From NCBI RefSeq assembly GCF_004339595.1, contig NZ_SMFU01000015.1, positions 62,001-126,000 on the forward strand: a stretch of DNA of 64,000 nucleotides. The letters are read 5' to 3'. The stretch is from Marinobacterium mangrovicola (GTDB lineage Bacteria > Pseudomonadota > Gammaproteobacteria > Pseudomonadales > Balneatricaceae). The notes below the pieces were generated by a model. The model had not been told where the DNA came from. It saw only the letters and a program-made list of their open reading frames with translations, and did not search any database. Of the stretch, positions 1 through 64,000 are shown piece by piece; position 1 is the first letter of the stretch; each line of letters starts with the position of its first letter. A program made the translations under genes and the position numbers.

Positions 1-153
1 CTTGATGCTGTCATGAGCCAGCGCAAAGCTGACGCCCGCCATACCCTGAGCCTTTACGCTGCTGCCATGCATGAAATAGCCGTTGGTAGCCTGGGCTGCC
101 AGCGGGAAAGCGGCGAGTGCGAGGGTAAGGGCGGTGCGGGTTGTAGCAGTCAT
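1..153 (-). CDS. FadL/OmpP1 family outer membrane transport protein (N-terminal part, runs off the window)
   Basis: Only the first 51 codons are present, because the gene continues past the left edge. They give a cleavable signal peptide of about 22 residues ending in Ala-Gln-Ala, then a mature start with Thr-Asn-Gly-Tyr-Phe followed by a Gly-Ser-Ser-Val-Lys-Ala-Gln-Gly-Met-Ala-Gly stretch. That stretch is the typical N-terminal hatch signature of FadL/OmpP1 porins, which carry long-chain fatty acids or other hydrophobic compounds across the outer membrane. The start ATG is followed by a normal n-h-c signal. The substrate cannot be told from this fragment. Confidence 0.75.
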   Translation of the reverse strand, partial: MTATTRTALTLALAAFPLAAQATNGYFMHGSSVKAQGMAGVSFALAHDSIK

Positions 154-329
154 GATGGCTCTTTTTAATCAAAAATAGGTTAAGGGCTGCGCATATTAGA
201 TCAACAAGATATAAAAATTAAATAACATATATTAATTAAGATATAACTAATTAAGACCTTTGCGTTTAATGCGCCGGATAACGATAATCGTCCCTAGCGT
301 TCCACCCTCATAAAAGGTCTACAGGACTC

Positions 330-776
330 ATGGAAATCGTCAATTTCACGCCAGTGCCCGCGCTGATCGGTGGTGCACTGATTGGGCTTTCGGCCGCCTT
401 TCTGCTGTTTGCCAGGGGAAATATCGCCGGTATATCGGGGATTGCCGGCGGCATCATTTATCCGGAGCAGAGCAGCGATATCAACTGGCGCGTTTTGTTC
501 GTTATCGGCCTGGTTCTCGGCGGTTTTATCTATCAGTGGCTCGGCATGGGCGCTGGCGTCGAGCAGATTCAGGCGATGGTAAGTAAGCCGATGTTAGTGC
601 TGGCGGGCCTACTGGTAGGCATCGGCACCCAGATCGGCACCGGCTGTACCAGCGGCCACGGCATCTGCGGTCTGGCACGACGCAGTCCCCGCTCCCTGGT
701 GGCCACACTCTGCTTTATGGGCAGCGCGCTGGTCACTGTGTTTATCGTTCGTCACCTGCTGGGGATCAGCGCATGA
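330..776 (+). CDS. YeeE/YedE family membrane protein (first half of a two-gene sulfur-compound channel)
   Basis: This 148-aa protein has about four hydrophobic segments and the family's Gly-Thr-Gly-Cys-Thr-Ser-Gly-His-Gly motif at about residues 102-110. YeeE/YedE proteins conduct thiosulfate or related sulfur species through conserved cysteines inside the membrane, and the Cys here matches that site. The stop overlaps the start of the next gene (ATGA at 773-776), so the two are translationally coupled and probably form one channel that is a single chain elsewhere. The upstream 170 bp is AT-rich with short TTAATTAAGA-like repeats, but no operator could be named. The substrate (thiosulfate, sulfide-derived sulfur or another species) is inferred from the family only. 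Confidence 0.85.
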   Translation: MEIVNFTPVPALIGGALIGLSAAFLLFARGNIAGISGIAGGIIYPEQSSDINWRVLFVIGLVLGGFIYQWLGMGAGVEQIQAMVSKPMLVLAGLLVGIGTQIGTGCTSGHGICGLARRSPRSLVATLCFMGSALVTVFIVRHLLGISA

Positions 777-1201
777 GCAGTACACTTCGCCTGCTGGCAG
801 CACTGGCCGCCGGCACCCTGTTCGGCTTCGGCCTCTCCGTGGCACAGATGATCGACCCGGCCAAGGTGCTGAACTTCCTTGACCTGTTCGGCACCTGGGA
901 TCCCTCTCTGGCTTTCGTGATGGGAGGCGGTCTTGCAGTCAACGCACTGCTGACACCGCTGATCCTGAAACGCAGCAAGCCGCTGCTGGCAGAATATTTC
1001 CAGCTGCCGAAGAAGGTTCAGATAGATAAACGCATCGTCTTTGGCGGCATCATCTTCGGTGTCGGCTGGGGCATCGCTGGTTACTGTCCGGGCCCGATGA
1101 TCACCTCACTGAGCTTCGCCAACAGCGATATTCTGACGGTGTTTGCAGCGTTTGTTGTGGGTACCTTCGCTACGCGGTGGATGCTGGCACATCGCGGGTG
1201 A
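773..1201 (+). CDS. DUF6691 / YeeE-YedE family membrane protein (second half of the pair)
   Basis: This 142-aa membrane protein overlaps the preceding gene by 4 nt. It carries a second YedE-type half-motif, Gly-Ile-Ala-Gly-Tyr-Cys-Pro-Gly-Pro, at about residues 98-106, where the Cys is the expected sulfur-relay residue. Small YeeE/YedE proteins of this kind usually occur as adjacent pairs, often next to sulfide-responsive ArsR regulators, beta-lactamase-fold persulfide dioxygenases or rhodaneses. None of those is visible here. Together the two genes give one complete pseudo-symmetric transporter, and a fused homologue follows 325 nt downstream. Confidence 0.8.
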   Translation: MSSTLRLLAALAAGTLFGFGLSVAQMIDPAKVLNFLDLFGTWDPSLAFVMGGGLAVNALLTPLILKRSKPLLAEYFQLPKKVQIDKRIVFGGIIFGVGWGIAGYCPGPMITSLSFANSDILTVFAAFVVGTFATRWMLAHRG

Positions 1202-1525
1202 GCATTGACGGGCATCGAAGCCATCTTAGCGTTGATGAGCTTCGATGCGGCTTAGTTCTCTGCAACTACAGCTAATCCTTGCCAACGGCCCGACTCGCCT
1301 ACAGATATAACGTCTCTGATAAGCATCGAATTTACATATAATCAATCGTTATTTCAGAGCTATTGTTTTAAAATCCCAGGCAATTAAAATAATACCCAAA
1401 TAAAATAGTCGGAAATAAAAACCCCGCATCCGACTTCTGATAAATATTCGCCGTAAACATCCCGCTTGTTCTGTGCATGTCCGCGTTGGACGCTGCAGGA
1501 CTTTGAATGTTGTAAGAAGAGTCCC

Positions 1526-2782
1526 ATGATCAAACCCAAGGAACATTTGAGCGGCTTCGTGCTGCTTTTCGTCGTTGTCATGCTGGGCGGCGCCTTGCTC
1601 GACTCAGCTATCTTTTTCCGCCTGCTCGTCGGCCTCGGCCTGGGCTATGCGCTCAGTCGCGCATCGCTGGGCTTTGCCGGCAGTGTGAACCGCGCCTACC
1701 GCGCAGGCTCAACCCGGCTGATGCGTGGCCTGATGCTGCTGTTCACCGCTTCAGCCATCGCCACCACCGCCTTTCTCTACAATCAGGACCCGACGCAGCT
1801 GAACCTCTGGGTCAACCCGATCAACGCAGGCCTGATTCTCGGCGGTCTGCTGTTCGGATTCGGCATGTCGTTCGCCGGTTGCTGCGCCACCGGGGTACTG
1901 ACCTACTTCTCCAGCAACCTGATCCGCCCGGCGCTGGTGCTGCTCAGTTTTGGCGGCGGTGTTTTTCTCGGCTTCCCGCTGCAGGCGCAGGCACCCTGGA
2001 TTCGTGAGACCTGGATCTCCAGCGCAACCTACGAAGGCCGCGGCGTATTTCTGCCGGACCTATTCGCCAACGACCCGCTTAACGGCTACTTCGGCGCGAT
2101 CCTGCTGACCGCCGCCTTTGCCGGTATTGTCGCCTGGCTGGCACACCGCTATGAGCACAAACACCGCAACAACGACACCTATATCGGCGTCTCCTCCGAG
2201 CATGAGCAGCTTGAAAGCAAACCGATCAACCTGGCTGAACACCGCTTTTTCAGCCGCGAAACCTACGAGGCGCTGTTTATCCGCCGCTGGTCGATGACCA
2301 CCGGCATCGCCATCATCGTGGTGCTGTTCAGCCTGTTGATGGGTGTTACCGGCTCCGGTTGGGGTGCATCCTCGCCGTTCGGCTTCTGGTTCGGCCGTAT
2401 GCTGATCGCCTTCGGTATGGAGCCGGCCAGCATCGCCGCCTTCACCCACCGCCCGGAGCAGGTGTTCACCATGCCGTTCTTCAGCCATCCGGTAAATGTA
2501 CAGAACCTGGGCATCATGGCCGGCGCCATTATCGCGCTGCTGCTGGCCGGCCGTTTCGGCAACGGGATCTCCCGCCTGGGGCTGGGCTGTAAAGAGGGCG
2601 CGATGCTGATCATCGCTGGCCTGTGCATGGGCCTGGGCACGCGCTTTGCCAACGGTTGCAACGTGGGTGCGCTGTACACCCCGATCGCCAACTTCTCGCT
2701 GTCCGGCTGGATCTTCCTGATCTTCATGGTCAGCGGCGGCGTCATCGGCAACCTGCTGGGTAAAAAGGTCGCCGCAGCCTGA
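1526..2782 (+). CDS. YeeE/YedE family transporter, full-length fused form (TsuA-like)
   Basis: This 418-aa polytopic membrane protein has two homologous halves. The first contains Phe-Ala-Gly-Cys-Cys-Ala-Thr-Gly at about residues 116-123, the second contains Gly-Cys-Lys-Glu-Gly-Ala and Asn-Gly-Cys-Asn-Val-Gly-Ala-Leu. Paired Cys motifs of this kind line the thiosulfate path in TsuA-type proteins. An in-frame codon lies upstream at 1466, but ATG 1526 has an AAGAAG-like ribosome site and begins with a polar N-terminus before the first helix, so I chose it. The gene is monocistronic and ends at a strong terminator. Together with the split pair upstream, the locus holds two forms of the same transporter family. 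Confidence 0.85.
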   Translation: MIKPKEHLSGFVLLFVVVMLGGALLDSAIFFRLLVGLGLGYALSRASLGFAGSVNRAYRAGSTRLMRGLMLLFTASAIATTAFLYNQDPTQLNLWVNPINAGLILGGLLFGFGMSFAGCCATGVLTYFSSNLIRPALVLLSFGGGVFLGFPLQAQAPWIRETWISSATYEGRGVFLPDLFANDPLNGYFGAILLTAAFAGIVAWLAHRYEHKHRNNDTYIGVSSEHEQLESKPINLAEHRFFSRETYEALFIRRWSMTTGIAIIVVLFSLLMGVTGSGWGASSPFGFWFGRMLIAFGMEPASIAAFTHRPEQVFTMPFFSHPVNVQNLGIMAGAIIALLLAGRFGNGISRLGLGCKEGAMLIIAGLCMGLGTRFANGCNVGALYTPIANFSLSGWIFLIFMVSGGVIGNLLGKKVAAA

Positions 2783-2799
2783 ACCCGCTAGCCGACCAC

Positions 2800-2829
2800 A
2801 AAAAACCGCTGCCTGTGCAGCGGTTTTTT
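2800..2829 (+). terminator. Rho-independent terminator after the YedE gene, usable on both strands
   Basis: A-rich AAAAACCGCTGC (2801-2812) pairs with GCAGCGGTTTTT (2817-2828) around a 4-nt loop. The A-tract and U-tract on opposite sides make it bidirectional, serving the rightward transporter gene and the leftward lipoprotein gene that ends at 2849. Confidence 0.9.
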
Positions 2830-2848
2830 CGTTTCGGCCCGTTAACAC

Positions 2849-3640
2849 CTAATAGCGGGCCAACCCATCCAGCGTCACTTCATAGCGCTTCGCCATCTCA
2901 TCGAAGTGCACACCGTAGCTGGTGGGATAGGCAAAATCCTTATGATAGGCCTGCGGCTGCTTCACCGGCGTTGACATGTCTGGCCGGGATTTCAGGTAAT
3001 CCAGCGTCATCATCGGCTCCATGAAGATCACCTTGCCGTCGTAGAAGCCGTAGATAAAGGTTGTGGTAAAAGGCTCTCCGTTAAACTCGCCGCTGGCCGG
3101 ATCGATGGCGTGAGCCCCCATGTTCGGTACTTCGGTGCCTGGCGGCAGGGCATAGCCTTCAGGCATATAGCCTTCTTCCGGCGCCTTGCGGGCCATCTCC
3201 AGGCTGGCGGTGTCCAGGGTAATCTCTTTACGCGCCGCGTGATCGATGGCGTAGAAGTGGAAATCAAAGTGTGGAGTGTCGTATACCCCCGGAGGGATGT
3301 GCCCGTGCGGATTCCAGTCCAGCATCACATGATCGTAGCCAAGCGCCGCGGCCTCGGCCGGCAGCTCCAGGTCATACTCCCAGGCACCGTGCTCCGACAA
3401 CTCGGTAGGCAATCCTGAGAGGGTTTCTTCGCTGAAGCGTACGCCCAGAGTGCGGGCCTTACCCTGCTCATCCAGGGTGACGAAGGTCCAGGCCTGACCT
3501 TGTCCAATCGCCACCGGCGGCCCCTCAAAGGTACCGCTCATCTGTGCATCTTTAGGCGAGGTGGAACAGCCGGCGAGAATAGCTGTAAGCGCGATAGCCA
3601 CCGGCACCAAGCCGGGAGCGGGTAAACCAGAACGTATCAT
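2849..3640 (-). CDS. Lipoprotein with a TTHB210-like (DUF5602) domain
   Basis: This 263-aa protein starts with a lipoprotein signal (lipobox Leu-Ala-Gly-Cys at residues 22-25), so it should be lipid-anchored in the periplasm or outer membrane. The body contains conserved histidine-rich stretches, His-Gly-His-Ile-Pro-Pro-Gly-Val-Tyr followed by Asp-Phe-His-Phe-Tyr, a Met-Gly-Ala-His-Ala-Ile-Asp-Pro motif, and Phe-Met-Glu-Pro-Met-Met. I recognise this pattern as the TTHB210-like / DUF5602 family, whose function is unknown. The His/Glu motifs look like a metal site, possibly a cupin-like or VOC-like fold, but that is inference. It stands alone between two terminator or repeat regions. Confidence 0.65.
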   Translation of the reverse strand: MIRSGLPAPGLVPVAIALTAILAGCSTSPKDAQMSGTFEGPPVAIGQGQAWTFVTLDEQGKARTLGVRFSEETLSGLPTELSEHGAWEYDLELPAEAAALGYDHVMLDWNPHGHIPPGVYDTPHFDFHFYAIDHAARKEITLDTASLEMARKAPEEGYMPEGYALPPGTEVPNMGAHAIDPASGEFNGEPFTTTFIYGFYDGKVIFMEPMMTLDYLKSRPDMSTPVKQPQAYHKDFAYPTSYGVHFDEMAKRYEVTLDGLARY

Positions 3641-3890
3641 TGGAGAACCCTCTTATTTTTCTTCTATACCGGTGCAGGCAACCCGCCTGCAGGCCTGCTC
3701 AAGCATGGTTCCTAACCCAGGATTGCGCCAGTTGCCGGGTTAAGCAGTTATTCAACGCCAACAGTGAAGCCAGACAGTAAAAATCCAACTGCATAGCAGC
3801 TGACTTTGCATCAAACTCTCTATAAGGAAGCCTGGGAAAACCTACTGACGAATGCCGGGATCAACTATATCCGTTTCCTTTTCAACTCCG

Positions 3891-4141
3891 GTTTCGGCTG
3901 CTGCCGAGCAAAGAGACTTGTGCGGCTTTCGTTGCTAAGTATGTCCCTTTGCAATCCCAAACCGCCCCTATGGTTTGCTCGGCTACGCCGACTCCCCTGT
4001 GCTTCTCGTCTGAAAGAGCGGGACAGGCTTTTCCCTCAACATAAGTCGCAGCGTTGCTGCTCAAACAGCCTGTCCCTTATCTCTCTTTCAGCCTGTGATG
4101 CTCGGCTGCACCAAAGGGGATGGATTGCTGCGCTCAGATAG
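3891..4141. repeat. Structured repeat element, copy 1
   Basis: This copy of about 250 bp shares conserved blocks with 11450-11669: ACTTGTGCGG, CAATCCCAAACCGCCCCT, CCTGTGCTTCTCGTCTGAAA and a CTCTTTCAGCCTG block near the end. It folds into several hairpins: CGGC/GCCG at 3895-3906, an outer stem CTGAAAGAG (4010-4018) with CTCTTTCAG (4083-4091), and an inner stem GGGACAGGCT (4020-4029) with AGCCTGTCCC (4067-4076). The 111-codon ORF at 3806-4141 inside it is not coding-like and is explained by the repeat. The rest of the 3641-4295 gap holds no gene that I can see. Confidence 0.75.
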
Positions 4142-4202
4142 CCACGAGACATCGAGCCCCGTTATCGATACGGCACGAGAAAGGCATCGCCTCGACTAAA
4201 CG

Positions 4203-4226
4203 ACCACCACCTCCGTAGGAGGTGGT
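4203..4226. repeat. Perfect hairpin resembling an IS200/IS605-type end
   Basis: ACCACCTCC and GGAGGTGGT form a perfect 9-bp stem with a 3-nt loop, flanked by CGACTAAACG and TTTAAGAG. Short strong hairpins of this composition occur at the ends of IS200/IS605 elements, but no transposase is next to it, so it may be a solo end or just a hairpin. Confidence 0.35.
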
Positions 4227-4240
4227 TTAAGAGAGGCAAT

Positions 4241-4274
4241 AAAAAAGCGACCACCGTTACCGGGGTCGCTTTTT
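4241..4274 (-). terminator. Rho-independent terminator of the membrane/PH-domain operon
   Basis: AAAAAGCGACC (4242-4252) pairs with GGTCGCTTTTT (4264-4274). Read on the minus strand it follows the stop of the gene at 4296 and ends in a U-tract; A/T symmetry makes it partly bidirectional. Confidence 0.85.
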
Positions 4275-4295
4275 CAGATACTTGCGCGGTGTGGC

Positions 4296-4610
4296 TTAAA
4301 AGATCCAGGCGATCATCAGCCAGAAGATCAGGAAGAACACAAAGAACCCGGCCAGCATAAACTGGAGCTCGCCCAACAGACCGTCGCCGGAGGCGATAGC
4401 AAATACCAGCAGCGTCGCCACGGTGACAAAGAAGGCGATCACCGCCGCGCTCTTCAACCCGAGGCCAGGTTCAAAATGCACGGCGATAATATCCCCCAGC
4501 GCCGGCAAGATCAGCGCAATCGCCACGCCCACCAGCAGCACCAGCGAGATCAGAATAATCGCGATCTTGCGGGACTCATTCTTGTCCTTGTTGTCGCTTT
4601 CACCAACCAT
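4296..4610 (-). CDS. Small integral membrane protein of unknown function
   Basis: This 104-aa protein has a charged, Lys/Glu/Asp-rich N-terminus of about 15 residues and three hydrophobic segments, at roughly residues 16-40, 53-70 and 83-104. The last segment runs to the C-terminus and is rich in Phe, Trp and Ile. I do not recognise a family. It begins 5 nt after the stop of the PH-domain gene at 4616, so the two are one operon, and a terminator follows. The arrangement suggests a membrane partner of the PH-domain protein. Confidence 0.7.
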   Translation of the reverse strand: MVGESDNKDKNESRKIAIILISLVLLVGVAIALILPALGDIIAVHFEPGLGLKSAAVIAFFVTVATLLVFAIASGDGLLGELQFMLAGFFVFFLIFWLMIAWIF

Positions 4611-4615
4611 ACCGC

Positions 4616-4996
4616 TTACCCGCCGTTCTGACGCGCCTTGATCAGCTCGCGCACCCGGTTCGGGTCGGGCAGGCCTTTCACGGAGATCTCCGGATCATCG
4701 CCGGCAGTATAAATATCGATGGCACCGACACCGAAAATGCGATTGAAGAATGACTGTCTCACGGTAACCGTGCGTACACCGGTGATGCCGACCTCAGACC
4801 TCTCCTTACTCAGCAGGCCTTTCTCATAGAGGATATCGTGCTCGGTGACGGAGAGTTTGGATGCCTTGGTCTGCAGATACCAATACAACAGAATGATAAT
4901 GCCGATACCGAACGCCGGAATTAACAGGATAGAAAGGATAAACCCGAGCGGATTGTTCTTGAACATCACCGGATTTGCGGAGTAAAGCTCACTCAT
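4616..4996 (-). CDS. PH domain-containing membrane protein (bacterial PH, YdbS/bPH_2-like)
   Basis: This 126-aa protein has a pair of hydrophobic stretches near the N-terminus (about residues 17-41). A beta-rich segment follows in the style of bacterial pleckstrin-homology domains: Leu-Ser-Val-Thr, Leu-Tyr-Glu-Lys-Gly-Leu-Leu, Val-Arg-Thr-Val-Thr-Val-Arg-Gln-Ser, then an Asp-Ile-Tyr-Thr-Ala-Gly-Asp-Asp strand. An in-frame codon exists upstream at 5077, but ATG 4996 has a consensus AAGGAGAT ribosome site and begins the conserved part. Members are linked to membrane and envelope stress; no specific role can be read here. It is the first gene of a two-gene operon. Confidence 0.75.
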   Translation of the reverse strand: MSELYSANPVMFKNNPLGFILSILLIPAFGIGIIILLYWYLQTKASKLSVTEHDILYEKGLLSKERSEVGITGVRTVTVRQSFFNRIFGVGAIDIYTAGDDPEISVKGLPDPNRVRELIKARQNGG

Positions 4997-5277
4997 TTTT
5001 ATCTCCTTGAGCGCCCATGTCTGTGTTCCCCGACAGAGTCTCTGACTGAGGAACCCACCCAGAGAGTGGCAAGCCAATACTGTCCGAGTTGTGGGCGCTT
5101 GTCACGCCGCAAGCGCCCGGCAACTGCCGCCCGGTACGCAGATTTCAACTTTTTTGCAGCTGCGTAACGCCGCTTTGATCAGGCTGGTCTAAAGTCAAAG
5201 AGGTGCCGCAGAGAGCGCACCGGATCTCACACCTTTTTTGCATGACATCTCTGACCTACTCATAAAGGGACTAAACG

Positions 5278-5523
5278 ATGGCTTACGTAACCATTGACGG
5301 TAACAAATACGAAAAAGAGCTGCTTGATCTGGCCACAGCCCACACCACCGGTCGCGGTGAAGGCAAGATTTCCAAGGACGAAGCGGCAGACCTGCTGAAG
5401 TCGGCCAGTGATGGCCAGGGTGTAACCGAAACAGAGATGGCCACGCTGAAATATATCCGTGACGCCTTCGACTTTACCGATGCGGCGGCCAGCTACTTTG
5501 ATGGCGAGCTGGCAAAGCTCTGA
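5278..5523 (+). CDS. Small acidic protein, EF-hand-like/TerB-like fold, unknown function
   Basis: This 81-aa soluble protein is rich in Asp, Glu, Ala and Lys. It has the segment Gly-Arg-Gly-Glu-Gly-Lys-Ile-Ser-Lys-Asp-Glu-Ala, which resembles an EF-hand loop and following helix, and a helical C-terminus with Tyr-Ile-Arg-Asp-Ala-Phe. It has no signal peptide. Close short homologues are common as uncharacterised proteins in gammaproteobacteria; calcium binding is only a possibility because the loop lacks the full ligand set. It stands alone, with about 200 bp of upstream space and its own terminator. Confidence 0.65.
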   Translation: MAYVTIDGNKYEKELLDLATAHTTGRGEGKISKDEAADLLKSASDGQGVTETEMATLKYIRDAFDFTDAAASYFDGELAKL

Positions 5524-5539
5524 GCAAGCGTCCAAAAAC

Positions 5540-5577
5540 AGGCCCGCAGTGTTCGCACCCCGGGCCTTTTCTTTTTC
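5540..5577 (+). terminator. Rho-independent terminator after the small acidic protein
   Basis: AGGCCCG at 5540-5546 pairs with CGGGCCT ending at 5567, followed by a TTTTCTTTTT tract. It separates the 81-aa gene from the YidB-type gene. Confidence 0.8.
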
Positions 5578-5621
5578 GAGCCTGTCCTGCTCGTAAATTC
5601 GTTTAAATCCGAGGATCTGTC

Positions 5622-6035
5622 ATGAGCCTGCTTAATATGGCTGCCCAGCTGTTTATCAACAAGCTCGGCGGCAACGGTAACGACCTTGACCAGAGCAGCG
5701 TCGCCTCCGCACTGCAAAACCTACTCCCAACCCAGGGCGGCGAACTCGATCTGAGCGCGTTGATTTCCCTGTTTACCGAAAACGGCGCGGGACTGGCCAG
5801 CCTAGCCAGCACCTGGCTCGGCGGTGGCGATAACGCCGCTATCTCCCCCGCCACCATTCTGGAACTGCTGGGCAGCGATCAGGTAGCCGCCTTTGCCAGC
5901 AAACTGGGCCTGGGGCAGGAAACCGCCGCCGAAGGCCTGGCTGAGACGATTCCAGAACTGATCGACAGCAATAGCGAAGATGGCGCGCTGGCCATGGGCG
6001 ATATGGCGAAAGGGATGCTGGGTAAGTTGTTCTGA
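5622..6035 (+). CDS. YidB family protein (DUF937)
   Basis: This 137-aa protein has the composition and repeats typical of YidB/DUF937: a long Ala/Gly/Leu/Ser-rich helical body with Ala-Leu-Gln-Asn-Leu-Leu, Gly-Gly-Gly-Asp-Asn and the motif Ile-Leu-Glu-Leu-Leu-Gly, then Val-Ala-Ala-Phe-Ala-Ser-Lys-Leu-Gly-Leu. A GAGGATC ribosome site precedes ATG 5622. The function of the family is not settled. The protein lacks a signal peptide and is probably cytoplasmic. It is convergent with the octaheme cytochrome gene, with a hairpin between them. Confidence 0.75.
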   Translation: MSLLNMAAQLFINKLGGNGNDLDQSSVASALQNLLPTQGGELDLSALISLFTENGAGLASLASTWLGGGDNAAISPATILELLGSDQVAAFASKLGLGQETAAEGLAETIPELIDSNSEDGALAMGDMAKGMLGKLF

Positions 6036-6055
6036 AAGAGACTGCAGACTTTCTG

Positions 6056-6092
6056 CCGGTGTGCTGCGCCATTAACGGACGGAGCACACCGG
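6056..6092. terminator. Hairpin between convergent genes
   Basis: CCGGTGTGCT (6056-6065) pairs perfectly with AGCACACCGG (6083-6092) between the 3' ends of the YidB gene and the octaheme cytochrome gene. There is no long U-tract, so termination may depend on the hairpin or on Rho. Confidence 0.6.
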
Positions 6093-6101
6093 GGCTTGGT
6101 A

Positions 6102-7433
6102 CTAACGCGGCTCTATCTCACCGCTCTCCAGACGCTGCTGATAGATCGCCTCCAGCTTGTAGATATCGAGCTGCAATTCGAAGAAGCCGTGCCAGTGGGC
6201 GTAGTCCGGCCCGGCCATCAGAGCACCGTGACGGGCGCGGCGCCCCTCGTGATGCCATAGATGGTAGAAGGTAATCTGAAACTCGTCGGCCCAGGGGTTC
6301 TCAAGCAGCAGTCCCTTGGCTTCAAGGTCATCGAGCATCTTTTTGGCCGGGTCGTAATACTCGACGTTATACAGCTGGACCGCCTTATCCCCCTGGGCAA
6401 AGAAACCATCGGTATGGTTACTGCCGTGACAGGCGGAGCAAACCTGTTTCATCTTCTCACGTCCCTGAGGCCCGTTACCCAACAGCGGGCTCAGCACATC
6501 GGTGGAGTTTCGCATCTCCGAGCGCTTGGCCCATAAATTCCAGTACAAACGTTCACTGACGTTATGGGTGCTGGCCAGCTCACCGACACCACTCATATGA
6601 CAGGTGGCACAGGTCGGGGCGCGATAGTCACCCGGCTCCCAGGCGCCGGCCGGTTCATCCCAGCTCCATTTGTGTCCCTCGGTAGCGTAGATCTGGCCGT
6701 GCTTACTGTTTTCGTATACCTCTATATCCGGATGGTCCGGGCCCAGGTGACAACTGGCGCAGGCCGCCGGCTGGCGTGCTTCCTCCAGGGAAAACTTATG
6801 GCGAGTATGGCAGGCCGCGCAGTTACCTGTGCTGCCATCCGGATAAATATTCCCCATGCCGGAGTTGGGCCAGGTGGTCGGATCCGGCGTGCCATCTTCG
6901 TTCAGGGCAAGCTCCGTGCCGTGGCACTGCATACAACCGGTTTCACCCGGCGCCCCGCCCAGCTCCTTGTTGTTACGCCCCTCGTGGAACTTCACCAACG
7001 CATGCAGGCTGTCCTTGGGAATAATCTGGTGATACGAGCGGAAGTGCCCGCTTGCATTGAACTGCTCCTGCTCCTCGGCATGACAGCGCCCACAGGTGTT
7101 GGGTGAAACCAGCGGCGTAATATAAACACCCTGCAACCCCTCCTCATTATGCAACTGGGCATCGGGCTGGGATTTGCTGGCCGCATGACAGTCGTTACAA
7201 CCCACGCCCACATGGCTATGCCGGCTGTCTTTCCAATCTGCAACAATGCCGGGCTGCTCCTCCTGGTGGCAGGCAATGCACTGTTTGTCCAGCTCACTGA
7301 GCCCCTGGCTGAACGCCAGTGTGCGGATCTGGGCGATGTTCACGCCCTCGTTCTGAGCCTTTAAGGGAAGGCTCAACAGAAGTAACACGGCTGCGAATAT
7401 TCCGATCAATGAGAGGGATTTGAGGGAAACCAT
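6102..7433 (-). CDS. Octaheme c-type cytochrome, hydroxylamine oxidoreductase-like
   Basis: This 443-aa protein has an N-terminal signal peptide (cleavage near Leu-Lys-Ala-Gln, about residue 27). It has eight CxxCH haem motifs in order: CIACH, CNDCH, CGRCH, CMQCH, CAACH, CASCH, CATCH, CSACH. Number, spacing and length match the octaheme HAO family in the periplasm. It lies 23 nt downstream of a NapC/NirT-type tetrahaem gene. In the epsilon-HAO systems known from Campylobacterota, such a partner feeds quinol electrons to a reductive octaheme enzyme acting on nitrite or hydroxylamine. A C-terminal tyrosine cross-linked to haem separates oxidative from reductive HAOs. Tyrosines occur after haem 8, but whether one is the cross-linking residue cannot be judged by eye. 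Confidence 0.85.
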   Translation of the reverse strand: MVSLKSLSLIGIFAAVLLLLSLPLKAQNEGVNIAQIRTLAFSQGLSELDKQCIACHQEEQPGIVADWKDSRHSHVGVGCNDCHAASKSQPDAQLHNEEGLQGVYITPLVSPNTCGRCHAEEQEQFNASGHFRSYHQIIPKDSLHALVKFHEGRNNKELGGAPGETGCMQCHGTELALNEDGTPDPTTWPNSGMGNIYPDGSTGNCAACHTRHKFSLEEARQPAACASCHLGPDHPDIEVYENSKHGQIYATEGHKWSWDEPAGAWEPGDYRAPTCATCHMSGVGELASTHNVSERLYWNLWAKRSEMRNSTDVLSPLLGNGPQGREKMKQVCSACHGSNHTDGFFAQGDKAVQLYNVEYYDPAKKMLDDLEAKGLLLENPWADEFQITFYHLWHHEGRRARHGALMAGPDYAHWHGFFELQLDIYKLEAIYQQRLESGEIEPR

Positions 7434-7456
7434 GGGCGCGTCCTTTTGCTTCTTGT

Positions 7457-8017
7457 TCAGGGATTAGCGATAACAGGCGGTGGGCGATTCTGGCGTTCGT
7501 GGGTCAACAACGCCTGAGTCAGATCCCTGTGGCCCACGTTATGGCAGTCGATACAGCTCTTATCGACAGTGCCCTGAAAATAGGGTTTGTGGGCGACGAA
7601 CTGGACGCTGTTGCTTTCGCTGCCGCGCTCCAGGCCGTTATGGCATTTGAGGCAGCCGGACTCATACACATATTCGTGAGCGCGTTCGCGCTTGGCATGC
7701 CAGTCCACGTCGTCCGCACCGAGAACAAACTCCTTCCAGACATCCCAGGCACCGTTGCGTGCTTTCATGTAGAGGTAATTAACGGTGCTATCGTGGGGCA
7801 GGTGGCAGTCGGTGCATAACACCTCTACGCCTGTGGTAGAACGCCCGCCGTGGGCACTGTTGAGAAAGGATTTTTGCATCGGTTCCATGCTGTGACAGCT
7901 GCCACAGAACGCCGCGTCGGAGGTGATATGCAGCGCCTTATCGGTAACGCCCCAGGCCAATACGGTTGCGAGACCAAGCAGGCCGAGTATCAGCAGAATC
8001 TTTACCGCTTTAAGCAT
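7457..8017 (-). CDS. NapC/NirT family tetrahaem quinol dehydrogenase
   Basis: This 186-aa protein has a single N-terminal membrane anchor (residues about 5-24) and four haem motifs: CGSCH followed by Ser-Met-Glu-Pro-Met, CTDCH, CLKCH and CIDCH. The CGSCHSMEPM signature and the His-Asp-Ser-Thr-Val-Asn-Tyr segment belong to NapC/NirT/NrfH proteins, which oxidise membrane quinol and pass electrons to periplasmic reductases. It is the promoter-proximal gene of a two-gene operon with the octaheme cytochrome. That pairing points to quinol-linked reduction of a nitrogen oxyanion or hydroxylamine rather than to energy-yielding ammonia oxidation. Confidence 0.88.
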   Translation of the reverse strand: MLKAVKILLILGLLGLATVLAWGVTDKALHITSDAAFCGSCHSMEPMQKSFLNSAHGGRSTTGVEVLCTDCHLPHDSTVNYLYMKARNGAWDVWKEFVLGADDVDWHAKRERAHEYVYESGCLKCHNGLERGSESNSVQFVAHKPYFQGTVDKSCIDCHNVGHRDLTQALLTHERQNRPPPVIANP

Positions 8018-8108
8018 GGGATGAATTCCCTTTCTTATTCGGTGGTTATTCCTTTGCTGACACTATAGTCAAGCTGTCTCTTTCCGCCAGGTGAGATTGC
8101 CGCAGAAA

Positions 8109-8143
8109 CAAAAAGAGCCCACCGATCGCTCGGCAGGCTCTTT
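8109..8143 (-). terminator. Rho-independent terminator of clpB
   Basis: On the minus strand AAAGAGCC and GGCTCTTT form an 8-bp stem followed by a T-tract, just past the clpB stop codon. Confidence 0.85.
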
Positions 8144-8168
8144 CTCTTGTGGGTCGTTGTAGTACGAA

Positions 8169-10745
<2,577 letters not shown>

Positions 10746-10803
10746 AGAATCTCCTTCTGAAACCATCTGCGCCGGAGGACTCCGGTGTTTCTGTTACCAC
10801 AAT

Positions 10804-10831
10804 AAATAGGGGTGTTTTTTCCGGGTTCAAG
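10804..10831 (-). promoter_or_regulatory. Sigma-32 (heat shock) promoter of clpB
   Basis: Read on the minus strand, CTTGAA (10826-10831) is followed after 13 nt by CCCCTATTT (10804-10812). This is a near-perfect match to the RpoH consensus CTTGAA-N13/14-CCCCATnT. It lies 59 nt upstream of the clpB start codon. Confidence 0.85.
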
Positions 10832-10935
10832 AGTCGGGTGATTAAAAATTAGCCAACACTGATATAAATACCGGAGAAACCGTCATTCGACAGGGCTACA
10901 CTGAGAGCACATTTCATATCGACAAGGAGTCAGCG

Positions 10936-11364
10936 ATGAGTCAAACGATTCACCCTTTTCATCTGGCATTTCCGGTACGGGATCTGGAGGAAACGCGGCG
11001 ATTTTATGGCGAAGTGCTGGGCTGCAACGAGGGCCGCAGCGCACCGGGCAAATGGTGCGACTTTAACTTTTACGGTCATCAGATCGTCGCCCATGTGGCA
11101 CCGGAAGAGTGCGGCTGCGAAGCGCTGAGCAATGTGGATAACCACAAGGTACCCGCCAAGCATTTCGGTATCGTACTGCCAATGGATGAGTGGCAGGCGC
11201 TGGCCGAACGGCTGGTGGCGGCGGGCACTAAATTCGTGATCGAACCCTATATCCGCTTCAAGGGTGAAGTGGGCGAACAGGCCACCATGTTCTTCCTTGA
11301 TCCCTCCGACAACGCCATCGAGATCAAGGCGTTCAAAAACATCGAGTCGCTGTTCGCCAAGTAA
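10936..11364 (+). CDS. VOC family protein (COG3565-type predicted dioxygenase)
   Basis: This 142-aa protein starts with [12 protein letters not shown] and continues Phe-Tyr-Gly-Glu-Val-Leu-Gly-Cys, the classic first beta-alpha-beta-beta-beta module of the vicinal oxygen chelate fold. The second module has Lys-His-Phe-Gly-Ile-Val-Leu and ends Asn-Ala-Ile-Glu-Ile-Lys-Ala-Phe, giving the two His and one Glu expected for a metal site. It belongs to the short glyoxalase/extradiol-dioxygenase-like group, and the substrate is unknown. AAGGAG lies 8 nt before the start. It is a single gene divergent from clpB. Confidence 0.8.
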
Positions 11365-11449
11365 GGGACTTCTGCATAGCCATTAAGATGCTGAGGGGAT
11401 ACTGCAGTAACTGAGGCTCCTTCCGGTTTAGAGCACTTCCCCAGCGCCA

Positions 11450-11669
11450 GTTTCGCCTGCAGGCGAGTAAAGGTACTTGTGCGGACAAGTACCTTTACAA
11501 TCCCAAACCGCCCCTGAGCCTTGGTCGGCTGCGCCGACTGCCCTGTGCTTCTCGTCTGAAAGAGCGGGGCCGGAAACTCGGCGGCACCTCAGACAGCCGG
11601 CCCCTCATTTCTCTTTCAGCCTGCGATGCTCGGCTGCGCCAAAGGGGAACGATGGGTGCGCTCAGATAG
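11450..11669. repeat. Structured repeat element, copy 2
   Basis: This is the second copy of the element at 3891-4141. Hairpins: CGCC/GGCG (11454-11465), AAAGGTACTTG with CAAGTACCTTT around a TGCGGA loop, GTCGGC/GCCGAC (11524-11538), outer stem CTGAAAGAG (11556-11564) with CTCTTTCAG (11611-11619), and inner stem GGGGCCGG (11566-11573) with CCGGCCCC (11597-11604). The inner stem has a different sequence from copy 1 but still pairs. It fills most of the 364-bp gap between the VOC gene and the aldehyde dehydrogenase gene; no coding potential was seen. Confidence 0.75.
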
Positions 11670-11728
11670 AAATTAGAAAACCTGGACCCGGTTAAACAAT
11701 TTCCAGATCACCAATAAGTTATCTGAAA

Positions 11729-13204
11729 TCAGCCCTTGATATACCAGCCCCAGGGGCCGCCGTGATAACTGGTGATCTGCTTGGTTTCGAGATACGCCTC
11801 AAAGCCCCAGCGACCCAGCTCACGGCCGATGCCGGAGCGCTTGTAGCCGCCCCAGGGCACCTCGATAAAGGTGGGCTGTGAGCAGTTGATCCAGACGATA
11901 CCAGCGCGCAGCCCTTCGGCTACCCGATCGCAGCGCTCAAGATCTTTCGACATCACCGCCGCGCCCAGACCGAACTCGCTGTCATTGGCTTCGCGCAGCG
12001 CTTCCTCTTCACTATCGAAGGGGTTGATACAAACCACCGGGCCGAAGATCTCCTCTTTCCAGATAGAGGAATCGGTGGGCACATCGGCAAAGATGGTCGC
12101 CTCCAGGTAATAGCCCTCGGACAGGTGCTCCGGCACCTTGCCGCCGCAGACCAACCGTGCGCCGCTCTCCTTACCCGACTCGATGGCCGCAAGAATCTTG
12201 CGATGCTGCGTCTCGTTGACGATGGCACCTAACAGCACATCCTCATCCATGCCGTAACCGATCTTCAGCTTGGCGCACTCTGCGGATAACCGTTCTAACA
12301 GGGGTTCATACATCTCGCGCTCAACCAGCACCCGCGAGGTCGCCGAGCAAACTTCGCCCTGGTTCCAGAAGATGCCGAACATGATCCACTCCACCGCCGC
12401 TTCCAGATCGCTGTCGGCAAAAACGATAAACGGCGACTTGCCGCCCAGCTCCAGAGAGATGGTTTTCACATCCTGGGCCGCGGCCTGCATGATCTTGCTG
12501 CCGGTGGGTACCGAGCCGGTAAAGGCCACCTTATCCACAAGTGGGTGCTCAGTCAGTGGCGCGCCCACTTCCGGGCCGAAACCGGTGAGGATATTCATTG
12601 CACCCGCGGGCAGGCCTGCCGCTTCGGCTATTTCGCCATACACCAGCGCGGTCATCGGTGTCACTTCAGAAGGCTTGAGCACCACCGTGCAACCGGCGGC
12701 CAGAGCGGGCGCTACTTTCCAGGCAGCCATCAGCATCGGGAAGTTCCAGGGCACAATGGCGCCGACCACACCCAGGGGTTCCTTGCGGACACGGGAGGTA
12801 AAGCTGTCATCACCAACTGTCACCGGCTGACTCTGCTCAGAGGCAAAGCCCTCCGCCATATCGGCGTAATACTCGAAACAGCCAGCCACATCCTCGATAT
12901 CCCAGCGCGCTTCCGGCAGCGGCTTGCCGTTATCACGCACCTCCAGTTCGGCCAGTTCATCGATACGCTGATTAATCAGCGCCGCCATTTTACGCAGCAC
13001 TCCCCCGCGTTCGGCAAAGCTCCGCTGTGGCCAGGGGCCTTCATCAAACGCCCTGCGAGCTGCCCTGACCGCCAGATCAACATCCGCCGCACCGGCCCTG
13101 GCCACCTCGGCAAAGGGTTTACCGTTACCGGGATCGATCACCTCAAACGTCTCGCCGCTGACGGGCGCTACCCACTGACCATCGATAAAGAGCCGAGCTG
13201 TCAT
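11729..13204 (-). CDS. NAD-dependent aldehyde dehydrogenase, betaine-aldehyde dehydrogenase-like
   Basis: This full-length ALDH of 491 aa has the Rossmann motif Phe-Thr-Gly-Ser-Val-Pro-Thr-Gly, the general base in Glu-Leu-Gly-Gly-Lys-Ser-Pro, the catalytic Cys in Asn-Gln-Gly-Glu-Val-Cys-Ser-Ala, and the C-terminal Trp-Gly-Gly-Tyr-Lys-Arg-Ser-Gly-Ile-Gly-Arg-Glu-Leu-Gly. The Asn-Gln-Gly-Glu-Val-Cys and Gly-Arg-Trp-Gly-Phe-Glu-Ala-Tyr-Leu signatures are those of the plant ALDH10 / betaine aldehyde group, so oxidation of betaine aldehyde or an omega-aminoaldehyde to the acid is likely. No betA, betI or choline transporter is adjacent, so the physiological substrate remains open. The gene stands alone. 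Confidence 0.85.
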   Translation of the reverse strand: MTARLFIDGQWVAPVSGETFEVIDPGNGKPFAEVARAGAADVDLAVRAARRAFDEGPWPQRSFAERGGVLRKMAALINQRIDELAELEVRDNGKPLPEARWDIEDVAGCFEYYADMAEGFASEQSQPVTVGDDSFTSRVRKEPLGVVGAIVPWNFPMLMAAWKVAPALAAGCTVVLKPSEVTPMTALVYGEIAEAAGLPAGAMNILTGFGPEVGAPLTEHPLVDKVAFTGSVPTGSKIMQAAAQDVKTISLELGGKSPFIVFADSDLEAAVEWIMFGIFWNQGEVCSATSRVLVEREMYEPLLERLSAECAKLKIGYGMDEDVLLGAIVNETQHRKILAAIESGKESGARLVCGGKVPEHLSEGYYLEATIFADVPTDSSIWKEEIFGPVVCINPFDSEEEALREANDSEFGLGAAVMSKDLERCDRVAEGLRAGIVWINCSQPTFIEVPWGGYKRSGIGRELGRWGFEAYLETKQITSYHGGPWGWYIKG

Positions 13205-13358
13205 TCAAGCCTCCTGGACTGTCTGTTTGCTGTCACCTCAATGTACGTATAAGGCTGAATAATAGAAACCCTGTAGGGAAAGTAATTTAACCAAGAATAA
13301 ATTAATCAAGTACGAAACAGAGAGGAGTCGCTCGTTAACTGGCAACGTTTCCCGGTCA

Positions 13359-13376
13359 ATGTCTTATTGATGTCAC
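13359..13376 (+). promoter_or_regulatory. Putative PhoB box upstream of phoX
   Basis: ATGTCTT-ATTG-ATGTCAC gives two 7-nt half-sites 11 nt apart, close to the Pho-box consensus CTGTCAT-N4-CTGTCAC. It lies 57 nt upstream of the start of a PhoX-type phosphatase, a gene commonly in the Pho regulon. Confidence 0.6.
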
Positions 13377-13432
13377 ATAAGGCTGGTATCAATTGCGGAT
13401 CCAATATTCAGGTAACACAGAAGGAACGAAAC

Positions 13433-15340
13433 ATGAGCCACCATGAGATGCTTGAGGACGAAGATCGCGTCGAACTGGAACACAGCGACTTTGACCGCAT
13501 GGTGCAGAAGGGACTGAGCCGTCGAGGCTTTCTCAAGGGTAGCGCCACCGCCATGGGTCTTTTCCTGGCCGCGTCTCCGCTGGCGCATGCGGTTGCCTCT
13601 GTTACCGAAACCAAACTTATGGGCTTTACCCAGGTGCCGGCCAGCACTGCCGATACCTTTGTGGTGCCTGAGGGTTACGTTGCCGAGCCGCTGATCTCCT
13701 GGGGTGATCCGATCCTGGCCGATGCACCGGAATTTGATCCCTCCGGCTCCCAGAGCGCAGCAGCCCAGGCCGGCCAGTTCGGTGATAACACCGATGGCAT
13801 GAGCTTCTTCCCGCTGAGCGCCAGTCACGCCGTCCTGGCGGTGAATAACGAGTACACCAACTACGAATATCTGTTCTCACACCAGGGCAAGGAAGCGCTG
13901 AGTGCCGAAGACGTTAAGAACGCCCAGGCCGCCGTCGGTATCTCCGTGTTCGAGATCAAGCGTAACGATCAGGGTCAGTGGAAGGTCGAAAAAGGCGCGC
14001 GCCTGAACCGTCGCATCACCGCGAACACCCCGATGCAGCTGACCGGCCCGGCCGCCGGCCACGACCTGTTGAAGACCGCTGCCGACAGCACCGGTACTCA
14101 GGCACTGGGCACCTTCAACAACTGCGCCAACGGCCAGACTCCCTGGGGTACCTACCTGACCTGTGAAGAGAACTTCAACGGCTTCTTTGGCGCCTCTGCC
14201 GAAGGCTTCACGCCTAACGCCCAGCAGAAGCGTTACGGTCTGAAGGCGAAGAGCAGCTACCAGTGGTTCACTCAGGATTCTCGCTTCGACATGTCGCAGA
14301 ACCCGAACGAGCCGAACCGTCACGGCTGGGTAGTCGAGATCGATCCGATGGATCCTACCTCCACACCGAAGAAGCGCACCGCGCTGGGTCGTTTCAAGCA
14401 TGAAAACGCCGCGGTCACCGTCGATGATAGCGGCCACGTTGTGGTTTACCTGGGTGATGACGAGCGCGGCGAGCATCTTTACAAGTTCGTCTCCCGCAAC
14501 ACCTACAACCCGGACAACATGGCGGCCAACCGCGATCTGCTCGAAGACGGCACCCTGTACGTGGCGAAATTCAGCGCTGCCGATGGCGAAATCAAGGGCC
14601 AGGGCGAGTGGCTGGAACTGACCCACGGCAAGAATGGCCTGACTGAAGCCAACGGCTTCCAGAGCCAGGCAGATGTGCTGATCTTTGCCCGTGAAGCAGC
14701 CACTCAGGTGGGCGCCACCACCATGGATCGTCCGGAATGGGTGGCCGTACACCCGAACCGCACCACCGTGTTCTGCACCCTGACCAACAACAAAAACCGC
14801 GGTGTCGAGGGTATGGATCAGCCGGTCGGCGGCCCGAACCCCCGCGCCAAGAACAACTACGGCCAGATCGTTCGCTGGTGGCCGCGCGGTGGTGACCACA
14901 CCGGCACCCGTTTTGACTGGGATCTGTTCGCTATCGCCGGTAACCCGACGGTACAGGAAGGCCTCTACGCAGGCAGCGACAACATCAACGCAGACAACAT
15001 GTTCAACAGCCCGGACGGCGTAGGCTTTGACAACTCTGGACGCCTCTGGATTCAGACCGACGGAAAGTACTCCAACGAGGGCGAATTTGCCGGCATGGGT
15101 AACAACCAGATGCTTTGCGCCGACCCGCAGAGTGGTGAGATCCGCCGCTTCGCCACCGGCCCGATCGCCTGCGAGATCACTGGCCTCGCCTTTTCACCGG
15201 ATCAGCGTTCTGTCTTCATCGGCGTTCAGCATCCGGGCGAAGACCTGGCGCCGTCCCACTTCCCGGCAGGCGGCAATAGCAAGCCGCGCTCTACCATCAT
15301 GGTGGTGCGTCGCCAGGATAACGGCGTGATCGGGGCTTAA
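13433..15340 (+). CDS. phoX: PhoX family alkaline phosphatase (DUF839), Tat-exported
   Basis: This 635-aa protein has a twin-arginine signal (Ser-Arg-Arg-Gly-Phe-Leu-Lys-Gly at about residues 27-34, then a hydrophobic stretch ending Ala-His-Ala), so it folds with cofactor in the cytoplasm before export. The body matches the PhoX/DUF839 family of Ca/Fe-dependent phosphomonoesterases: Asn-Asn-Glu-Tyr-Thr-Asn-Tyr-Glu, Thr-Cys-Glu-Glu-Asn-Phe-Asn-Gly, Gly-Arg-Phe-Lys-His-Glu-Asn, and a C-terminal propeller blade with Pro-Asp-Gly-Val-Gly-Phe-Asp. An upstream in-frame ATG at 13367 is less likely than 13433, which has AAGGAAC. It releases phosphate from organic esters under P limitation, consistent with the PhoB-like box. 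Confidence 0.88.
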   Translation: MSHHEMLEDEDRVELEHSDFDRMVQKGLSRRGFLKGSATAMGLFLAASPLAHAVASVTETKLMGFTQVPASTADTFVVPEGYVAEPLISWGDPILADAPEFDPSGSQSAAAQAGQFGDNTDGMSFFPLSASHAVLAVNNEYTNYEYLFSHQGKEALSAEDVKNAQAAVGISVFEIKRNDQGQWKVEKGARLNRRITANTPMQLTGPAAGHDLLKTAADSTGTQALGTFNNCANGQTPWGTYLTCEENFNGFFGASAEGFTPNAQQKRYGLKAKSSYQWFTQDSRFDMSQNPNEPNRHGWVVEIDPMDPTSTPKKRTALGRFKHENAAVTVDDSGHVVVYLGDDERGEHLYKFVSRNTYNPDNMAANRDLLEDGTLYVAKFSAADGEIKGQGEWLELTHGKNGLTEANGFQSQADVLIFAREAATQVGATTMDRPEWVAVHPNRTTVFCTLTNNKNRGVEGMDQPVGGPNPRAKNNYGQIVRWWPRGGDHTGTRFDWDLFAIAGNPTVQEGLYAGSDNINADNMFNSPDGVGFDNSGRLWIQTDGKYSNEGEFAGMGNNQMLCADPQSGEIRRFATGPIACEITGLAFSPDQRSVFIGVQHPGEDLAPSHFPAGGNSKPRSTIMVVRRQDNGVIGA

Positions 15341-15364
15341 GCCCCCCGAAGGCTAAGAGTTTTA

Positions 15365-15391
15365 GGCGTGTAAGACGGACACTTACACGCC
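15365..15391 (+). terminator. Hairpin after phoX
   Basis: GGCGTGTAAG (15365-15374) and CTTACACGCC (15382-15391) form a perfect 10-bp stem with a 7-nt loop, 25 nt past the phoX stop. There is no U-tract, so it could be a 3'-end stabilising stem upstream of the true terminator. Confidence 0.5.
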
Positions 15392-15428
15392 GCACAGGAT
15401 GTGCACCCTACAGGGATGTCCCCTTTTG

Positions 15429-15460
15429 AAAGCCCGCCTCTTATGGAGTGCGGGCTTTTT
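15429..15460 (+). terminator. Rho-independent terminator downstream of phoX
   Basis: AAAGCCCGC and GCGGGCTTT form a GC-rich stem around a 12-nt loop, followed by TTTTT (15456-15460). The rest of the 15341-15728 gap shows only the palindrome listed next. Confidence 0.85.
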
Positions 15461-15543
15461 CATTTCCCTCCTGTTTTATACCTCTCATCACTTGCCGCTC
15501 GGGTTCTACCGCTGCGAAGCATTCCAGCTCCTTCGTTCTTATT

Positions 15544-15560
15544 TTGTTATGTTATAACAA
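15544..15560. promoter_or_regulatory. Palindromic operator-like site upstream of the GalB-like gene
   Basis: TTGTTAT-GTT-ATAACAA is a perfect 17-bp inverted repeat in an AT-rich island, 169 nt upstream of the next start codon. It looks like a dimeric regulator site, but no regulator gene is adjacent, so the assignment is tentative. Confidence 0.4.
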
Positions 15561-15728
15561 TAAAAATCAATTGGATGTTCAACGGTATAAATGCGGAAAT
15601 AGCGCACCTCTTTGGAGGGAACTCCCTGCAAGCCTCTGCCTGCCCCACAGGCCCTTTAGGCAGGCGTCGCGGCTTCACTTAAGCAGGTTTGAGTTTGCCT
15701 CTTTCGAACAGCGAAATAAGGAAGGTTT

Positions 15729-16460
15729 ATGAGCGATATCCAGCAGACTGCACTCGTGGTGAGTGCCCACTCCGCCGATTTTGTCTGGCGTGCCGGCGGC
15801 GCCATCGCCAAGCATGTTAAACAGGGCTGGCGGGTCAAAATCGTCTGCCTGTCCTTCGGTGAGCGCGGCGAATCCGCCAAGCTCTGGAAACAGCAAGGGA
15901 TGACACTGGATCGGGTTAAGGCCGCACGCCGTGAAGAGGCGCAACGGGCCGCCGATATTCTCGGTGGTGAGGTGGAGTTCTGGGATATCGGCGATTACCC
16001 GATGCGCGTGAACGACGAGATACTGTTCCGCATGGTGGATCTCTACCGTGAACTCCAGCCCTCCTTTGTGCTCAGCCACTCGGTAAAAGACCCGTATAAC
16101 TTCGACCATCCGCTGGCGATGCACCTGGCGCAGGAAGCGCTTGTCACCGCCCAGGCGATGGGCCACAACCCGGGTCAGAAGATTATCGGCGCGCCGCCGG
16201 TCTACGCCTTCGAGCCGCATCAAACCGAACAGTGCGAGTGGATTCCCAACACCTTCCTGGATATCACCGATGTCTGGGAGACAAAACGCAAAGCGATCGA
16301 ATGCATGGCCGGCCAGGAACACCTCTGGCACTACTACACCCGTGTCGCCCAGCAGCGTGGTGTGCAGGCCAAGCGTAATATCGGCATCGCCAATAAACGC
16401 GATATCGAATACGCCGAAGGCTATATGCGCCTGGCGCCTTCGGTGGTCGATACCCTTTAA
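15729..16460 (+). CDS. PIG-L/LmbE family protein, GalB-like (4-oxalomesaconate hydratase)
   Basis: This 243-aa protein has the family metal motif in the variant form Ser-Ala-His-Ser-Ala-Asp-Phe-Val-Trp-Arg-Ala-Gly-Gly near the N-terminus, in place of Ala-His-Pro-Asp-Asp, and Asp-His-Pro-Leu-Ala-Met-His later. The His-Ser-Ala-Asp-Phe-Val-Trp-Arg-Ala-Gly-Gly version is characteristic of GalB, the Zn-dependent 4-oxalomesaconate hydratase of gallate and protocatechuate meta-cleavage. Most other PIG-L members are N-deacetylases. No other galA or lig genes are next to it, so the role is a family-level inference. Confidence 0.7.
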   Translation: MSDIQQTALVVSAHSADFVWRAGGAIAKHVKQGWRVKIVCLSFGERGESAKLWKQQGMTLDRVKAARREEAQRAADILGGEVEFWDIGDYPMRVNDEILFRMVDLYRELQPSFVLSHSVKDPYNFDHPLAMHLAQEALVTAQAMGHNPGQKIIGAPPVYAFEPHQTEQCEWIPNTFLDITDVWETKRKAIECMAGQEHLWHYYTRVAQQRGVQAKRNIGIANKRDIEYAEGYMRLAPSVVDTL

Positions 16461-16599
16461 TACCGGCCACTTAGCGACTCGTCGTCTCGCGATAGCGATC
16501 TGACGGTTTTACTACCGGGCACGGCCAACAGCGGCCAGCCCGGCTTTCACCTCTTATTTCACTGCAGTTCAACCACTACAGCGAAGATGCTCAACCGGC

Positions 16600-17562
16600 T
16601 TATTCTGCCAGCCACTGGGCGACCTGTTTGGTGTAGTAGCTGACGATCATATCGGCACCGGCACGCTTGCAGGCGGTCAGGGTTTCGAACACCACCGCGC
16701 GCTCATCCAGGGCTCCGGCCTGGGCGGCGAACTTGATCGATGCGTATTCTCCGCCAACCTGATAGCAGGCCAGCGGCAGCAGGGTGCGCTCGCGCAGTCG
16801 TGCCAGTACATCCAGGTAAGCCAGCGCCGGCTTCACCATCAGGATATCGGCGCCCTCCTCCTCATCGAGCATGGCATCGGCCAGAGCCTGACGGCCGTTG
16901 GCGTAATCGAGCTGATAGCCCTTGCGGTCGCCATCCAGCTCGCTATCTACAGCGACACGGAACGGACCATAGAAAGAGGAGGCAAACTTGGCGGAATGAG
17001 CCAGGATCGCCACGTTCTCGAATCCGGCGGCGTCCAGCCCTTCCCGCATGGCGCGGATCTGACCATCCATCATCGCCGAGGGCGCCAGCATATCGGCACC
17101 GGCACGGGCTGCGGTGACGCTCTGCTTGACCAGGTTTTCCACCGTCGCATCGTTACAGACGTGATTCTCTTCCAGCACGCCACAATGGCCGTGGGAGGTG
17201 TACTCACAGAAACAGATATCGGGAATTACCATCATCTGCGGACAGGCCTGCTTGATAGTCCGCACCATCCGCGCCAGCAAACCCTCGTCGTTCCAGGTAT
17301 CGCTGCCGGTCTCATCCTTATGGTGCGAAATGCCGAACGGCATCACATAGCGAACGCCCAGACTCCAGAGTGTTTCCACCTCAGCAGCCAGGGCTGACTC
17401 CGGCAGACGCTCGATCCCCGGCAGGCTGCTGATCGGCTGCGGAGCGGAAATTCCCTCCTCGATAAACAGAGGGCAGATCAGGTCGTTAAGGGACACCTGA
17501 GTTTCGCGAACCAGATCACGCATCACCTCGTTGCGGCGCAGACGACGAAAACGCTTGAGCAT
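16600..17562 (-). CDS. hemB: Porphobilinogen synthase (delta-aminolevulinic acid dehydratase)
   Basis: This 320-aa enzyme condenses two 5-aminolevulinate molecules into porphobilinogen in haem synthesis. The Zn-binding cluster Cys-Phe-Cys-Glu-Tyr-Thr-Ser-His-Gly-His-Cys-Gly identifies the zinc-dependent type. Schiff-base lysines lie in Ser-Ala-Lys-Phe-Ala-Ser-Ser-Phe-Tyr-Gly and Met-Val-Lys-Pro-Ala. The longer in-frame frame up to 17688 is rejected because ATG 17562 has AGGAGAGG just upstream and starts Met-Leu-Lys-Arg-Phe like homologues. It is a single gene; the window's many c-type cytochromes will depend on haem supply. Confidence 0.96.
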   Translation of the reverse strand: MLKRFRRLRRNEVMRDLVRETQVSLNDLICPLFIEEGISAPQPISSLPGIERLPESALAAEVETLWSLGVRYVMPFGISHHKDETGSDTWNDEGLLARMVRTIKQACPQMMVIPDICFCEYTSHGHCGVLEENHVCNDATVENLVKQSVTAARAGADMLAPSAMMDGQIRAMREGLDAAGFENVAILAHSAKFASSFYGPFRVAVDSELDGDRKGYQLDYANGRQALADAMLDEEEGADILMVKPALAYLDVLARLRERTLLPLACYQVGGEYASIKFAAQAGALDERAVVFETLTACKRAGADMIVSYYTKQVAQWLAE

Positions 17563-18304
17563 CAAACCTCTCCTTTCAGATAGCAGCCGGCGACCTGAGG
17601 GTCGCCAGCTTAGAACGGCCCCTAAAATACTCTTTTTCGCCGCTAAACTGCAGCCGAAACAGCGCGACACTGCTGTGCATAAAATCAACGCCGGCCATCT
17701 CGTTCAAACCCGCAGAAGTCAATGAGGCCTGAATCGTCAGATCTCATAAAACGTGAAATGACAAAGCCCGTAATACGTACGGTTTATCACTTGGCCTGAA
17801 ACGGATCGCAGGGCTGTCTATTGAGCACAGGAGCAACTAACGATTCAAAGCGGGAGGATGGGCCAGGCGAACGTAGCGACCGCTGTTGGCCCATAGCGGA
17901 CTTTAGACATGCCGTGAGCTAGGCCTGCTATCGGCACATAGCGGTCATTAGCCGTTCATCTCTAAACCTATGGAACTGATCTCTCTCAACTTCTAACTCT
18001 GGCCCGTTATGTAAATGGCAGCGAACGCCAACGTCCTTAAGCTTCCTGACTATATTATGGGAACCTGGGAACGTGCGAATCAGCGGTGCCCTTTAGCAAG
18101 CGTGTACCCAACGTCTGATTAATTGCTTACCTCCTACTAACATTTGAGCTGTTTCTTTGTGCCAAATCCCCGGGTGCAGAAAACGTTGTGCTATGTTTTT
18201 TTCTAATTCATCGGGGTGTCTATTCAGCGAGTACACTCATTGCACTTACAACTTTGCATCGACTGGTACTATGCAGTTTATAGGGCATAGGGCGAACGCT
18301 TCTC
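17563..18304. other. 742-bp region without a recognisable gene
   Basis: No ORF here looks coding. It contains a short palindrome (GGCGACC with GGTCGCC, near 17590), a GACCGCT ... AGCGGTC inverted pair between about 17878 and 17945, and a TAACGATTCAAAGCGGGA segment near 17838 faintly reminiscent of an integron attC end. It may be remodelled DNA at the edge of the copper region. Confidence 0.5.
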
Positions 18305-19825
18305 TCAGTAAAACTGAATGTATTTAGAATTCTGTTGTAAATAATACATGGCGTATCGAAGCTCCCCTTGGGTCTCGGCGCAAAGCTCAAGTAGCGGATC
18401 ACCTTTCGAAACTGAATCGCCTGCCTTGATAAAAATGCGAATCCCTGCCGCTTTGGCATTGGGCGCCCCTGCGAATTTGGCAAGATTTGCCAACTTGCGA
18501 TTATCGATCGCTTTTACCCTTCCATCGCTATCGGCCACAGCCAGGTGACGGAATTGTGGCTCTGGGATCTCTCTGAATCCGCCCTGCGCTTCACAGATCG
18601 CTTTGAACTTGTTCCATGCGGCGCCACTGCTTAGCAGCCGCGCTGCCCTGCCCACTCCAGCCCCCGTTGGCTCAAGCCCTGCCATTTCCAGGATCTGTCC
18701 GGCCAATAACAACGCTCGCTCGCGCAAGTCAGGCGGTGCATCCTGCCGATTACCGAGTACTGCCAGTACATCCTGCGCTTCGAAGGCGGGGCCTATTCCC
18801 TGCCCTATCGGTTGACTCCCATCGGTAATCACCGGCCGCACAATCAGGCCCAGGCGTTCGCCAACCTGTTCAAATACCCGTTTAAGGCCCAAAGCATCAG
18901 ACCTGGAGCGTATTTTTGCGGTTCGGCCCACCGGGATATCGATCAGGACATGGGTCGATCCGGCCGCGATTTTTTTCGACAGCACTGAGGCGACCAACTG
19001 TCCCTCGCTATCAAGGTCGATTGCTTTCTCAACCCGGATCAGGATGTCATCGACCGGACTGAGACTGACGTTTCCACCCCAGGCGAGACAACCGCCCTGT
19101 TCACGAACAACGCTCTGAATCTGTTCGAGATCGAGGTCCACCGGCGTTATAACCTCCATCGTATCGGCGGTCCCGGCCGGAGACGTGATAGAACGGGATG
19201 AGGTTTTCGGCATGGTAAGCCCGGCCGCGGTGACGATCGACACGACGATGGGTGTCGTTCTGTTGCCCGGCAGGCCGCCAATACAGTGTTTGTCGACGAC
19301 GATATCTGTTCCCGGCCACTCCAGCCGGGAGCCGACATCCACCATCGCCTGGGTCAGGTAGGCGGTTTCGTCGATATTGAGGCGGTTGGCACAGGCGGTC
19401 AGAAAACTTGCGATATGAACATCGGTATAGCGGCCGTGCAGTACATCGCTGACGATCGCCAGTAACTGCCTCTGATTGAGCGGATGCTCGAAAATCTTGC
19501 TGCGCACATAACTGAGTGAGTTAACCCAATCGGGGTGGCTGATGGAGACCCGGTCGCCGTCCTCCAGACCCAGCCTGTCCCAGGCAATTTTTGATAACCC
19601 AATCTGGCCCGCAGGAAGTATCGCTGAGAGGGATTCAACAACGTTGAGTCTGGCGATAACACTGTGGCCTCCAGCCTGAACCTGAACACGGGTCTGGACG
19701 CCAAAGCCCTCCGCTCGGCAGATATGGCAGTCATCGCGCATATACACCACCGACTCCTGATAGGTATCGATGCCGATACGGATCGCTTTAAGACTGTTTG
19801 GGTCGTTGGCCGATTGTTTCGACAT
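18305..19825 (-). CDS. Thymidine phosphorylase / AMP phosphorylase family protein
   Basis: This 506-aa protein has the glycosyltransferase-3 core: Lys-His-Cys-Ile-Gly-Gly-Leu-Pro-Gly-Asn-Arg-Thr-Thr (phosphate loop) and Ser-Ser-Arg-Ser-Ile-Thr-Ser-Pro-Ala-Gly-Thr-Ala-Asp-Thr-Met-Glu. There is an N-terminal extension of about 80 residues with Cys-His-Ile-Cys, and a C-terminal domain. This long form matches the archaeal AMP phosphorylase and bacterial putative thymidine phosphorylase group rather than the 440-aa DeoA. ATG 19825 is chosen because GGAGGT lies upstream. It appears to be the last gene of the first cop-box operon, 88 nt after the NfeD gene. Why a nucleoside phosphorylase sits behind a copper pump is unclear. 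Confidence 0.8.
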   Translation of the reverse strand: MSKQSANDPNSLKAIRIGIDTYQESVVYMRDDCHICRAEGFGVQTRVQVQAGGHSVIARLNVVESLSAILPAGQIGLSKIAWDRLGLEDGDRVSISHPDWVNSLSYVRSKIFEHPLNQRQLLAIVSDVLHGRYTDVHIASFLTACANRLNIDETAYLTQAMVDVGSRLEWPGTDIVVDKHCIGGLPGNRTTPIVVSIVTAAGLTMPKTSSRSITSPAGTADTMEVITPVDLDLEQIQSVVREQGGCLAWGGNVSLSPVDDILIRVEKAIDLDSEGQLVASVLSKKIAAGSTHVLIDIPVGRTAKIRSRSDALGLKRVFEQVGERLGLIVRPVITDGSQPIGQGIGPAFEAQDVLAVLGNRQDAPPDLRERALLLAGQILEMAGLEPTGAGVGRAARLLSSGAAWNKFKAICEAQGGFREIPEPQFRHLAVADSDGRVKAIDNRKLANLAKFAGAPNAKAAGIRIFIKAGDSVSKGDPLLELCAETQGELRYAMYYLQQNSKYIQFY

Positions 19826-19913
19826 ACCACCTCCGAAACCCCTCTCGGCGGTATAGGGGTTGGTTACAGTGAACAGGTTTGGATACCGATCTGACACTCG
19901 TCAGGACCGGGAA

Positions 19914-20243
19914 TCAGTGTTCCACCCTGAGCCTGAGCCCGTTGATACTGGTAATCCGTACGGAGTCTCCAACTTCCAGTATCTCTGGTGACTCTGCGTC
20001 CCAAGTTTCATTACCCACCTGGACCCGCCAATAACCCTTATCTCCCCCAACCACCGTAGCGCGGCTGCGTAAAAGTGCTTCGGTACCGGTAGTAATCGGC
20101 TGTCGCATTGCCTTGATAATCAGCATGTACATAGCAACCGACAACAGAAAGATGACCGCGTAAACGGGACCCGCCCAGACCAACGGTAGAACGAGAAATA
20201 CCGCGAGTCCGAGGATAGGCAGGAAAAGCACGATATGGCACAT
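19914..20243 (-). CDS. NfeD-like membrane protein
   Basis: This 109-aa protein has two hydrophobic N-terminal segments (about residues 4-22 and 25-46). A beta-rich C-terminal part resembles an NfeD OB fold: Arg-Ala-Thr-Val-Val-Gly-Gly-Asp, Trp-Arg-Val-Gln-Val-Gly-Asn-Glu-Thr-Trp, Val-Gly-Asp-Ser-Val-Arg-Ile-Thr, Asn-Gly-Leu-Arg-Leu. The protease domain of long NfeD proteins is absent, as in the short class that partners SPFH proteins, but no SPFH gene is adjacent. Its position between the phosphorylase and the HMA-like gene suggests an accessory role in membrane quality under copper stress (inference). Confidence 0.75.
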   Translation of the reverse strand: MCHIVLFLPILGLAVFLVLPLVWAGPVYAVIFLLSVAMYMLIIKAMRQPITTGTEALLRSRATVVGGDKGYWRVQVGNETWDAESPEILEVGDSVRITSINGLRLRVEH

Positions 20244-20308
20244 GGGCTACTCCTCTATGCCGAAAACGCGCTCCTTGCGATTAATCGAAACGACTTGAAA
20301 ATTTCACA

Positions 20309-20662
20309 TTACTTACGCGGTACTTTATTGCAGCAATGGGGCTCGTAGCCCGCATTGTCCTTGATGTTTTGATCGACATAGCGGTAATAGCTGCGCTTGG
20401 TGCGATTCCACCAGTTAGTGGCGAAACCGGCGCCCCGCTTGCTCAGGATCGACTCCACCAGATCCAGGTTGCAATGGGTCGCGTCATAGGAGAAAGCCAG
20501 TGTTCCCGCGTCCGGGTCGTATGCCACACGGTCGACCCCAAACTGTTGCTCAATCTCCGCCACCAGCGCTTCTGCCTCCTGCCCCTGAATGCCTGACAGC
20601 TGTAGCTTGCGTGAAACCAAGTTGGCCTCCTTCACCCCTAGTTTGTGATCCTGATCGATCAT
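20309..20662 (-). CDS. HMA-fold-like small protein without CxxC, Cys-Cys tail (paralogue 1)
   Basis: This 117-aa soluble protein has a predicted beta-alpha-beta-beta-alpha-beta pattern like a heavy-metal-associated domain, with segments Ser-Arg-Lys-Leu-Gln-Leu, Val-Asp-Arg-Val-Ala-Tyr-Asp and Thr-Leu-Ala-Phe-Ser-Tyr-Asp-Ala. Where HMA domains carry Met-x-Cys-x-x-Cys, no such motif is present. The C-terminus reads Tyr-Tyr-Arg-Tyr-Val-Asp-Gln-Asn-Ile-Lys-Asp-Asn-Ala, then His-Cys-Cys-Asn-Lys-Val-Pro. A paralogue at 30684-31040 shares both parts and lies in the other cop-box operon. Probable copper-binding or sensing accessory protein; the function is not established. GGAG-type ribosome site before ATG 20662. 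Confidence 0.75.
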   Translation of the reverse strand: MIDQDHKLGVKEANLVSRKLQLSGIQGQEAEALVAEIEQQFGVDRVAYDPDAGTLAFSYDATHCNLDLVESILSKRGAGFATNWWNRTKRSYYRYVDQNIKDNAGYEPHCCNKVPRK

Positions 20663-20696
20663 TGTTCTCTCCTTTTATCCCGCTGTTGCTCACTGG

Positions 20697-20912
20697 CTAC
20701 TTGTCATTATCCTCTGCTGACCGTTCCTTACCGCCATGATGGTGATGCATAAACAAGTGCATCAACGGGCAGGCAAGAAAGATCAGATAAGGCAGCCAGG
20801 CCAACAGGTGATAGCCATGCGCTCTGACCAGGAAGCCGGCGCCGAGGGCCAGCACGGCTATCAGCAACAGCCCTTTTGGCGAGCAGCATGTACTTAACCA
20901 ACGCTTATTCAT
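20697..20912 (-). CDS. DUF2933 domain small membrane protein
   Basis: This 71-aa protein has one or two transmembrane stretches (about residues 12-29 and 35-54) and a His-rich end, Met-His-Leu-Phe-Met-His-His-His-His. The block His-Leu-Leu-Ala-Trp-Leu-Pro-Tyr-Leu and Ala-Cys-Pro-Leu-Met-His-Leu-Phe-Met-His is the DUF2933 signature, frequently found beside copper ATPases and multicopper oxidases. The Cys/Met/His cluster could bind Cu(I) at the membrane surface (inference). It lies between the cupredoxin and the HMA-like gene of operon 1, with 21- and 34-nt spacings. Confidence 0.85.
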   Translation of the reverse strand: MNKRWLSTCCSPKGLLLIAVLALGAGFLVRAHGYHLLAWLPYLIFLACPLMHLFMHHHHGGKERSAEDNDK

Positions 20913-20933
20913 TTGGACCTCCCACTGACTGTT

Positions 20934-21296
20934 CTATTCCACGATCAGCTCACCCCGGTACATCTGCATCTGGCAGGTGAAGGGGTAATGGCCGGGCTGC
21001 ATCGGTTGCAGGCGCACCTCTTTGGCCTGGTTCAGCGGCAGCTCCTCGCTGATATCGAAATCCTGGAATACGACCACGCTGGCGCAGGGAGAAGGGTCTT
21101 GTCGCACAAACCCGAGCACGGCAGGCTGGCCCGCCTTGATGCGAATATGTGCGGGTTCATAGACTCCGTTTTTCACACTAATGGTGATCCGCCCCTCATC
21201 GAGCTGGCTGGTGGGCCCCTGGTAAATCCAGAACCACCATACGATCAGCGCGATAAGGAGCAGGCCTAACAGGTTGATAATCAGCATCGCATTCAC
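20934..21296 (-). CDS. Membrane-anchored cupredoxin-domain protein
   Basis: This 120-aa protein has one N-terminal transmembrane helix (residues 4-24) and a single cupredoxin domain. Diagnostic segments are Ala-His-Ile-Arg-Ile-Lys-Ala-Gly-Gln-Pro-Ala, Asp-Pro-Ser-Pro-Cys-Ala-Ser-Val-Val-Val-Phe and the C-terminal Phe-Thr-Cys-Gln-Met-Gln-Met-Tyr-Arg-Gly. The usual Cys-x-x-x-His-x-x-x-x-Met copper loop is replaced by Cys-x-Met-x-Met, as in the cupredoxin group that accompanies copper ATPases. It starts 7 nt after the copA ATPase stop and probably hands Cu in the periplasm to or from the pump. Confidence 0.85.
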   Translation of the reverse strand: MNAMLIINLLGLLLIALIVWWFWIYQGPTSQLDEGRITISVKNGVYEPAHIRIKAGQPAVLGFVRQDPSPCASVVVFQDFDISEELPLNQAKEVRLQPMQPGHYPFTCQMQMYRGELIVE

Positions 21297-21303
21297 TTCC
21301 TGC

Positions 21304-23604
21304 TCAATGGTCCTGGGGTTTAAACAAACGCAGCCGGTTGGCGTTTGTCACAACGGTCAGTGATGAAAACGCCATCGCTGCGCCAGCGATCACCGGACTC
21401 AGCAACACCCCCATGAAGGGGTACAGCAGACCGGCAGCCACCGGCACACCGGCGGCGTTATAGATAAAGGCACCGAACAGATTCTGTCGGATGTTACGCA
21501 GGGTGGCGCGACTCACGGCAATGGCGTCGGCCAGGCCATGCAGGGAACCGCGCATCAGAGTCACATCGGCACTCTCGATCGCTACATCGGTGCCGGTCCC
21601 TATGGCGAACCCCACGTCTGCCAGCGCCAGCGCCGGTGCGTCGTTGATCCCGTCGCCGGTCATGCCGACAACCTCGCCCTGCTGCTGCAATTCAGCCACC
21701 TTGGCGGATTTATCCTCCGGCAACACTTCGGCAAAAAACTCACCGATTCCCACCTGATCCGCCACTGCCTTAGCGGTAGCGCGGTTATCGCCGGTCAACA
21801 TCACCACTCGAATACCGTTGTGTTGCAAACGCTGGATCGCCGCCACCGAATCCGCCTTGATTGGATCGGCCACCGCAATCAAGGCCAGCAGTTTTCCATC
21901 CGCCGCCAGATACATGGGGGTTTGCGCCTGTGCGGCCAGGGTCTGCGCCTGCTCCAGATGCTGATCGATATCGACCTGACGTTCCCGCATCAGCTTTTCA
22001 TTACCGAATAGTAGTGTTCGGCTCTCAACACGCCCTTCAACCCCATGGCCAGCGATAGCATTAAACCCTTCGACACTGCCCAGACTGAGTTCACGCTCTT
22101 TCGCGGACTCCACAATGGACTGAGCCAGTGGGTGCTCGGAACCCTGTTCCAGGGTCGCTGCAAGGCGCAGCACTCCGGCCTCATCCTCGACCGCCAGCGG
22201 CACTATCTCGGTCACTTTTGGAGTGCCTTCGGTAATGGTGCCGGTCTTATCCAGAATCATGGCGGTGATCTTTGAGGCTGTTTGCAGCGCCTGGCCGTTG
22301 CGGATCAGCACCCCGGCCTCAGCGGCCTTACCGACACCGACCATTACCGACATGGGCGTAGCCAACCCCAGCGCACAGGGACAGGCGATGATCAGCACGG
22401 TGGTGGCCGATACGATGGCAAAGGCTACAGCCGGCGCCGGACCGAAGTTAAGCCAGGCCAGGGCGCTTAGAACGGCGATGATCATCACGGTGGGCACGAA
22501 ATAGCCGGCGATTACGTCCGCCAACCGTCCTATGGGCGGCTTGGAATTTTGCGCCTGCTTCACCATCGATATGATCCGCGCCAGCGCCGTATCCTTACCG
22601 ACACGGGTTGCCTTGAACAGAAGTGTGCCCGACTTGTTGATGGTGCCGCCGACCACCTCAGCGTCTGCGCTCTTCTCAACCGGCATCGGCTCACCGGTCA
22701 GCATCGATTCATCCACCGAGGAGTGCCCTTCCAGCACCGTGCCATCGACCGGGATTTTCTCCCCGGGACGCACACGAACCTGGTCGTCCTGCAGCACCTC
22801 TGCGATGGGAATATCGACCTCCTGGCCATCACGCAGAACACGGGCGGTTTTCGCCTGCAGCCCGATCAGCCGCTTGATCGCCTCGGACGTTCTACCGCGC
22901 GCCCGAATTTCAAGAGCCAGCCCCAGGTCGATCAAACCGATGATCATCGCGGTAGCCTCAAAATAAACGTGGCGCGCCATCTCGGGCACGACGCCGGGGA
23001 AGAACACCACCACCATGGAGTAGAGCCAGGCGGTGCCTGTACCCAGCGCTATCAGCGTATCCATATTGGCGCTGTGGTTGATGAACGATTTCCAGGCGCC
23101 CACGTAAAAGTGGCGTCCGGAAAACAGCATCACCGCCAAGGTCGCCACGCCAACCAACAGCCAAGCGATCCGTTCTGCGGTTGTTGAAACCGTCATCTCA
23201 CCGATGAACAAGCCGTAGATCATCAGTGGCACGCCCAGTCCCAGGGCGATCGCCATCTCCCGCATCAGGCGTTTGTAGTATGCCTGGTCCGCCTGCTCCT
23301 TCTCATTGAGCAGATCTTCTGAGGACTCAGCCTGTGCCACCTTGGCGTCGTAGCCGGCCGCCTCAACGGCAGCAATCAGAGCCTTGTCCGAGACTTCGCC
23401 GTTAACACTGACGCTGCGTTGAGCAAAGTTCATCGATGCTTCGGTAACACCGGGCACCTGCTTTAACGCAGACTCAATTTTGCCGACACAACTGGCGCAG
23501 CCAGCGCCTTCGATCAGCAGTTCGTGTGCAGTACTGCTTGCTCCGGCGGCCGCGTTGCCAGGGTTGTGATGGCAATGTTCGCTGTGATGGTTCTTGTCAT
23601 GCAT
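21304..23604 (-). CDS. copA: Copper-translocating P1B-type ATPase CopA
   Basis: This 766-aa Cu(I) exporter of the inner membrane has a His-rich first 15 residues and one N-terminal HMA domain with Gly-Cys-Ala-Ser-Cys-Val-Gly-Lys (about residues 34-41). It has Thr-Gly-Glu-Pro-Met-Pro in the actuator domain, the membrane copper motif Cys-Pro-Cys-Ala-Leu-Gly, the phosphorylated Asp in Asp-Lys-Thr-Gly-Thr-Ile-Thr, and Gly-Asp-Gly-Ile-Asn-Asp-Ala-Pro. It is the first gene of a leftward operon with cupredoxin, DUF2933, the HMA-like protein, NfeD and the phosphorylase. A cop-box promoter lies at 23648-23703. The multicopper oxidase at 24025 bears the same symbol by tradition but is unrelated. Confidence 0.95.
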
Positions 23605-23647
23605 AACTACTGCTCCACTTTGGAAATAACCGTATTTCCTATGAAAC

Positions 23648-23703
23648 AGTATGGATCATGCACCACGACATGAAACTGACCGCCAGATTACATCTTTGTA
23701 AGG
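23648..23703 (-). promoter_or_regulatory. CopR-type cop-box promoter of the copA ATPase operon
   Basis: Palindrome GATTACA-TCTT-TGTAAgg (23686-23703, plus strand) matches the TTACA-N4-TGTAA box of CusR/CopR-type regulators. Read leftward, it is followed after exactly 32 nt by the -10-like CATACT (23648-23653). Between them lies GGTCAGTTTC, which is shared with the promoter at 31231-31286. Confidence 0.75.
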
Positions 23704-23786
23704 CTGAATAGAGGCGGCCGGTTAATACACGCGCGCTGGCCCAGCCTGCCAACTGTTGAAAGGCGATTCTTACTGGCAGCATGAGG

Positions 23787-23850
23787 CTGTCGCCAGGCGC
23801 CCCGCCTGTAACCTGTCAGAAATATCATCTTCATGTCAGCCTGGCGACAG
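23787..23850. repeat. 12-bp inverted repeat upstream of copA oxidase
   Basis: CTGTCGCCAGGC (23787-23798) is the exact reverse complement of GCCTGGCGACAG (23839-23850), with 40 nt between. It lies in the leader region before the small ORF at 23896 and the copA oxidase. It may form a leader stem or hold two regulator half-sites. Confidence 0.6.
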
Positions 23851-23895
23851 ACCGCATCGTTACTCTAAGTGCTTCACTTTATCGGAGGAATCGCC

Positions 23896-23982
23896 GTGGC
23901 ATTCGTCAACCCCAGCCTTCTGGCCCTGTACGTGTCGGCGGTTCTCGCGCTGGCGGTTGCCAGCGCATCCCTTCAAGCCTGA
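23896..23982 (+). CDS. 28-aa hydrophobic leader-like ORF
   Basis: A GTG start preceded by TCGGAGGAAT encodes 28 residues that are almost wholly hydrophobic (Ala, Val, Leu, Ser), ending 42 nt before the copA oxidase. A good ribosome site and a continuous membrane-like stretch support translation. It could be a single-span membrane peptide or a leader peptide controlling copA. It is too short to assign by family. Confidence 0.45.
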   Translation: MAFVNPSLLALYVSAVLALAVASASLQA

Positions 23983-24024
23983 GTCCTTAATTTCCCATTC
24001 AGATAGCTGTATAAGGAGTTCCCC

Positions 24025-25758
24025 ATGCGACTTGGACATGCGGTAAGAGGATTACTCGCGGTCGCAGCACTGGCCCCGTTAAGCACGCTGGCCGGCACAT
24101 ACGATCTGGTAATCGACCAGCAAGCGCTGTCCATTGATGGCACGGCGAAGAGCGCCATGACCATCAACGGCGGTATCCCCGGCCCCACGCTGCGCTTCAA
24201 GGAGGGTGAGGAGGTTACTCTTAACGTGACCAACCAACTCGATGTCGATACATCGCTCCACTGGCATGGCCTGCTGGTGCCCTACACCGAAGATGGCGTA
24301 CCGGGCATCAGTTTCGACGGCATAAAGCCAGGCGAAACCCACACCTACCATTTTCCTATCAAGCAGAGCGGCACCTACTGGTACCACAGCCACTCCGGCT
24401 TTCAGGAACAGGAAGGGGTCTACGGTCCAATCATCATCGAGCCAGCCAAAGCTGAGCCGTTCACGTTCGACCGTGAATATGTAGTGATGCTGTCGGACTG
24501 GTCAGCGGAAAGCGGCGACCAGATCTTCGCCAACCTCAAGGGTCAGAGCGACTACTACAACTACCACCAGCAGACTGCCGGCAGCTTTATCCAAGAGGCC
24601 AGAGAACAGGGTTTCGGCACAGCTCTGAAGGAACGCCTCAGTTGGGGCGGCATGCGTATGATGCCCACCGATATCGCCGATGTGTCGGGTTACAGCTTCC
24701 TGGTCAACGGCAAATCCGCCGGGGATAACTGGACAGGGCTGTTCACGTCCGGCGAGAGGGTGCGGCTGCGCTTCATCAACGGCTCTGCGATGAGCTATTT
24801 CGATATCCGCATTCCCGGTCTCAAAATGACCGTGGTGCAGGCCGACGGCAACAATGTACAGCCGGTCAGCGTCGATGAATTCCGCATGGCGGTGGCTGAA
24901 ACCTACGATGTGATCGTAGAACCCAAAGAGGAGCGCGCCTATTCAATCCTGGCCGAGTCTGTCGACCGCGCAGGCTTTGCCCGCGGCACCCTGGCTCCCC
25001 GGGACGGAATGGCAGGCGACATTCCCGAGCTGCGTGAACGGCCGCTGCTGACCATGGCCGATATGAGCATGGCCAGTATGGAAGGGATGGATCACTCCAA
25101 TATGACGGATATGGATCATTCTAATATGGCGGATATGGCTAAACCCGCTATGGCAGCCACCAGCCAGGCCAGTATGGCGAATATGAACCAGCCCGCTATG
25201 GAGGGTATGAATCATTCAGCCATGAACGGTATGAATCAGTCGCCGATGAATGCCGCCAAACAGCCGAGCAGCGATTATGCCCCTGGTAGCGGCTTAACCC
25301 CCTCTGCCGCCAACGGTGGCAAGTTCCTAGTCTATGGAGACCTCAAGGCGGTGACGCCCTACGCCGACTACCGCGCCCCGGACCGGGAAATTGAGCTCCG
25401 CCTCACCGGCAATATGGAGCGCTATTTCTGGTCGATCAACGGCACCAAATATTCCGATGCTGAGCCAATCAAAATGACCTACGGCGAGCGGGTGCGAATC
25501 AAATTTGTCAACGACACCATGATGAACCACCCCATGCACCTGCACGGCATGTGGATGCAGCTCGACAAGGGCAAAGGTGAGTTCAATCCGCTGAAGCACG
25601 TCGTCAATGTCGCGCCCAATACCACTCTGACGGTGGATGTTCCGGCGGATGCGCTGGGTGAATGGGCATTCCATTGCCATCTGATGTACCACATGGCGTC
25701 GGGCATGTTCCGCAAGGTGATAGTGGAAACCCCTGCTGACCAAACTGCAGCACTGTAA
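24025..25758 (+). CDS. copA: Copper resistance multicopper oxidase CopA (PcoA type)
   Basis: This 577-aa exported oxidase has a signal peptide (about residues 1-23; no clear twin-arginine), three cupredoxin domains and all four copper motifs: His-Trp-His-Gly, Trp-Tyr-His-Ser-His-Ser, His-Pro-Met-His-Leu-His-Gly and His-Cys-His-Leu-Met-Tyr-His. Between domains 2 and 3 is a Met-rich stretch (about residues 346-410) built from repeats such as Met-Asp-His-Ser-Asn-Met and Met-Glu-Gly-Met-Asn-His; the DNA at 25087-25134 is a 24-bp tandem duplication. CopA oxidises Cu(I) and sequesters copper in the periplasm. It is followed 12 nt later by copB. Confidence 0.95.
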   Translation: MRLGHAVRGLLAVAALAPLSTLAGTYDLVIDQQALSIDGTAKSAMTINGGIPGPTLRFKEGEEVTLNVTNQLDVDTSLHWHGLLVPYTEDGVPGISFDGIKPGETHTYHFPIKQSGTYWYHSHSGFQEQEGVYGPIIIEPAKAEPFTFDREYVVMLSDWSAESGDQIFANLKGQSDYYNYHQQTAGSFIQEAREQGFGTALKERLSWGGMRMMPTDIADVSGYSFLVNGKSAGDNWTGLFTSGERVRLRFINGSAMSYFDIRIPGLKMTVVQADGNNVQPVSVDEFRMAVAETYDVIVEPKEERAYSILAESVDRAGFARGTLAPRDGMAGDIPELRERPLLTMADMSMASMEGMDHSNMTDMDHSNMADMAKPAMAATSQASMANMNQPAMEGMNHSAMNGMNQSPMNAAKQPSSDYAPGSGLTPSAANGGKFLVYGDLKAVTPYADYRAPDREIELRLTGNMERYFWSINGTKYSDAEPIKMTYGERVRIKFVNDTMMNHPMHLHGMWMQLDKGKGEFNPLKHVVNVAPNTTLTVDVPADALGEWAFHCHLMYHMASGMFRKVIVETPADQTAAL

Positions 25759-25770
25759 GGAGTCGATGAG

Positions 25771-26502
25771 ATGACTGTAAAAATGGCATACCGGACACCG
25801 ATGGGTATCGCTTTAACGCTGCTGACGCTTGGGCTGCCGGGACTCACAAACGCCGCAGAGGGTGACGATGCGGTTATGACCAAGTTCATGCTGGACCGGC
25901 TCGAAGTACGCGATGCGGATGACAGCGAAAAACTCGGCTACTGGGAGGGTCAGGTCAACATTCGCACCGACTATCAGGGGATGGCGTTCAAGGCCAAAGG
26001 CGAGCGTCCTGAAGGCGGCCCCACCGAAAGCGCCGAGTACCAGTTACTCTATCAGCGACTGGTATCAGATTTTTTCGATGCCCAGTTTGGTATCCGCTAC
26101 GACAATCAACCCGGCCCCTCCCGTACCTACGCGGTAGCCGGACTGCAGGGACTGGCGCCCTATTTCTTTGAGGTAGACGCCAACCTGTTCCTGAGCGATG
26201 AGGGCGATATGTCGGCCCGCGCCGAAGCAGAATACGATCTGCTGCTGACCCAGCGACTGATTCTGCAGCCCGCGGCTGAACTCAATGTCGCCTTCAGCGA
26301 CGACGAGGAGCTCGGCATTGGCTCGGGATTTAGTTCGGCTGAACTGGGGCTACGCCTGCGATACGAGGTAACCCGGAAAATCGCGCCCTATATCGGCGTG
26401 CAGTGGGAAAGGAAATTGGGCAACACCGCCGATTACGCTCGGGATGAAGGCGAGGATGTAGAGTCAACCGCGTTCACACTGGGTATCACCGCCTGGTTCT
26501 GA
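25771..26502 (+). CDS. copB: Copper resistance outer membrane protein CopB
   Basis: This 243-aa protein has a signal peptide (residues about 1-29) followed by Phe-Met-Leu-Asp-Arg-Leu-Glu-Val-Arg. A beta-strand-rich body follows in CopB/PcoB style, with Leu-Tyr-Gln-Arg-Leu-Val-Ser, Phe-Asp-Ala-Gln-Phe-Gly-Ile-Arg-Tyr-Asp, Phe-Glu-Val-Asp-Ala-Asn-Leu-Phe and a final Phe as in outer membrane barrels. The Met/His-rich N-terminal spacer of Pseudomonas CopB is missing, giving a short version. AAGGAG precedes ATG 25771, and the gene is co-transcribed with copA. It is thought to bind or pass copper at the outer membrane. Confidence 0.92.
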   Translation: MTVKMAYRTPMGIALTLLTLGLPGLTNAAEGDDAVMTKFMLDRLEVRDADDSEKLGYWEGQVNIRTDYQGMAFKAKGERPEGGPTESAEYQLLYQRLVSDFFDAQFGIRYDNQPGPSRTYAVAGLQGLAPYFFEVDANLFLSDEGDMSARAEAEYDLLLTQRLILQPAAELNVAFSDDEELGIGSGFSSAELGLRLRYEVTRKIAPYIGVQWERKLGNTADYARDEGEDVESTAFTLGITAWF

Positions 26503-26513
26503 GGTAGCTCTAC

Positions 26514-26555
26514 CGGGGTGTCGAGTAGAGTCATTCCCCACTGTTCGGCACCCCG
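26514..26555 (+). terminator. Hairpin after copB
   Basis: CGGGGTG-T-CGA (26514-26524) pairs with TCG-G-CACCCCG (26545-26555). There is no U-tract, so it is a probable 3' end structure rather than a proven terminator. Confidence 0.45.
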
Positions 26556-26621
26556 CTCTACCGCTGAAATGAGCCTCCTCGCCATCATGGTCAGGAGATT
26601 TTCGAGGCCCCTTTTATCCAC

Positions 26622-27803
26622 ATGTTTGAGCCACTCCATTACTTAACCAATGAACTGGTTGCCACCTATTTCAGCCATTCACATTGGTGGCTGCACACAA
26701 CCATATACTGGATCCTGCTCGGGTCGCCGTTAATTCTTTCTGGGCTACTGAGTTGGCGTCTGTACAGGATAGCCGTTAGCTGTTTTCGCAAAAGCCGCCA
26801 GGTTTTCCCCGTAAAATCAAGACTCAGTAAAATGCACAGAGAGATTAACGGGACACTGTGCGCCTACATTGTTTTTAAAACCGGCAAACAACAACTGCTG
26901 CTTTTTCTGTTGGCACTGCTTTCGCTGCCACTACTTTACCTCTCGCTTGAGATACCTAAGCATATCGTCAATCACGCGATCGGATCCGACGCATTTCCCA
27001 TCGATATTTACGGCGTGAAGCTCGGTCAGGTCCAGTTTCTGTTCGGTCTCTGCCTGCTCTACCTGCTGTCAATCAGCCTGAACGGTTCTATTAAATATGC
27101 TGTTAACCTGTCGAAAGGCCGGCTGGCCGAGTCGATCCTGAGACGATTGCGCGTCAAGGTTTATGTCCTCTGGTACAGACTCAACAGCGGCGGCAACCAG
27201 TCACAGATCATCCCGCTTATGGTGCAGGAACTGGAGGCGATTGCGGGCTTTGCCGGCGACATCGTGGTTTTGCCCGTGTTTCAGGGAGGGACCTTCCTGA
27301 CTATCCTGTTTTTTCTGTTCATGCAGGATCCGATGCTCGGCGCCGCTGCGCTGTCACTGCTTCCCGTGCAACTTGTTGTCATCCCGCGTATGCAGAAAAA
27401 GGTCAATCAACTGGGCCGCTTGCGCATGAAAGAAGCGCGTTACCTGGGGCATATTATCGGCGAAGGGAACGAGCAGACACCGGCTAAAACCGCGTCCGCG
27501 TTTGCGACGATTCGCAAACTTCAGGCAATACGGATCGAAATATACCAGCGCAAGTTCTTAATGAAGGGGCTTTATAATTTCATAACCCATTTAACACCGT
27601 TTTTCTTCTATACCATTGGCGGCTATCTGGTAATCGAAGGCCAGCTGACATTCGGTGCGCTGATCGCGGCACTGGCGGCGCATAAGGATTTTGCTGCACC
27701 TCTGCGAGAGCTGTTCAAATACTATCAAACCCTAGAAGATGTACGTATGAGATGGGACGAACTGGTTGGACTGATAAAACGCGGGCACTCACCCACGAAG
27801 TGA
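26622..27803 (+). CDS. ABC transporter transmembrane-domain protein lacking an ATPase domain
   Basis: This 393-aa polytopic protein has hydrophobic segments near residues 25-45, 90-110, 140-160, 220-250 and 325-350, in the layout of a type-1 ABC exporter membrane domain. The elbow/coupling-like stretch reads Gly-Arg-Leu-Ala-Glu-Ser-Ile-Leu-Arg-Arg-Leu-Arg, and the domain end reads Leu-Thr-Phe-Gly-Ala-Leu-Ile-Ala-Ala-Leu-Ala. The chain stops where the nucleotide-binding domain would start (Leu-Val-Gly-Leu-Ile-Lys), and no ATPase gene lies nearby. It could be a truncated transporter or a stand-alone membrane protein that borrows an ATPase. Located downstream of copAB, probably with its own promoter. 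Confidence 0.65.
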   Translation: MFEPLHYLTNELVATYFSHSHWWLHTTIYWILLGSPLILSGLLSWRLYRIAVSCFRKSRQVFPVKSRLSKMHREINGTLCAYIVFKTGKQQLLLFLLALLSLPLLYLSLEIPKHIVNHAIGSDAFPIDIYGVKLGQVQFLFGLCLLYLLSISLNGSIKYAVNLSKGRLAESILRRLRVKVYVLWYRLNSGGNQSQIIPLMVQELEAIAGFAGDIVVLPVFQGGTFLTILFFLFMQDPMLGAAALSLLPVQLVVIPRMQKKVNQLGRLRMKEARYLGHIIGEGNEQTPAKTASAFATIRKLQAIRIEIYQRKFLMKGLYNFITHLTPFFFYTIGGYLVIEGQLTFGALIAALAAHKDFAAPLRELFKYYQTLEDVRMRWDELVGLIKRGHSPTK

Positions 27804-27869
27804 ATCGCCCCGCTTACAGCACCGTTTTTAATACGGGCGATCAGCGCCTGAGCCACCGCGTCAGCACAG

Positions 27870-28193
27870 TCACGCGGCCAAAGCCCAGATTAAAAACGCT
27901 GCTCGGGATCTCCCCCCAGGGCAGCGTTTCTTGTCTCTGAAGTTTTGCAAAGTCCGCTGCTTCGATGGCGGTGCCTGTACCGAGTAGCCCGCTTTTTCCA
28001 CCGCTTCGATAAGTATAAGGCGCTCCCGTTGGGTATTGGAGTGCGTATCGGCACCGTTCGATTGCCAGGCTGCAACCTCATCGACGTAATCAACCTTCTT
28101 CAGCGCCGCTTCCAAGCGGCCGACGCAGGAGGCACAACCCATGTTTCAATGGGTAGACTGCTTAGACGAATACTGTTGTACCTGAATCTCCAT
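27870..28193 (-). pseudogene. Decayed HMA-domain (copper-binding) gene
   Basis: A strong ribosome site (AAGGAGGT) precedes ATG 28193, but the frame meets TGA at 28146-28148 after 15 codons. Directly after it the same frame gives Met-Gly-Cys-Ala-Ser-Cys-Val-Gly-Arg-Leu-Glu-Ala-Ala-Leu-Lys and then Ala-Val-Glu-Lys-Ala-Gly-Tyr-Ser-Val, a clear HMA domain. Just upstream, another frame reads Leu-Pro-Ile-Glu, the strand that normally precedes Gly-Met-Gly-Cys-Ala-Ser-Cys, so a small indel broke the gene. The C-terminal 35 residues are not HMA-like. Likely a remnant of a copper chaperone or the N-terminus of a copper ATPase. Confidence 0.65.
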
Positions 28194-28260
28194 CACCTAC
28201 CTCCTTACAAGCTTTTGATGATGAAATTCAGGGACCATAAACCTCCCGATAATGGGAAAG

Positions 28261-29436
28261 TCAAGACACAGGCACAGCAAATATCAATATAAACCCGAGG
28301 GCTATCGCCACCAGAGCGAACCGGACCCGCTCCCTGTGATTTCCACAGACACTGAATGCCACCAGGCATTGCAGCAGGTAGTAGAGTGCAAAGGCTCTGG
28401 ATGCCAGCGCGATAACGGTGAATGTCGATCCCGTCCACGCCAGTACCAGCGTCGCCACGCCAACCAGCAGGTAACCCCAGCGCGGATGCAATCGCCCGCG
28501 GGTGACCTCCCCAAGATTAGACACGGCAGCCAGGGTATCGGCCACAGCCGCGGAAAACTGGGACAGTGCCGCCGCCAGAATCAACGGCATGGATAACAGG
28601 AATGAGACGCTGACAGTGAGCTTTATCAGGCTGTTGTCTTCGTATTGTCCGTTCAGCACCGGCACTATCGGTAACGTGACGATAACAAAGACGATATACA
28701 CCGACAGCGCGCAGTATTGCGACCAGCGAGACGCACGGATACGGGTCCAAGTATCGAAGCGCTGTCCCAGATAACGCGGCGTTTCAAAGCCCTGCACCAC
28801 GATTAGAGTACCGGACACTATCGTCAGGATCTCCCAGAAGGAGCGATCCGGCATCTTTGGCAAGGGCAGATAACCCGTTTCCAGAAACAGGTCGACATCA
28901 TGCAGCGCAAAGCCAAGGATCAGCACCAATACCACAGCCAGAGTCAGATAAAGCGCCAGCTGTTCCAGACGCTCAAGCGGCGCCAGGCCACCGAAGAGAC
29001 CTACCAGGGTGATCAGCACCACCAGAATGGAGGTTAACAGGCTTTTGTTGAACTCGCTGTCCAGCTCCAAACGGCCAAGAGCGAAGGCGCTGAGGATATG
29101 CAGGTACAGACACACCGACACAATGTAAGCCAACACCAGCGCAGCATCAGAAGCGCGCTCCAGCATGACCGTCAGCTTTTTATTGCCGGCAGCCAGCACC
29201 GGTTCGGCGCAGAGTATGTTGTGTCGTACGATGGCACCGGTCTGGAAGGCGATCACCGAGATCGCCAACATGGCCAGCACTGCGTAAGGCCCAACACCGC
29301 TCGCCAGTACAGGTACGATGACAAGAAAGCCGCTGCCGAATATGGAGGCCAGCGGCGTACTCATGGCCGGTATAATCTGCCCTGGTCCTGTCGAAGGCTG
29401 GGCAGGGTGACAGCCGTTCATGTTACGGCGACTCAT
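28261..29436 (-). CDS. APC-superfamily-like multi-span membrane transporter
   Basis: This 391-aa protein is hydrophobic throughout, with about eleven transmembrane segments. It opens with a glycine-rich unwound-helix motif, Ser-Ile-Phe-Gly-Ser-Gly-Phe-Leu, reminiscent of the Gly-Thr-Gly-Ile-Phe motif of APC/LeuT-fold permeases. No Na+-site or NRAMP signature (Asp-Pro-Gly-Asn) is present, so the substrate is unknown. It starts 10 nt after the cytochrome c gene and is part of the second cop-box operon. A role in amino acid or metal-chelate movement during copper stress is only a guess. Confidence 0.6.
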   Translation of the reverse strand: MSRRNMNGCHPAQPSTGPGQIIPAMSTPLASIFGSGFLVIVPVLASGVGPYAVLAMLAISVIAFQTGAIVRHNILCAEPVLAAGNKKLTVMLERASDAALVLAYIVSVCLYLHILSAFALGRLELDSEFNKSLLTSILVVLITLVGLFGGLAPLERLEQLALYLTLAVVLVLILGFALHDVDLFLETGYLPLPKMPDRSFWEILTIVSGTLIVVQGFETPRYLGQRFDTWTRIRASRWSQYCALSVYIVFVIVTLPIVPVLNGQYEDNSLIKLTVSVSFLLSMPLILAAALSQFSAAVADTLAAVSNLGEVTRGRLHPRWGYLLVGVATLVLAWTGSTFTVIALASRAFALYYLLQCLVAFSVCGNHRERVRFALVAIALGFILIFAVPVS

Positions 29437-29446
29437 AGCTCAGCCA

Positions 29447-29860
29447 TCAACGGTGGCTCTGAGAGACGATGCCGTTGGCTTCCTGTACTTCGCGGATAAA
29501 TTTCACGATAGCCGAGGATTCGTAGAAGCCTACTGCCTGCTTGGGCATATCGCCGTAGGGCCAGTGATGTTGGCGCGTACCGTTACGCATGGCGGTGTAT
29601 ATCGCTTTGTCGCTATGGTGACCCGGGTTATAGATCGGATGTATCAGCGGGGGTCCCTTCAAGGTTCCTGCGCCATTGTCGGCGTGGCACTCCGCACAGG
29701 TTGCATTGAACGCTTTTTGCCCGGCACTGGCCAACTCACTGAGTTTGGGTACACTGACATCCACATGCCATTCACTATGGTCCGCCACGGCCAGGTTGGC
29801 CGACAGCAGCGCAACCAGAGCCAGTCCGGAACGCAGTTTCAGTAACTGACTTAACAACAT
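29447..29860 (-). CDS. Periplasmic c-type cytochrome (mono-haem)
   Basis: This 137-aa protein has a signal peptide (cleavage near Ala-Val-Ala-Asp, residue about 26), one haem site Cys-Ala-Glu-Cys-His (about residues 56-60), a downstream Gly-Pro-Pro-Leu-Ile-His loop, and the probable axial Met in Tyr-Gly-Asp-Met-Pro-Lys. It is a class I cytochrome c and could accept electrons in the periplasm, for example from Cu(I) oxidation (inference). GAGGAA precedes the start. It lies between the Met-rich protein and the permease within operon 2. Confidence 0.85.
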   Translation of the reverse strand: MLLSQLLKLRSGLALVALLSANLAVADHSEWHVDVSVPKLSELASAGQKAFNATCAECHADNGAGTLKGPPLIHPIYNPGHHSDKAIYTAMRNGTRQHHWPYGDMPKQAVGFYESSAIVKFIREVQEANGIVSQSHR

Positions 29861-29985
29861 AAGCGTTCCTCTTCGCTACTACCTTTAACACTTTGGGGCA
29901 GTTTAGCAGCGCTTGCTGCGCCGCCATGAGTGACCTTTAACAGGCGCGAGTGGATCCCGCCCCTGTTTCAAGGCTTATACCAGGC

Positions 29986-30618
29986 TTATTTTCTCTGTTG
30001 CTGCAACAGCTCCTGCATCAGATCAAGACGCTTATCCATCTGACGATAGGCTTCCATCATGCCCACGCAGTTCATCTGGCCGTTCATCATCCCCATGCCT
30101 TTCATCATTCCCATACCGCCGCCCTGCTGCATGCCACCCATCATGCCTAGGGTTTCCTGCAATTGCTGACGGTGCTCTTGCATCAGTTCCATCCGCTTAT
30201 CGGCATCGTCGGTGTCCATGATCCGGTCCATACCGGCCTGCATCATCTGCATGCGCTGCATCATCGGCATCATACCGCCCTGACCGCCCATCATCCCCAT
30301 GCCGCCCATCATGCCACCACCTTGCTGCTGCATTCCGCCCATCATGCCGCGGAACTCGGTCATCGCCTTGCGGTGCTCCTCCATCAATTCCCGCCGTTGT
30401 GCCGGGTCGTCGGTGGTCGCCAACTGATCGGCCAGGTTTTGCATCTGCTCCAGCCGTTCCTGCATCAATGGCTGCATCGGCGACTGCATTGTTGCACCAG
30501 CCATCCCGGCGGGCGTTCCACTTTGGGCTCCCGCATCAGGATGATGATCCTGCTGGGCCCAGCTAAAAGGGCTGGCAAAAACCAACATCAGCATGAATAC
30601 CAACGGTTTCTTTTTCAT
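29986..30618 (-). CDS. Secreted Met-rich protein with repeated helical module
   Basis: This 210-aa protein has a signal peptide (ending Phe-Ser-Trp-Ala-Gln) and 42 or more methionines concentrated in Gly-Gly-Met-Met-Gly-Gly-Met stretches. At least two helical modules follow the pattern Met-x-x-Leu/Ile-x-x-x-x-Asp-Thr/Asp-Asp-x-Arg-x-Glu-Leu-Met-x-Glu-His-Arg, and a third partial one ends Asp-Leu-Met-Gln-Glu-Leu-Leu. Met-rich periplasmic proteins bind Cu(I) through thioethers, so a copper buffer is likely. The same module occurs in the protein at 46130-46558. CCGGAG ribosome site. It is the third gene of the cop-box operon. Confidence 0.75.
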   Translation of the reverse strand: MKKKPLVFMLMLVFASPFSWAQQDHHPDAGAQSGTPAGMAGATMQSPMQPLMQERLEQMQNLADQLATTDDPAQRRELMEEHRKAMTEFRGMMGGMQQQGGGMMGGMGMMGGQGGMMPMMQRMQMMQAGMDRIMDTDDADKRMELMQEHRQQLQETLGMMGGMQQGGGMGMMKGMGMMNGQMNCVGMMEAYRQMDKRLDLMQELLQQQRK

Positions 30619-30683
30619 TGTCTTTGCTCCGGATAGTTCATCGTTTTGCCTGGCGCATAGATCTCACTCAAACCAGGCCGCAG

Positions 30684-31040
30684 TTATTTCCGTGGTGGAA
30701 CCTTGCTGCAGCAAAACGGCTCATGCTTCGCGTTATCCTTGATATTCTGGTCGGTATAGCGATACCAACCCTCTTTGAATCGGGTCCACCAACCCTGGTC
30801 CAGATCGCTGCCGTGACTGCGAACAATGGCCTCTATCTGATCAAGTTGCAGAACAGAGGCGTCATAGGCGATATCCAGTCGCTGGCTGTCCGGGTCGAGT
30901 CTGACGCTATCGACTCCTCTCAGTGGCTCGATCTCCTCTGCGATTGCCGCTGCCTTGCCGGCATCCAAAGACTCCAGAAGCAGGTGCCGTTGGACCAGAA
31001 AAGCCTCGCGTACACCTGGTTTGTGCTCTGTATGAGACAT
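30684..31040 (-). CDS. HMA-fold-like small protein without CxxC, Cys-Cys tail (paralogue 2)
   Basis: This 118-aa protein is clearly homologous to the product of 20309-20662. Shared features are Val-Arg/Lys-Glu-Ala, then Leu-Glu-Ser-Leu/Leu-Ser-Gly-Ile, the Asp-Ser-Val-Arg-Leu-Asp-Pro-Asp strand, the Tyr-Asp-Ala segment, Trp-Trp-x-Arg-x-Lys, Tyr-Arg-Tyr-x-Asp-Gln-Asn-Ile-Lys-Asp-Asn-Ala, and the ending Phe-Cys-Cys-Ser-Lys-Val-Pro-Pro. ATG 31040 is preferred over the upstream TTG at 31058 because GGAG lies 8 nt before it. It follows the 45-aa ORF whose stop overlaps this leader. Family function is unknown; copper binding through the double Cys is inferred. Confidence 0.78.
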   Translation of the reverse strand: MSHTEHKPGVREAFLVQRHLLLESLDAGKAAAIAEEIEPLRGVDSVRLDPDSQRLDIAYDASVLQLDQIEAIVRSHGSDLDQGWWTRFKEGWYRYTDQNIKDNAKHEPFCCSKVPPRK

Positions 31041-31054
31041 ATCGCTCTCCTTCT

Positions 31055-31192
31055 TCAAATATCGTTTAACCGATTGCCACCCATCGCCATCTGGATCACT
31101 TCGTGGTGCTTCAGCTCAATCAGATAATGCGGCAAACGGCGATGAGGCTCAGCGGTCCAGAGGAGCAGATCTTTCAAGGTTTCGACTTTCAT
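31055..31192 (-). CDS. 45-aa small protein heading the second cop-box operon
   Basis: This short ORF from ATG 31192 to TGA 31055 encodes an amphipathic, His-rich peptide beginning Met-Lys-Val-Glu-Thr-Leu-Lys-Asp-Leu-Leu-Leu-Trp and containing Pro-His-Arg-Arg-Leu-Pro-His-Tyr and Lys-His-His-Glu. It is the first ORF after the promoter at 31231-31286, and its stop lies 15 nt before the start of the HMA-like gene, next to that gene's ribosome site, so it may be translationally coupled. Base composition is coding-like, and the product is helical. No known family recognised. Confidence 0.6.
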   Translation of the reverse strand: MKVETLKDLLLWTAEPHRRLPHYLIELKHHEVIQMAMGGNRLNDI

Positions 31193-31230
31193 CTCAGCGC
31201 CTCAGGTCATCTGTTTTATTCCGTGCTTTC

Positions 31231-31286
31231 AGTATGGTTGAGCAGCGCCGACAGGAAACTGACCTGCTGATTACATTTTTGTAATC
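31231..31286 (-). promoter_or_regulatory. CopR-type cop-box promoter of the second copper operon
   Basis: Perfect palindrome GATTACA-TTTT-TGTAATC (31269-31286). Read leftward, after exactly 32 nt comes CATACT (31231-31236), with GGTCAGTTTC between, as at 23648-23703. It also lies about 280 nt upstream of the sensor kinase gene on the other strand and could autoregulate it. Confidence 0.8.
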
Positions 31287-31564
31287 AACGGCTCGTGGCG
31301 CTGATTTAATGCCAGACTGCAGCCTGTCGGCACTGTGCCCTAAAGAGTGCTCGGAGGCGCTGCGATAAAACAGGCCCAGACCTGCACACAACGATTATCC
31401 TGCTTGCTAAAGGGCCATTGATAGCGTCCAGAAAAATGATTTTTCGCAGCAATATCATTGCATTAGCGATACAGTGGATGCATAACAACAAGATGCCCCT
31501 TTCCCCGGTAACGGATTTGCAAAACCAGGGGAATGACCTAAGGGATGGAGAAAACGAGCCAACC

Positions 31565-32953
31565 ATGATTTCACTGACCACGCGCCTGACACTGCTGTTC
31601 GTACTGGTATCCGTCGCAATCTTTACGGTGCTTGGATTTATGATTCAGCACTCGCTTTCAAACCACTTTGCGACCCAGGATTTTTCGGAGCTGGGCGACA
31701 AGATCAAGGCGACGGTTCGTCTCCTGGAGCGAACCCAACGCTCTGACTCAGCCACTGCGATCGCGCTTTCGATCGAAGAGGCGATCGTGGATCACGACAG
31801 CATCATCGTTCGCATCGATACCGCCGACGGCGACAACCTGTTCTCCATCAGCCCGATCACCGTGCCCTATAACGTCGAGAATCTACTTCTTAAGCCGGGT
31901 CAGGCGGAACGACGGGAGTGGCAGCAAGGCGAAATCGCATACCGAGGACTCGCCATGGCGACTCCAGGCGGTACAGCGGGTAGCCCTGCCTTGATCATAT
32001 CGACTGCCATGGAAACCACCCGTCACGCGGCTTTCATGGATAACTTTTCCAGCAAACTGGTTGGCCTGATGATTGTGGCAACAATGCTCAGCGCCCTGCT
32101 CGGTTGGTGGGTATCCCGTCAGGGTCTGGCGCCGCTGCGGAGCATGGGCGCCAAGGCCAAGTCGGTAACCGCCAAGCGACTTGATCAACGCCTGGCGGTG
32201 GAGTCACTGCCCGTCGAGCTGGGCGCGCTGGCGATCGAGCTCAACCTGATGCTTGACCGTCTGCAAGAGTCATTCAACCGTCTGACGCATTTCTCCTCCG
32301 ATATCGCCCATGAGCTGCGAACCCCGATAAGTAACCTGGTAATGCAAACACAGGTTTCCCTCGCCGCCCCCCACACCGAGCAGGAGCTGGAGGATGTGCT
32401 CTACTCCAACCTTGAGGAGTTCGAAAGGCTATCGCGGATGACCTCGGATATGCTTTTCCTCGCGAAGGCCGAAAACAGCATGAAACTGCCGTCCAGCGAG
32501 CGCTTCAAGCTGGAGGACGAAATCATAAAGCTGTTCGATTTTTATGAGGCACTGGCGGATGAACGTAGTCTCACCCTGCGTATGCAGGGCGGCGGTGAGC
32601 TGGCGGGAGATCGCATCATGATAGATCGCGCGATCAGCAACCTGCTCTCCAACGCCATACGCCACACGCCGGAGAACGGGCAAATCGATGTGGAGATCGA
32701 GCACAGGCCGGATGTTCTTCAGGTGCAGATAAAGAATACCGGCACTCCCATAGCCGACAGTGAACTGCCTTACCTGTTCGACCGTTTTTACCGCTGCGAC
32801 CGGTCTCGCTGCAATACGGACCATGAGGGTACCGGTCTTGGCCTGTCGATTACCCGCGCCATCGTCAAAGCCCATGGCGGCAGTATTGAAGTCCATTCAG
32901 ATAAGAACAACACCTGCTTTACGCTGATTTTCCCTGAGCAGGAGCGGGCCTGA
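31565..32953 (+). CDS. Heavy-metal sensor histidine kinase (CusS/CopS type)
   Basis: This 462-aa inner membrane kinase has transmembrane helices at about residues 9-28 and 160-180 flanking a 130-residue periplasmic sensor. A HAMP domain follows, then the phosphoacceptor His in [10 protein letters not shown], an N box [11 protein letters not shown] and a G box Gly-Thr-Gly-Leu-Gly-Leu-Ser. This architecture and the HAMP-proximal sequence are those of the heavy-metal sensor kinases. An in-frame ATG 147 nt upstream is less likely because it would add a non-signal N-terminus. The kinase precedes its response regulator, the reverse of the usual cusRS order. Confidence 0.88.
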
Positions 32954-33000
32954 TACTCTGGTCAGAGCGGCGCCGACAGTTAAAAAAGAGGACTCATTCC

Positions 33001-33678
33001 GTGAAGTTGCTGATCGTTGAAGATGAAATCAAAACCGGTGACTATCTGCAGAAAGGGCTCACCGGAGCGGGCTACAGCGCTGACCTGGTACGCACCGGTA
33101 TTGACGGGCTGATGCAGGCCACCTCCCAGAGTTATGACCTGATAGTGCTGGATGTCATGCTACCTGAACTGGATGGCTGGCAGATCATCAAGGCACTGCG
33201 CGACAAGGGCTATCAGGTGCCGGTGCTTTTTCTAACCGCCCGTGACGAAGTTGAAGACCGGGTCAAAGGCCTGGAGCTGGGCGCCGACGACTATCTGGTC
33301 AAGCCCTTCGCCTTCTCGGAGCTGCTCGCCCGGGTGCGCAGCCTGCTGCGACGGGGCAAGACTTCGCTGGAACCCACGCTGCTGGAGGTTGCAGGGCTGC
33401 AACTCGATCTGGTTAAACGCCGGGCTATTCGTGATGAACAACGCATCGACTTAACCGCCAAGGAGTTTCTGTTACTTGAGCTGCTGATGCGACGTCAGGG
33501 CGAAGTTCTGCCCCGTTCGCTGATCGCATCCCAGGTATGGGATATGAACTTCGACAGTGATACCAATGTGATAGAGGTCGCCATGCGCCGCCTGCGTAGC
33601 AAGGTCGATGAGCCCTTCTCACCTGCGCTGATCCATACCGTCCGTGGTATGGGATACGTCCTCGAGCCCCGGGACTAA
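33001..33678 (+). CDS. Heavy-metal response regulator (CusR/CopR type, OmpR family)
   Basis: This 225-aa protein has a receiver domain with acidic Glu-Asp-Glu near residue 10, phosphorylated Asp in Ile-Val-Leu-Asp-Val-Met-Leu-Pro (about residue 51) and Lys in Val-Lys-Pro-Phe-Ala. A winged-helix C-terminus follows with Arg-Arg-Leu-Arg-Ser-Lys-Val-Asp and Thr-Val-Arg-Gly-Met-Gly-Tyr-Val-Leu. It starts with GTG 47 nt after the kinase. It is the likely reader of the TTACA-N4-TGTAA boxes at 23.7 and 31.3 kb, giving copper-responsive control of both leftward operons. Confidence 0.92.
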
Positions 33679-33691
33679 CTGTTCTCCAGCA

Positions 33692-33723
33692 TTAAGCGAT
33701 CTCCAACTTAAGCGATCTCCAAC
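33692..33723. repeat. Perfect 16-bp tandem repeat
   Basis: TTAAGCGATCTCCAAC occurs twice head to tail between the stop of the response regulator and the convergent SHOCT gene. A CGGGAC/GTCCCG stem follows at about 33732-33750. Confidence 0.8.
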
Positions 33724-33737
33724 AAGCGTCTCGGGAC

Positions 33738-34004
33738 TTAACGGTCCCGATACTGAATATCCCGCTTCATCGCCAGATAGGTTTCCCGGTCGATTTCGCC
33801 ACGGGCATAACGCTCATGCAGAATATCCAGCGCATCGCTGCCCCTGTCGTCCTCTTTATCGGCACCGCCCGATCCACCCAGCCATCTCATCAGCGCGGCA
33901 ATGCCGAGGATAATCAGCAGCCAGAACAGCAGCATATGTATGCCGCCGAATAGCATCCAACCCCAGCCCCAGTCATGTTCACCCCATTCGCCCCACATAT
34001 TCAT
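33738..34004 (-). CDS. SHOCT-domain small membrane protein
   Basis: This 88-aa protein has a Trp/His-rich N-terminus (Trp-Gly-Glu-Trp-Gly-Glu-His-Asp-Trp-Gly-Trp-Gly-Trp), one transmembrane helix (about residues 20-42), and a C-terminal SHOCT motif Leu-His-Glu-Arg-Tyr-Ala-Arg-Gly-Glu-Ile-Asp-Arg-Glu-Thr-Tyr. Short proteins of this layout are typical companions of copper and silver resistance genes. SHOCT domains may mediate oligomerisation. It is the last gene downstream of the multicopper oxidase and DsbA-like genes, 74 nt after the oxidase. Confidence 0.85.
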   Translation of the reverse strand: MNMWGEWGEHDWGWGWMLFGGIHMLLFWLLIILGIAALMRWLGGSGGADKEDDRGSDALDILHERYARGEIDRETYLAMKRDIQYRDR

Positions 34005-34043
34005 CTCTCCTCTGTATCGATTCTCTGCCGTTTAATCTGAAAC

Positions 34044-34058
34044 ATTACAAATTGTCAC
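34044..34058 (-). promoter_or_regulatory. Possible degenerate cop box before the SHOCT gene
   Basis: On the minus strand GTGACAATTTGTAAT gives TGACA-ATT-TGTAA. The half-sites match the CusR/CopR type, but the spacer is 3 instead of 4 nt, so the match is weak. Confidence 0.3.
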
Positions 34059-34078
34059 TTCGGACCGGGCCCTGAAAC

Positions 34079-35491
34079 TCAGGCCAGAACCCGTATCCAG
34101 CTGACCATTCCCGCAGCCTGATGCTCGATCATATGGCAGTGCAGCAGCCAGCTACCCGGGTTGCCGGCGCGGAAACGGATGCGGGTCTGCTCACCGGGCG
34201 CCATCACCACCGTGTCGTGCCAGAGTCCCGGATGATAGCGCGTCAGGTCCGACTGAAAATGCTGCCCATGCAGATGCATGCTGTGGGGCCAGCGGGTGTT
34301 GTTGAGCATCTCAACCTCGACCAGGTCGCCGCTGCGCACCTCCAGCAGCGGCATCTCCGGCATATTGACGACACCGTTAAACGCCCAGATCTGCTTCTGC
34401 TGCACCAGTTCGCGCACACTCAGGGTCTGGTCGCCATAGACCGCCTGCCTGAGACGCCCCATGGCGCCGCCGGTCATATCCAGCTGTACACTGTGATCGG
34501 CAGGCCCATCGCCCAGCTGCGCCAAGGGGTTGGCCGGCAGCGGCCGAGGGTCATCGCGCGGGCCCTGCTCTATATGGCCATCCAGTTGCAGATACGCCAA
34601 GTCAATCGGTGCACCGTCGGTCTCCAGCTGCACGGCCAGGGATCCCTGCTCCTGTGCCGGCAGATCGATCACCAGGTCATAGCGCTCAGCGGGGGCCAGT
34701 AGCAACGGGCCGCTATGAGCCTTGGGCGTCGCCAGCGGCTGCCCATCCTTGGCCCAGATCCAGCTTGGCAGATCCGGCAGTCGCAGCGCCATAATGCGTG
34801 CATTGGCGGTGTTGAGCAGGCGCAGCCTGACCCGCTCGCCCCCTTTCACGTTAAAGCGCGGTTTAAGCTGGCGGTTAACGGTAAGCAGGTTGCCGGTGCG
34901 ACCGCCATGGGCCCAGTCATGCATGGCGCCGAGGCTGGCGGCATCAAACTGGCGTGCATCGTTCAGGCGCCAGTCGTCCAGTGTCAGCACCAGATCCCGA
35001 TTCACAGCAACCGGCTCGGGTTCTTCGACGATCAGCGGCAGATAAAGCCCGCGCGCCAACTGCTCGTAGGTTTTGTGATGGGAGTGAGCCCAGTAAGTCC
35101 CCGCATCCCGGGGCGTAAAGCGATAAACGAAACGTCCGCCCGGTGCGATCGGCGCCTGAGTCAGGCCGCTGACGCCATCCATGGCGTTATCGATCCTAAG
35201 GCCATGCCAGTGAACGCTGCTTGGCTCCGGCAGCTGGTTTTCCACTTCGATCTCCACCGGCTCCCCCTGGCGCAGGCGCAACTGGTCGCGATCGAATGCC
35301 CAGAGCCCCACTGGCTCCCCCAGAGGCGCGAACCAGTGGCGTTTTTCCGGTTTAAGCGCGAGCTTCAGCCGGCGTACGCCGGGCTCGCCTTTGAGCCCTG
35401 TTTCCGACTGCTGCGATGCGCTGACCAGCGTCGGACCGGCCACCAGGCCAAGGGCGCTCAGCTGGATAAAATGACGGCGACTCAAGCTCAT
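34079..35491 (-). CDS. Multicopper oxidase, Tat-exported (CueO/FtsP-like)
   Basis: This 470-aa protein has a twin-arginine signal (Ser-Arg-Arg-His-Phe-Ile-Gln, residues 4-10). Copper sites: His-Trp-His-Gly-Leu, Trp-Ala-His-Ser-His-His, His-Ser-Met-His-Leu-His-Gly-Gln-His-Phe and the C-terminal His-Cys-His-Met-Ile-Glu-His-x-x-x-Gly-Met. It has no Met-rich insertion, unlike the oxidase at 24025, and is shorter than classic CopA, closer to CueO-like laccases. It probably oxidises Cu(I) in the periplasm. Its start overlaps the stop of the DsbA-family gene by 4 nt, which suggests coordinate production of a thiol-redox partner. Confidence 0.88.
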   Translation of the reverse strand: MSLSRRHFIQLSALGLVAGPTLVSASQQSETGLKGEPGVRRLKLALKPEKRHWFAPLGEPVGLWAFDRDQLRLRQGEPVEIEVENQLPEPSSVHWHGLRIDNAMDGVSGLTQAPIAPGGRFVYRFTPRDAGTYWAHSHHKTYEQLARGLYLPLIVEEPEPVAVNRDLVLTLDDWRLNDARQFDAASLGAMHDWAHGGRTGNLLTVNRQLKPRFNVKGGERVRLRLLNTANARIMALRLPDLPSWIWAKDGQPLATPKAHSGPLLLAPAERYDLVIDLPAQEQGSLAVQLETDGAPIDLAYLQLDGHIEQGPRDDPRPLPANPLAQLGDGPADHSVQLDMTGGAMGRLRQAVYGDQTLSVRELVQQKQIWAFNGVVNMPEMPLLEVRSGDLVEVEMLNNTRWPHSMHLHGQHFQSDLTRYHPGLWHDTVVMAPGEQTRIRFRAGNPGSWLLHCHMIEHQAAGMVSWIRVLA

Positions 35492-36285
35492 TTCAGCGCG
35501 TCCTTCATCTGCTGCAGAACCGCTTCCAGACTGGCAAGCGGCTGCGCGCCGCTGATCGCCACCGCTTCGCCACTGGCGTTGTGAAGCAGGAAGTTGCCCG
35601 GTGTGCCGGTCACGCCGGAGGCCTTGCCATCCTCGGTCTGCGCCAGCACCTTATCTCGGAATCGCTCCTCACTCATGCAGCTGTCGAACGCCTGTCGGTC
35701 CAGGCCTAGCTCCTCTGCCAGCGGCCCCAGGTTAGCGATGGGGAATCCCTTGCCGTTGGAGCGGGTGCGCTCAAATATCAGGTCGGAATAGCGCCAGAAT
35801 GCCTCGCTGCCCCCAAGCGCACCTGCACACTCAGCGGCTTCCGCCTCTTTCTGCGCACCGGGGTTATGGAAATTCAGCGGGAAGTGTCGGTAAACCCAGT
35901 TCACATCGGGATTGTTTTCAACAAAGGTCTTGGCCGTAACGTGAAAGCGTTTGCAGTAGGGACATTCATAGTCCGAATACTCGACCAGGGTGAAAACCGC
36001 ATCCGGCGCACCACGCACATAATCGGACGCAGGATCCACCGGCGGCAGGTTAGCCACCTGCGCCTGGCGCTGCTGTCTTGCCTGCTCTGCCCGCGCCTGG
36101 TTCTGTTTCTCAATAAAGCGGACGATAGACGCTTCCACCTGTTTATCGAACGCCTCGCTGCTGAAGTATTCCTGCAGCTTCTGGTCGATCAATTGTTCAA
36201 TATTGGCCTCCTCAGCCCGTGCCTGGCCGCTAGCAAGCAGAATCATCAGGCTGCCCAGCAGATGAGGTATCAGTGACTTTTTCAT
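35488..36285 (-). CDS. Periplasmic DsbA-family thioredoxin-like protein
   Basis: This 265-aa protein has a signal peptide (ending Ala-Arg-Ala-Glu, about residue 25) and an N-terminal helical region rich in Gln/Arg/Ala (about residues 28-78). A thioredoxin/DsbA domain follows with Cys-Pro-Tyr-Cys in Tyr-Glu-Cys-Pro-Tyr-Cys-Lys-Arg-Phe and the cis-Pro in Gly-Thr-Pro. Length and the N-terminal coil match the Com1/BdbD-like DsbA group. It may form disulfides in, or protect the cysteines of, copper proteins. It is the upstream gene of a pair with the multicopper oxidase (4-nt overlap). Confidence 0.88.
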   Translation of the reverse strand: MKKSLIPHLLGSLMILLASGQARAEEANIEQLIDQKLQEYFSSEAFDKQVEASIVRFIEKQNQARAEQARQQRQAQVANLPPVDPASDYVRGAPDAVFTLVEYSDYECPYCKRFHVTAKTFVENNPDVNWVYRHFPLNFHNPGAQKEAEAAECAGALGGSEAFWRYSDLIFERTRSNGKGFPIANLGPLAEELGLDRQAFDSCMSEERFRDKVLAQTEDGKASGVTGTPGNFLLHNASGEAVAISGAQPLASLEAVLQQMKDALK

Positions 36286-36358
36286 GGGGGTACTCCACGC
36301 AAGATTAATCCGCCGATCAGGCTCGGCAGGGTTTCTTTTCAGTTATAGCGAAAAAGAT

Positions 36359-36655
36359 TCAGGCGCGTGGAGGGCGTGTAGGTTGGGTGGTATAGCCGGG
36401 ACGGGTAGCAGTCACTTTATAGGGCACCGGCAGCAACGGCCCCGACCGCCAGATGGGTTGCTGCGGTGAAAACACCGCCGGGGGCTGAGCGGCGCAGCTA
36501 CGCGCGCACTCTACCCTCTGCTGGTTACAGCAGCTATGAACGGCGCTCATCGCCTCAGCCTGCGGACCACCCTGAACGGCGGCCTGGACAGGCGCTGCCG
36601 TATAGCCGAAAACCAGCAGGAGCAGCGTGGTGAGGAGAGCCATTAGATTTTTCAT
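36359..36655 (-). CDS. Small secreted Cys-containing protein, unknown function
   Basis: This 98-aa protein has a signal peptide (cleavage near Val-Gln-Ala-Ala, residue about 26) and a cluster His-Ser-Cys-Cys-Asn-Gln-Gln-Arg-Val-Glu-Cys-Ala-Arg-Ser-Cys (residues about 40-54). A Pro-rich tail without strong structure follows. Four closely spaced Cys and a His look like a metal or disulfide knot. I do not recognise a family. It sits between the DsbA-like gene and the diheme cytochrome gene, all on the minus strand. Confidence 0.6.
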   Translation of the reverse strand: MKNLMALLTTLLLLVFGYTAAPVQAAVQGGPQAEAMSAVHSCCNQQRVECARSCAAQPPAVFSPQQPIWRSGPLLPVPYKVTATRPGYTTQPTRPPRA

Positions 36656-36697
36656 AACCGGCAGTGTGGATCAACACCTCCAATTTTTACAGTGCTA

Positions 36698-37588
36698 TCA
36701 GCGCTCAGTGAGCAGGTAAGTCGCTATTGCTTGACGATCCTCATCACTGAGGAACGCGGTTCCTTCCCGAATCACCTCGCCCATGGTTGCCCCGAGCACA
36801 TCACCATCCGGCGTGATCCCGGAGCTAAGCGCATAGGCCAGATCCTGGACACTCCACCCCCGCTGCTTGAGCGCCTCGGCATGAATCGCCGGTGAGCTGC
36901 CGCCTCCGGGCAACCCCTCGGCTCCGGCAAACGGGTCATCCTGGTCCAGCGCGCCCAGCAGGTTGCGTGAGGTATGGCAGGCCGCACAGTGACCCGCCGC
37001 CTCAACCAGGAACTTGCCGCGATTGTACTGGGTATCCTGCTCGGCAACCGGCTGGAATCTGCCGGGGTCAAAGTACATCTCCTGCCAGAGATGAAGCCCG
37101 GAACGGATGTTGAACGGAAACCCCAACTGCTGCGGCTTGGATGGCTGCGCCACCGGCGGCACCGTCTTAAACGCAGCCCAGAGATCGGCAACATCCTGAT
37201 CGCTGAAACGGGTGTAAAAGCCGTAGGGAAACGCCGGGTAATACGGATCCCCCTCGGGCGATACACCCTCGCGCACGGCGCGGGCAAAATCATCGATCGA
37301 CCAGGCGCCTATGCCTTCGATTTTGTCAGTGGTCAGGTTTGGCGCATAGAAGGTACCAAAGGCGGTCTCCAGCGGAGCGCCGCCAGCTAGCGGCGACCCT
37401 CCTGCGTCAGTATTGGTGTGGCAGGCGATACAACCGGAGGCGCGGGCCAGATAGGCCCCGCGCCCCACATCACCGTTCAACTCCGCCAGCGATGCGGAGC
37501 CCGGCTCTGTGCCGGTTAACGCAACACCACCCAAACCGATAGAGACGACACCCAGGAGCAGAACCAACCTTATAAAGAGTCGTTTCAT
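36698..37588 (-). CDS. Dihaem c-type cytochrome (alcohol/gluconate dehydrogenase subunit-like)
   Basis: This 296-aa protein has a signal anchor or signal peptide at residues 1-27 and two class I cytochrome domains, with Gly-Cys-Ile-Ala-Cys-His-Thr (about residue 52) and His-Cys-Ala-Ala-Cys-His-Thr (about residue 200). Conserved segments such as Phe-Gly-Thr-Phe-Tyr-Ala-Pro-Asn-Leu-Thr and Tyr-Pro-Ala-Phe-Pro-Tyr-Gly-Phe-Tyr-Thr match the cytochrome subunits of membrane dehydrogenases. Those normally have three haems; this one has two and no dehydrogenase subunit nearby. It begins 8 nt after the cytochrome c' gene and may take electrons from it. Confidence 0.85.
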   Translation of the reverse strand: MKRLFIRLVLLLGVVSIGLGGVALTGTEPGSASLAELNGDVGRGAYLARASGCIACHTNTDAGGSPLAGGAPLETAFGTFYAPNLTTDKIEGIGAWSIDDFARAVREGVSPEGDPYYPAFPYGFYTRFSDQDVADLWAAFKTVPPVAQPSKPQQLGFPFNIRSGLHLWQEMYFDPGRFQPVAEQDTQYNRGKFLVEAAGHCAACHTSRNLLGALDQDDPFAGAEGLPGGGSSPAIHAEALKQRGWSVQDLAYALSSGITPDGDVLGATMGEVIREGTAFLSDEDRQAIATYLLTER

Positions 37589-37596
37589 CCGGGCTG

Positions 37597-38217
37597 TTAC
37601 TCCTCGATACGATAGCGCGTGTGGCAGGAGGAACAGGTGTCGGTAAGCATGCGGAACACCATATCGGCGGGCATCTCGGAGAGATGTTCCTCATCGGGGC
37701 CTGCCGACCCCATCATATTGCCCATCATCCCGCTCGATCCCATCATCGAGTCGGACCCCATCATAGAAGAGCCCATCATCGATCCAGAACCCATCATGTT
37801 AGAGGACGAACCGGCAGCCGATGCCCTGCCGTTATCCGCTGCCTTCTCCAGCGCCTCACTGTAGCGCTGGAGCTGAGCAGCCTGGCTTTCAAAGCGATCC
37901 CACTCCTGCCAGATCTCCGGCTTGGCCTCGCTTGGTCCATGGACGCTGCCTTCCGGAAAAAGACGAGTCATCGCAGTCCCAGAGTTTTCCCTGATAACCC
38001 GCGCCGCTTCCCTGATCGCTTGCGCGTTATAGTCCGCCTTGCCACTGAAGATGTCGGACATCGATTTCATCGACTCTTTCATCTCCTCCATCAGCTCCAT
38101 GCGTTCTTTAACAACACCACTGGCATTACCATGCGCCATGGCAAGACCGGAGGCCAAGCCAGAGACAAGTGAAACAGACAAAACAACAGCAGCACCCATA
38201 ACCTGGATAGATTTCAT
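37597..38217 (-). CDS. Cytochrome c'-like protein with a Met/Ser-rich insert
   Basis: This 206-aa protein has a signal peptide (residues about 1-28). It has a helical bundle with Arg-Met-Glu-Leu-Met-Glu-Glu-Met and Tyr-Asn-Ala-Gln-Ala-Ile-Arg-Glu-Ala-Ala, and a single C-terminal haem site Cys-Ser-Ser-Cys-His-Thr-Arg-Tyr-Arg (class II cytochrome c). Between the third and last helices is an insert of repeated Met-Met-Gly-Ser (about residues 137-170), atypical for cytochrome c' and reminiscent of Cu(I)-binding segments. Possibly a haem protein with an added copper-binding loop. First gene of a two-cytochrome operon. Confidence 0.82.
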   Translation of the reverse strand: MKSIQVMGAAVVLSVSLVSGLASGLAMAHGNASGVVKERMELMEEMKESMKSMSDIFSGKADYNAQAIREAARVIRENSGTAMTRLFPEGSVHGPSEAKPEIWQEWDRFESQAAQLQRYSEALEKAADNGRASAAGSSSNMMGSGSMMGSSMMGSDSMMGSSGMMGNMMGSAGPDEEHLSEMPADMVFRMLTDTCSSCHTRYRIEE

Positions 38218-38296
38218 ACTTAACCCCTAAAACAGGCAATAAACTTCATGTCCGCGGCAAAAACCACGGTATTAACAGCAAGATATGAAGCCGGAA

Positions 38297-38653
38297 TCAG
38301 GCGATGGGAGGGGGTATTTCTATGCCCAGATGAGGCGCGTTATGAGAGGGGCGAGCCAGAACCATTGGCCTTGATGGCACCTTGATACTGTCGGTAAGCG
38401 GCACCGCGATAACCAACTCGGTAATGCTGGCCTGGCTGAGCTCGATATGGAGCAGGTTTTCAGAACTGTCATCTTCCGCCTGGTCACCCATGAGCTCCTC
38501 GGAATGACTGTGGCCGCCATGCACCTTGTGGAACTGCCAGTGCTGCCAAACCGCCTGGTCCCCTGACACCGAACTGGCAAGAGCAGACAGCGACTGCAAG
38601 TTAAACAGCAGTACAAACAGCAGGGCCAGCGATGTGCGAGTGAGACGGGTCAT
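38297..38653 (-). CDS. Secreted His-containing small protein, CzcI/CopL-like
   Basis: This 118-aa protein has a signal peptide ending around Ala-Leu-Ala-Ser (about residue 27) and His-Trp-Gln-Phe-His followed by His-Gly-Gly-His-Ser-His-Ser (about residues 37-51). A C-terminal Pro-Ser-Arg-Pro and His-Leu-Gly-Ile-Glu region follows. This plan (short, secreted, His-rich near the N-terminus, at the edge of a metal cluster) resembles CzcI and CopL-type accessory proteins, but I cannot assign it. ATG 38653 is preferred over the in-frame codon 48 nt upstream because the signal peptide starts there. Confidence 0.55.
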   Translation of the reverse strand: MTRLTRTSLALLFVLLFNLQSLSALASSVSGDQAVWQHWQFHKVHGGHSHSEELMGDQAEDDSSENLLHIELSQASITELVIAVPLTDSIKVPSRPMVLARPSHNAPHLGIEIPPPIA

Positions 38654-39128
38654 AAGCACTGGGTTAGGCAAAGGAACTTCGATTGTAAGTAGCACCGCCA
38701 ATTAATTCAATCCGCCACCAGGCCTTTACTCTACTTTCTCCACTAGCCTCTTTCGTACCGTTCACACCCTATGCCAGAAACGTTATTGACTTATGAAACC
38801 AAGTTTTTATGAATTATGAATACTGATACGTGCGAGGCCCAGCGTCAGCTTTGGGTCGAAAGTGACAGCTAGGACAGGTCCCCGCAAATTCCGCTTTGTA
38901 CGCCAAGCAGACTCTTTCTGAGTGGAGGAGGCAACGCTGAGCCAAACGGGACGATGGCGGCGAGACTACTCTAAACATTCATCAAGCTCACCAGCGAACC
39001 CCATCAGCCTCCCATTTCACCCAATGAGCTAGCATTTCACGCTCAATGCGCTTCGGCATATTTTTAGCTGAATACGGGTGCCAACCTAGAAACATACGAA
39101 AAACCATATATACATTTTATCGTATACG
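38654..39128. other. Gene-free boundary between the copper and arsenic regions
   Basis: No convincing gene is seen. A 23-codon minus-strand ORF near 38995-39065 begins Met-Pro-Lys-Arg-Ile-Glu-Arg-Glu-Met and could be a fragment of something larger, but it is too short to judge. Confidence 0.4.
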
Positions 39129-39160
39129 TATCAAAATAGGCGTATCAGGTCGTTTTGATA
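39129..39160. promoter_or_regulatory. Putative ArsR operator/promoter of the ars operon
   Basis: TATCAAAA (39129-39136) and TTTTGATA (39153-39160) form a perfect inverted repeat with a 16-nt spacer, 46 nt before the ArsC-ArsR start. AT-rich inverted repeats in this position are the usual ArsR targets. Confidence 0.6.
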
Positions 39161-39206
39161 TACGGCGCTCACAGACACTGACAGACAGCTTTGATAGACC
39201 GACCCA

Positions 39207-40016
39207 ATGAAACCACGTGTGCTTTTCCTCTGTACCGCCAACTCCGCACGATCGCAGATCGCCGAAGCGCTGCTGCGCGATCAGGCCGGTGACCGTTTCG
39301 ATGTTTTCAGTGCCGGCTCCTCACCGCAGAGTATCTCCCCCGGTGCGCTGGAGGCGCTGCGTAGCCATGGCGTAGAACCTGAAGGGCTGGAGCCCAAGGC
39401 GATCGAGACCTTCAGGGACCAGCGCTTTGACTACATCATTACCCTGTGCAGCAGGGCACAGCAGGAGTGCCAGAATTGGCCCGGCCACGGCGTGGTGATG
39501 AACTGGGATTACGACGATCCCCGCGAGAGCTCAGACCCCAGGGCGTATATCAAAACGCTTCACGCCATCAATGAGCGGATCAAACTCTTTATCGAGCTCA
39601 ACAGCAAAGCGGGTAGCAACCTTACCGGGTCACTCGGCGCTGTGGAGTTTTACAAGGCGCTGGCGGACGAGATCCGCCTCACCAGCCTGCTGCTGATCCT
39701 GCAGCAGGGAGAGCTCTGTGTCTGTGAGCTGACCTGCGCGCTGGAGCAGTCTCAGCCGAAGATCTCCCGCCACCTGGCGCAGCTGCGCAAAAGCGGTCTG
39801 TTGCTGGACCGCCGCCAGGGGCAGTGGGTCTATTACCGCCTGCACCCGCTGCTGAACGACTGGATGCTACGGGTATTGCAGGAAACCGCAGAGCACAGCC
39901 CCGCGCTTCTCGCCAGCGCGAATGAGCGCCTCGAACAGATGACAGACCGGCCGGCCAACGGCGGTAGCGCCTGTACACCCTCAGAAAGCACATCAGATAC
40001 AAGCAAGGCAGATTGA
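39207..40016 (+). CDS. Arsenate reductase (LMW-PTPase type) fused to ArsR regulator
   Basis: This 269-aa protein joins two complete functions. Residues 1-135 are a thioredoxin-type ArsC with the P-loop [10 protein letters not shown] and a later Cys in Leu-Cys-Ser-Arg-Ala-Gln-Gln. Residues about 145-235 are an ArsR winged helix with Phe-Tyr-Lys-Ala-Leu-Ala-Asp, the metalloid site Glu-Leu-Cys-Val-Cys-Glu-Leu and the recognition helix Gln-Ser-Gln-Pro-Lys-Ile-Ser-Arg-His. So one chain both reduces As(V) to As(III) and derepresses the operon when As(III) binds. It is the first gene of an apparent seven-gene operon. Confidence 0.93.
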
Positions 40017-40017
40017 T

Positions 40018-40716
40018 ATGAGCGATAACACACTTCCCAACCTGGAGCAGGCCTGCTTCCAGATTCCGGCACAGGCAGAGGGCGCCGAACCGCCGCGTAT
40101 TCTGCTGCTTTACGGATCCCTGCGTGATCGCTCGTTCAGCCGCCTGGTCAGCGAAGAGGCCGCCCGCCTACTGCAGGCGATGGGCGCAGAAACCAAGACC
40201 TTCAACCCCAGCGGTCTGCCGCTGCCAGATGACGCCGACGCCAGCCATCCCAAGGTGCAGGAGCTGCGCGAGCTGGTGCAGTGGTGCGACGGCATGGTCT
40301 GGTGCTCGCCGGAGCGTCACGGCTCGATGACAGCGATCATGAAGGCGCAGATCGACTGGATTCCACTGAGCATCGGCGCGGTGCGTCCGACCCAGGGCAA
40401 AACCCTGGCGGTGATGCAGGTCAGCGGCGGTTCCCAGAGCTTCAACGCCGTTAACCAGCTGCGCATTCTCGGCCGCTGGATGCGACTGCTCACCATCCCG
40501 AATCAGTCGTCCGTGCCCAAGGCGTTTATGGAGTTCGACGATAACGACCGGATGAAGCCCTCGCCCTACTACAACCGCATCGTCGATGTGATGGAGGAGC
40601 TGGTCAAATTCACCCTGCTGACCCGCGACCAGAAGGATTACCTGACCGACCGCTACTCCGAGCGGGTCGAAACCGCGGACGAACTTTCCAAACGGGTTAA
40701 TCAGCGCTCGATCTGA
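40018..40716 (+). CDS. arsH: ArsH NADPH-dependent FMN oxidoreductase
   Basis: This 232-aa flavoprotein has the FMN phosphate loop [10 protein letters not shown] and the ArsH signature [10 protein letters not shown], and the Trp-Cys-Ser-Pro-Glu-Arg-His-Gly segment. ArsH oxidises trivalent organoarsenicals to the less toxic pentavalent form. It starts 1 nt after the stop of the ArsC-ArsR gene and lies upstream of the efflux genes, as in many gammaproteobacterial ars operons. Confidence 0.95.
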
Positions 40717-40749
40717 GGACCGGACGAAAAGGATATGAAGGATTAAACC

Positions 40750-41769
<1,020 letters not shown>

Positions 41770-41795
41770 GATTCCAAGGATAGGGGGACTAAACC

Positions 41796-42800
41796 ATGTT
41801 CGAGATCTTCACCCGCCTGGCCGACTGGCTGGTTTACCAGCTGATGGGGCTTTCAGCGGATACCAAGCTCGGTGACGCGCTGCATTTCTTCGTCGAGGAT
41901 GTCAGCAAGATCTACGTCCTGCTGGTGGTGATGATCTATGTGATCGCGCTGGCCCGTGCCTCGCTGAATGTGGAGCGGGTGCGCGATTTTCTCGCCGGTC
42001 GCAACCGTGGCTTTGGCTATCTGCTCGGCTCCGGCTTTGGGGCTATTACGCCGTTCTGCTCCTGCTCCAGTATCCCCGTGTTTCTCGGTTTTACCTCCGC
42101 CGGGATTCCGGTGGGGATCACCATGGCGTTTCTGCTCACCTCGCCACTGATCAACGAGGTGGCGGTACTGCTGCTGATGAGCCTGCTGGGCTGGAAGTTC
42201 ACCCTGCTCTACGTAGTTGTGGGCATGGGCGTGGGCATTCTCGGCGGCGTTTTCCTGGATCAGATCCGTGCCGAACGCTGGCTGCAGTCCTTCGCCCGGA
42301 AGGCGCTTGAACGAGGCAAGCAACAAGGTAAACAGCAGCAACCGGCTCAAAGCAGCGGCCCGGCTGAGAAACTCAGCTTCGCGGAGCGCCACCAGTTCGC
42401 CAAGGGCGAAACCGGCGAGATCTTCGGCCGCGTCTGGAAATGGGTGATTATCGGTGTGGGCCTCGGCGCTGCCCTGCACGGTTTCGTGCCGGATGGCTGG
42501 ATCGAGTCTCACCTCGGCGATGGTCAGTGGTGGTCCGTACCGGCTGCAGTGCTGCTGGGCATACCGCTCTACTCCAACGCCACCGGTGTGATTCCGGTAA
42601 TGGAGAGCCTGATCGTCAACGGCCTGCCGATCGGCACCACGCTGGCGTTCTGCATGAGCACCGTAGCGGCCAGCTTCCCGGAATTTATCCTGCTCAAGCA
42701 GGTGATGCAGTGGCGCCTGCTGGCGATTCTGTTCGCGGTACTGCTGGCGGCATTTACGCTGGTGGGATGGATTTTCAATCTGCTGACGCCCTTTATCTAA
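41796..42800 (+). CDS. ArsP/DUF318-type permease
   Basis: This 334-aa polytopic protein has the PF03773 signature Thr-Pro-Phe-Cys-Ser-Cys-Ser-Ser-Ile-Pro-Val-Phe, then Leu-Leu-Thr-Ser-Pro-Leu-Ile-Asn-Glu, and in the second half Gly-Ile-Pro-Leu-Tyr-Ser-Asn-Ala-Thr-Gly. ArsP members export trivalent organoarsenicals; other members are of unknown role. A basic, Gln-rich cytoplasmic loop lies around residues 168-195. The ars operon context and the small thioredoxin next to it support a role in arsenic efflux. Confidence 0.85.
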   Translation: MFEIFTRLADWLVYQLMGLSADTKLGDALHFFVEDVSKIYVLLVVMIYVIALARASLNVERVRDFLAGRNRGFGYLLGSGFGAITPFCSCSSIPVFLGFTSAGIPVGITMAFLLTSPLINEVAVLLLMSLLGWKFTLLYVVVGMGVGILGGVFLDQIRAERWLQSFARKALERGKQQGKQQQPAQSSGPAEKLSFAERHQFAKGETGEIFGRVWKWVIIGVGLGAALHGFVPDGWIESHLGDGQWWSVPAAVLLGIPLYSNATGVIPVMESLIVNGLPIGTTLAFCMSTVAASFPEFILLKQVMQWRLLAILFAVLLAAFTLVGWIFNLLTPFI

Positions 42801-42832
42801 GCGCCAACAGTCATTCACCGAGGGTTAAAACG

Positions 42833-43069
42833 ATGAAAACAATCAAAGTACTGGGTAGCGGTTGCAGCAAGTGCATCAAAACCGCAGAGATCATCACCAA
42901 GGTTGCTGCAGAGGTCGGCGCTGAAGTGGATGTCATCAAAGAGACCGATCCGGAAGCGATCATGAACTACGGCGTGATGAGTACACCCGCGGTGGTGATC
43001 GATGAGCAGGTTGTCCACAGCGGCAGCATTCCCAGCCAAGACGCGATTCGCGGATGGCTGAAGAGCTAA
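42833..43069 (+). CDS. Small thioredoxin-fold protein (MTH895/TM0996 family)
   Basis: This 78-aa protein has the redox motif Gly-Cys-Ser-Lys-Cys near residues 9-13 and the cis-Pro segment Val-Met-Ser-Thr-Pro-Ala-Val-Val-Ile. These minimal thioredoxins usually follow DUF318 permease genes, as here (32 nt). They may reduce a permease Cys pair or recycle the arsenate reductase. The last 26 bp of coding sequence are duplicated just after the stop (43072-43097). Confidence 0.9.
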   Translation: MKTIKVLGSGCSKCIKTAEIITKVAAEVGAEVDVIKETDPEAIMNYGVMSTPAVVIDEQVVHSGSIPSQDAIRGWLKS

Positions 43070-43109
43070 AGAGCCAGGATGCGATTCGCGGATGGTTAAG
43101 CTGATTCCT
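43034..43109 (+). repeat. Partial tandem duplication of the thioredoxin gene 3' end
   Basis: The segment from AGCCAAGACGCGATTCGCGG at 43034 recurs at 43072 with few mismatches over about 26 bp, at a 38-bp period. The second copy lies outside the ORF, so it is a degraded tandem duplication. Confidence 0.8.
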
Positions 43110-43143
43110 AGTTACCAATAAACATCAAATAAGAGTATCTGTA

Positions 43144-44157
43144 ATGGCCAAGATCAAGATCGGAATCAACGGGTTCGGACGTATGGGGCGGCTGACCTTC
43201 CGCGCTGCCTGGGAACAGGGCGATATCGAGTTCGTGCATATCAACGACCCCGCCGGCGATGCCGCCACCCTGTCGCACCTGCTCAACTTCGACTCGGTAC
43301 ACGGGCGCTGGAACCATGAAGCCAGTGTCGAAGACGACAGGATTCTGATCGATGGTCAGGCCATCACCACCAGCCGCAACAAAACCATCGGCGAAACCGA
43401 CTGGTCCGGCTGTGACCTGGTGATCGAAGCCTCCGGCAAGATGAACAAGAAAGCGCTGCTGCAGGCTTACCTGGATCAGGGCGTAAAGCGCGTGGTGGTC
43501 ACCGCGCCTGTGAAAGAGGAAGGCGTACTTAACCTGGTAATGGGCGTTAACGACGATCTGTACGATCCGGCTCAGTATCCCATCGTCACGGCGGCCTCCT
43601 GTACCACCAACTGCCTGGCGCCGGTGGTGAAGGTGATCCATGAAGCTCTGGGCATCAAGCACGGCTCCATGACCACGATCCACGATATCACCAACACCCA
43701 GACGATCCTCGACGCGCCGCACAAGGATCTTCGCCGCGCCCGTGCCTGCGGTCAGAGCCTGATCCCCACCACCACGGGATCGGCCACGGCGATCACCCAT
43801 ATCTTCCCGGAGCTCAAGGGCAAGCTGAACGGTCACGCTATCCGTGTCCCGCTGGCCAACGCCTCGATCACCGACTGCGTGTTTGAGGTTGCCCGTGAAA
43901 CCAGCGCCGAGGAGGTCAACGCGCTGCTCAAGGCTGCCTCCGAAAACGAACTCAGCGGTATTCTGGGTTACGAGGAGCGCCCGCTGGTCTCCATCGATTA
44001 CAAGACCGACCCGCGCTCCAGCATCATCGATGCGCTCTCCACCATAGTGGTGAACGGCACCCAGGTGAAGATCTACGCCTGGTACGACAACGAATGGGGC
44101 TACGCCAACCGCACCGCGGACCTGGCACTGAAGGTGGGACGTCTGGATAAATGCTGA
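43144..44157 (+). CDS. ArsJ-associated glyceraldehyde-3-phosphate dehydrogenase
   Basis: This 337-aa GAPDH has the NAD fold ([10 protein letters not shown]) and the catalytic Cys in Ala-Ser-Cys-Thr-Thr-Asn-Cys-Leu. In ars operons this enzyme uses arsenate in place of phosphate, giving 1-arseno-3-phosphoglycerate, which ArsJ exports. The gene overlaps arsJ by 7 nt, the usual arrangement of that pair. The phosphate and substrate pocket (Arg in Lys-Asp-Leu-Arg-Arg-Ala-Arg) is preserved. Confidence 0.93.
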
Positions 44158-45374
44158 GCCAGCTCTCCCCGGCGATCCGCCAATACCTGATCGTCACCGG
44201 TAACTACTGGGCGTTCACCCTCACCGATGGCGCCCTGCGGATGCTGGTAGTGCTGCACTTTCACAGCCTCGGCTATTCGCCGCTGGATATCGCGCTGCTG
44301 TTCCTGTTTTACGAGATATTCGGCGTGATCACCAATCTGGTGGGTGGCTGGCTTGGTGCTCACCTGGGCCTCAACCGCACCATGAACATCGGCCTGGGGT
44401 TGCAGATTATCGCCCTGGCGATGCTGCTGGTGCCGGCGGCGATGCTCACGGTTCCCTGGGTGATGGCGGCGCAGGCGCTGTCCGGCATCGCCAAGGACCT
44501 GAACAAGATGAGCGCGAAAAGCTCAATCAAACTGCTGGTTCCCGCCGATGCCCAGGGTACGCTGTACAAGTGGGTGGCGCTGCTGACCGGATCGAAGAAT
44601 GCGCTCAAGGGGATCGGCTTTTTCCTCGGCGGCGCCCTGCTGATGTTGCTCGACTTTGCCGGTGCCGTGGCCGCTATGGCGGTTGCACTGCTGCTGGTCT
44701 GGATCGCCAGCCTGATCACCCTGCGCAAGGATCTGGGCAAGGCGAAATCCAAGCCGAAATTCCGCGATATCTTTTCCAAAAGTCGGGCGATCAACATTCT
44801 CTCCGGCGCCCGCCTCTGCCTGTTCGCGGCCCGCGATGTCTGGTTTGTGGTCGCCCTGCCGGTGTTCTTGTCGCAGACACTGGGCTGGGATCACTGGCAG
44901 ACCGGCGGCTTTCTCGCCCTTTGGGTGATCGGCTACGGCATGGTGCAGGCGTTTGCGCCGCGTATCACCGGCAAGGCCAGCGGCCGGGTGCCTGATGGCC
45001 GGGCGGCGCTGATCTGGGCGGCGGTACTTACCTCAGTGCCAGTGCTGATTGCGCTAGGACTCGGCAGCACGATCGATCCCGCCACTCTCTTGATCGGCGG
45101 ACTGCTGCTGTTCGGGGTGCTGTTTGCGATCAACTCCTCGCTGCACAGCTACCTGATCGTCAGCCTGGCCAGGGCCGATGGCGTCTCGCTCGATGTGGGC
45201 TTTTACTACATGGCCAACGCCATGGGCCGGCTGCTAGGCACCCTGCTTTCGGGCTGGCTGTTCCAGGCCGCGGGGCTTGGCGCCAGCGGACTGGCAGCCT
45301 GTCTCTGGGTCTCTGCCGCCCTACTGTTGCTCACCACCTTGATTTCGCTGGCACTGCCCCAAGCCTCTGACTAA
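44151..45374 (+). CDS. arsJ: ArsJ, organoarsenical MFS exporter
   Basis: This 407-aa twelve-span MFS protein begins Met-Leu-Ser-Gln-Leu-Ser and contains [10 protein letters not shown] and [10 protein letters not shown], typical of ArsJ. It expels 1-arseno-3-phosphoglycerate, which then hydrolyses outside the cell to arsenate. The 7-nt overlap with the GAPDH gene suggests stoichiometric production. It is the last gene of the ars operon; no obvious terminator follows. Confidence 0.93.
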
Positions 45375-45514
45375 GCGCAAACATTTGCGTCACAGTACGG
45401 GGCACGGCTGGCATTCCCTCTATGCTGGCATATTCTTTAGGTAAAGAGGCCCGCCGGCCTGGCGATAAAACGGCACTGCCGGCGAAATCCAGGCAGCGCG
45501 TAAAGGAGGCAAAC

Positions 45515-45973
45515 ATGCAGATCGATACGTTTCGCGACATCATTCACTGGACGCGAGCCTACCATCAGCAGTTATCCGAGTGGCTGCGCAACAGTGGCAG
45601 CGCCCAGCACGATGAACGAGCACAGATGCTGCTCGATTACCTGGCGGACCATGAGGCAAAACTGTCCCGGGCGATCACCGCTTTCGAGGCGACGGATAAC
45701 CTCAACGCCCTGGATACCTGGGTGATGGAGTTTCTCGACAAGAAGCCTCTGCTACCCTCCGCCAGTCTGGGCGCGCCTTTCGCGGATATGAGCGCAGACG
45801 AGATTATCGCCAAGGTCGAGGATGAACATAACCAGATCGTCGAGCTTTACCGTTTTCTGGTCAGCCGGGTGAATACCACACCGGCCGCAGACCTGCTGGA
45901 AGAGCTGGCCGACCTGGAACAACACGAGGCGATGCGGCTCTCCCAGGCGGCGAACCGGCTACACGATATCTGA
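45515..45973 (+). CDS. Helical-bundle protein, ferritin-like, unknown function
   Basis: This 152-aa protein, predicted all-helical, is without signal peptide. It carries repeated Glu/His pairs (Asp-His-Glu-Ala-Lys-Leu, Glu-Asp-Glu-His-Asn-Gln-Ile-Val, Glu-Gln-His-Glu-Ala-Met), as in ferritin-like or hemerythrin-like metal sites, and ends with a basic helix. The start ATG 45515 has AAAGGAGG directly upstream, so I chose it over the in-frame codon at 45422. No family is certain. It may handle iron or oxygen, and its place after the ars operon may be accidental. Confidence 0.65.
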   Translation: MQIDTFRDIIHWTRAYHQQLSEWLRNSGSAQHDERAQMLLDYLADHEAKLSRAITAFEATDNLNALDTWVMEFLDKKPLLPSASLGAPFADMSADEIIAKVEDEHNQIVELYRFLVSRVNTTPAADLLEELADLEQHEAMRLSQAANRLHDI

Positions 45974-46008
45974 ATAATTGCAGTAACAGAGAACAGCATA
46001 TTCACCAC

Positions 46009-46044
46009 AAGTTTGTCCGGAGGCAGCACCACCGGACAAACTTT
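46009..46044 (+). terminator. Rho-independent terminator
   Basis: AAGTTTGTCCGG (46009-46020) and CCGGACAAACTT (46032-46043) form a perfect stem around an 11-nt loop, followed by a T-rich run. It follows the ferritin-like gene. Confidence 0.85.
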
Positions 46045-46129
46045 CTCCCTTCGCCCGTTACCTTCGTGGTTAACACCTATAATCAGTGCGTCTTTCGATA
46101 ACGAGCATACTATCTCGAAGGAGCTGATC

Positions 46130-46558
46130 ATGAACAAACAACATGGCATTCGTTTGGCAACACTGCTGTGTTGCGCCCTCAGCGTGGGAGCCATGGCCGC
46201 AGGCCAGGGTGGCAATATGCAGGGCGGCCAGGGAATGGGCTCCGGCCAGCAGGGCCAGATGCAACAGGGACAACAAGGGCAGCAACAGGGTGGGCGTTAC
46301 GGCGACTTTAACCGGATGAACCGGCTCATGGAGCAGATGCACCGGACCAATGATCCGCAGAGTCATTATGAACTGATGCGCCAGCACTGGCGTGAAATGG
46401 AGCGCTCCATGGAACAACTCGGCCGTGAGCCCTCCATGGATCTTCCCCGTGATCGCTTGCGTGACCGTGATCGCACCCTGGAGCAGCTGCGCGACCAGAT
46501 GCGCCTGCATCAGGAGGAGTTCGATCGCATGGAATACCACCGCGGCATGATGCGCTAA
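46130..46558 (+). CDS. Secreted Gln/Met-rich protein with the same helical module as 29986-30618
   Basis: This 142-aa protein has a signal peptide (ending Ala-Met-Ala-Ala). A Gly-Gln-Met linker follows (about residues 25-56), then a helix Met-Asn-Arg-Leu-Met-Glu-Gln-Met-His-Arg-Thr-Asn-Asp-Pro-Gln-Ser-His-Tyr-Glu and a second Arg/Asp/Gln-rich helix. The module Met-x-x-Leu-Met-x-x-Met-x-x-Thr-x-Asp-Pro is also in the Met-rich copper-operon protein. An upstream in-frame codon at 46013 is less likely; AAGGAG lies before ATG 46130. Probably a periplasmic metal or protein-binding helical protein; no enzyme signature. Confidence 0.7.
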   Translation: MNKQHGIRLATLLCCALSVGAMAAGQGGNMQGGQGMGSGQQGQMQQGQQGQQQGGRYGDFNRMNRLMEQMHRTNDPQSHYELMRQHWREMERSMEQLGREPSMDLPRDRLRDRDRTLEQLRDQMRLHQEEFDRMEYHRGMMR

Positions 46559-46706
46559 ACCGGGAAAAGGCTATACTTGGGTTAGGCGGCGGTTGCAAAG
46601 CTCACCCGGCTTCGGGGTCCCCGACCAAAGCTTTAAAGCTTAGCCGAGGGAATACAGCAGCGACCGCCGCACCCTCTTCAACACTTCTCTTCCCGGCTCC
46701 ATATCC

Positions 46707-49700
46707 TCAGTGAAAATCCCGTGATCGGGTCTGTAACCCCTCCCACTCGGCACTGAGATCGGTCAGTCGACCGGCAATCACATGGATCAGGCTGCCCTCG
46801 CGCTCCAGAATGCCATCCACCTGCAGGATGCGACTGCCAAGCAGGGCCTTACGCTGGGCACGGGCGGTGGCCTGCCAGACCACCAGGTTAATCTGACCAA
46901 ACTCATCCTCAAGAGTGACAAAGGTAATACCGGTGGCGGTACCCGGGCGCTGGCGGTTGGTGACCAGGCCCGCCACCCGCACCGGCCGTCCGGATTCGAT
47001 GCTGTCCAAGCGGTTGGAGGGCACCACCCGTGGCAACCGTGACTGTTCACGCAGCAGCGCCATGGGATGCCGCCCCAGCGTCAGGCCAAGATGACGGTAG
47101 TCGGCTTCCATCTCGGCGCACTCATCCGGCGCAGGCATCTGTACCACCGGTTCATAAGCACGGCTGTGATCGGTCTCGGCTGGCTGGTCATCCAGCGCCA
47201 GCTCGATCTCTTCACGCAGCAGTTCCCAGCGCACCTGGTGCCGATGCCCTGCCACGGCCGCCAGCGCATTGGCCGCCGCCAGTGCATCCTGATCACCGCG
47301 ACTGAGCCGGGCCCGGCTGCGCAGATCCGACACCGAGGTAAAACCTTCGGTCGGTCGTGCGGCGACCAAACGTTCAGCGCCCTCCCGCGACAGGCCTTTC
47401 ACCAGCCTCAGCCCCAGCCTCAGCACGCCCTGAGTTCCTCGCCGCGCTGCGCCAGCTTCATACTCCAGCGCACAGTCATAAGCGCTGGCATTGATACAGA
47501 CCGGCCGAACTTTAACGCCGTGGCCGATCGCATCCTGTACCAGCTGCGATGGCGAGTAGAATCCCATGGGCTGGCTGTTGAGCAGCGCACAGCAGAACGC
47601 CGCCGGTTCGTGGTACTTGAGCCAGGCGGACAGGTACGCCAGCAGGGCAAAACTGGCAGCGTGGGATTCGGGAAAACCATATTCGCCAAAGCCCTCGATC
47701 TGGCGGCATATCCGCTCGGCAAACTCTGCGCTGTAGCCCCGTGCCGTCATCCCCTCGCGCAGCTTCTGCTGGTACACCGCGATGGTACCGCTACGGCGCC
47801 AGGCGGCCATGGCCCGGCGCAGCTGGTCCGCCTCACCGGCGCTGAATCCGGCGGCCACCATCGCCAGGCGGATCACCTGCTCCTGAAAGATCGGCACTCC
47901 CAGGGTCGGTGATAACACCTCGCGCACCTCGTCGCTGGGATAATCCACGCGCTCCTTGCCCTGTCGGCGTAGCAGATAGGGGTGCACCATATCGCCCTGA
48001 ATCGGGCCCGGCCGCACAATCGCCACCTGCACCACCAGGTCGTAATACCTGGCAGGCTTAAGCCGCGGCAGCATGTTCATCTGGGCACGGGATTCCACCT
48101 GAAACACGCCCATGGAATCCGCCTCACTGAGCATGGCGTACACCTGCGGATCCTCACGGGGGATATCCTGCATCTGCCAGGGGTGCTGGTCGCGCTCGCC
48201 CAGCAGATGCAGGGTCCGACGCAGAGCGCTGAGCATACCCAGTGCCAGGATATCGATCTTCAGAAGCCCCAGGGCCTCCAGATCATCCTTGTTCCACTGG
48301 ATCAGGGTACGGTCCTGCATGGCGGCGTTTTCCACCGGCACCAGCTGATGCAGCGGGCCGGATGAGATGACAAAACCGCCCACGTGCTGAGACAGGTGCC
48401 GGGGAAAGTGCAGGATCTGCGGTACCAGCGCCAGCAACTGACGAAACGCCAGCGCTGGTTTTTTACCGCCCAGAGTACGCAGCTGCTCCAGCCAGGGCTG
48501 CTCGGTATCGCGCCGGTCCAGCTGGCTGATCAGCCAGCCCAGGTAGGCCTCATCGAAGCCCAGCGCTCTACCCACATCACGGATGGCGCTGCGGCTGCGG
48601 TAGCTGATCACCGCGGCGGCCAGCCCAGCCCGTTCACGACCGTAACGGCTGTAGATGTACTGGATCACCTCTTCACGGCGCTGGTGTTCGAAGTCCACAT
48701 CGATATCGGGCGGCTCGTTACGCTCCTTCGACAGAAAACGCTCGAACAGCAGGTTCACCTGGCGCGGATCCACCTCGGTTATCCCCAGGCAGTAGCAGAC
48801 CACGGAGTTCGCCGCCGAACCGCGCCCCTGGCAGAGGATGTCGTTATCCCGGGCGAAGCGGACGATGTCCTCGATGGTGAGGAAATAGGGTTCGTAGCGC
48901 AGCTCCGCGATCACTCTCAGCTCATGCTCGATCAGCTGGCGGACCTTCTCCGGTTCGCCCTGCGGGAAACGGCGTTTGACGCCTGCCTCGGTAAGATTGC
49001 GCAGGTGGATCTGGGGTGTAAGCCCCGGCGGTACCAGTTCGGCGGGATATTCGTAACGCAGCTCATCCAGTGAGAACTCGCACAGTGAAGCGATCTTCAG
49101 CGTCTGCTCTCTCAGCGACTGTGAATAAAGTTGCGCCAGTGCGTCCAAAGGCCGCAGATGACGTTCGGCATTGGCGCCCAGTTGCCAGCCCGCTTTCATC
49201 ACCGTGGTCCTCAAGCGTATCGCCGTCAGCAGATCCTGCAGCGGCTGACGCCCCGGCTCATGCATACGCACATCACCAGCGCAGACCCGCGGCAGTTGGT
49301 ACTGCTCAGCTACTTCCAGCAAGCGCTGGTAACGCCAGCTGTCGTCACTGTCGAGCAGACGCTCCAGCAGCAGCCAGCTGTGTTCGGGATGGTGCCGCTG
49401 CAGCCACTGCAGATCGCTCTCCAGCAGCGCCCTATCCGTCCCCGGCTGGAACAGCAACAGACAGCGATCCAGCCCGGTTTCAAAATCCTCCAGCGTCAGC
49501 GAGTACTCACCTTTTTTCGCCCGTCTACGACCGGTGGTGATCAACGAACAGAGCTGGGCATAGCCGCTGCGATCCCGCGCCAGCAATACCAGCACCCGGC
49601 CATCGATACGGAACTCGCTGCCGATCAGCAGCTTGATCCCCAGCTCCTTCGCCTCCTGGTGGGCACGCACGACGCCGGCCACCGAGCACTCATCGGTCAG

Positions 49701-49832
49701 CGCCAGCGCCCGGTAGCCCAGCAACGCGGCCTGGGCGACCAGCTCCTCCGGATGGGAAGCGCCGCGCAGAAAACTGAAATTGGAGATCGCATGCAGCTCT
49801 GCATAGCCGCTCTCCGAGGCTGAAATAACCAC
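46707..49832 (-). CDS. dnaE2: Error-prone DNA polymerase ImuC/DnaE2
   Basis: This 1041-aa alpha-type C-family polymerase has an N-terminal PHP domain (His-Ala-Ile-Ser-Asn-Phe-Ser-Phe-Leu-Arg-Gly-Ala), the catalytic Pro-Asp-Ile-Asp-Val-Asp-Phe and a C-terminal OB fold (Gly-Leu-Val-Thr-Asn-Arg-Gln-Arg). The length is right for DnaE2, about 100 residues shorter than replicative DnaE. With ImuA and ImuB it performs SOS-induced translesion synthesis. A LexA box at 49850-49865 lies just upstream. The start codon is GTG. It is separated from imuAB by two unrelated genes. Confidence 0.95.
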   Translation of the reverse strand: MVISASESGYAELHAISNFSFLRGASHPEELVAQAALLGYRALALTDECSVAGVVRAHQEAKELGIKLLIGSEFRIDGRVLVLLARDRSGYAQLCSLITTGRRRAKKGEYSLTLEDFETGLDRCLLLFQPGTDRALLESDLQWLQRHHPEHSWLLLERLLDSDDSWRYQRLLEVAEQYQLPRVCAGDVRMHEPGRQPLQDLLTAIRLRTTVMKAGWQLGANAERHLRPLDALAQLYSQSLREQTLKIASLCEFSLDELRYEYPAELVPPGLTPQIHLRNLTEAGVKRRFPQGEPEKVRQLIEHELRVIAELRYEPYFLTIEDIVRFARDNDILCQGRGSAANSVVCYCLGITEVDPRQVNLLFERFLSKERNEPPDIDVDFEHQRREEVIQYIYSRYGRERAGLAAAVISYRSRSAIRDVGRALGFDEAYLGWLISQLDRRDTEQPWLEQLRTLGGKKPALAFRQLLALVPQILHFPRHLSQHVGGFVISSGPLHQLVPVENAAMQDRTLIQWNKDDLEALGLLKIDILALGMLSALRRTLHLLGERDQHPWQMQDIPREDPQVYAMLSEADSMGVFQVESRAQMNMLPRLKPARYYDLVVQVAIVRPGPIQGDMVHPYLLRRQGKERVDYPSDEVREVLSPTLGVPIFQEQVIRLAMVAAGFSAGEADQLRRAMAAWRRSGTIAVYQQKLREGMTARGYSAEFAERICRQIEGFGEYGFPESHAASFALLAYLSAWLKYHEPAAFCCALLNSQPMGFYSPSQLVQDAIGHGVKVRPVCINASAYDCALEYEAGAARRGTQGVLRLGLRLVKGLSREGAERLVAARPTEGFTSVSDLRSRARLSRGDQDALAAANALAAVAGHRHQVRWELLREEIELALDDQPAETDHSRAYEPVVQMPAPDECAEMEADYRHLGLTLGRHPMALLREQSRLPRVVPSNRLDSIESGRPVRVAGLVTNRQRPGTATGITFVTLEDEFGQINLVVWQATARAQRKALLGSRILQVDGILEREGSLIHVIAGRLTDLSAEWEGLQTRSRDFH

Positions 49833-49849
49833 CTATGCACACCAATATA

Positions 49850-49865
49850 CTGTTTATATATACAG
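49850..49865. promoter_or_regulatory. LexA (SOS) box of imuC/dnaE2
   Basis: CTG-N10-CAG as CTGTTTATATATACAG, embedded in the longer palindrome ATATACTG...CAGTATAT, 18 nt upstream of the dnaE2 start. This is a consensus gammaproteobacterial SOS box. Confidence 0.9.
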
Positions 49866-49978
49866 TATATTGACGCAAAAAAATGCCTTCCTCAAGCGGC
49901 TGTGCGATCAACGACACAGAGCCTGGGAAGGCGAAACATTACGCTGGAGAACGTAAGGGGAAAATTCTTTAAGCGACG

Positions 49979-51595
49979 CTACTGCCCGGCAGCCGGCACA
50001 ACCATCAGTTCGATATCCTCGCCGGCTCTGCGGTTCAGGCCATCCACCAGGCTGCCGTGCAGAATATGGGCAAGGGTGCGCTCTGGACCGCGTCCCAGAA
50101 TGACACCGGCGGGTTTCAGCCGCTCGATCTGCTCGAGAATACGGGTGGTCAGGTGTACGGCCGCCGCTTCCAGCACTTCGACACTGACGTTCAGACCGGC
50201 CTGTTCCAGACGAACGCGGGCAGTACTGACCAGCTGCTCAGAGCGAGCCAGGCTCTCTGTATCCAGCGCCCCTTCGGCCAGAGCCTCAAAGGTGCGCACA
50301 TGCAGCACCCGCACCGACTGACGCGATTGAGTGGCCACCTGTATCGCCCGCTCCAGCACCGCGTTATCGGTGCTATCGCCGGCCAGGGCGACGATCAGCT
50401 CATCTTTATGGACATCACCAGCGGTCTGCTGCTCACCGCCGTAATGGCCCAGTGAAGAGCGGCGTACAAAGAGCACCAACGGTGCGACCAGGGCCGCGGC
50501 CGCAGCCACATAGAACGCCAGCGCAGTACCGAAGTGTTCCGCCAGCAGCGGCACCACAAAAGGCGCGACCACACCGGCGAACCAACGTACGAAGTTGTAG
50601 CCGGCGGAAGCCACCGGGCGCGGCGAATCGGACACCTCCAGCGCGATCTCGGTGTACACCGTATTGCAGATACCGTTCACCGAACCGGAAAGCACCACGC
50701 AGACGGCGATCCCTTCCACCGACAACTGAGTCATGGCGATCAGCAGCAGCGCCTGAATAGTCAGACAGACCGAGACAATCTGCAGAGCGCTGAAACGGGA
50801 TTGCAGGCGCGGCGCCACAAATACGGAGAACAGCGCCAGCATCAGGCCCCAGCCGAAAAAGATCAGCCCCACCGCATGGGCCGACATCTGCAGCACGAAC
50901 GGTACAAAAGCCAGAATGGTGAAGAACGCGAAGTAGTAGAAAAACGCGCTGCAGGATGCGGTCAGCAAACCGCTATGGCCCAGAGCACGGATCGGAGCGG
51001 TCAGCGAGGTTTTCTGCGCAGGCTTCGGCTGCTCCGGCAGCCAGAGTGCTATCGCCACAAACGCGATCGCCATTAGAGTTGCGGTACCGAAGAAGGGATA
51101 GCGCCAGGAGTGAGCCCCCAGGGCCGCGCCCAGCAGCGGGCCAACAGAGATCCCCAGCCCCAGCGCCGCTTCATAAATCAGAATCGCGGTCATGGTGCCG
51201 CCGCGGGAAGCCGCCACGATCACCGAGAGCGCGGTCACCACGAAAAACGCGTTACCCAGCCCCCAGCCGGCGCGGAAGCTCACCAGCTCCGCCACCGAAT
51301 CCGAGGTGCCGGCCAGGGCTGAAAAGATAACGATCAGCACCGCACCCAGCAGCACCGTTTTGCGGCCGCCCAGGCGGCTGGAAACAAAGCCGGTAATCAG
51401 CATCATGATCGAGGTGACAAAGAAGTAGCTGGTGAACAGCAGCGAAACCTGGCTCGGTGAGGCATTGAGCCCTTCCGCGATGGAGACCAGGATCGGGTCG
51501 ACCAGGCCGATCGACATAAAACCGACCACGCAGGCAAAGGCCGTGGCCCAGACCGCTTTAGGTTGATCGAAGAAATTTGCCTTCTGTTCACTCAT
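49979..51595 (-). CDS. MFS exporter fused to a universal stress protein domain
   Basis: This 538-aa protein is in two parts. Residues 1-385 are a 12-span MFS transporter with the motif Gly-Phe-Val-Ser-Ser-Arg-Leu-Gly-Gly-Arg-Lys-Thr. Residues about 398-538 are a USP-type alpha/beta domain (Asp-Glu-Leu-Ile-Val-Ala-Leu-Ala-Gly-Asp, Val-Leu-His-Val-Arg, Gly-Val-Ile-Leu-Gly-Arg-Gly). The first half resembles drug exporters. The USP part could bind ATP or sense stress and gate transport. It is divergent from a MarR gene, with two matching palindromes between, so MarR-regulated efflux is likely. Confidence 0.85.
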   Translation of the reverse strand: MSEQKANFFDQPKAVWATAFACVVGFMSIGLVDPILVSIAEGLNASPSQVSLLFTSYFFVTSIMMLITGFVSSRLGGRKTVLLGAVLIVIFSALAGTSDSVAELVSFRAGWGLGNAFFVVTALSVIVAASRGGTMTAILIYEAALGLGISVGPLLGAALGAHSWRYPFFGTATLMAIAFVAIALWLPEQPKPAQKTSLTAPIRALGHSGLLTASCSAFFYYFAFFTILAFVPFVLQMSAHAVGLIFFGWGLMLALFSVFVAPRLQSRFSALQIVSVCLTIQALLLIAMTQLSVEGIAVCVVLSGSVNGICNTVYTEIALEVSDSPRPVASAGYNFVRWFAGVVAPFVVPLLAEHFGTALAFYVAAAAALVAPLVLFVRRSSLGHYGGEQQTAGDVHKDELIVALAGDSTDNAVLERAIQVATQSRQSVRVLHVRTFEALAEGALDTESLARSEQLVSTARVRLEQAGLNVSVEVLEAAAVHLTTRILEQIERLKPAGVILGRGPERTLAHILHGSLVDGLNRRAGEDIELMVVPAAGQ

Positions 51596-51641
51596 TCCGA
51601 TCTGACTCCTGTCATTGCATCAGTTATCGAACGGCATTTAT

Positions 51642-51697
51642 CTGTAATATACAGACAATAGCAATTAGCAACGCGAGCAACAACCTGTATTATGCAG
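51642..51697. promoter_or_regulatory. Twin MarR-type operators in the exporter/MarR intergenic region
   Basis: CTGTAATATACAG (51642-51654) and CTGTATTATGCAG (51685-51697) are near-identical 13-bp palindromes, 43 bp apart, roughly four helical turns, between the divergent exporter and MarR genes. Confidence 0.7.
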
Positions 51698-51724
51698 ATA
51701 GATATCGATATCAGCGGAATAACA

Positions 51725-52165
51725 ATGAGAGAAACCGACTCCATATCACGTCTGGAATACCAGTTGGCCAATCTGGCCCGCACGCTGGAGGCGATCAACC
51801 GCCGCCGCAAATACCCACTGGAGCGGGCGCACTACCTGTTGCTGCTGCATCTGCGCAAGGGCGCACTCAGCGTCGGTGAACTGGCCGCCAAACTGGCACT
51901 GGATAACTCCACCGTCACGCGCCAGCTTAATGCCATGGAAAAACGGGGCCTGATTATCAAGCGCCCCAACCCCGCCGACGGCCGCAGCGCGCTGATTGAG
52001 CGCACCCAGGAGGGATGCCAGCTGGCGGAAGCGATGCATGACCAGCGCACCCAGCGGATCGAAAGAATGCTGGAAAACTGGACCCAGGAAGATATAGAAA
52101 CCTGCTCGAAGCTGACCGCCCGACTCACCGATGCCCTGAACCGCAGCATGGATGAGCCAGGCTAG
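51725..52165 (+). CDS. MarR family transcriptional regulator
   Basis: This 146-aa protein has the MarR winged-helix fold: Leu-Ala-Ala-Lys-Leu-Ala-Leu-Asp-Asn-Ser-Thr-Val-Thr-Arg-Gln as recognition region and the wing Pro-Ala-Asp-Gly-Arg-Ser-Ala-Leu. ATG 51725 is preferred; a further in-frame codon at 51692 would overlap the second palindrome. It likely represses the divergent MFS-USP exporter and itself, and is relieved by an unknown phenolic or lipophilic compound. Confidence 0.88.
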   Translation: MRETDSISRLEYQLANLARTLEAINRRRKYPLERAHYLLLLHLRKGALSVGELAAKLALDNSTVTRQLNAMEKRGLIIKRPNPADGRSALIERTQEGCQLAEAMHDQRTQRIERMLENWTQEDIETCSKLTARLTDALNRSMDEPG

Positions 52166-52176
52166 CCAAGCGCCAC

Positions 52177-53601
52177 TTAACCGAACCAGCCGTGGATAAA
52201 CCAGCCACCGCTGCTGTCGCGGAACACCCAGCCACAGCGGCCATCGGGCCAGCGGGCGACATAATAGTCACGCGTGACCGGCCCATCCCACCAGCCGCTG
52301 CTGACCCGCTCAGGGCCACGCAGCCAATGCAGTGTGCGCTGGTCGCTGGGGGCCAGGCGCTGCGGCCTGGTTAGCAGCCAGCCCGGTCGGACCAGACCCA
52401 CAGGCAGTGTATCTCTACCGCCTGCTGCTGTTTTTCCGGCCGTTTTTTCTGCTGTAACTCCGAGCAGGGTATTGGCCCGTTCCGGCCGATGATCCGCGCA
52501 CCAGCCCAGCGGCTGCACCGACTCCGCTCCCAGGCGGCTGCGCAGACGGCTGATCAGTTCCGCCGGTGTGGTCTGCGCCTGGGCCGGTGCAAACAGATCA
52601 GCATTGTGCGCCTTTTGGCCCTGCCCCTCTTCCGCCTCAAGCTGCAGCGCCAGTACCGGGGCTTTGAGCTTTTCACGCTCCAGCTGCAAACGGCAGAGCT
52701 CCAGCCAGTGCGCCGCCGACGCTGTGCCCGCGGCATGGCCGATTGTCAGCTGCTGTCCACCACCCTCGCGCTGGTAAAGCGCAATATGCAGCTGGCTGAC
52801 CTGCTGCTGACGGATATGCAGAAACCCTTCCAGCGCTTCCAGCAGACGCCGCAACGGAAACAGCAGTCCCTGGCTGTGGATAATTTCAGCGGCCAGCTCC
52901 ACTTTTTGCCGGAAACGCTCCGGTGGAATAAAGGGTTCCGGCAGTGCTGCGCCCGGTTCGACGATCTTTTCCAGCTCCCGTAGCAGTGGCTGGCCAAAGC
53001 GCTGCGCCAGCTCGTTACGCGGCAGTTTCAGCAGATCACCCAGGGTGCGTAAACCCACGCCTCTGAGCTGTTCGCTCTGTTTCGCCGGCAGCGCCAGCTG
53101 GCCGATCTCCAGCCCATGCAAACGAGCCCACCAGCGTTCAGTATTCCCCTCGGTCCAGCTCTGCACACGAGCCAGCAGCTCAGCGCCTCGGGCGGTTTCC
53201 CCCACCGCCATGCGGGCGTTGTAGCCGTTACGTTTCAGGCTCGCAGACAACTGATCCAGCAGCGCTTCCAGGCCGCCGAAATAGTGCAGCATGCTGGCGA
53301 TCTCCAGCAGCAGCGAACGCGGCGGGCAGACACTGATACGGGCGCTGAAGCCCCCGGCCCAGAGCGCCAGCTGCTCAAGACTCTGGCGCAGACGCGCTTC
53401 ATCGGTTTCCAGCAGAGTGAGTTCTGGGCTCAGCGCCAGCGCGGTAGCCAACGCCTGACCGCTTTTAACCCCTGCAGCCTCTGCCACCGGATTACCCAGC
53501 AGAATCCGCTGCCGGTTATCCAGCAGTGCCTGGGGTTTATCCTGCGGCAGGCCATGCAGCTCCAGCGCCAACCAGGGAAAGTGAATAGCAAGCCAGCGCA
53601 T
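52177..53601 (-). CDS. imuB: ImuB, inactive Y-family polymerase-like mutasome subunit
   Basis: This 474-aa protein begins Met-Arg-Trp-Leu-Ala-Ile-His-Phe-Pro-Trp-Leu-Ala-Leu-Glu, the ImuB signature, without the acidic residues expected in an active Y-family polymerase. A C-terminal segment is thought to bind the beta clamp and ImuA/DnaE2. It is 1 nt after imuA, so both are transcribed together from the LexA-box promoter at 54242. Confidence 0.93.
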   Translation of the reverse strand: MRWLAIHFPWLALELHGLPQDKPQALLDNRQRILLGNPVAEAAGVKSGQALATALALSPELTLLETDEARLRQSLEQLALWAGGFSARISVCPPRSLLLEIASMLHYFGGLEALLDQLSASLKRNGYNARMAVGETARGAELLARVQSWTEGNTERWWARLHGLEIGQLALPAKQSEQLRGVGLRTLGDLLKLPRNELAQRFGQPLLRELEKIVEPGAALPEPFIPPERFRQKVELAAEIIHSQGLLFPLRRLLEALEGFLHIRQQQVSQLHIALYQREGGGQQLTIGHAAGTASAAHWLELCRLQLEREKLKAPVLALQLEAEEGQGQKAHNADLFAPAQAQTTPAELISRLRSRLGAESVQPLGWCADHRPERANTLLGVTAEKTAGKTAAGGRDTLPVGLVRPGWLLTRPQRLAPSDQRTLHWLRGPERVSSGWWDGPVTRDYYVARWPDGRCGWVFRDSSGGWFIHGWFG

Positions 53602-53602
53602 C

Positions 53603-54229
53603 TCAGATCACCGCGGGCAGATCCACGGCTGCCGCAGGCAGCGGCCAGCCGCCGCGGCGCTTCAGCAGGGCAATTTCAGCACCCCTATCGCTGGAATCCA
53701 GGTGCAGACGGTAAGCCGCGGGGGAGGATTGCGAGCGCACCGAATCCGGCCGCATGATCAGCCCCAGGCCGCCACCTGTCTGGGCCGCCAGCTGTAGCCG
53801 CCTCAATGCCGGGGTGGTCACCTGCTCGCCCAGCCAACTCAACACCAGCGGTGCGCAACCACTTTTCAGCGCCTGCTCAATCGCCCAGAGTCGCTCCTTG
53901 AGCGAGTGGGTGCGTACCAGTTGCTGGGTTTCCGGCCGGATATCGGCCTGCAGAAATGACAGAGCACAGGGCTGATGCGGCGGATCGATCCAGAACACCG
54001 GGCGCTCCGGTGCCGCACGCCGCAGTAGCGGCCAGAGCAGGCGCAGCTCACCACGCCCTTCCCCACTCTGCAGCAGCTCTATCAGCTGCCCTTTCAGCCA
54101 GCCGCCGCCCAGGCGGGCATCCAGTTCAGGATAGCCGCTGGATTCCAGCGCCTCCGCCTGAATCCCCGCATCCTGGGCACCCCGCCATAGCTGTCCCTGC
54201 TCCATTAATTGAACCAGAGCCATAATCAC
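53603..54229 (-). CDS. imuA: ImuA, RecA-like mutasome accessory protein
   Basis: This 208-aa protein has Asp-Ala-Arg-Leu-Gly-Gly-Gly-Trp followed by Gly-Gln-Leu-Ile-Glu-Leu, the P-loop-like beginning of ImuA/SulA-type proteins related to RecA. The C-terminus is typical (Leu-Pro-Ala-Ala-Ala-Val-Asp-Leu). It couples the mutasome to the RecA-type filament. Start could also be Met 54223. The LexA box lies 12 nt upstream of the start. Confidence 0.9.
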   Translation of the reverse strand: MIMALVQLMEQGQLWRGAQDAGIQAEALESSGYPELDARLGGGWLKGQLIELLQSGEGRGELRLLWPLLRRAAPERPVFWIDPPHQPCALSFLQADIRPETQQLVRTHSLKERLWAIEQALKSGCAPLVLSWLGEQVTTPALRRLQLAAQTGGGLGLIMRPDSVRSQSSPAAYRLHLDSSDRGAEIALLKRRGGWPLPAAAVDLPAVI

Positions 54230-54241
54230 AACCTCAAAATA

Positions 54242-54257
54242 CTGTATATTTAACCAG
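54242..54257. promoter_or_regulatory. LexA (SOS) box of imuAB
   Basis: CTG-N10-CAG as CTGTATATTTAACCAG within AAAATACTG...CAGTATTTT, just before the imuA start. Confidence 0.9.
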
Positions 54258-54308
54258 TATTTTGAGACAAAAACGCAGGCTTCTCAAGCGGGCAGAATCA
54301 ACCTGCTT

Positions 54309-55211
54309 TTATTCGCCATTGAGTTGCTGGCTCAACCAGCCGTGAAACTGCTGCACCCCGGGCGTCCGGCTCCGGTAAGGCGGTACCAGGAAATAGAAGC
54401 CGTAACCGCTGTGGTAGCTGATCCCCAATGGATTGATCACCTCGCCGGCCGCCAGCGCGTCCGACGCCATAAAATCAGGCACCAGAGCAATACCCTGACG
54501 CTGCCGCGCCGCTTCCAGCGACATATAGAAATGTTCAAAACCGTGGTTGTAACGCGGTTGCATCTCGCGTGGCTCCAGCCCCGTCACCTCATTCAGGAAC
54601 TGACGCCAGAGCTGGGGACGGGTGGTGTGCTGCAGCAGCGGATGCTGCAGCAGATCGATCGGTTTTTCGATCGGCATCTCCCGCAACAGATCGGGATGAA
54701 TCACCGCCACCAGCTCTTCCTCGCGCAGCAGGACCGAGTGTTCGTGGCTCAGCGACAGCGGCAGACAGCGGATCGCCATATCCGCCTCCGAGTCACGAAA
54801 GTTGAACTCACCATCGCCACTGAGCATCGCCAGCTTCAGCTCGGGAATCGCTTCGCGCAGGGCATCCAGCCGCGGAATCAGCCAAAGATTGCTGAACGAA
54901 GGCGTCAGGTTCAGCGTCAATGAACTGGATTCATGGGCACGCTGCTGCAGCTGCGCGGTGGCCGACTGGATCTTCTCGATCGCCTGGGAGATGGCCGGCA
55001 GATACTGACGCCCCGCTTCGGTGAGCACCAGGCCGGATGGCGAGCGATCGAACAGCGGCTGTTCCAGGTACTGCTCCAGCAGCTGGATCTGCTTGCTGAC
55101 CGCTCCCTGGGTCACACACAGCTCCCGCGCGGCGCGCGAAAAGCTGAGACGACGCGCCGCCACCTCGAAGGTACGCAATGCGTTGAGTGGTGGTAAGGAT
55201 CCCGGCATCAA
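54309..55211 (-). CDS. LysR-family transcriptional regulator (GcvA-like)
   Basis: This 300-aa protein has the N-terminal HTH Leu-Ser-Phe-Ser-Arg-Ala-Ala-Arg-Glu-Leu-Cys-Val-Thr-Gln-Gly-Ala-Val-Ser. The effector domain starts Leu-Thr-Leu-Asn-Leu-Thr-Pro-Ser-Phe. GcvA-type features are Asn-Ala-Leu-Arg-Thr-Phe-Glu-Val-Ala-Ala-Arg and Pro-Leu-Leu-Gln-His-Thr. It is divergent from the aminotransferase gene by 149 nt, the normal arrangement for a LysR regulator of the adjacent operon. The inducer may be the amino substrate of the pathway. Confidence 0.88.
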   Translation of the reverse strand: MMPGSLPPLNALRTFEVAARRLSFSRAARELCVTQGAVSKQIQLLEQYLEQPLFDRSPSGLVLTEAGRQYLPAISQAIEKIQSATAQLQQRAHESSSLTLNLTPSFSNLWLIPRLDALREAIPELKLAMLSGDGEFNFRDSEADMAIRCLPLSLSHEHSVLLREEELVAVIHPDLLREMPIEKPIDLLQHPLLQHTTRPQLWRQFLNEVTGLEPREMQPRYNHGFEHFYMSLEAARQRQGIALVPDFMASDALAAGEVINPLGISYHSGYGFYFLVPPYRSRTPGVQQFHGWLSQQLNGE

Positions 55212-55360
55212 ACCTCCAGCAAAAAGTGCGGGCGGCAGGCGGCACGAAGAACCGCTACACCCTATGAGTTTTTGTCATACCCCCTGAGAATATATCGTTT
55301 GTTGCCACTGCATAAGCAACCTTTAATGCAGGAGACGCAACAACATTAATCAGGTGCATC

Positions 55361-56713
55361 GTGACCCAGGTATTCCACCGCCATTGTCACTCCGATCTTC
55401 CTTTCGCCACCCGTGGCGAGGGAGCTTACATCTATGACCAGTCAGGCAAGGCCTATCTCGACGCCAGCGGTGGCGCCGCCGTCTCCTGCCTCGGCCATAA
55501 CCACGCCGGTGTCCGGGCCGCACTGCATGCGCAGATCGACCAGCTCGCCTATGCCCACAGCTCATTCTTTACCACCGAGGTGGCGGAGAATCTGGCCAGC
55601 CGCCTGACCGACAAGGCGCCAGGCTCACTGAACCACGTCTATTTTGTCAGCGGCGGTTCCGAAGCGGTGGAGTCCGCCCTGAAACTGGCACGGCAGTACT
55701 TTGTTGAAACCGGCGAACCGCAGCGCACCCGTTTTATCGCCCGCCGGCAGAGCTACCACGGAAATACCCTCGGCGCGCTGGCCGTGGGCGGTAACGCCTG
55801 GCGTCGCGCGCCCTTTTCGCCGCTGCTGATGCCCGCCGAACATATCGCGCCCTGCTATCCCTATCGCGACCAGCAGCCGGACGAATCGCTGCACGATTAC
55901 GGCCAGCGCGTTGCCAATGAGCTGGAGCAGCGCCTGCTCACCGTTGGCCCGGAAACCGTGATCGCCTTTATTGCCGAACCGGTGGTCGGTGCCACCGCCG
56001 GGGCGCTGGCTCCGGTCGAAGGCTATTACAAGCGGATCCGAGAGATCTGCGACCGCTACGGCATCCTGCTGATCCTCGATGAAGTGATGTGCGGCATGGG
56101 ACGCACCGGCACCCTGTTCGCCCATGAGCAGGACGGAATCGAGGCGGATCTCGTCACCATCGCCAAGGGCCTCGGCGCAGGCTACCAGCCTATCGGCGCG
56201 ATGCTGGCCTCGGACCGTATCTACGATGCAATCTCCGAGGGTTCCGGATTTTTCCAGCATGGCCATACCTATATGGCCCACGCCACCGCCATGGCGGGTT
56301 CTCTGGCGGTGATGGATGCATTCGAGAAAGACGGCGTTCTTGCCCGGGTGGCTCCCATGGGCGAGGCACTGGATCAGCGTTTGCGCAACCGTTTTGGCGA
56401 CCATCCCCATGTGGGCGATATCCGCGGTCGCGGCCTGTTCCAGGCGCTGGAGCTTGTGCATAACCGCGACAGCAAAAAGCCGTTCGACTCGCGCTCAAAA
56501 CTGGACAAGCGGATCAAGGCTGAGGCGATGCAGCTGGGCCTGATGTGCTACCCGATGGCGGGTACTATCGATGGTCAGCGCGGCCACCATATTCTGTTGG
56601 CGCCGCCTTTTATCATTAACGAGGAGCAGCTCGACGAGCTCACCGACAAGCTCTACCAGGCGGTGGATAAGATCACCCGCGAGGCGCTTAAGGAGTATCC
56701 GGATGCGGGATGA
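55361..56713 (+). CDS. Class III PLP-dependent aminotransferase
   Basis: This 450-aa fold-type I aminotransferase has Gly-Gly-Ser-Glu-Ala-Val-Glu-Ser-Ala-Leu (cofactor phosphate loop), Asp-Glu-Val-Met-Cys-Gly-Met-Gly-Arg-Thr-Gly, and the PLP lysine in Ile-Ala-Lys-Gly-Leu-Gly-Ala-Gly-Tyr. It belongs to the omega/beta-amino acid transaminase group. It overlaps the BKACE gene by 11 nt, so their steps are probably sequential: the aminotransferase would give a beta-keto acid which BKACE then cleaves. GTG is the likely start. Confidence 0.9.
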   Translation: MTQVFHRHCHSDLPFATRGEGAYIYDQSGKAYLDASGGAAVSCLGHNHAGVRAALHAQIDQLAYAHSSFFTTEVAENLASRLTDKAPGSLNHVYFVSGGSEAVESALKLARQYFVETGEPQRTRFIARRQSYHGNTLGALAVGGNAWRRAPFSPLLMPAEHIAPCYPYRDQQPDESLHDYGQRVANELEQRLLTVGPETVIAFIAEPVVGATAGALAPVEGYYKRIREICDRYGILLILDEVMCGMGRTGTLFAHEQDGIEADLVTIAKGLGAGYQPIGAMLASDRIYDAISEGSGFFQHGHTYMAHATAMAGSLAVMDAFEKDGVLARVAPMGEALDQRLRNRFGDHPHVGDIRGRGLFQALELVHNRDSKKPFDSRSKLDKRIKAEAMQLGLMCYPMAGTIDGQRGHHILLAPPFIINEEQLDELTDKLYQAVDKITREALKEYPDAG

Positions 56714-57530
56714 TGAGCGTCTGATCATCGTGGCACCCAACGGTGCCCGTCGGACTCACCAGGATCACCCGGCACTGCCCGTCACTCCGGAGGAGATCGC
56801 CGATACTGTGGCCGCCTGTGCCGAGGCCGGTGCGGCGATGGTGCACCTGCATGCGCGTACCCCCAATGGGGAGCACTCCCTGGAGATCAGCGACAATATT
56901 GCCGTGCTTGAAGAGGTGCGTCGGCGAGTCGGCGACCGGGTGATTATTCAGGTCACCACCGAGGCCGTGGGCCGCTATCAACCGGCCCAGCAGATGGCAC
57001 TGATCCGCGCTCTGGAACCCGAGGCAGCTTCCTTTGCCTTGCGTGAGCTGATTCCCTCACCGGAGTATGAAGCCGGTGCCGCCGAGTTTTTCCACTGGTG
57101 CGCCGAGCGCAATATCCTCGCCCAGTACATCCTCTATTCCGAACAGGACCTGCTCTACTACCTGAGCCTGATCGAACGGGAGCTACTGCCCAAACAGCGT
57201 CATCACCTGTTATTTGTGCTGGGGCGCTACGCCACCGACCAGCAATCCACGCCGGACGACCTGCTTCCTTTCACAGCCCTGCTACCGCGTCTGCACGGCC
57301 GCCGCTGGGCCGTTTGCGCCTTCGGCGCCAGGGAACAGGAGTGCCTGTTGAGCGCCGCTCAACTGGGTGGCGATCTGCGTGTCGGCTTCGAAAATAATCT
57401 GCAGGCTGCCAACGGCGAACTGGCGAGCAGCAACGCCGACCAGGTATACAGCCTCGTCACGGCACTGAAAGCGCGTGGTTTAAGCCCGGTCAACGTCAAT
57501 TCCCTGCGTTGCGACCCGGAAATACTGTAG
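56703..57530 (+). CDS. BKACE family enzyme (3-keto-5-aminohexanoate cleavage-like, DUF849)
   Basis: This 275-aa TIM-barrel protein has the metal motif Met-Val-His-Leu-His-Ala-Arg-Thr and, near the C-terminus, Val-Gly-Phe-Glu-Asn-Asn-Leu, the Glu ligand. BKACE enzymes cleave a beta-keto acid with acetyl-CoA to acetoacetate and a new acyl-CoA. The start ATG 56703 overlaps the aminotransferase gene by 11 nt. The amino compound used by this version is unknown. Confidence 0.9.
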   Translation: MRDDERLIIVAPNGARRTHQDHPALPVTPEEIADTVAACAEAGAAMVHLHARTPNGEHSLEISDNIAVLEEVRRRVGDRVIIQVTTEAVGRYQPAQQMALIRALEPEAASFALRELIPSPEYEAGAAEFFHWCAERNILAQYILYSEQDLLYYLSLIERELLPKQRHHLLFVLGRYATDQQSTPDDLLPFTALLPRLHGRRWAVCAFGAREQECLLSAAQLGGDLRVGFENNLQAANGELASSNADQVYSLVTALKARGLSPVNVNSLRCDPEIL

Positions 57531-57595
57531 AGAAAAACCCCAAACCTGAACTAGACTGAAATTCATATTCAGTAGAGCAAACCAAGGAGAGACGC

Positions 57596-58561
57596 ATGAA
57601 GAAGATTAAATCAGCCCTGATCGGCGCCGGCCTCACGGCCATGATGAGCGCCACCGCAGTGCAGGCGCAGGATTTCATCACCATCGGTACCGGCGGTGTA
57701 ACCGGCGTTTACTACCCGACCGGTGGCGCCATCTGTCGACTCGTTAACAAGGATCGTGCGGAACACGGTATTCGCTGCTCGGTAGAAAGTACCGGTGGTT
57801 CTGTTTACAACATCAACACCATCCGGGCAGGTGAACTGGACATGGGCGTGGCCCAGTCTGACTGGCAGTATCACGCCTACAACGGCACCAGCCAGTTTGA
57901 AGAAGCTGGCCCGTTCAAGGAACTGCGTGCGGTATTCTCCGTTCATCCCGAGCCGTTCACCGTAGTGGCCCGTGCCGACGCCGGTATCAAGACCTTTGAT
58001 GACCTCAAGGGTAAGCGCGTTAACGTGGGTAACCCGGGCTCCGGCCAGCGCGGTACCATGGAAGTGCTGATGGATGCCAAAGGCTGGACCATGGATGACT
58101 TCACCCTGGCCTCTGAACTGAAAGCCGCCGAACAGTCCAAAGCCCTGTGCGACAACAAAATTGATGCGATGGTCTACACCGTCGGCCACCCGAGTGGTTC
58201 CATCAAGGAAGCAACCACCTCCTGCGACAGCGTTATCGTTGAAGTAGCCGGTCCTACCGTACAGATGCTGGTCGATGAAAACCCGTTCTACCGTGTAGCC
58301 ACCATCCCGGGCGGCATGTACAACGGTACAGATGAAGACGTGCAGACCTTTGGTGTCGGCGCGACCTTTATCTCCTCTTCCAATGTCGATGCAAACCTGG
58401 TTTACCACACCGTGAAGGCCGTGTTTGAAAACTTCGATACCTTCAAGAAGCTGCACCCGGCGTTCGCCAACCTGAAGAAGGAAGAGATGATCAGCGACGG
58501 CCTTTCAGCTCCGCTGCATGAAGGTGCTATCAAGTACTACAAAGAAGCGGGTCTGATGTAA
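57596..58561 (+). CDS. TAXI-type TRAP transporter substrate-binding protein
   Basis: This 321-aa periplasmic protein has a signal peptide (ending Val-Gln-Ala-Gln-Asp) and the TAXI family start [15 protein letters not shown]. An [12 protein letters not shown] loop follows. It captures an organic solute for the TRAP permease downstream. The gene before the permease ends at a strong hairpin that may lower permease expression relative to this protein. Confidence 0.92.
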
Positions 58562-58590
58562 GCCACTGCGAATCCTTCGCAACGGAATAA

Positions 58591-58620
58591 GGGAACGGGG
58601 CCCAGCCCCGTTCCCGTTTC
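58591..58620 (+). terminator. Attenuator hairpin between the TRAP binding protein and permease genes
   Basis: GGGAACGGGG (58591-58600) and CCCCGTTCCC (58606-58615) form a perfect 10-bp stem with a 5-nt loop, followed by GTTTC. It lies between two genes of the same operon, so partial termination would give more binding protein than permease. Confidence 0.75.
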
Positions 58621-58646
58621 TTATCTGTTTTTAAAAGGAGCTGCGC

Positions 58647-61259
58647 ATGGTCAAGGAAAGTACGTCAGATACCGATAACTCAAATCCAGATAGCTCAAAT
58701 CCTGATAATAAGGCGATCGAGGAGCTCCTTAACTCGGAGACAGGCAGCCGTACCCTATCCGGATTTATGAACAAGCTGGTGGTCGGGCTGTTGATCGCCT
58801 GGTCGCTGTTTCAACTCTGGTACGCCTCCCCCCTGCCGTTCATGCTCAACTTCGGCACACTGAACGAGGACCAGGCGAAGTTTATCCATCTGGCGTTTGC
58901 CACTTTTCTTGCCTTCTCGCTGTTCCCGGCCACACGACGTTCAAGCCATACGTCGATAACGCCGCTGGATTTTCTGTTCGGTATAGGCGCAGCCGCATCC
59001 TGCCTCTACCTGCTCATTTTCCGTGACTCGCTGGCACAGCGTATCGGCGCACCGACCACCACCGATGTGGTGATCGCCGTGATCGGCATGCTGACCCTGC
59101 TGGAAGCCACTCGTCGCGCCCTCGGCCCGCCACTGCTGGTGGTTGCCGTGGTGTTTCTCGCGTTCACATTCGGCGGCCAGTACATGCCGGATGTTATCGC
59201 CCACAAGGGGGCAAGCCTTAACAAGGTGGCCTCTCATCAATGGCTGACTACCGAAGGCGTGTTCGGTGTCGCGCTGGGCGTTTCCACCGCGTTCGTATTC
59301 CTGTTCGTATTGCTTGGTGCCCTGCTCGACAAGGCCGGTGCCGGTAACTACCTGATCAAGGTTTCCTTCTCACTGCTCGGTCACATGCGCGGCGGCCCCG
59401 CCAAGGCGGCAGTCGTCGCATCAGGCCTGAGCGGCATCATCTCCGGTTCATCCATCGCCAACGTGGTGACCACCGGTACGTTCACCATTCCGCTGATGAA
59501 GCGGGTGGGCTTCCCCGCCACCAAGGCCGGTGCCGTAGAGGTGGCCGCCTCCACCAATGGACAGCTGACGCCACCGATCATGGGTGCTGCCGCCTTCCTG
59601 ATGGTGGAGTATGTGGGGATTCCCTATATCGAGGTGATCAAGCACGCCATTCTGCCGTCGCTGATCTCCTATATCGCGCTGATCTATATCGTTCACCTTG
59701 AGGCACTCAAGCTGAACATGAAAGGGATCGAGCGGCTGCATAAGCCGACCGCTGCCCAACGCATGCTCTCCTGGATGACAACCACGGTGATCATGCTGGT
59801 GCTCGGCGCCCTGGTTTACTACGGCTCCACCTTCCTGGAATCGACCCTGGGCGGTGTCGGCTACCTGGTCATGCTGGCCGTAATTGTGATTGGTTACTTC
59901 CTGCTGCTGAAACTGTCTGCCAGTTACCCGGACCTGAAAGAGGATGACTCCAGCATCGAGCTCGACCATCTGCCGGAACCCCGCCCGACCGTCTTCTCGG
60001 GACTCTATTTTGGTCTGCCAATCGTTGTACTGCTCTGGGCGCTGGCGGTAAAACAGTACTCACCGCAGCAGTCAGCCTTTTACGCGGTGGCCTTCCTGAT
60101 CGCAGTGGTACTGACCCACCGCCCTATCAAGGCCTGGTTCCGCGGTGAAGCGGACTGGGCAGGCCAGTTTAAAGTCTGCTGGAATGACTTTATCGACGGC
60201 CTGATCGCTGGTGCCCGCAACATGGTGGGTATAGGTATCGCCACCGCTGCCGCCGGTATTATCGTCGGTACCGTCACGCTGACTGGCCTGGGCCAGATGA
60301 TGACGGAGTTCGTCGAGTTTATCTCCGGCGGTAATCTGATTCTGATTCTGATCTTTACGGCGATTATCTGCATCATCCTCGGCATGGGGCTCCCGACCAC
60401 GGCCAACTACATCGTGGTGTCCACGCTGATGGCGCCGGTGATAGTCTCCCTCGGTGCTGAAAACGGGCTCATCGTGCCGTTGATTGCGGTACACCTGTTT
60501 GTGTTCTATTTCGGCATATTGGCGGATGACACGCCGCCCGTGGGGCTGGCCGCCTTCGCGGCGGCAGCCATTGGCCGGGCAGATCCGATCAAAACCGGTA
60601 TTCAGGGTTTCACCTACGATATCCGTACCGCGATCCTGCCGTTCATGTTTATCTTCAATACGCAGCTGCTGCTGATCGGGCTGACTTCGGTGTTTGATCT
60701 GATCGTCACCGTGGTCAGTGCCATCATTGCGATTCTGGTGTTCTCGGCAGCCACTCAAGGCTACTGGTTCGTGAAGACCCGGCTTTGGGAAACCGCTGTA
60801 CTGCTGCTAATCGCGTTCAGTCTGTTCCGGCCCGGCTACTGGTGGGACATGGTCTATCCGCCCTCCACCCACCTGCCGCCGGCGCAACTGGAAACGCAGA
60901 TCTCGCAGCTCAACGCGGGAGAGTTTATTCAGCTGAACTTCCAGGGCATGACCATCGAAGGCGACGAGGTCAGCAAAACCGTGTCGCTGCAGCTCGATGA
61001 CGCCAGCGGTGATGCCACTCAGCGCCTGGAATCACTGGGCCTGATGATGACTCAGGACGGCGACCGCTGGTTAGTGGACCTGGTGGTCTTCGGCAGTCAG
61101 GCTGAACGTTCCGGCGTGGACTTCGGCTGGGAAATTACCGGTATTCAGATGCAAGCGGACCGCCCACCCAAGGAACTGGTATTCATTCCGGCTATCCTGC
61201 TGCTGATCTTTATCGGCTGGCTGCAGAAACGCCGCGAACGTGCCCTCGCCCCGGCTTAA
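58647..61259 (+). CDS. TRAP transporter fused 4TM/12TM permease
   Basis: This 870-aa protein is the fused DctQM form typical of TAXI systems. It has an N-terminal four-helix part (about residues 40-190) and a twelve-helix part with the family segments Gly-Leu-Ser-Gly-Ile-Ile-Ser-Gly-Ser-Ser-Ile-Ala-Asn and Gly-Met-Gly-Leu-Pro-Thr-Thr-Ala-Asn-Tyr. The C-terminal extension (about 700-870) with a soluble domain and a last helix resembles DUF3394. The first 35 residues are Ser/Asp/Asn-rich and cytoplasmic. Ends 13 nt before the USP gene. Confidence 0.92.
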   Translation: MVKESTSDTDNSNPDSSNPDNKAIEELLNSETGSRTLSGFMNKLVVGLLIAWSLFQLWYASPLPFMLNFGTLNEDQAKFIHLAFATFLAFSLFPATRRSSHTSITPLDFLFGIGAAASCLYLLIFRDSLAQRIGAPTTTDVVIAVIGMLTLLEATRRALGPPLLVVAVVFLAFTFGGQYMPDVIAHKGASLNKVASHQWLTTEGVFGVALGVSTAFVFLFVLLGALLDKAGAGNYLIKVSFSLLGHMRGGPAKAAVVASGLSGIISGSSIANVVTTGTFTIPLMKRVGFPATKAGAVEVAASTNGQLTPPIMGAAAFLMVEYVGIPYIEVIKHAILPSLISYIALIYIVHLEALKLNMKGIERLHKPTAAQRMLSWMTTTVIMLVLGALVYYGSTFLESTLGGVGYLVMLAVIVIGYFLLLKLSASYPDLKEDDSSIELDHLPEPRPTVFSGLYFGLPIVVLLWALAVKQYSPQQSAFYAVAFLIAVVLTHRPIKAWFRGEADWAGQFKVCWNDFIDGLIAGARNMVGIGIATAAAGIIVGTVTLTGLGQMMTEFVEFISGGNLILILIFTAIICIILGMGLPTTANYIVVSTLMAPVIVSLGAENGLIVPLIAVHLFVFYFGILADDTPPVGLAAFAAAAIGRADPIKTGIQGFTYDIRTAILPFMFIFNTQLLLIGLTSVFDLIVTVVSAIIAILVFSAATQGYWFVKTRLWETAVLLLIAFSLFRPGYWWDMVYPPSTHLPPAQLETQISQLNAGEFIQLNFQGMTIEGDEVSKTVSLQLDDASGDATQRLESLGLMMTQDGDRWLVDLVVFGSQAERSGVDFGWEITGIQMQADRPPKELVFIPAILLLIFIGWLQKRRERALAPA

Positions 61260-61272
61260 AGGAGATTAAAGA

Positions 61273-61704
61273 ATGTACAACACGATTCTTGTCCCTGTGG
61301 ATCTTTCGGAAGAGGGCTACTCCGATAAAGCGGTAATGCACGCGCTCGAGGTACTGGCTCCCGGCGGCAAACTGGTGCTGTTAACCGTTGTCGCCGGCTA
61401 CCAGATGCCGCTGGTGGGGTCTTATTTCCCCCCCGGCACCTTCGATAAGGCTATGAAATCGATACGCCATCAGCTGGAGGAGTTTGTTGACGAGAAGCTG
61501 CCGTTTGAACGCAAGGACTGCGAGATTCTGGTTGAGGAAGGCAAGCCGGCTGACACCATACTGTCAGTGGCAAAACAGCAGGCAGCGGAGTTGATCGTGA
61601 TGGCCGGTCACAAACACTCTGCCGTTGAGCGAACCGTACTCGGTTCAGTGGCCAACAAGGTTGTCAGCCGTGCCCAAATCCCTGTGCTGGTGATCAAGGG
61701 TTAG
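61273..61704 (+). CDS. Universal stress protein (TRAP-associated, TeaD-like)
   Basis: This 143-aa UspA-fold protein begins Ile-Leu-Val-Pro-Val-Asp-Leu-Ser and ends with the ATP-binding motif Gly-His-Lys-x-Ser-Ala-Val-Glu-Arg-Thr-Val-Leu-Gly-Ser-Val-Ala-Asn. It starts 13 nt after the TRAP permease. TeaD, its counterpart in the Halomonas ectoine TRAP system, binds ATP and damps transport. A similar regulatory role is likely here. Its 3' end overlaps the convergent pgeF by 11 nt. Confidence 0.9.
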   Translation: MYNTILVPVDLSEEGYSDKAVMHALEVLAPGGKLVLLTVVAGYQMPLVGSYFPPGTFDKAMKSIRHQLEEFVDEKLPFERKDCEILVEEGKPADTILSVAKQQAAELIVMAGHKHSAVERTVLGSVANKVVSRAQIPVLVIKG

Positions 61705-62434
61705 CATCGATCCAGATCAGGCTGGCCATGCGGCCAGTCTGACCATCACGCCGATAAGAATAGAAGTAATCGCTTTCGGTAAAGGTGCAGTAGTCCCCGC
61801 CCGACACCTCACTGACACCGGCCGCATTCAGTCGCAAACGCGCAAGCTGATAAATGTCTGCAAGCCATTTACTAGGATCCGTTGGACTGGTCTGAAACGC
61901 CGCTTCGCAATCCGGTAATGCACGCACAAACTGTTCTCGCACCTCATCACCCACTTCAAACGCCAGAGGGCCGATGGCAGGACCCAGCCATACCAGCAGA
62001 TCCTCAGGGTCTGGAAAATGAGCCAGCGTCGCCTCCAGTACACCGGACGCCAAGCCACGCCATCCTGCATGAGCGGCAGCAACGCGCTTCCCCTGGCGAT
62101 CGGTGATCAAGACCGGCAGACAGTCCGCCGTCATCACGACACAGGCAAGACCGGGCGTACCGGTCCAGCATCCATCCGCCTCACGCACCTGGCTATCGGC
62201 TATCGCTTCAACCACACGCACACCGTGAACCTGGCTCAGCCATTGTGGCGGCTGCACCAGACCAAGAGCGTTCAGCAGCACCTTTCGGTTCTCTGCCACA
62301 GCCGCAGCGGCATCACCAACGTGATCGCCCAGATTCAGGCCATCAAAAGGTGTTTCGCTGACCCCGTCCAAGCGGGTCGTTGTGAGAGCATGAATATGGG
62401 CAGGCGCCTGCCAGTCTGCGCGGATCAGCTTCAT
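61694..62434 (-). CDS. pgeF: PgeF/YfiH polyphenol oxidase family protein
   Basis: This 246-aa protein has the Cu/Zn-laccase-like motifs Gly-Leu-Asn-Leu-Gly-Asp-His-Val-Gly-Asp, Ala-Asp-Cys-Leu-Pro-Val-Leu, Ala-His-Ala-Gly-Trp-Arg-Gly-Leu and Tyr-Arg-Arg-Asp-Gly-Gln-Thr-Gly-Arg. In E. coli PgeF (YfiH) removes wrongly incorporated L-Ser from peptidoglycan precursors. Its start overlaps the stop of rluD by 4 nt, the conserved arrangement. Confidence 0.93.
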   Translation of the reverse strand: MKLIRADWQAPAHIHALTTTRLDGVSETPFDGLNLGDHVGDAAAAVAENRKVLLNALGLVQPPQWLSQVHGVRVVEAIADSQVREADGCWTGTPGLACVVMTADCLPVLITDRQGKRVAAAHAGWRGLASGVLEATLAHFPDPEDLLVWLGPAIGPLAFEVGDEVREQFVRALPDCEAAFQTSPTDPSKWLADIYQLARLRLNAAGVSEVSGGDYCTFTESDYFYSYRRDGQTGRMASLIWIDANP

Positions 62435-63414
62435 AATTCGTAGTCGTAGGTTTCTGCGTCGCGTTTCAATACCGCCAGCAAGCGCTGCATATCTTCCGGG
62501 AGATCGATTTCCCAGGACATCGCTTCGCCGGTTTCAGGATGAAAGAGCTCCAGACGCTTGGCATGCAGAGCCTGGCGTTTGAAGTTTTTTAATACTTCAC
62601 GCATGGCGCCACTGCAGCCTTTAGGTAACTGGAAGCGACCGCCGTACTGCGGGTCACCCACCAGCGGATAATTGATATGCGCCATATGCACGCGAATCTG
62701 GTGAGTACGGCCTGTTTCGAGCTTGAGACGAATATGGGTATGGACGCGGAATTTCTCCAGCAAGCGGTAGTGGGTAACAGCCTCTTTACCCACGCCAACC
62801 ACAGCCATTTTCTGACGATGACGCGGATGACGCCCCATCGGCTCATCGACACATCCGCCACCGGTCATGACACCGTTGACCACCGCTTCATACTCACGTC
62901 CCATGCTGCGCTCCTGCAGCTGGGCAACAAGATCGGTCTGGGCCGGAATCGTCTTGGCCACGACCATCAGCCCTGTGGTCTCTTTGTCCAATCGGTGCAC
63001 GATACCAGCCCTTGGTACCTGCGCAATTTCAGGACAATGGTGCAACAGAGCGTTGAGCAGCGTACCCTCGGCATGCCCCGCCGCGGGATGAACCACCAGG
63101 CCTGCTGGCTTGTTCAGCACCAGGATCTGGTCATCCTCATAGATGATATCCAGGGGGATGTCCTGAGCCGCGTGCTCATCGATCATCTCAAGCTTGGCAT
63201 CGACCTTGATACTTTCCCCACCAGCGAGCTTGTCACGCGGCCTGCGCACCTCGCCATCGACGGTCAGCGCACCATCCTTGATCCAGCCTTGCAGCCTGGA
63301 GCGGGAATAATCGGGGAAAAGCTGGGCCACCGCCTGATCCAGCCGTAATCCGTACATTTCATCTGGCACTTCGGCCTGCAGTTGCAACTGTTCTGACATC
63401 GACTCGCTACTCAT
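62431..63414 (-). CDS. rluD: 23S rRNA pseudouridine synthase RluD
   Basis: This 327-aa protein has an N-terminal S4 RNA-binding domain (about residues 22-85) and the catalytic [10 protein letters not shown]. It makes pseudouridines 1911, 1915 and 1917 in helix 69. Met 63399 may be the true start, since homologues begin at that point (Met-Ser-Glu-Gln-Leu-Gln-Leu aligning to E. coli). Divergent from bamD with 117 nt between, as in E. coli. Confidence 0.95.
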
Positions 63415-63531
63415 CCGGACGGATGTTTTGGTTGGGTTCGCGTTGTGTTTAAATACGACTCTATTTTTACCGATTATACCCGAATCTGGCCCGCTCCGCC
63501 GAGCGCGCCCCCTGTGTCAGGATTGATAAAC

Positions 63532-64000
63532 ATGCGACTCGTGAAAACCTGCGCCGCGCTGGTCCTCGTCAGCCTACTCTCCGCCTGCACCTGGTGGAGT
63601 GAGAACGCGGACGTCGAACCAGACATCCCGGAACAGCAGCTGTACGACGAAGCACTCAGTGCCATGGACGACGGCAATTACTCTCTGGCGGTTGAACGCT
63701 TGCAACTACTTGAAGCGCGCTACCCCTTCGGACGCTATTCCGAGCAGGCCCAGCTGGAACTGATCTACGCCTACTTCCGAACCTTTGAACCGGATTCCGC
63801 TGCCGCTGCTGCAGACCGTTTCATCCGTCTGCACCCGAACCACGATAACGTAGACTACGCCTACTACATGAAAGGACTCACAGCGTTCGAGAAGGACCGT
63901 TCCTTCCTGACCCGCTATCTCCCGCTGGATGAAACCCAGCGTGATCCAGGCGCTGCCCGTGATTCCTTCGAAAGCTTCGCAACGCTGGTCGATCGCTATC
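63532..64000 (+). CDS. bamD: Outer membrane assembly lipoprotein BamD (N-terminal part, runs off the window)
   Basis: The first 156 codons are present. The lipobox is Leu-Leu-Ser-Ala-Cys at residues 15-19. Tetratricopeptide-type helices follow with [10 protein letters not shown], [13 protein letters not shown] and [11 protein letters not shown]. BamD helps insert beta-barrel proteins into the outer membrane. The gene runs past the right end, so the C-terminal TPRs are not seen. Confidence 0.93.

Follow-up and report, generated by a model that had tools for sequence, protein, structure and literature searches.

HMA-fold paralogues without CxxC and with a conserved C-terminal Cys-Cys or Cys-His dyad in two copper loci of Marinobacterium mangrovicola

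The CxxC of the HMA domain is the textbook signature of a copper chaperone, and in proteins of the CopZ/Atx1 type (PF00403; B. subtilis CopZ, 2qif) it forms part of an MxCxxC in loop 1. In CCS, the copper chaperone of SOD1, the mobile C-terminal CxC of domain III is described as chelating copper at an intermediate stage of its transfer (PMC6383938). A C-terminal vicinal Cys pair is likewise described for MerA, a family that also has an N-terminal HMA domain, NmerA (PMC3466566). In Pseudomonas aeruginosa, according to a review, CopZ1 and CopZ2 represent coexisting CxGC and CxHC types for which separate copper pools have been proposed (PMC7558416). Finally, a merR-copA-cupredoxin-DUF2933-ICMT cluster is described for Alteromonas, both plasmid-borne and in genomic islands; a gene of the type studied here does not appear to be named in that article, whose main text has 0 occurrences of the term 'cation transporter' (PMC8478169).

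Here we analyse a 64,000-nucleotide stretch of the Marinobacterium mangrovicola genome (the window), which encodes two paralogues, P0002 and P0003. With CopZ/Atx1 they share an HMA core, a cytosolic location as judged by sequence and a gene near copA; unlike CopZ/Atx1, they lack the loop-1 MxCxxC and have about 35 extra C-terminal residues, comprising a helix and a tail, that bear a Cys-Cys or Cys-His dyad. With CCS they have in common an HMA-like domain and a C-terminal cysteine motif, the tails being compared by description; in contrast to CCS, whose domain I keeps MxCxxC, they are bacterial, their tail is CC or CH rather than CxC, and their 117–118 aa hold the HMA fold (residues 15–82) and one helix, without a SOD-like domain II. 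MerA differs in being a flavoenzyme, and the idea of a C-terminal arm is all that the window proteins may share with it. The neighbourhood of the Alteromonas cluster is the same as that seen around genes of the present type. Our searches of the open-access literature listed no description of this protein family.

Two paralogues in two copper loci

The preliminary description of this DNA gave the right coordinates for both open reading frames (Table 1), but the proteins are encoded on the minus strand, and the plus-strand translations differ. Its view that the two are paralogues was borne out (47% identity over 117 residues, E = 4e-39), as was the absence of CxxC: P0003 has cysteines at 110 and 111 and P0002 at 64, 110 and 111, leaving residues 110 and 111 as the only cysteines common to both. 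Operon A runs in the order copA, cupredoxin-domain gene, DUF2933 gene, P0002. In locus B the intact genes begin with P0003, and a Met-rich protein and small cytochrome c are encoded next.

The pattern ATTACANNNTTGTAA, which we take to be the box of CopR/CusR-type regulators, has just two occurrences in the whole 4.98 Mb genome (its reversed control has 0), at window positions 23687 and 31270, which upholds the earlier assignment of one paralogue to each cop-box operon. The CopR/CusR-type response regulator encoded in the window likely reads these boxes. Promoter and terminator scans returned no more than shuffles give.

Table 1. Features of the two copper loci, in window coordinates
Feature	Position	Strand	Basis or remark
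P0002, 117-aa HMA-fold protein without CxxC, tail HCCNKVP	20309..20662	-	sequence, homology and model
P0002 Cys110-Cys111 tail dyad codons	20330..20335	-	read from sequence
P0003, 118-aa P0002 paralogue, tail FCCSKVP	30684..31040	-	Cys at 110 and 111 only
P0003 Cys110-Cys111 tail dyad codons	30708..30713	-	read from sequence
Thymidine/AMP phosphorylase-family gene	18305..19897	-	
NfeD-like protein	19914..20243	-	downstream of P0002
DUF2933 small protein	20697..20912	-	
Cupredoxin-domain protein (Cupredoxin_1)	20934..21296	-	N-terminal membrane anchor by eye
CopA-type Cu(I) P1B-ATPase, one N-terminal HMA (GCASC)	21304..23604	-	first gene of operon A
Cop box, 1 mismatch	23687..23702	.	between copA (-) and multicopper oxidase (+)
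Multicopper oxidase (PcoA/CopA type)	24025..25758	+	divergent from copA; named from sequence
CopB-like outer-membrane copper protein	25771..26502	+	named from sequence
Small cytochrome c	29447..29860	-	locus B
Met-rich protein	29986..30618	-	directly downstream of P0003; secreted by eye
Cop box, perfect	31270..31285	.	between locus B (-) and sensor kinase (+)
Copper-type sensor histidine kinase	31418..32953	+	named from sequence; true start may be further in
CopR/CusR-type response regulator	33001..33678	+	named from sequence

Close homologues of P0002 and P0003 were found in Marinobacterium species, and dN/dS values of about 0.1, where dS was not saturated, indicate constraint. A third, more divergent paralogue (36% identity to P0003) lies on another contig, outside the window, and no listed copper gene occurs in its region. 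P0002 and P0003 would not be the sole chaperones of this genome, since a canonical CopZ is encoded on a contig other than that of the window, close to additional HMA domains. By eye, neither protein has a signal peptide, nor does either contain a stretch resembling a membrane span, and both are predicted to be cytosolic. Relatives in plasmid records are mostly annotated as hypothetical protein or 'cation transporter'; the membrane protein at which the latter label might hint was rejected, as no 19-residue stretch reached a hydropathy of 1.6 among 105 homologues.

The HMA-like core and its relatives

Pfam, profile and AlphaFold comparisons all back the HMA-like fold suggested in the preliminary description. 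Searched as single sequences against Pfam HMA (PF00403, cutoff 24.8 bits), P0003 scored 23.9 bits and P0002 12.5 bits; in an HMA search of the genome itself, the P0003 stretch scored 24.8 bits and was flagged as over the cutoff, making P0003 borderline for HMA. When a 12-row profile was compared with the PDB, it matched a Bacillus anthracis copper-ion-binding protein (2l3m, E = 7e-4) and CopZ (2qif, E = 2e-3), and on the strength of these significant profile matches the lineage belongs to the HMA superfamily. The AlphaFold model of P0002 (mean pLDDT 71.9) matches CopZ 2qif with a TM of 0.85 on the target, 68 residues of the HMA core aligning at an rmsd of 1.4, which rules out a new fold. In the computed layout the HMA fold occupies residues 15–82 and is followed by a long helix (82–104) and a short tail, which in P0002 is modelled at pLDDT <50 and is probably flexible. 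An ordinary CopZ is ruled out by the lack of CxxC: loop 1 has no MxCxxC, and the C..C present in 4/105 homologues lies, by eye, elsewhere in the sequence.

Neither Pfam nor NCBIfam has a dedicated family for these proteins, and P0002 and P0003 fall under the cutoff in both collections (P0003 being borderline for HMA); across a wide set of 62 members, Pfam HMA matched 18 and an NCBIfam CopZ model 28 at E <=0.01. The proposal of a new family holds as regards a dedicated entry; as regards ancestry, tail-sharing relatives that keep the HMA CxxC lead us to place the window proteins as a lineage within the HMA/CopZ superfamily.

Genome searches returned three main kinds of relatives, namely (i) the window type, without CxxC, (ii) true HMA proteins with CxxC and the same helix and tail, and (iii) proteins in which a YHS domain precedes a CxxC-less HMA domain and a similar tail. 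In profile comparisons, the window type matched the CxxC-plus-tail group at 99.7% (E = 1.6e-25, 109 columns including the tail) and the YHS group at 99.3% (E = 2.6e-20), and the CxxC-plus-tail group alone strongly matched ATP7B, MerP and CopZ. Given the matches to the CxxC-plus-tail group, two-site proteins are either the ancestors of the window proteins or derived from a common ancestor with them; the direction of change would be loss of CxxC from a two-site ancestor. We make no claim of fusion to large proteins: frames of 533–964 aa came from three genomes, and 118–142 aa were extracted from the fetched loci. Viral carriage was likewise dismissed, none of 34 pattern stretches in viral contigs being a relative.

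Conservation and alternation of the tail dyad

Both paralogues carry the tail YRYxDQNIKDNA...CC[NS]KVP, as first described, but the exact CCxKVP is not general: relatives have [CSG]C[NSHG] with a variable K-V-P, and [CS]C[NSH] describes the motif better. The tail is conserved in homologues, which rules out a chance occurrence, Cys111 being present in 106/107 homologues of the window type (defined as >70 bits, a cut-off of our choosing). Two of these 107 rows were left out of the 105 analysed further: L215 (80 bits), whose match ends early, without the tail Cys, and L175, in which residue 110 is ambiguous and Cys111 and His112 are present. The 105/105 count for Cys111 in the remaining rows is partly built in, because rows needed a readable tail pattern, and 106/107 is the fair figure. 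Other kept residues among the 105 are Tyr59 and Asn99 (105/105 each), Asp97 (102) and Trp85 (100). Tyr59 and Cys111 were the only invariant positions of a 62-row alignment, an invariance that does not extend to all relatives, as the rows were hand-picked from 85 and L029, L036 and L040, which were left out, have no tail Cys.

Residues 110–112 read SCH in 57 of the 105 readable tails, CCN in 23, CCS in 17, CCH in 5, CCG in 2 and GCH in 1. Cys110 is therefore missing from 58 rows, His112 from 42, and no row lacks both. Joint absence was still zero after thinning to <70, 60 and 50% identity (50, 33 and 20 rows), for which naive probabilities of zero overlap, ignoring relatedness, are 1e-9, 2e-5 and 1e-3. 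A tree computed from the alignment minus the tail required a minimum of 6 changes at Cys110 and 5 at His112; a tree test of Cys110 against His112 was not significant, because only 3 independent pairs fell on well-supported branches. The 54 weaker matches (<70 bits) comprise 41 with CC, 5 with CH and 8 with neither. Among these eight exceptions are the YHS-type L029, L036 and L040, L035 and L039 with another tail, an 837-aa frame in the CopA-like part of L100, and L127 (54 bits), which breaks the dyad rule with one Cys then Ser and no His there, at a locus without listed copper genes.

The alternation of Cys-Cys with Cys-His suggests that one soft-metal ligand was exchanged for another. It also bears on two readings in which the tail does not carry metal. 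In one, the proteins would be regulatory HMA mimics that dock on the N-terminal HMA of CopA or on CopZ and tune the pump, the tail cysteines serving docking or a redox switch; we hold this to be unlikely, since docking alone needs neither a terminal Cys-Cys/Cys-His alternation nor the near-universal Cys111 of the window-type rows. In the other, the role would be thiol-redox or otherwise unrelated to metal, and the copper context would reflect operon membership alone. Adjacent cysteines can indeed form disulfides, but the SCH forms, with a single dyad Cys, fit ligand replacement better, and we rate this as the least probable of the readings weighed here.

In four loci (L192, L193, L195 and L197), the next gene after a CCN gene is an SCH gene. 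Two types thus coexist here, as CopZ1 and CopZ2 do in P. aeruginosa; unlike in that pair, the candidate ligands lie in the tail and not in loop 1.

Copper neighbourhoods and a proposed role

To describe genomic context we chose 43 core regions from plasmid, class, family and phylum matches (not all matches), of which 2 shorter than 8 kb were dropped to leave 41; 21 regions with other architectures (including L128), reduced to 18 after 3 were dropped; and 20 control regions, of which 18 belong to genomes that also supplied core regions and 2 to genomes that supplied the other architectures. CopA was encoded in 30/41 core regions (in 28 of them co-oriented and at most 3.5 kb away) and in 0/20 controls, so these genes have the CopZ-type trait of frequent, though not obligatory, proximity to copA. 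DUF2933 occurred in 23/41, cupredoxin in 21/41 and any listed copper gene in 35/41 core regions, with none of these in the 20 controls; the 6/41 without a listed copper gene include the region of the third paralogue. Among the other architectures, 11/18 regions had listed copper genes. The 16-base box, allowing up to 1 mismatch, was found in 9/43 core, 4/21 other and 0/20 control loci. Most core loci therefore lack it, and several of the box-less loci have a MerR-type gene instead (16/41 core regions have one). Two-component genes near the family say little, because they also occur in 5/20 controls. The thymidine/AMP phosphorylase-family gene is present in 6/41 regions.

Two other genomes (L092; L093 with L094) repeat the pattern of the window, in which one copy lies in a copA operon and a copy with the Cys-Cys-Ser (CCS) triad near other copper genes. 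Matches per genomes searched were 38/369 for the class, 31/244 for the order, 36/116 for the family and 54/398 for the phylum, each tally including the window's own genome, with 39/196 and 6/24 in another and a third family elsewhere in the class, and 18/72,556 plasmid records matched. Thresholds and query types vary between these searches, and weak matches may be ordinary ATPase HMA domains.

These neighbourhoods allow the nature of the cargo to be weighed. Vicinal Cys pairs bind many soft metals, and the dyad might serve Ag, Hg or Cd, or several metals, instead of copper specifically. RND genes in 14/41 core regions against 1/20 controls, and a Cd/Pb-type regulator near one locus, would suit such a role, but Cu-ATPase, DUF2933 and cupredoxin lead the tested neighbours in frequency and each window copy lies behind a copper-type box, which makes it quite unlikely. 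Very unlikely, in our estimation, is an assembly factor that feeds copper to one cuproprotein, such as a neighbouring multicopper oxidase or cupredoxin. Cupredoxin genes, at the frequency given above, and multicopper oxidase or CopB genes (14/41 regions) are indeed at hand, but the latter are co-oriented and no more than 3.5 kb away in just 3/41, and such targets are expected outside the cytoplasm, whereas the window proteins lack an evident signal peptide or membrane span.

On balance, we read P0002 and P0003 as cytosolic, CopZ-derived Cu(I)-handling proteins with relocated metal ligands, and we favour a role as buffer or shuttle. Copper stress would act through the two-component system to turn on both operons. 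The Cys-Cys or Cys-His dyad would then hold Cu(I) as a swinging arm, perhaps in the manner of the CxC that eukaryotic CCS carries on its C-terminal tail, or of the paired C-terminal cysteines of mercuric reductase, while the HMA body would dock on CopA as CopZ does, so that Cu(I) could be handed over for export; at high copper, the protein might double as a buffer. Service of a second copper pool, or a buffering role, is plausible because a canonical CopZ is also present.

More tentatively, we consider it possible, if doubtful, that the copper site moved from the loop-1 CxxC to a C-terminal arm, that the CxxC-plus-tail proteins are extant intermediates, and that Cys-Cys and Cys-His arm chemistries are paired in some bacteria to serve two copper pools or two relay steps. 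Our reading offers a candidate function for an unassigned copper-operon gene found on plasmids and chromosomes and, if true, it would mean that evolution can uncouple the metal site from the HMA fold that serves as docking surface.

Tandem genes and other C-terminal tails

The family has Cys-Cys (CCN) and Cys-His (SCH) forms, named for tail residues 110–112, and in loci L192, L193, L195 and L197 from other records an SCH-type gene directly follows a CCN-type gene as a tandem pair. A further tail class, in L035 and L039, ends in GCRDxRPEHxRRYL instead of Cys-Cys on a similar HMA-like body, and another (L015, L016, L017, L018 and L020) consists of CC[SG]NP with a basic terminus after it, on bodies lacking CxxC.

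Features in the window and in two other loci
Feature	Location	Strand	Remarks
GCRDxRPEHxRRYL-tailed protein	L035:312-722	+	HMA-like body
GCRDxRPEHxRRYL-tailed protein	L039:1441-1848	+	HMA-like body
45-aa ORF before P0003	window 31055-31192	-	matches ~150-aa family
Full-length member of that family	window 45422-45973	+	identified by eye
HMA-containing fragment	window 27870-28142	-	HMA match, 25.4 bits over 24 residues
Thymidine/AMP phosphorylase-family gene	window 18305-19897	-	near copper cluster

Genes near the copper cluster

The phosphorylase-family gene is a recurrent neighbour, lying close to the copper cluster in 6 of the 41 core-family regions scored. Preceding P0003, the 118-aa CxxC-less protein of locus B, is a short ORF whose family is complete in L122, L123, L198 and L011, one of these records labelling it 'ATPase'. 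By eye, the ORF retains only both ends of this family, the middle being missing, and from its sequence it looks as if it had arisen by loss of a large internal part. The full-length product in the window matched nothing in Pfam above the cutoff.

A probable copA or copZ remnant

The HMA-containing fragment begins with a CxxC stretch that closely resembles, by eye, the N-terminal HMA of a CopA elsewhere in the genome (L149), and is degenerate beyond it; it is likely a remnant of copA or copZ.
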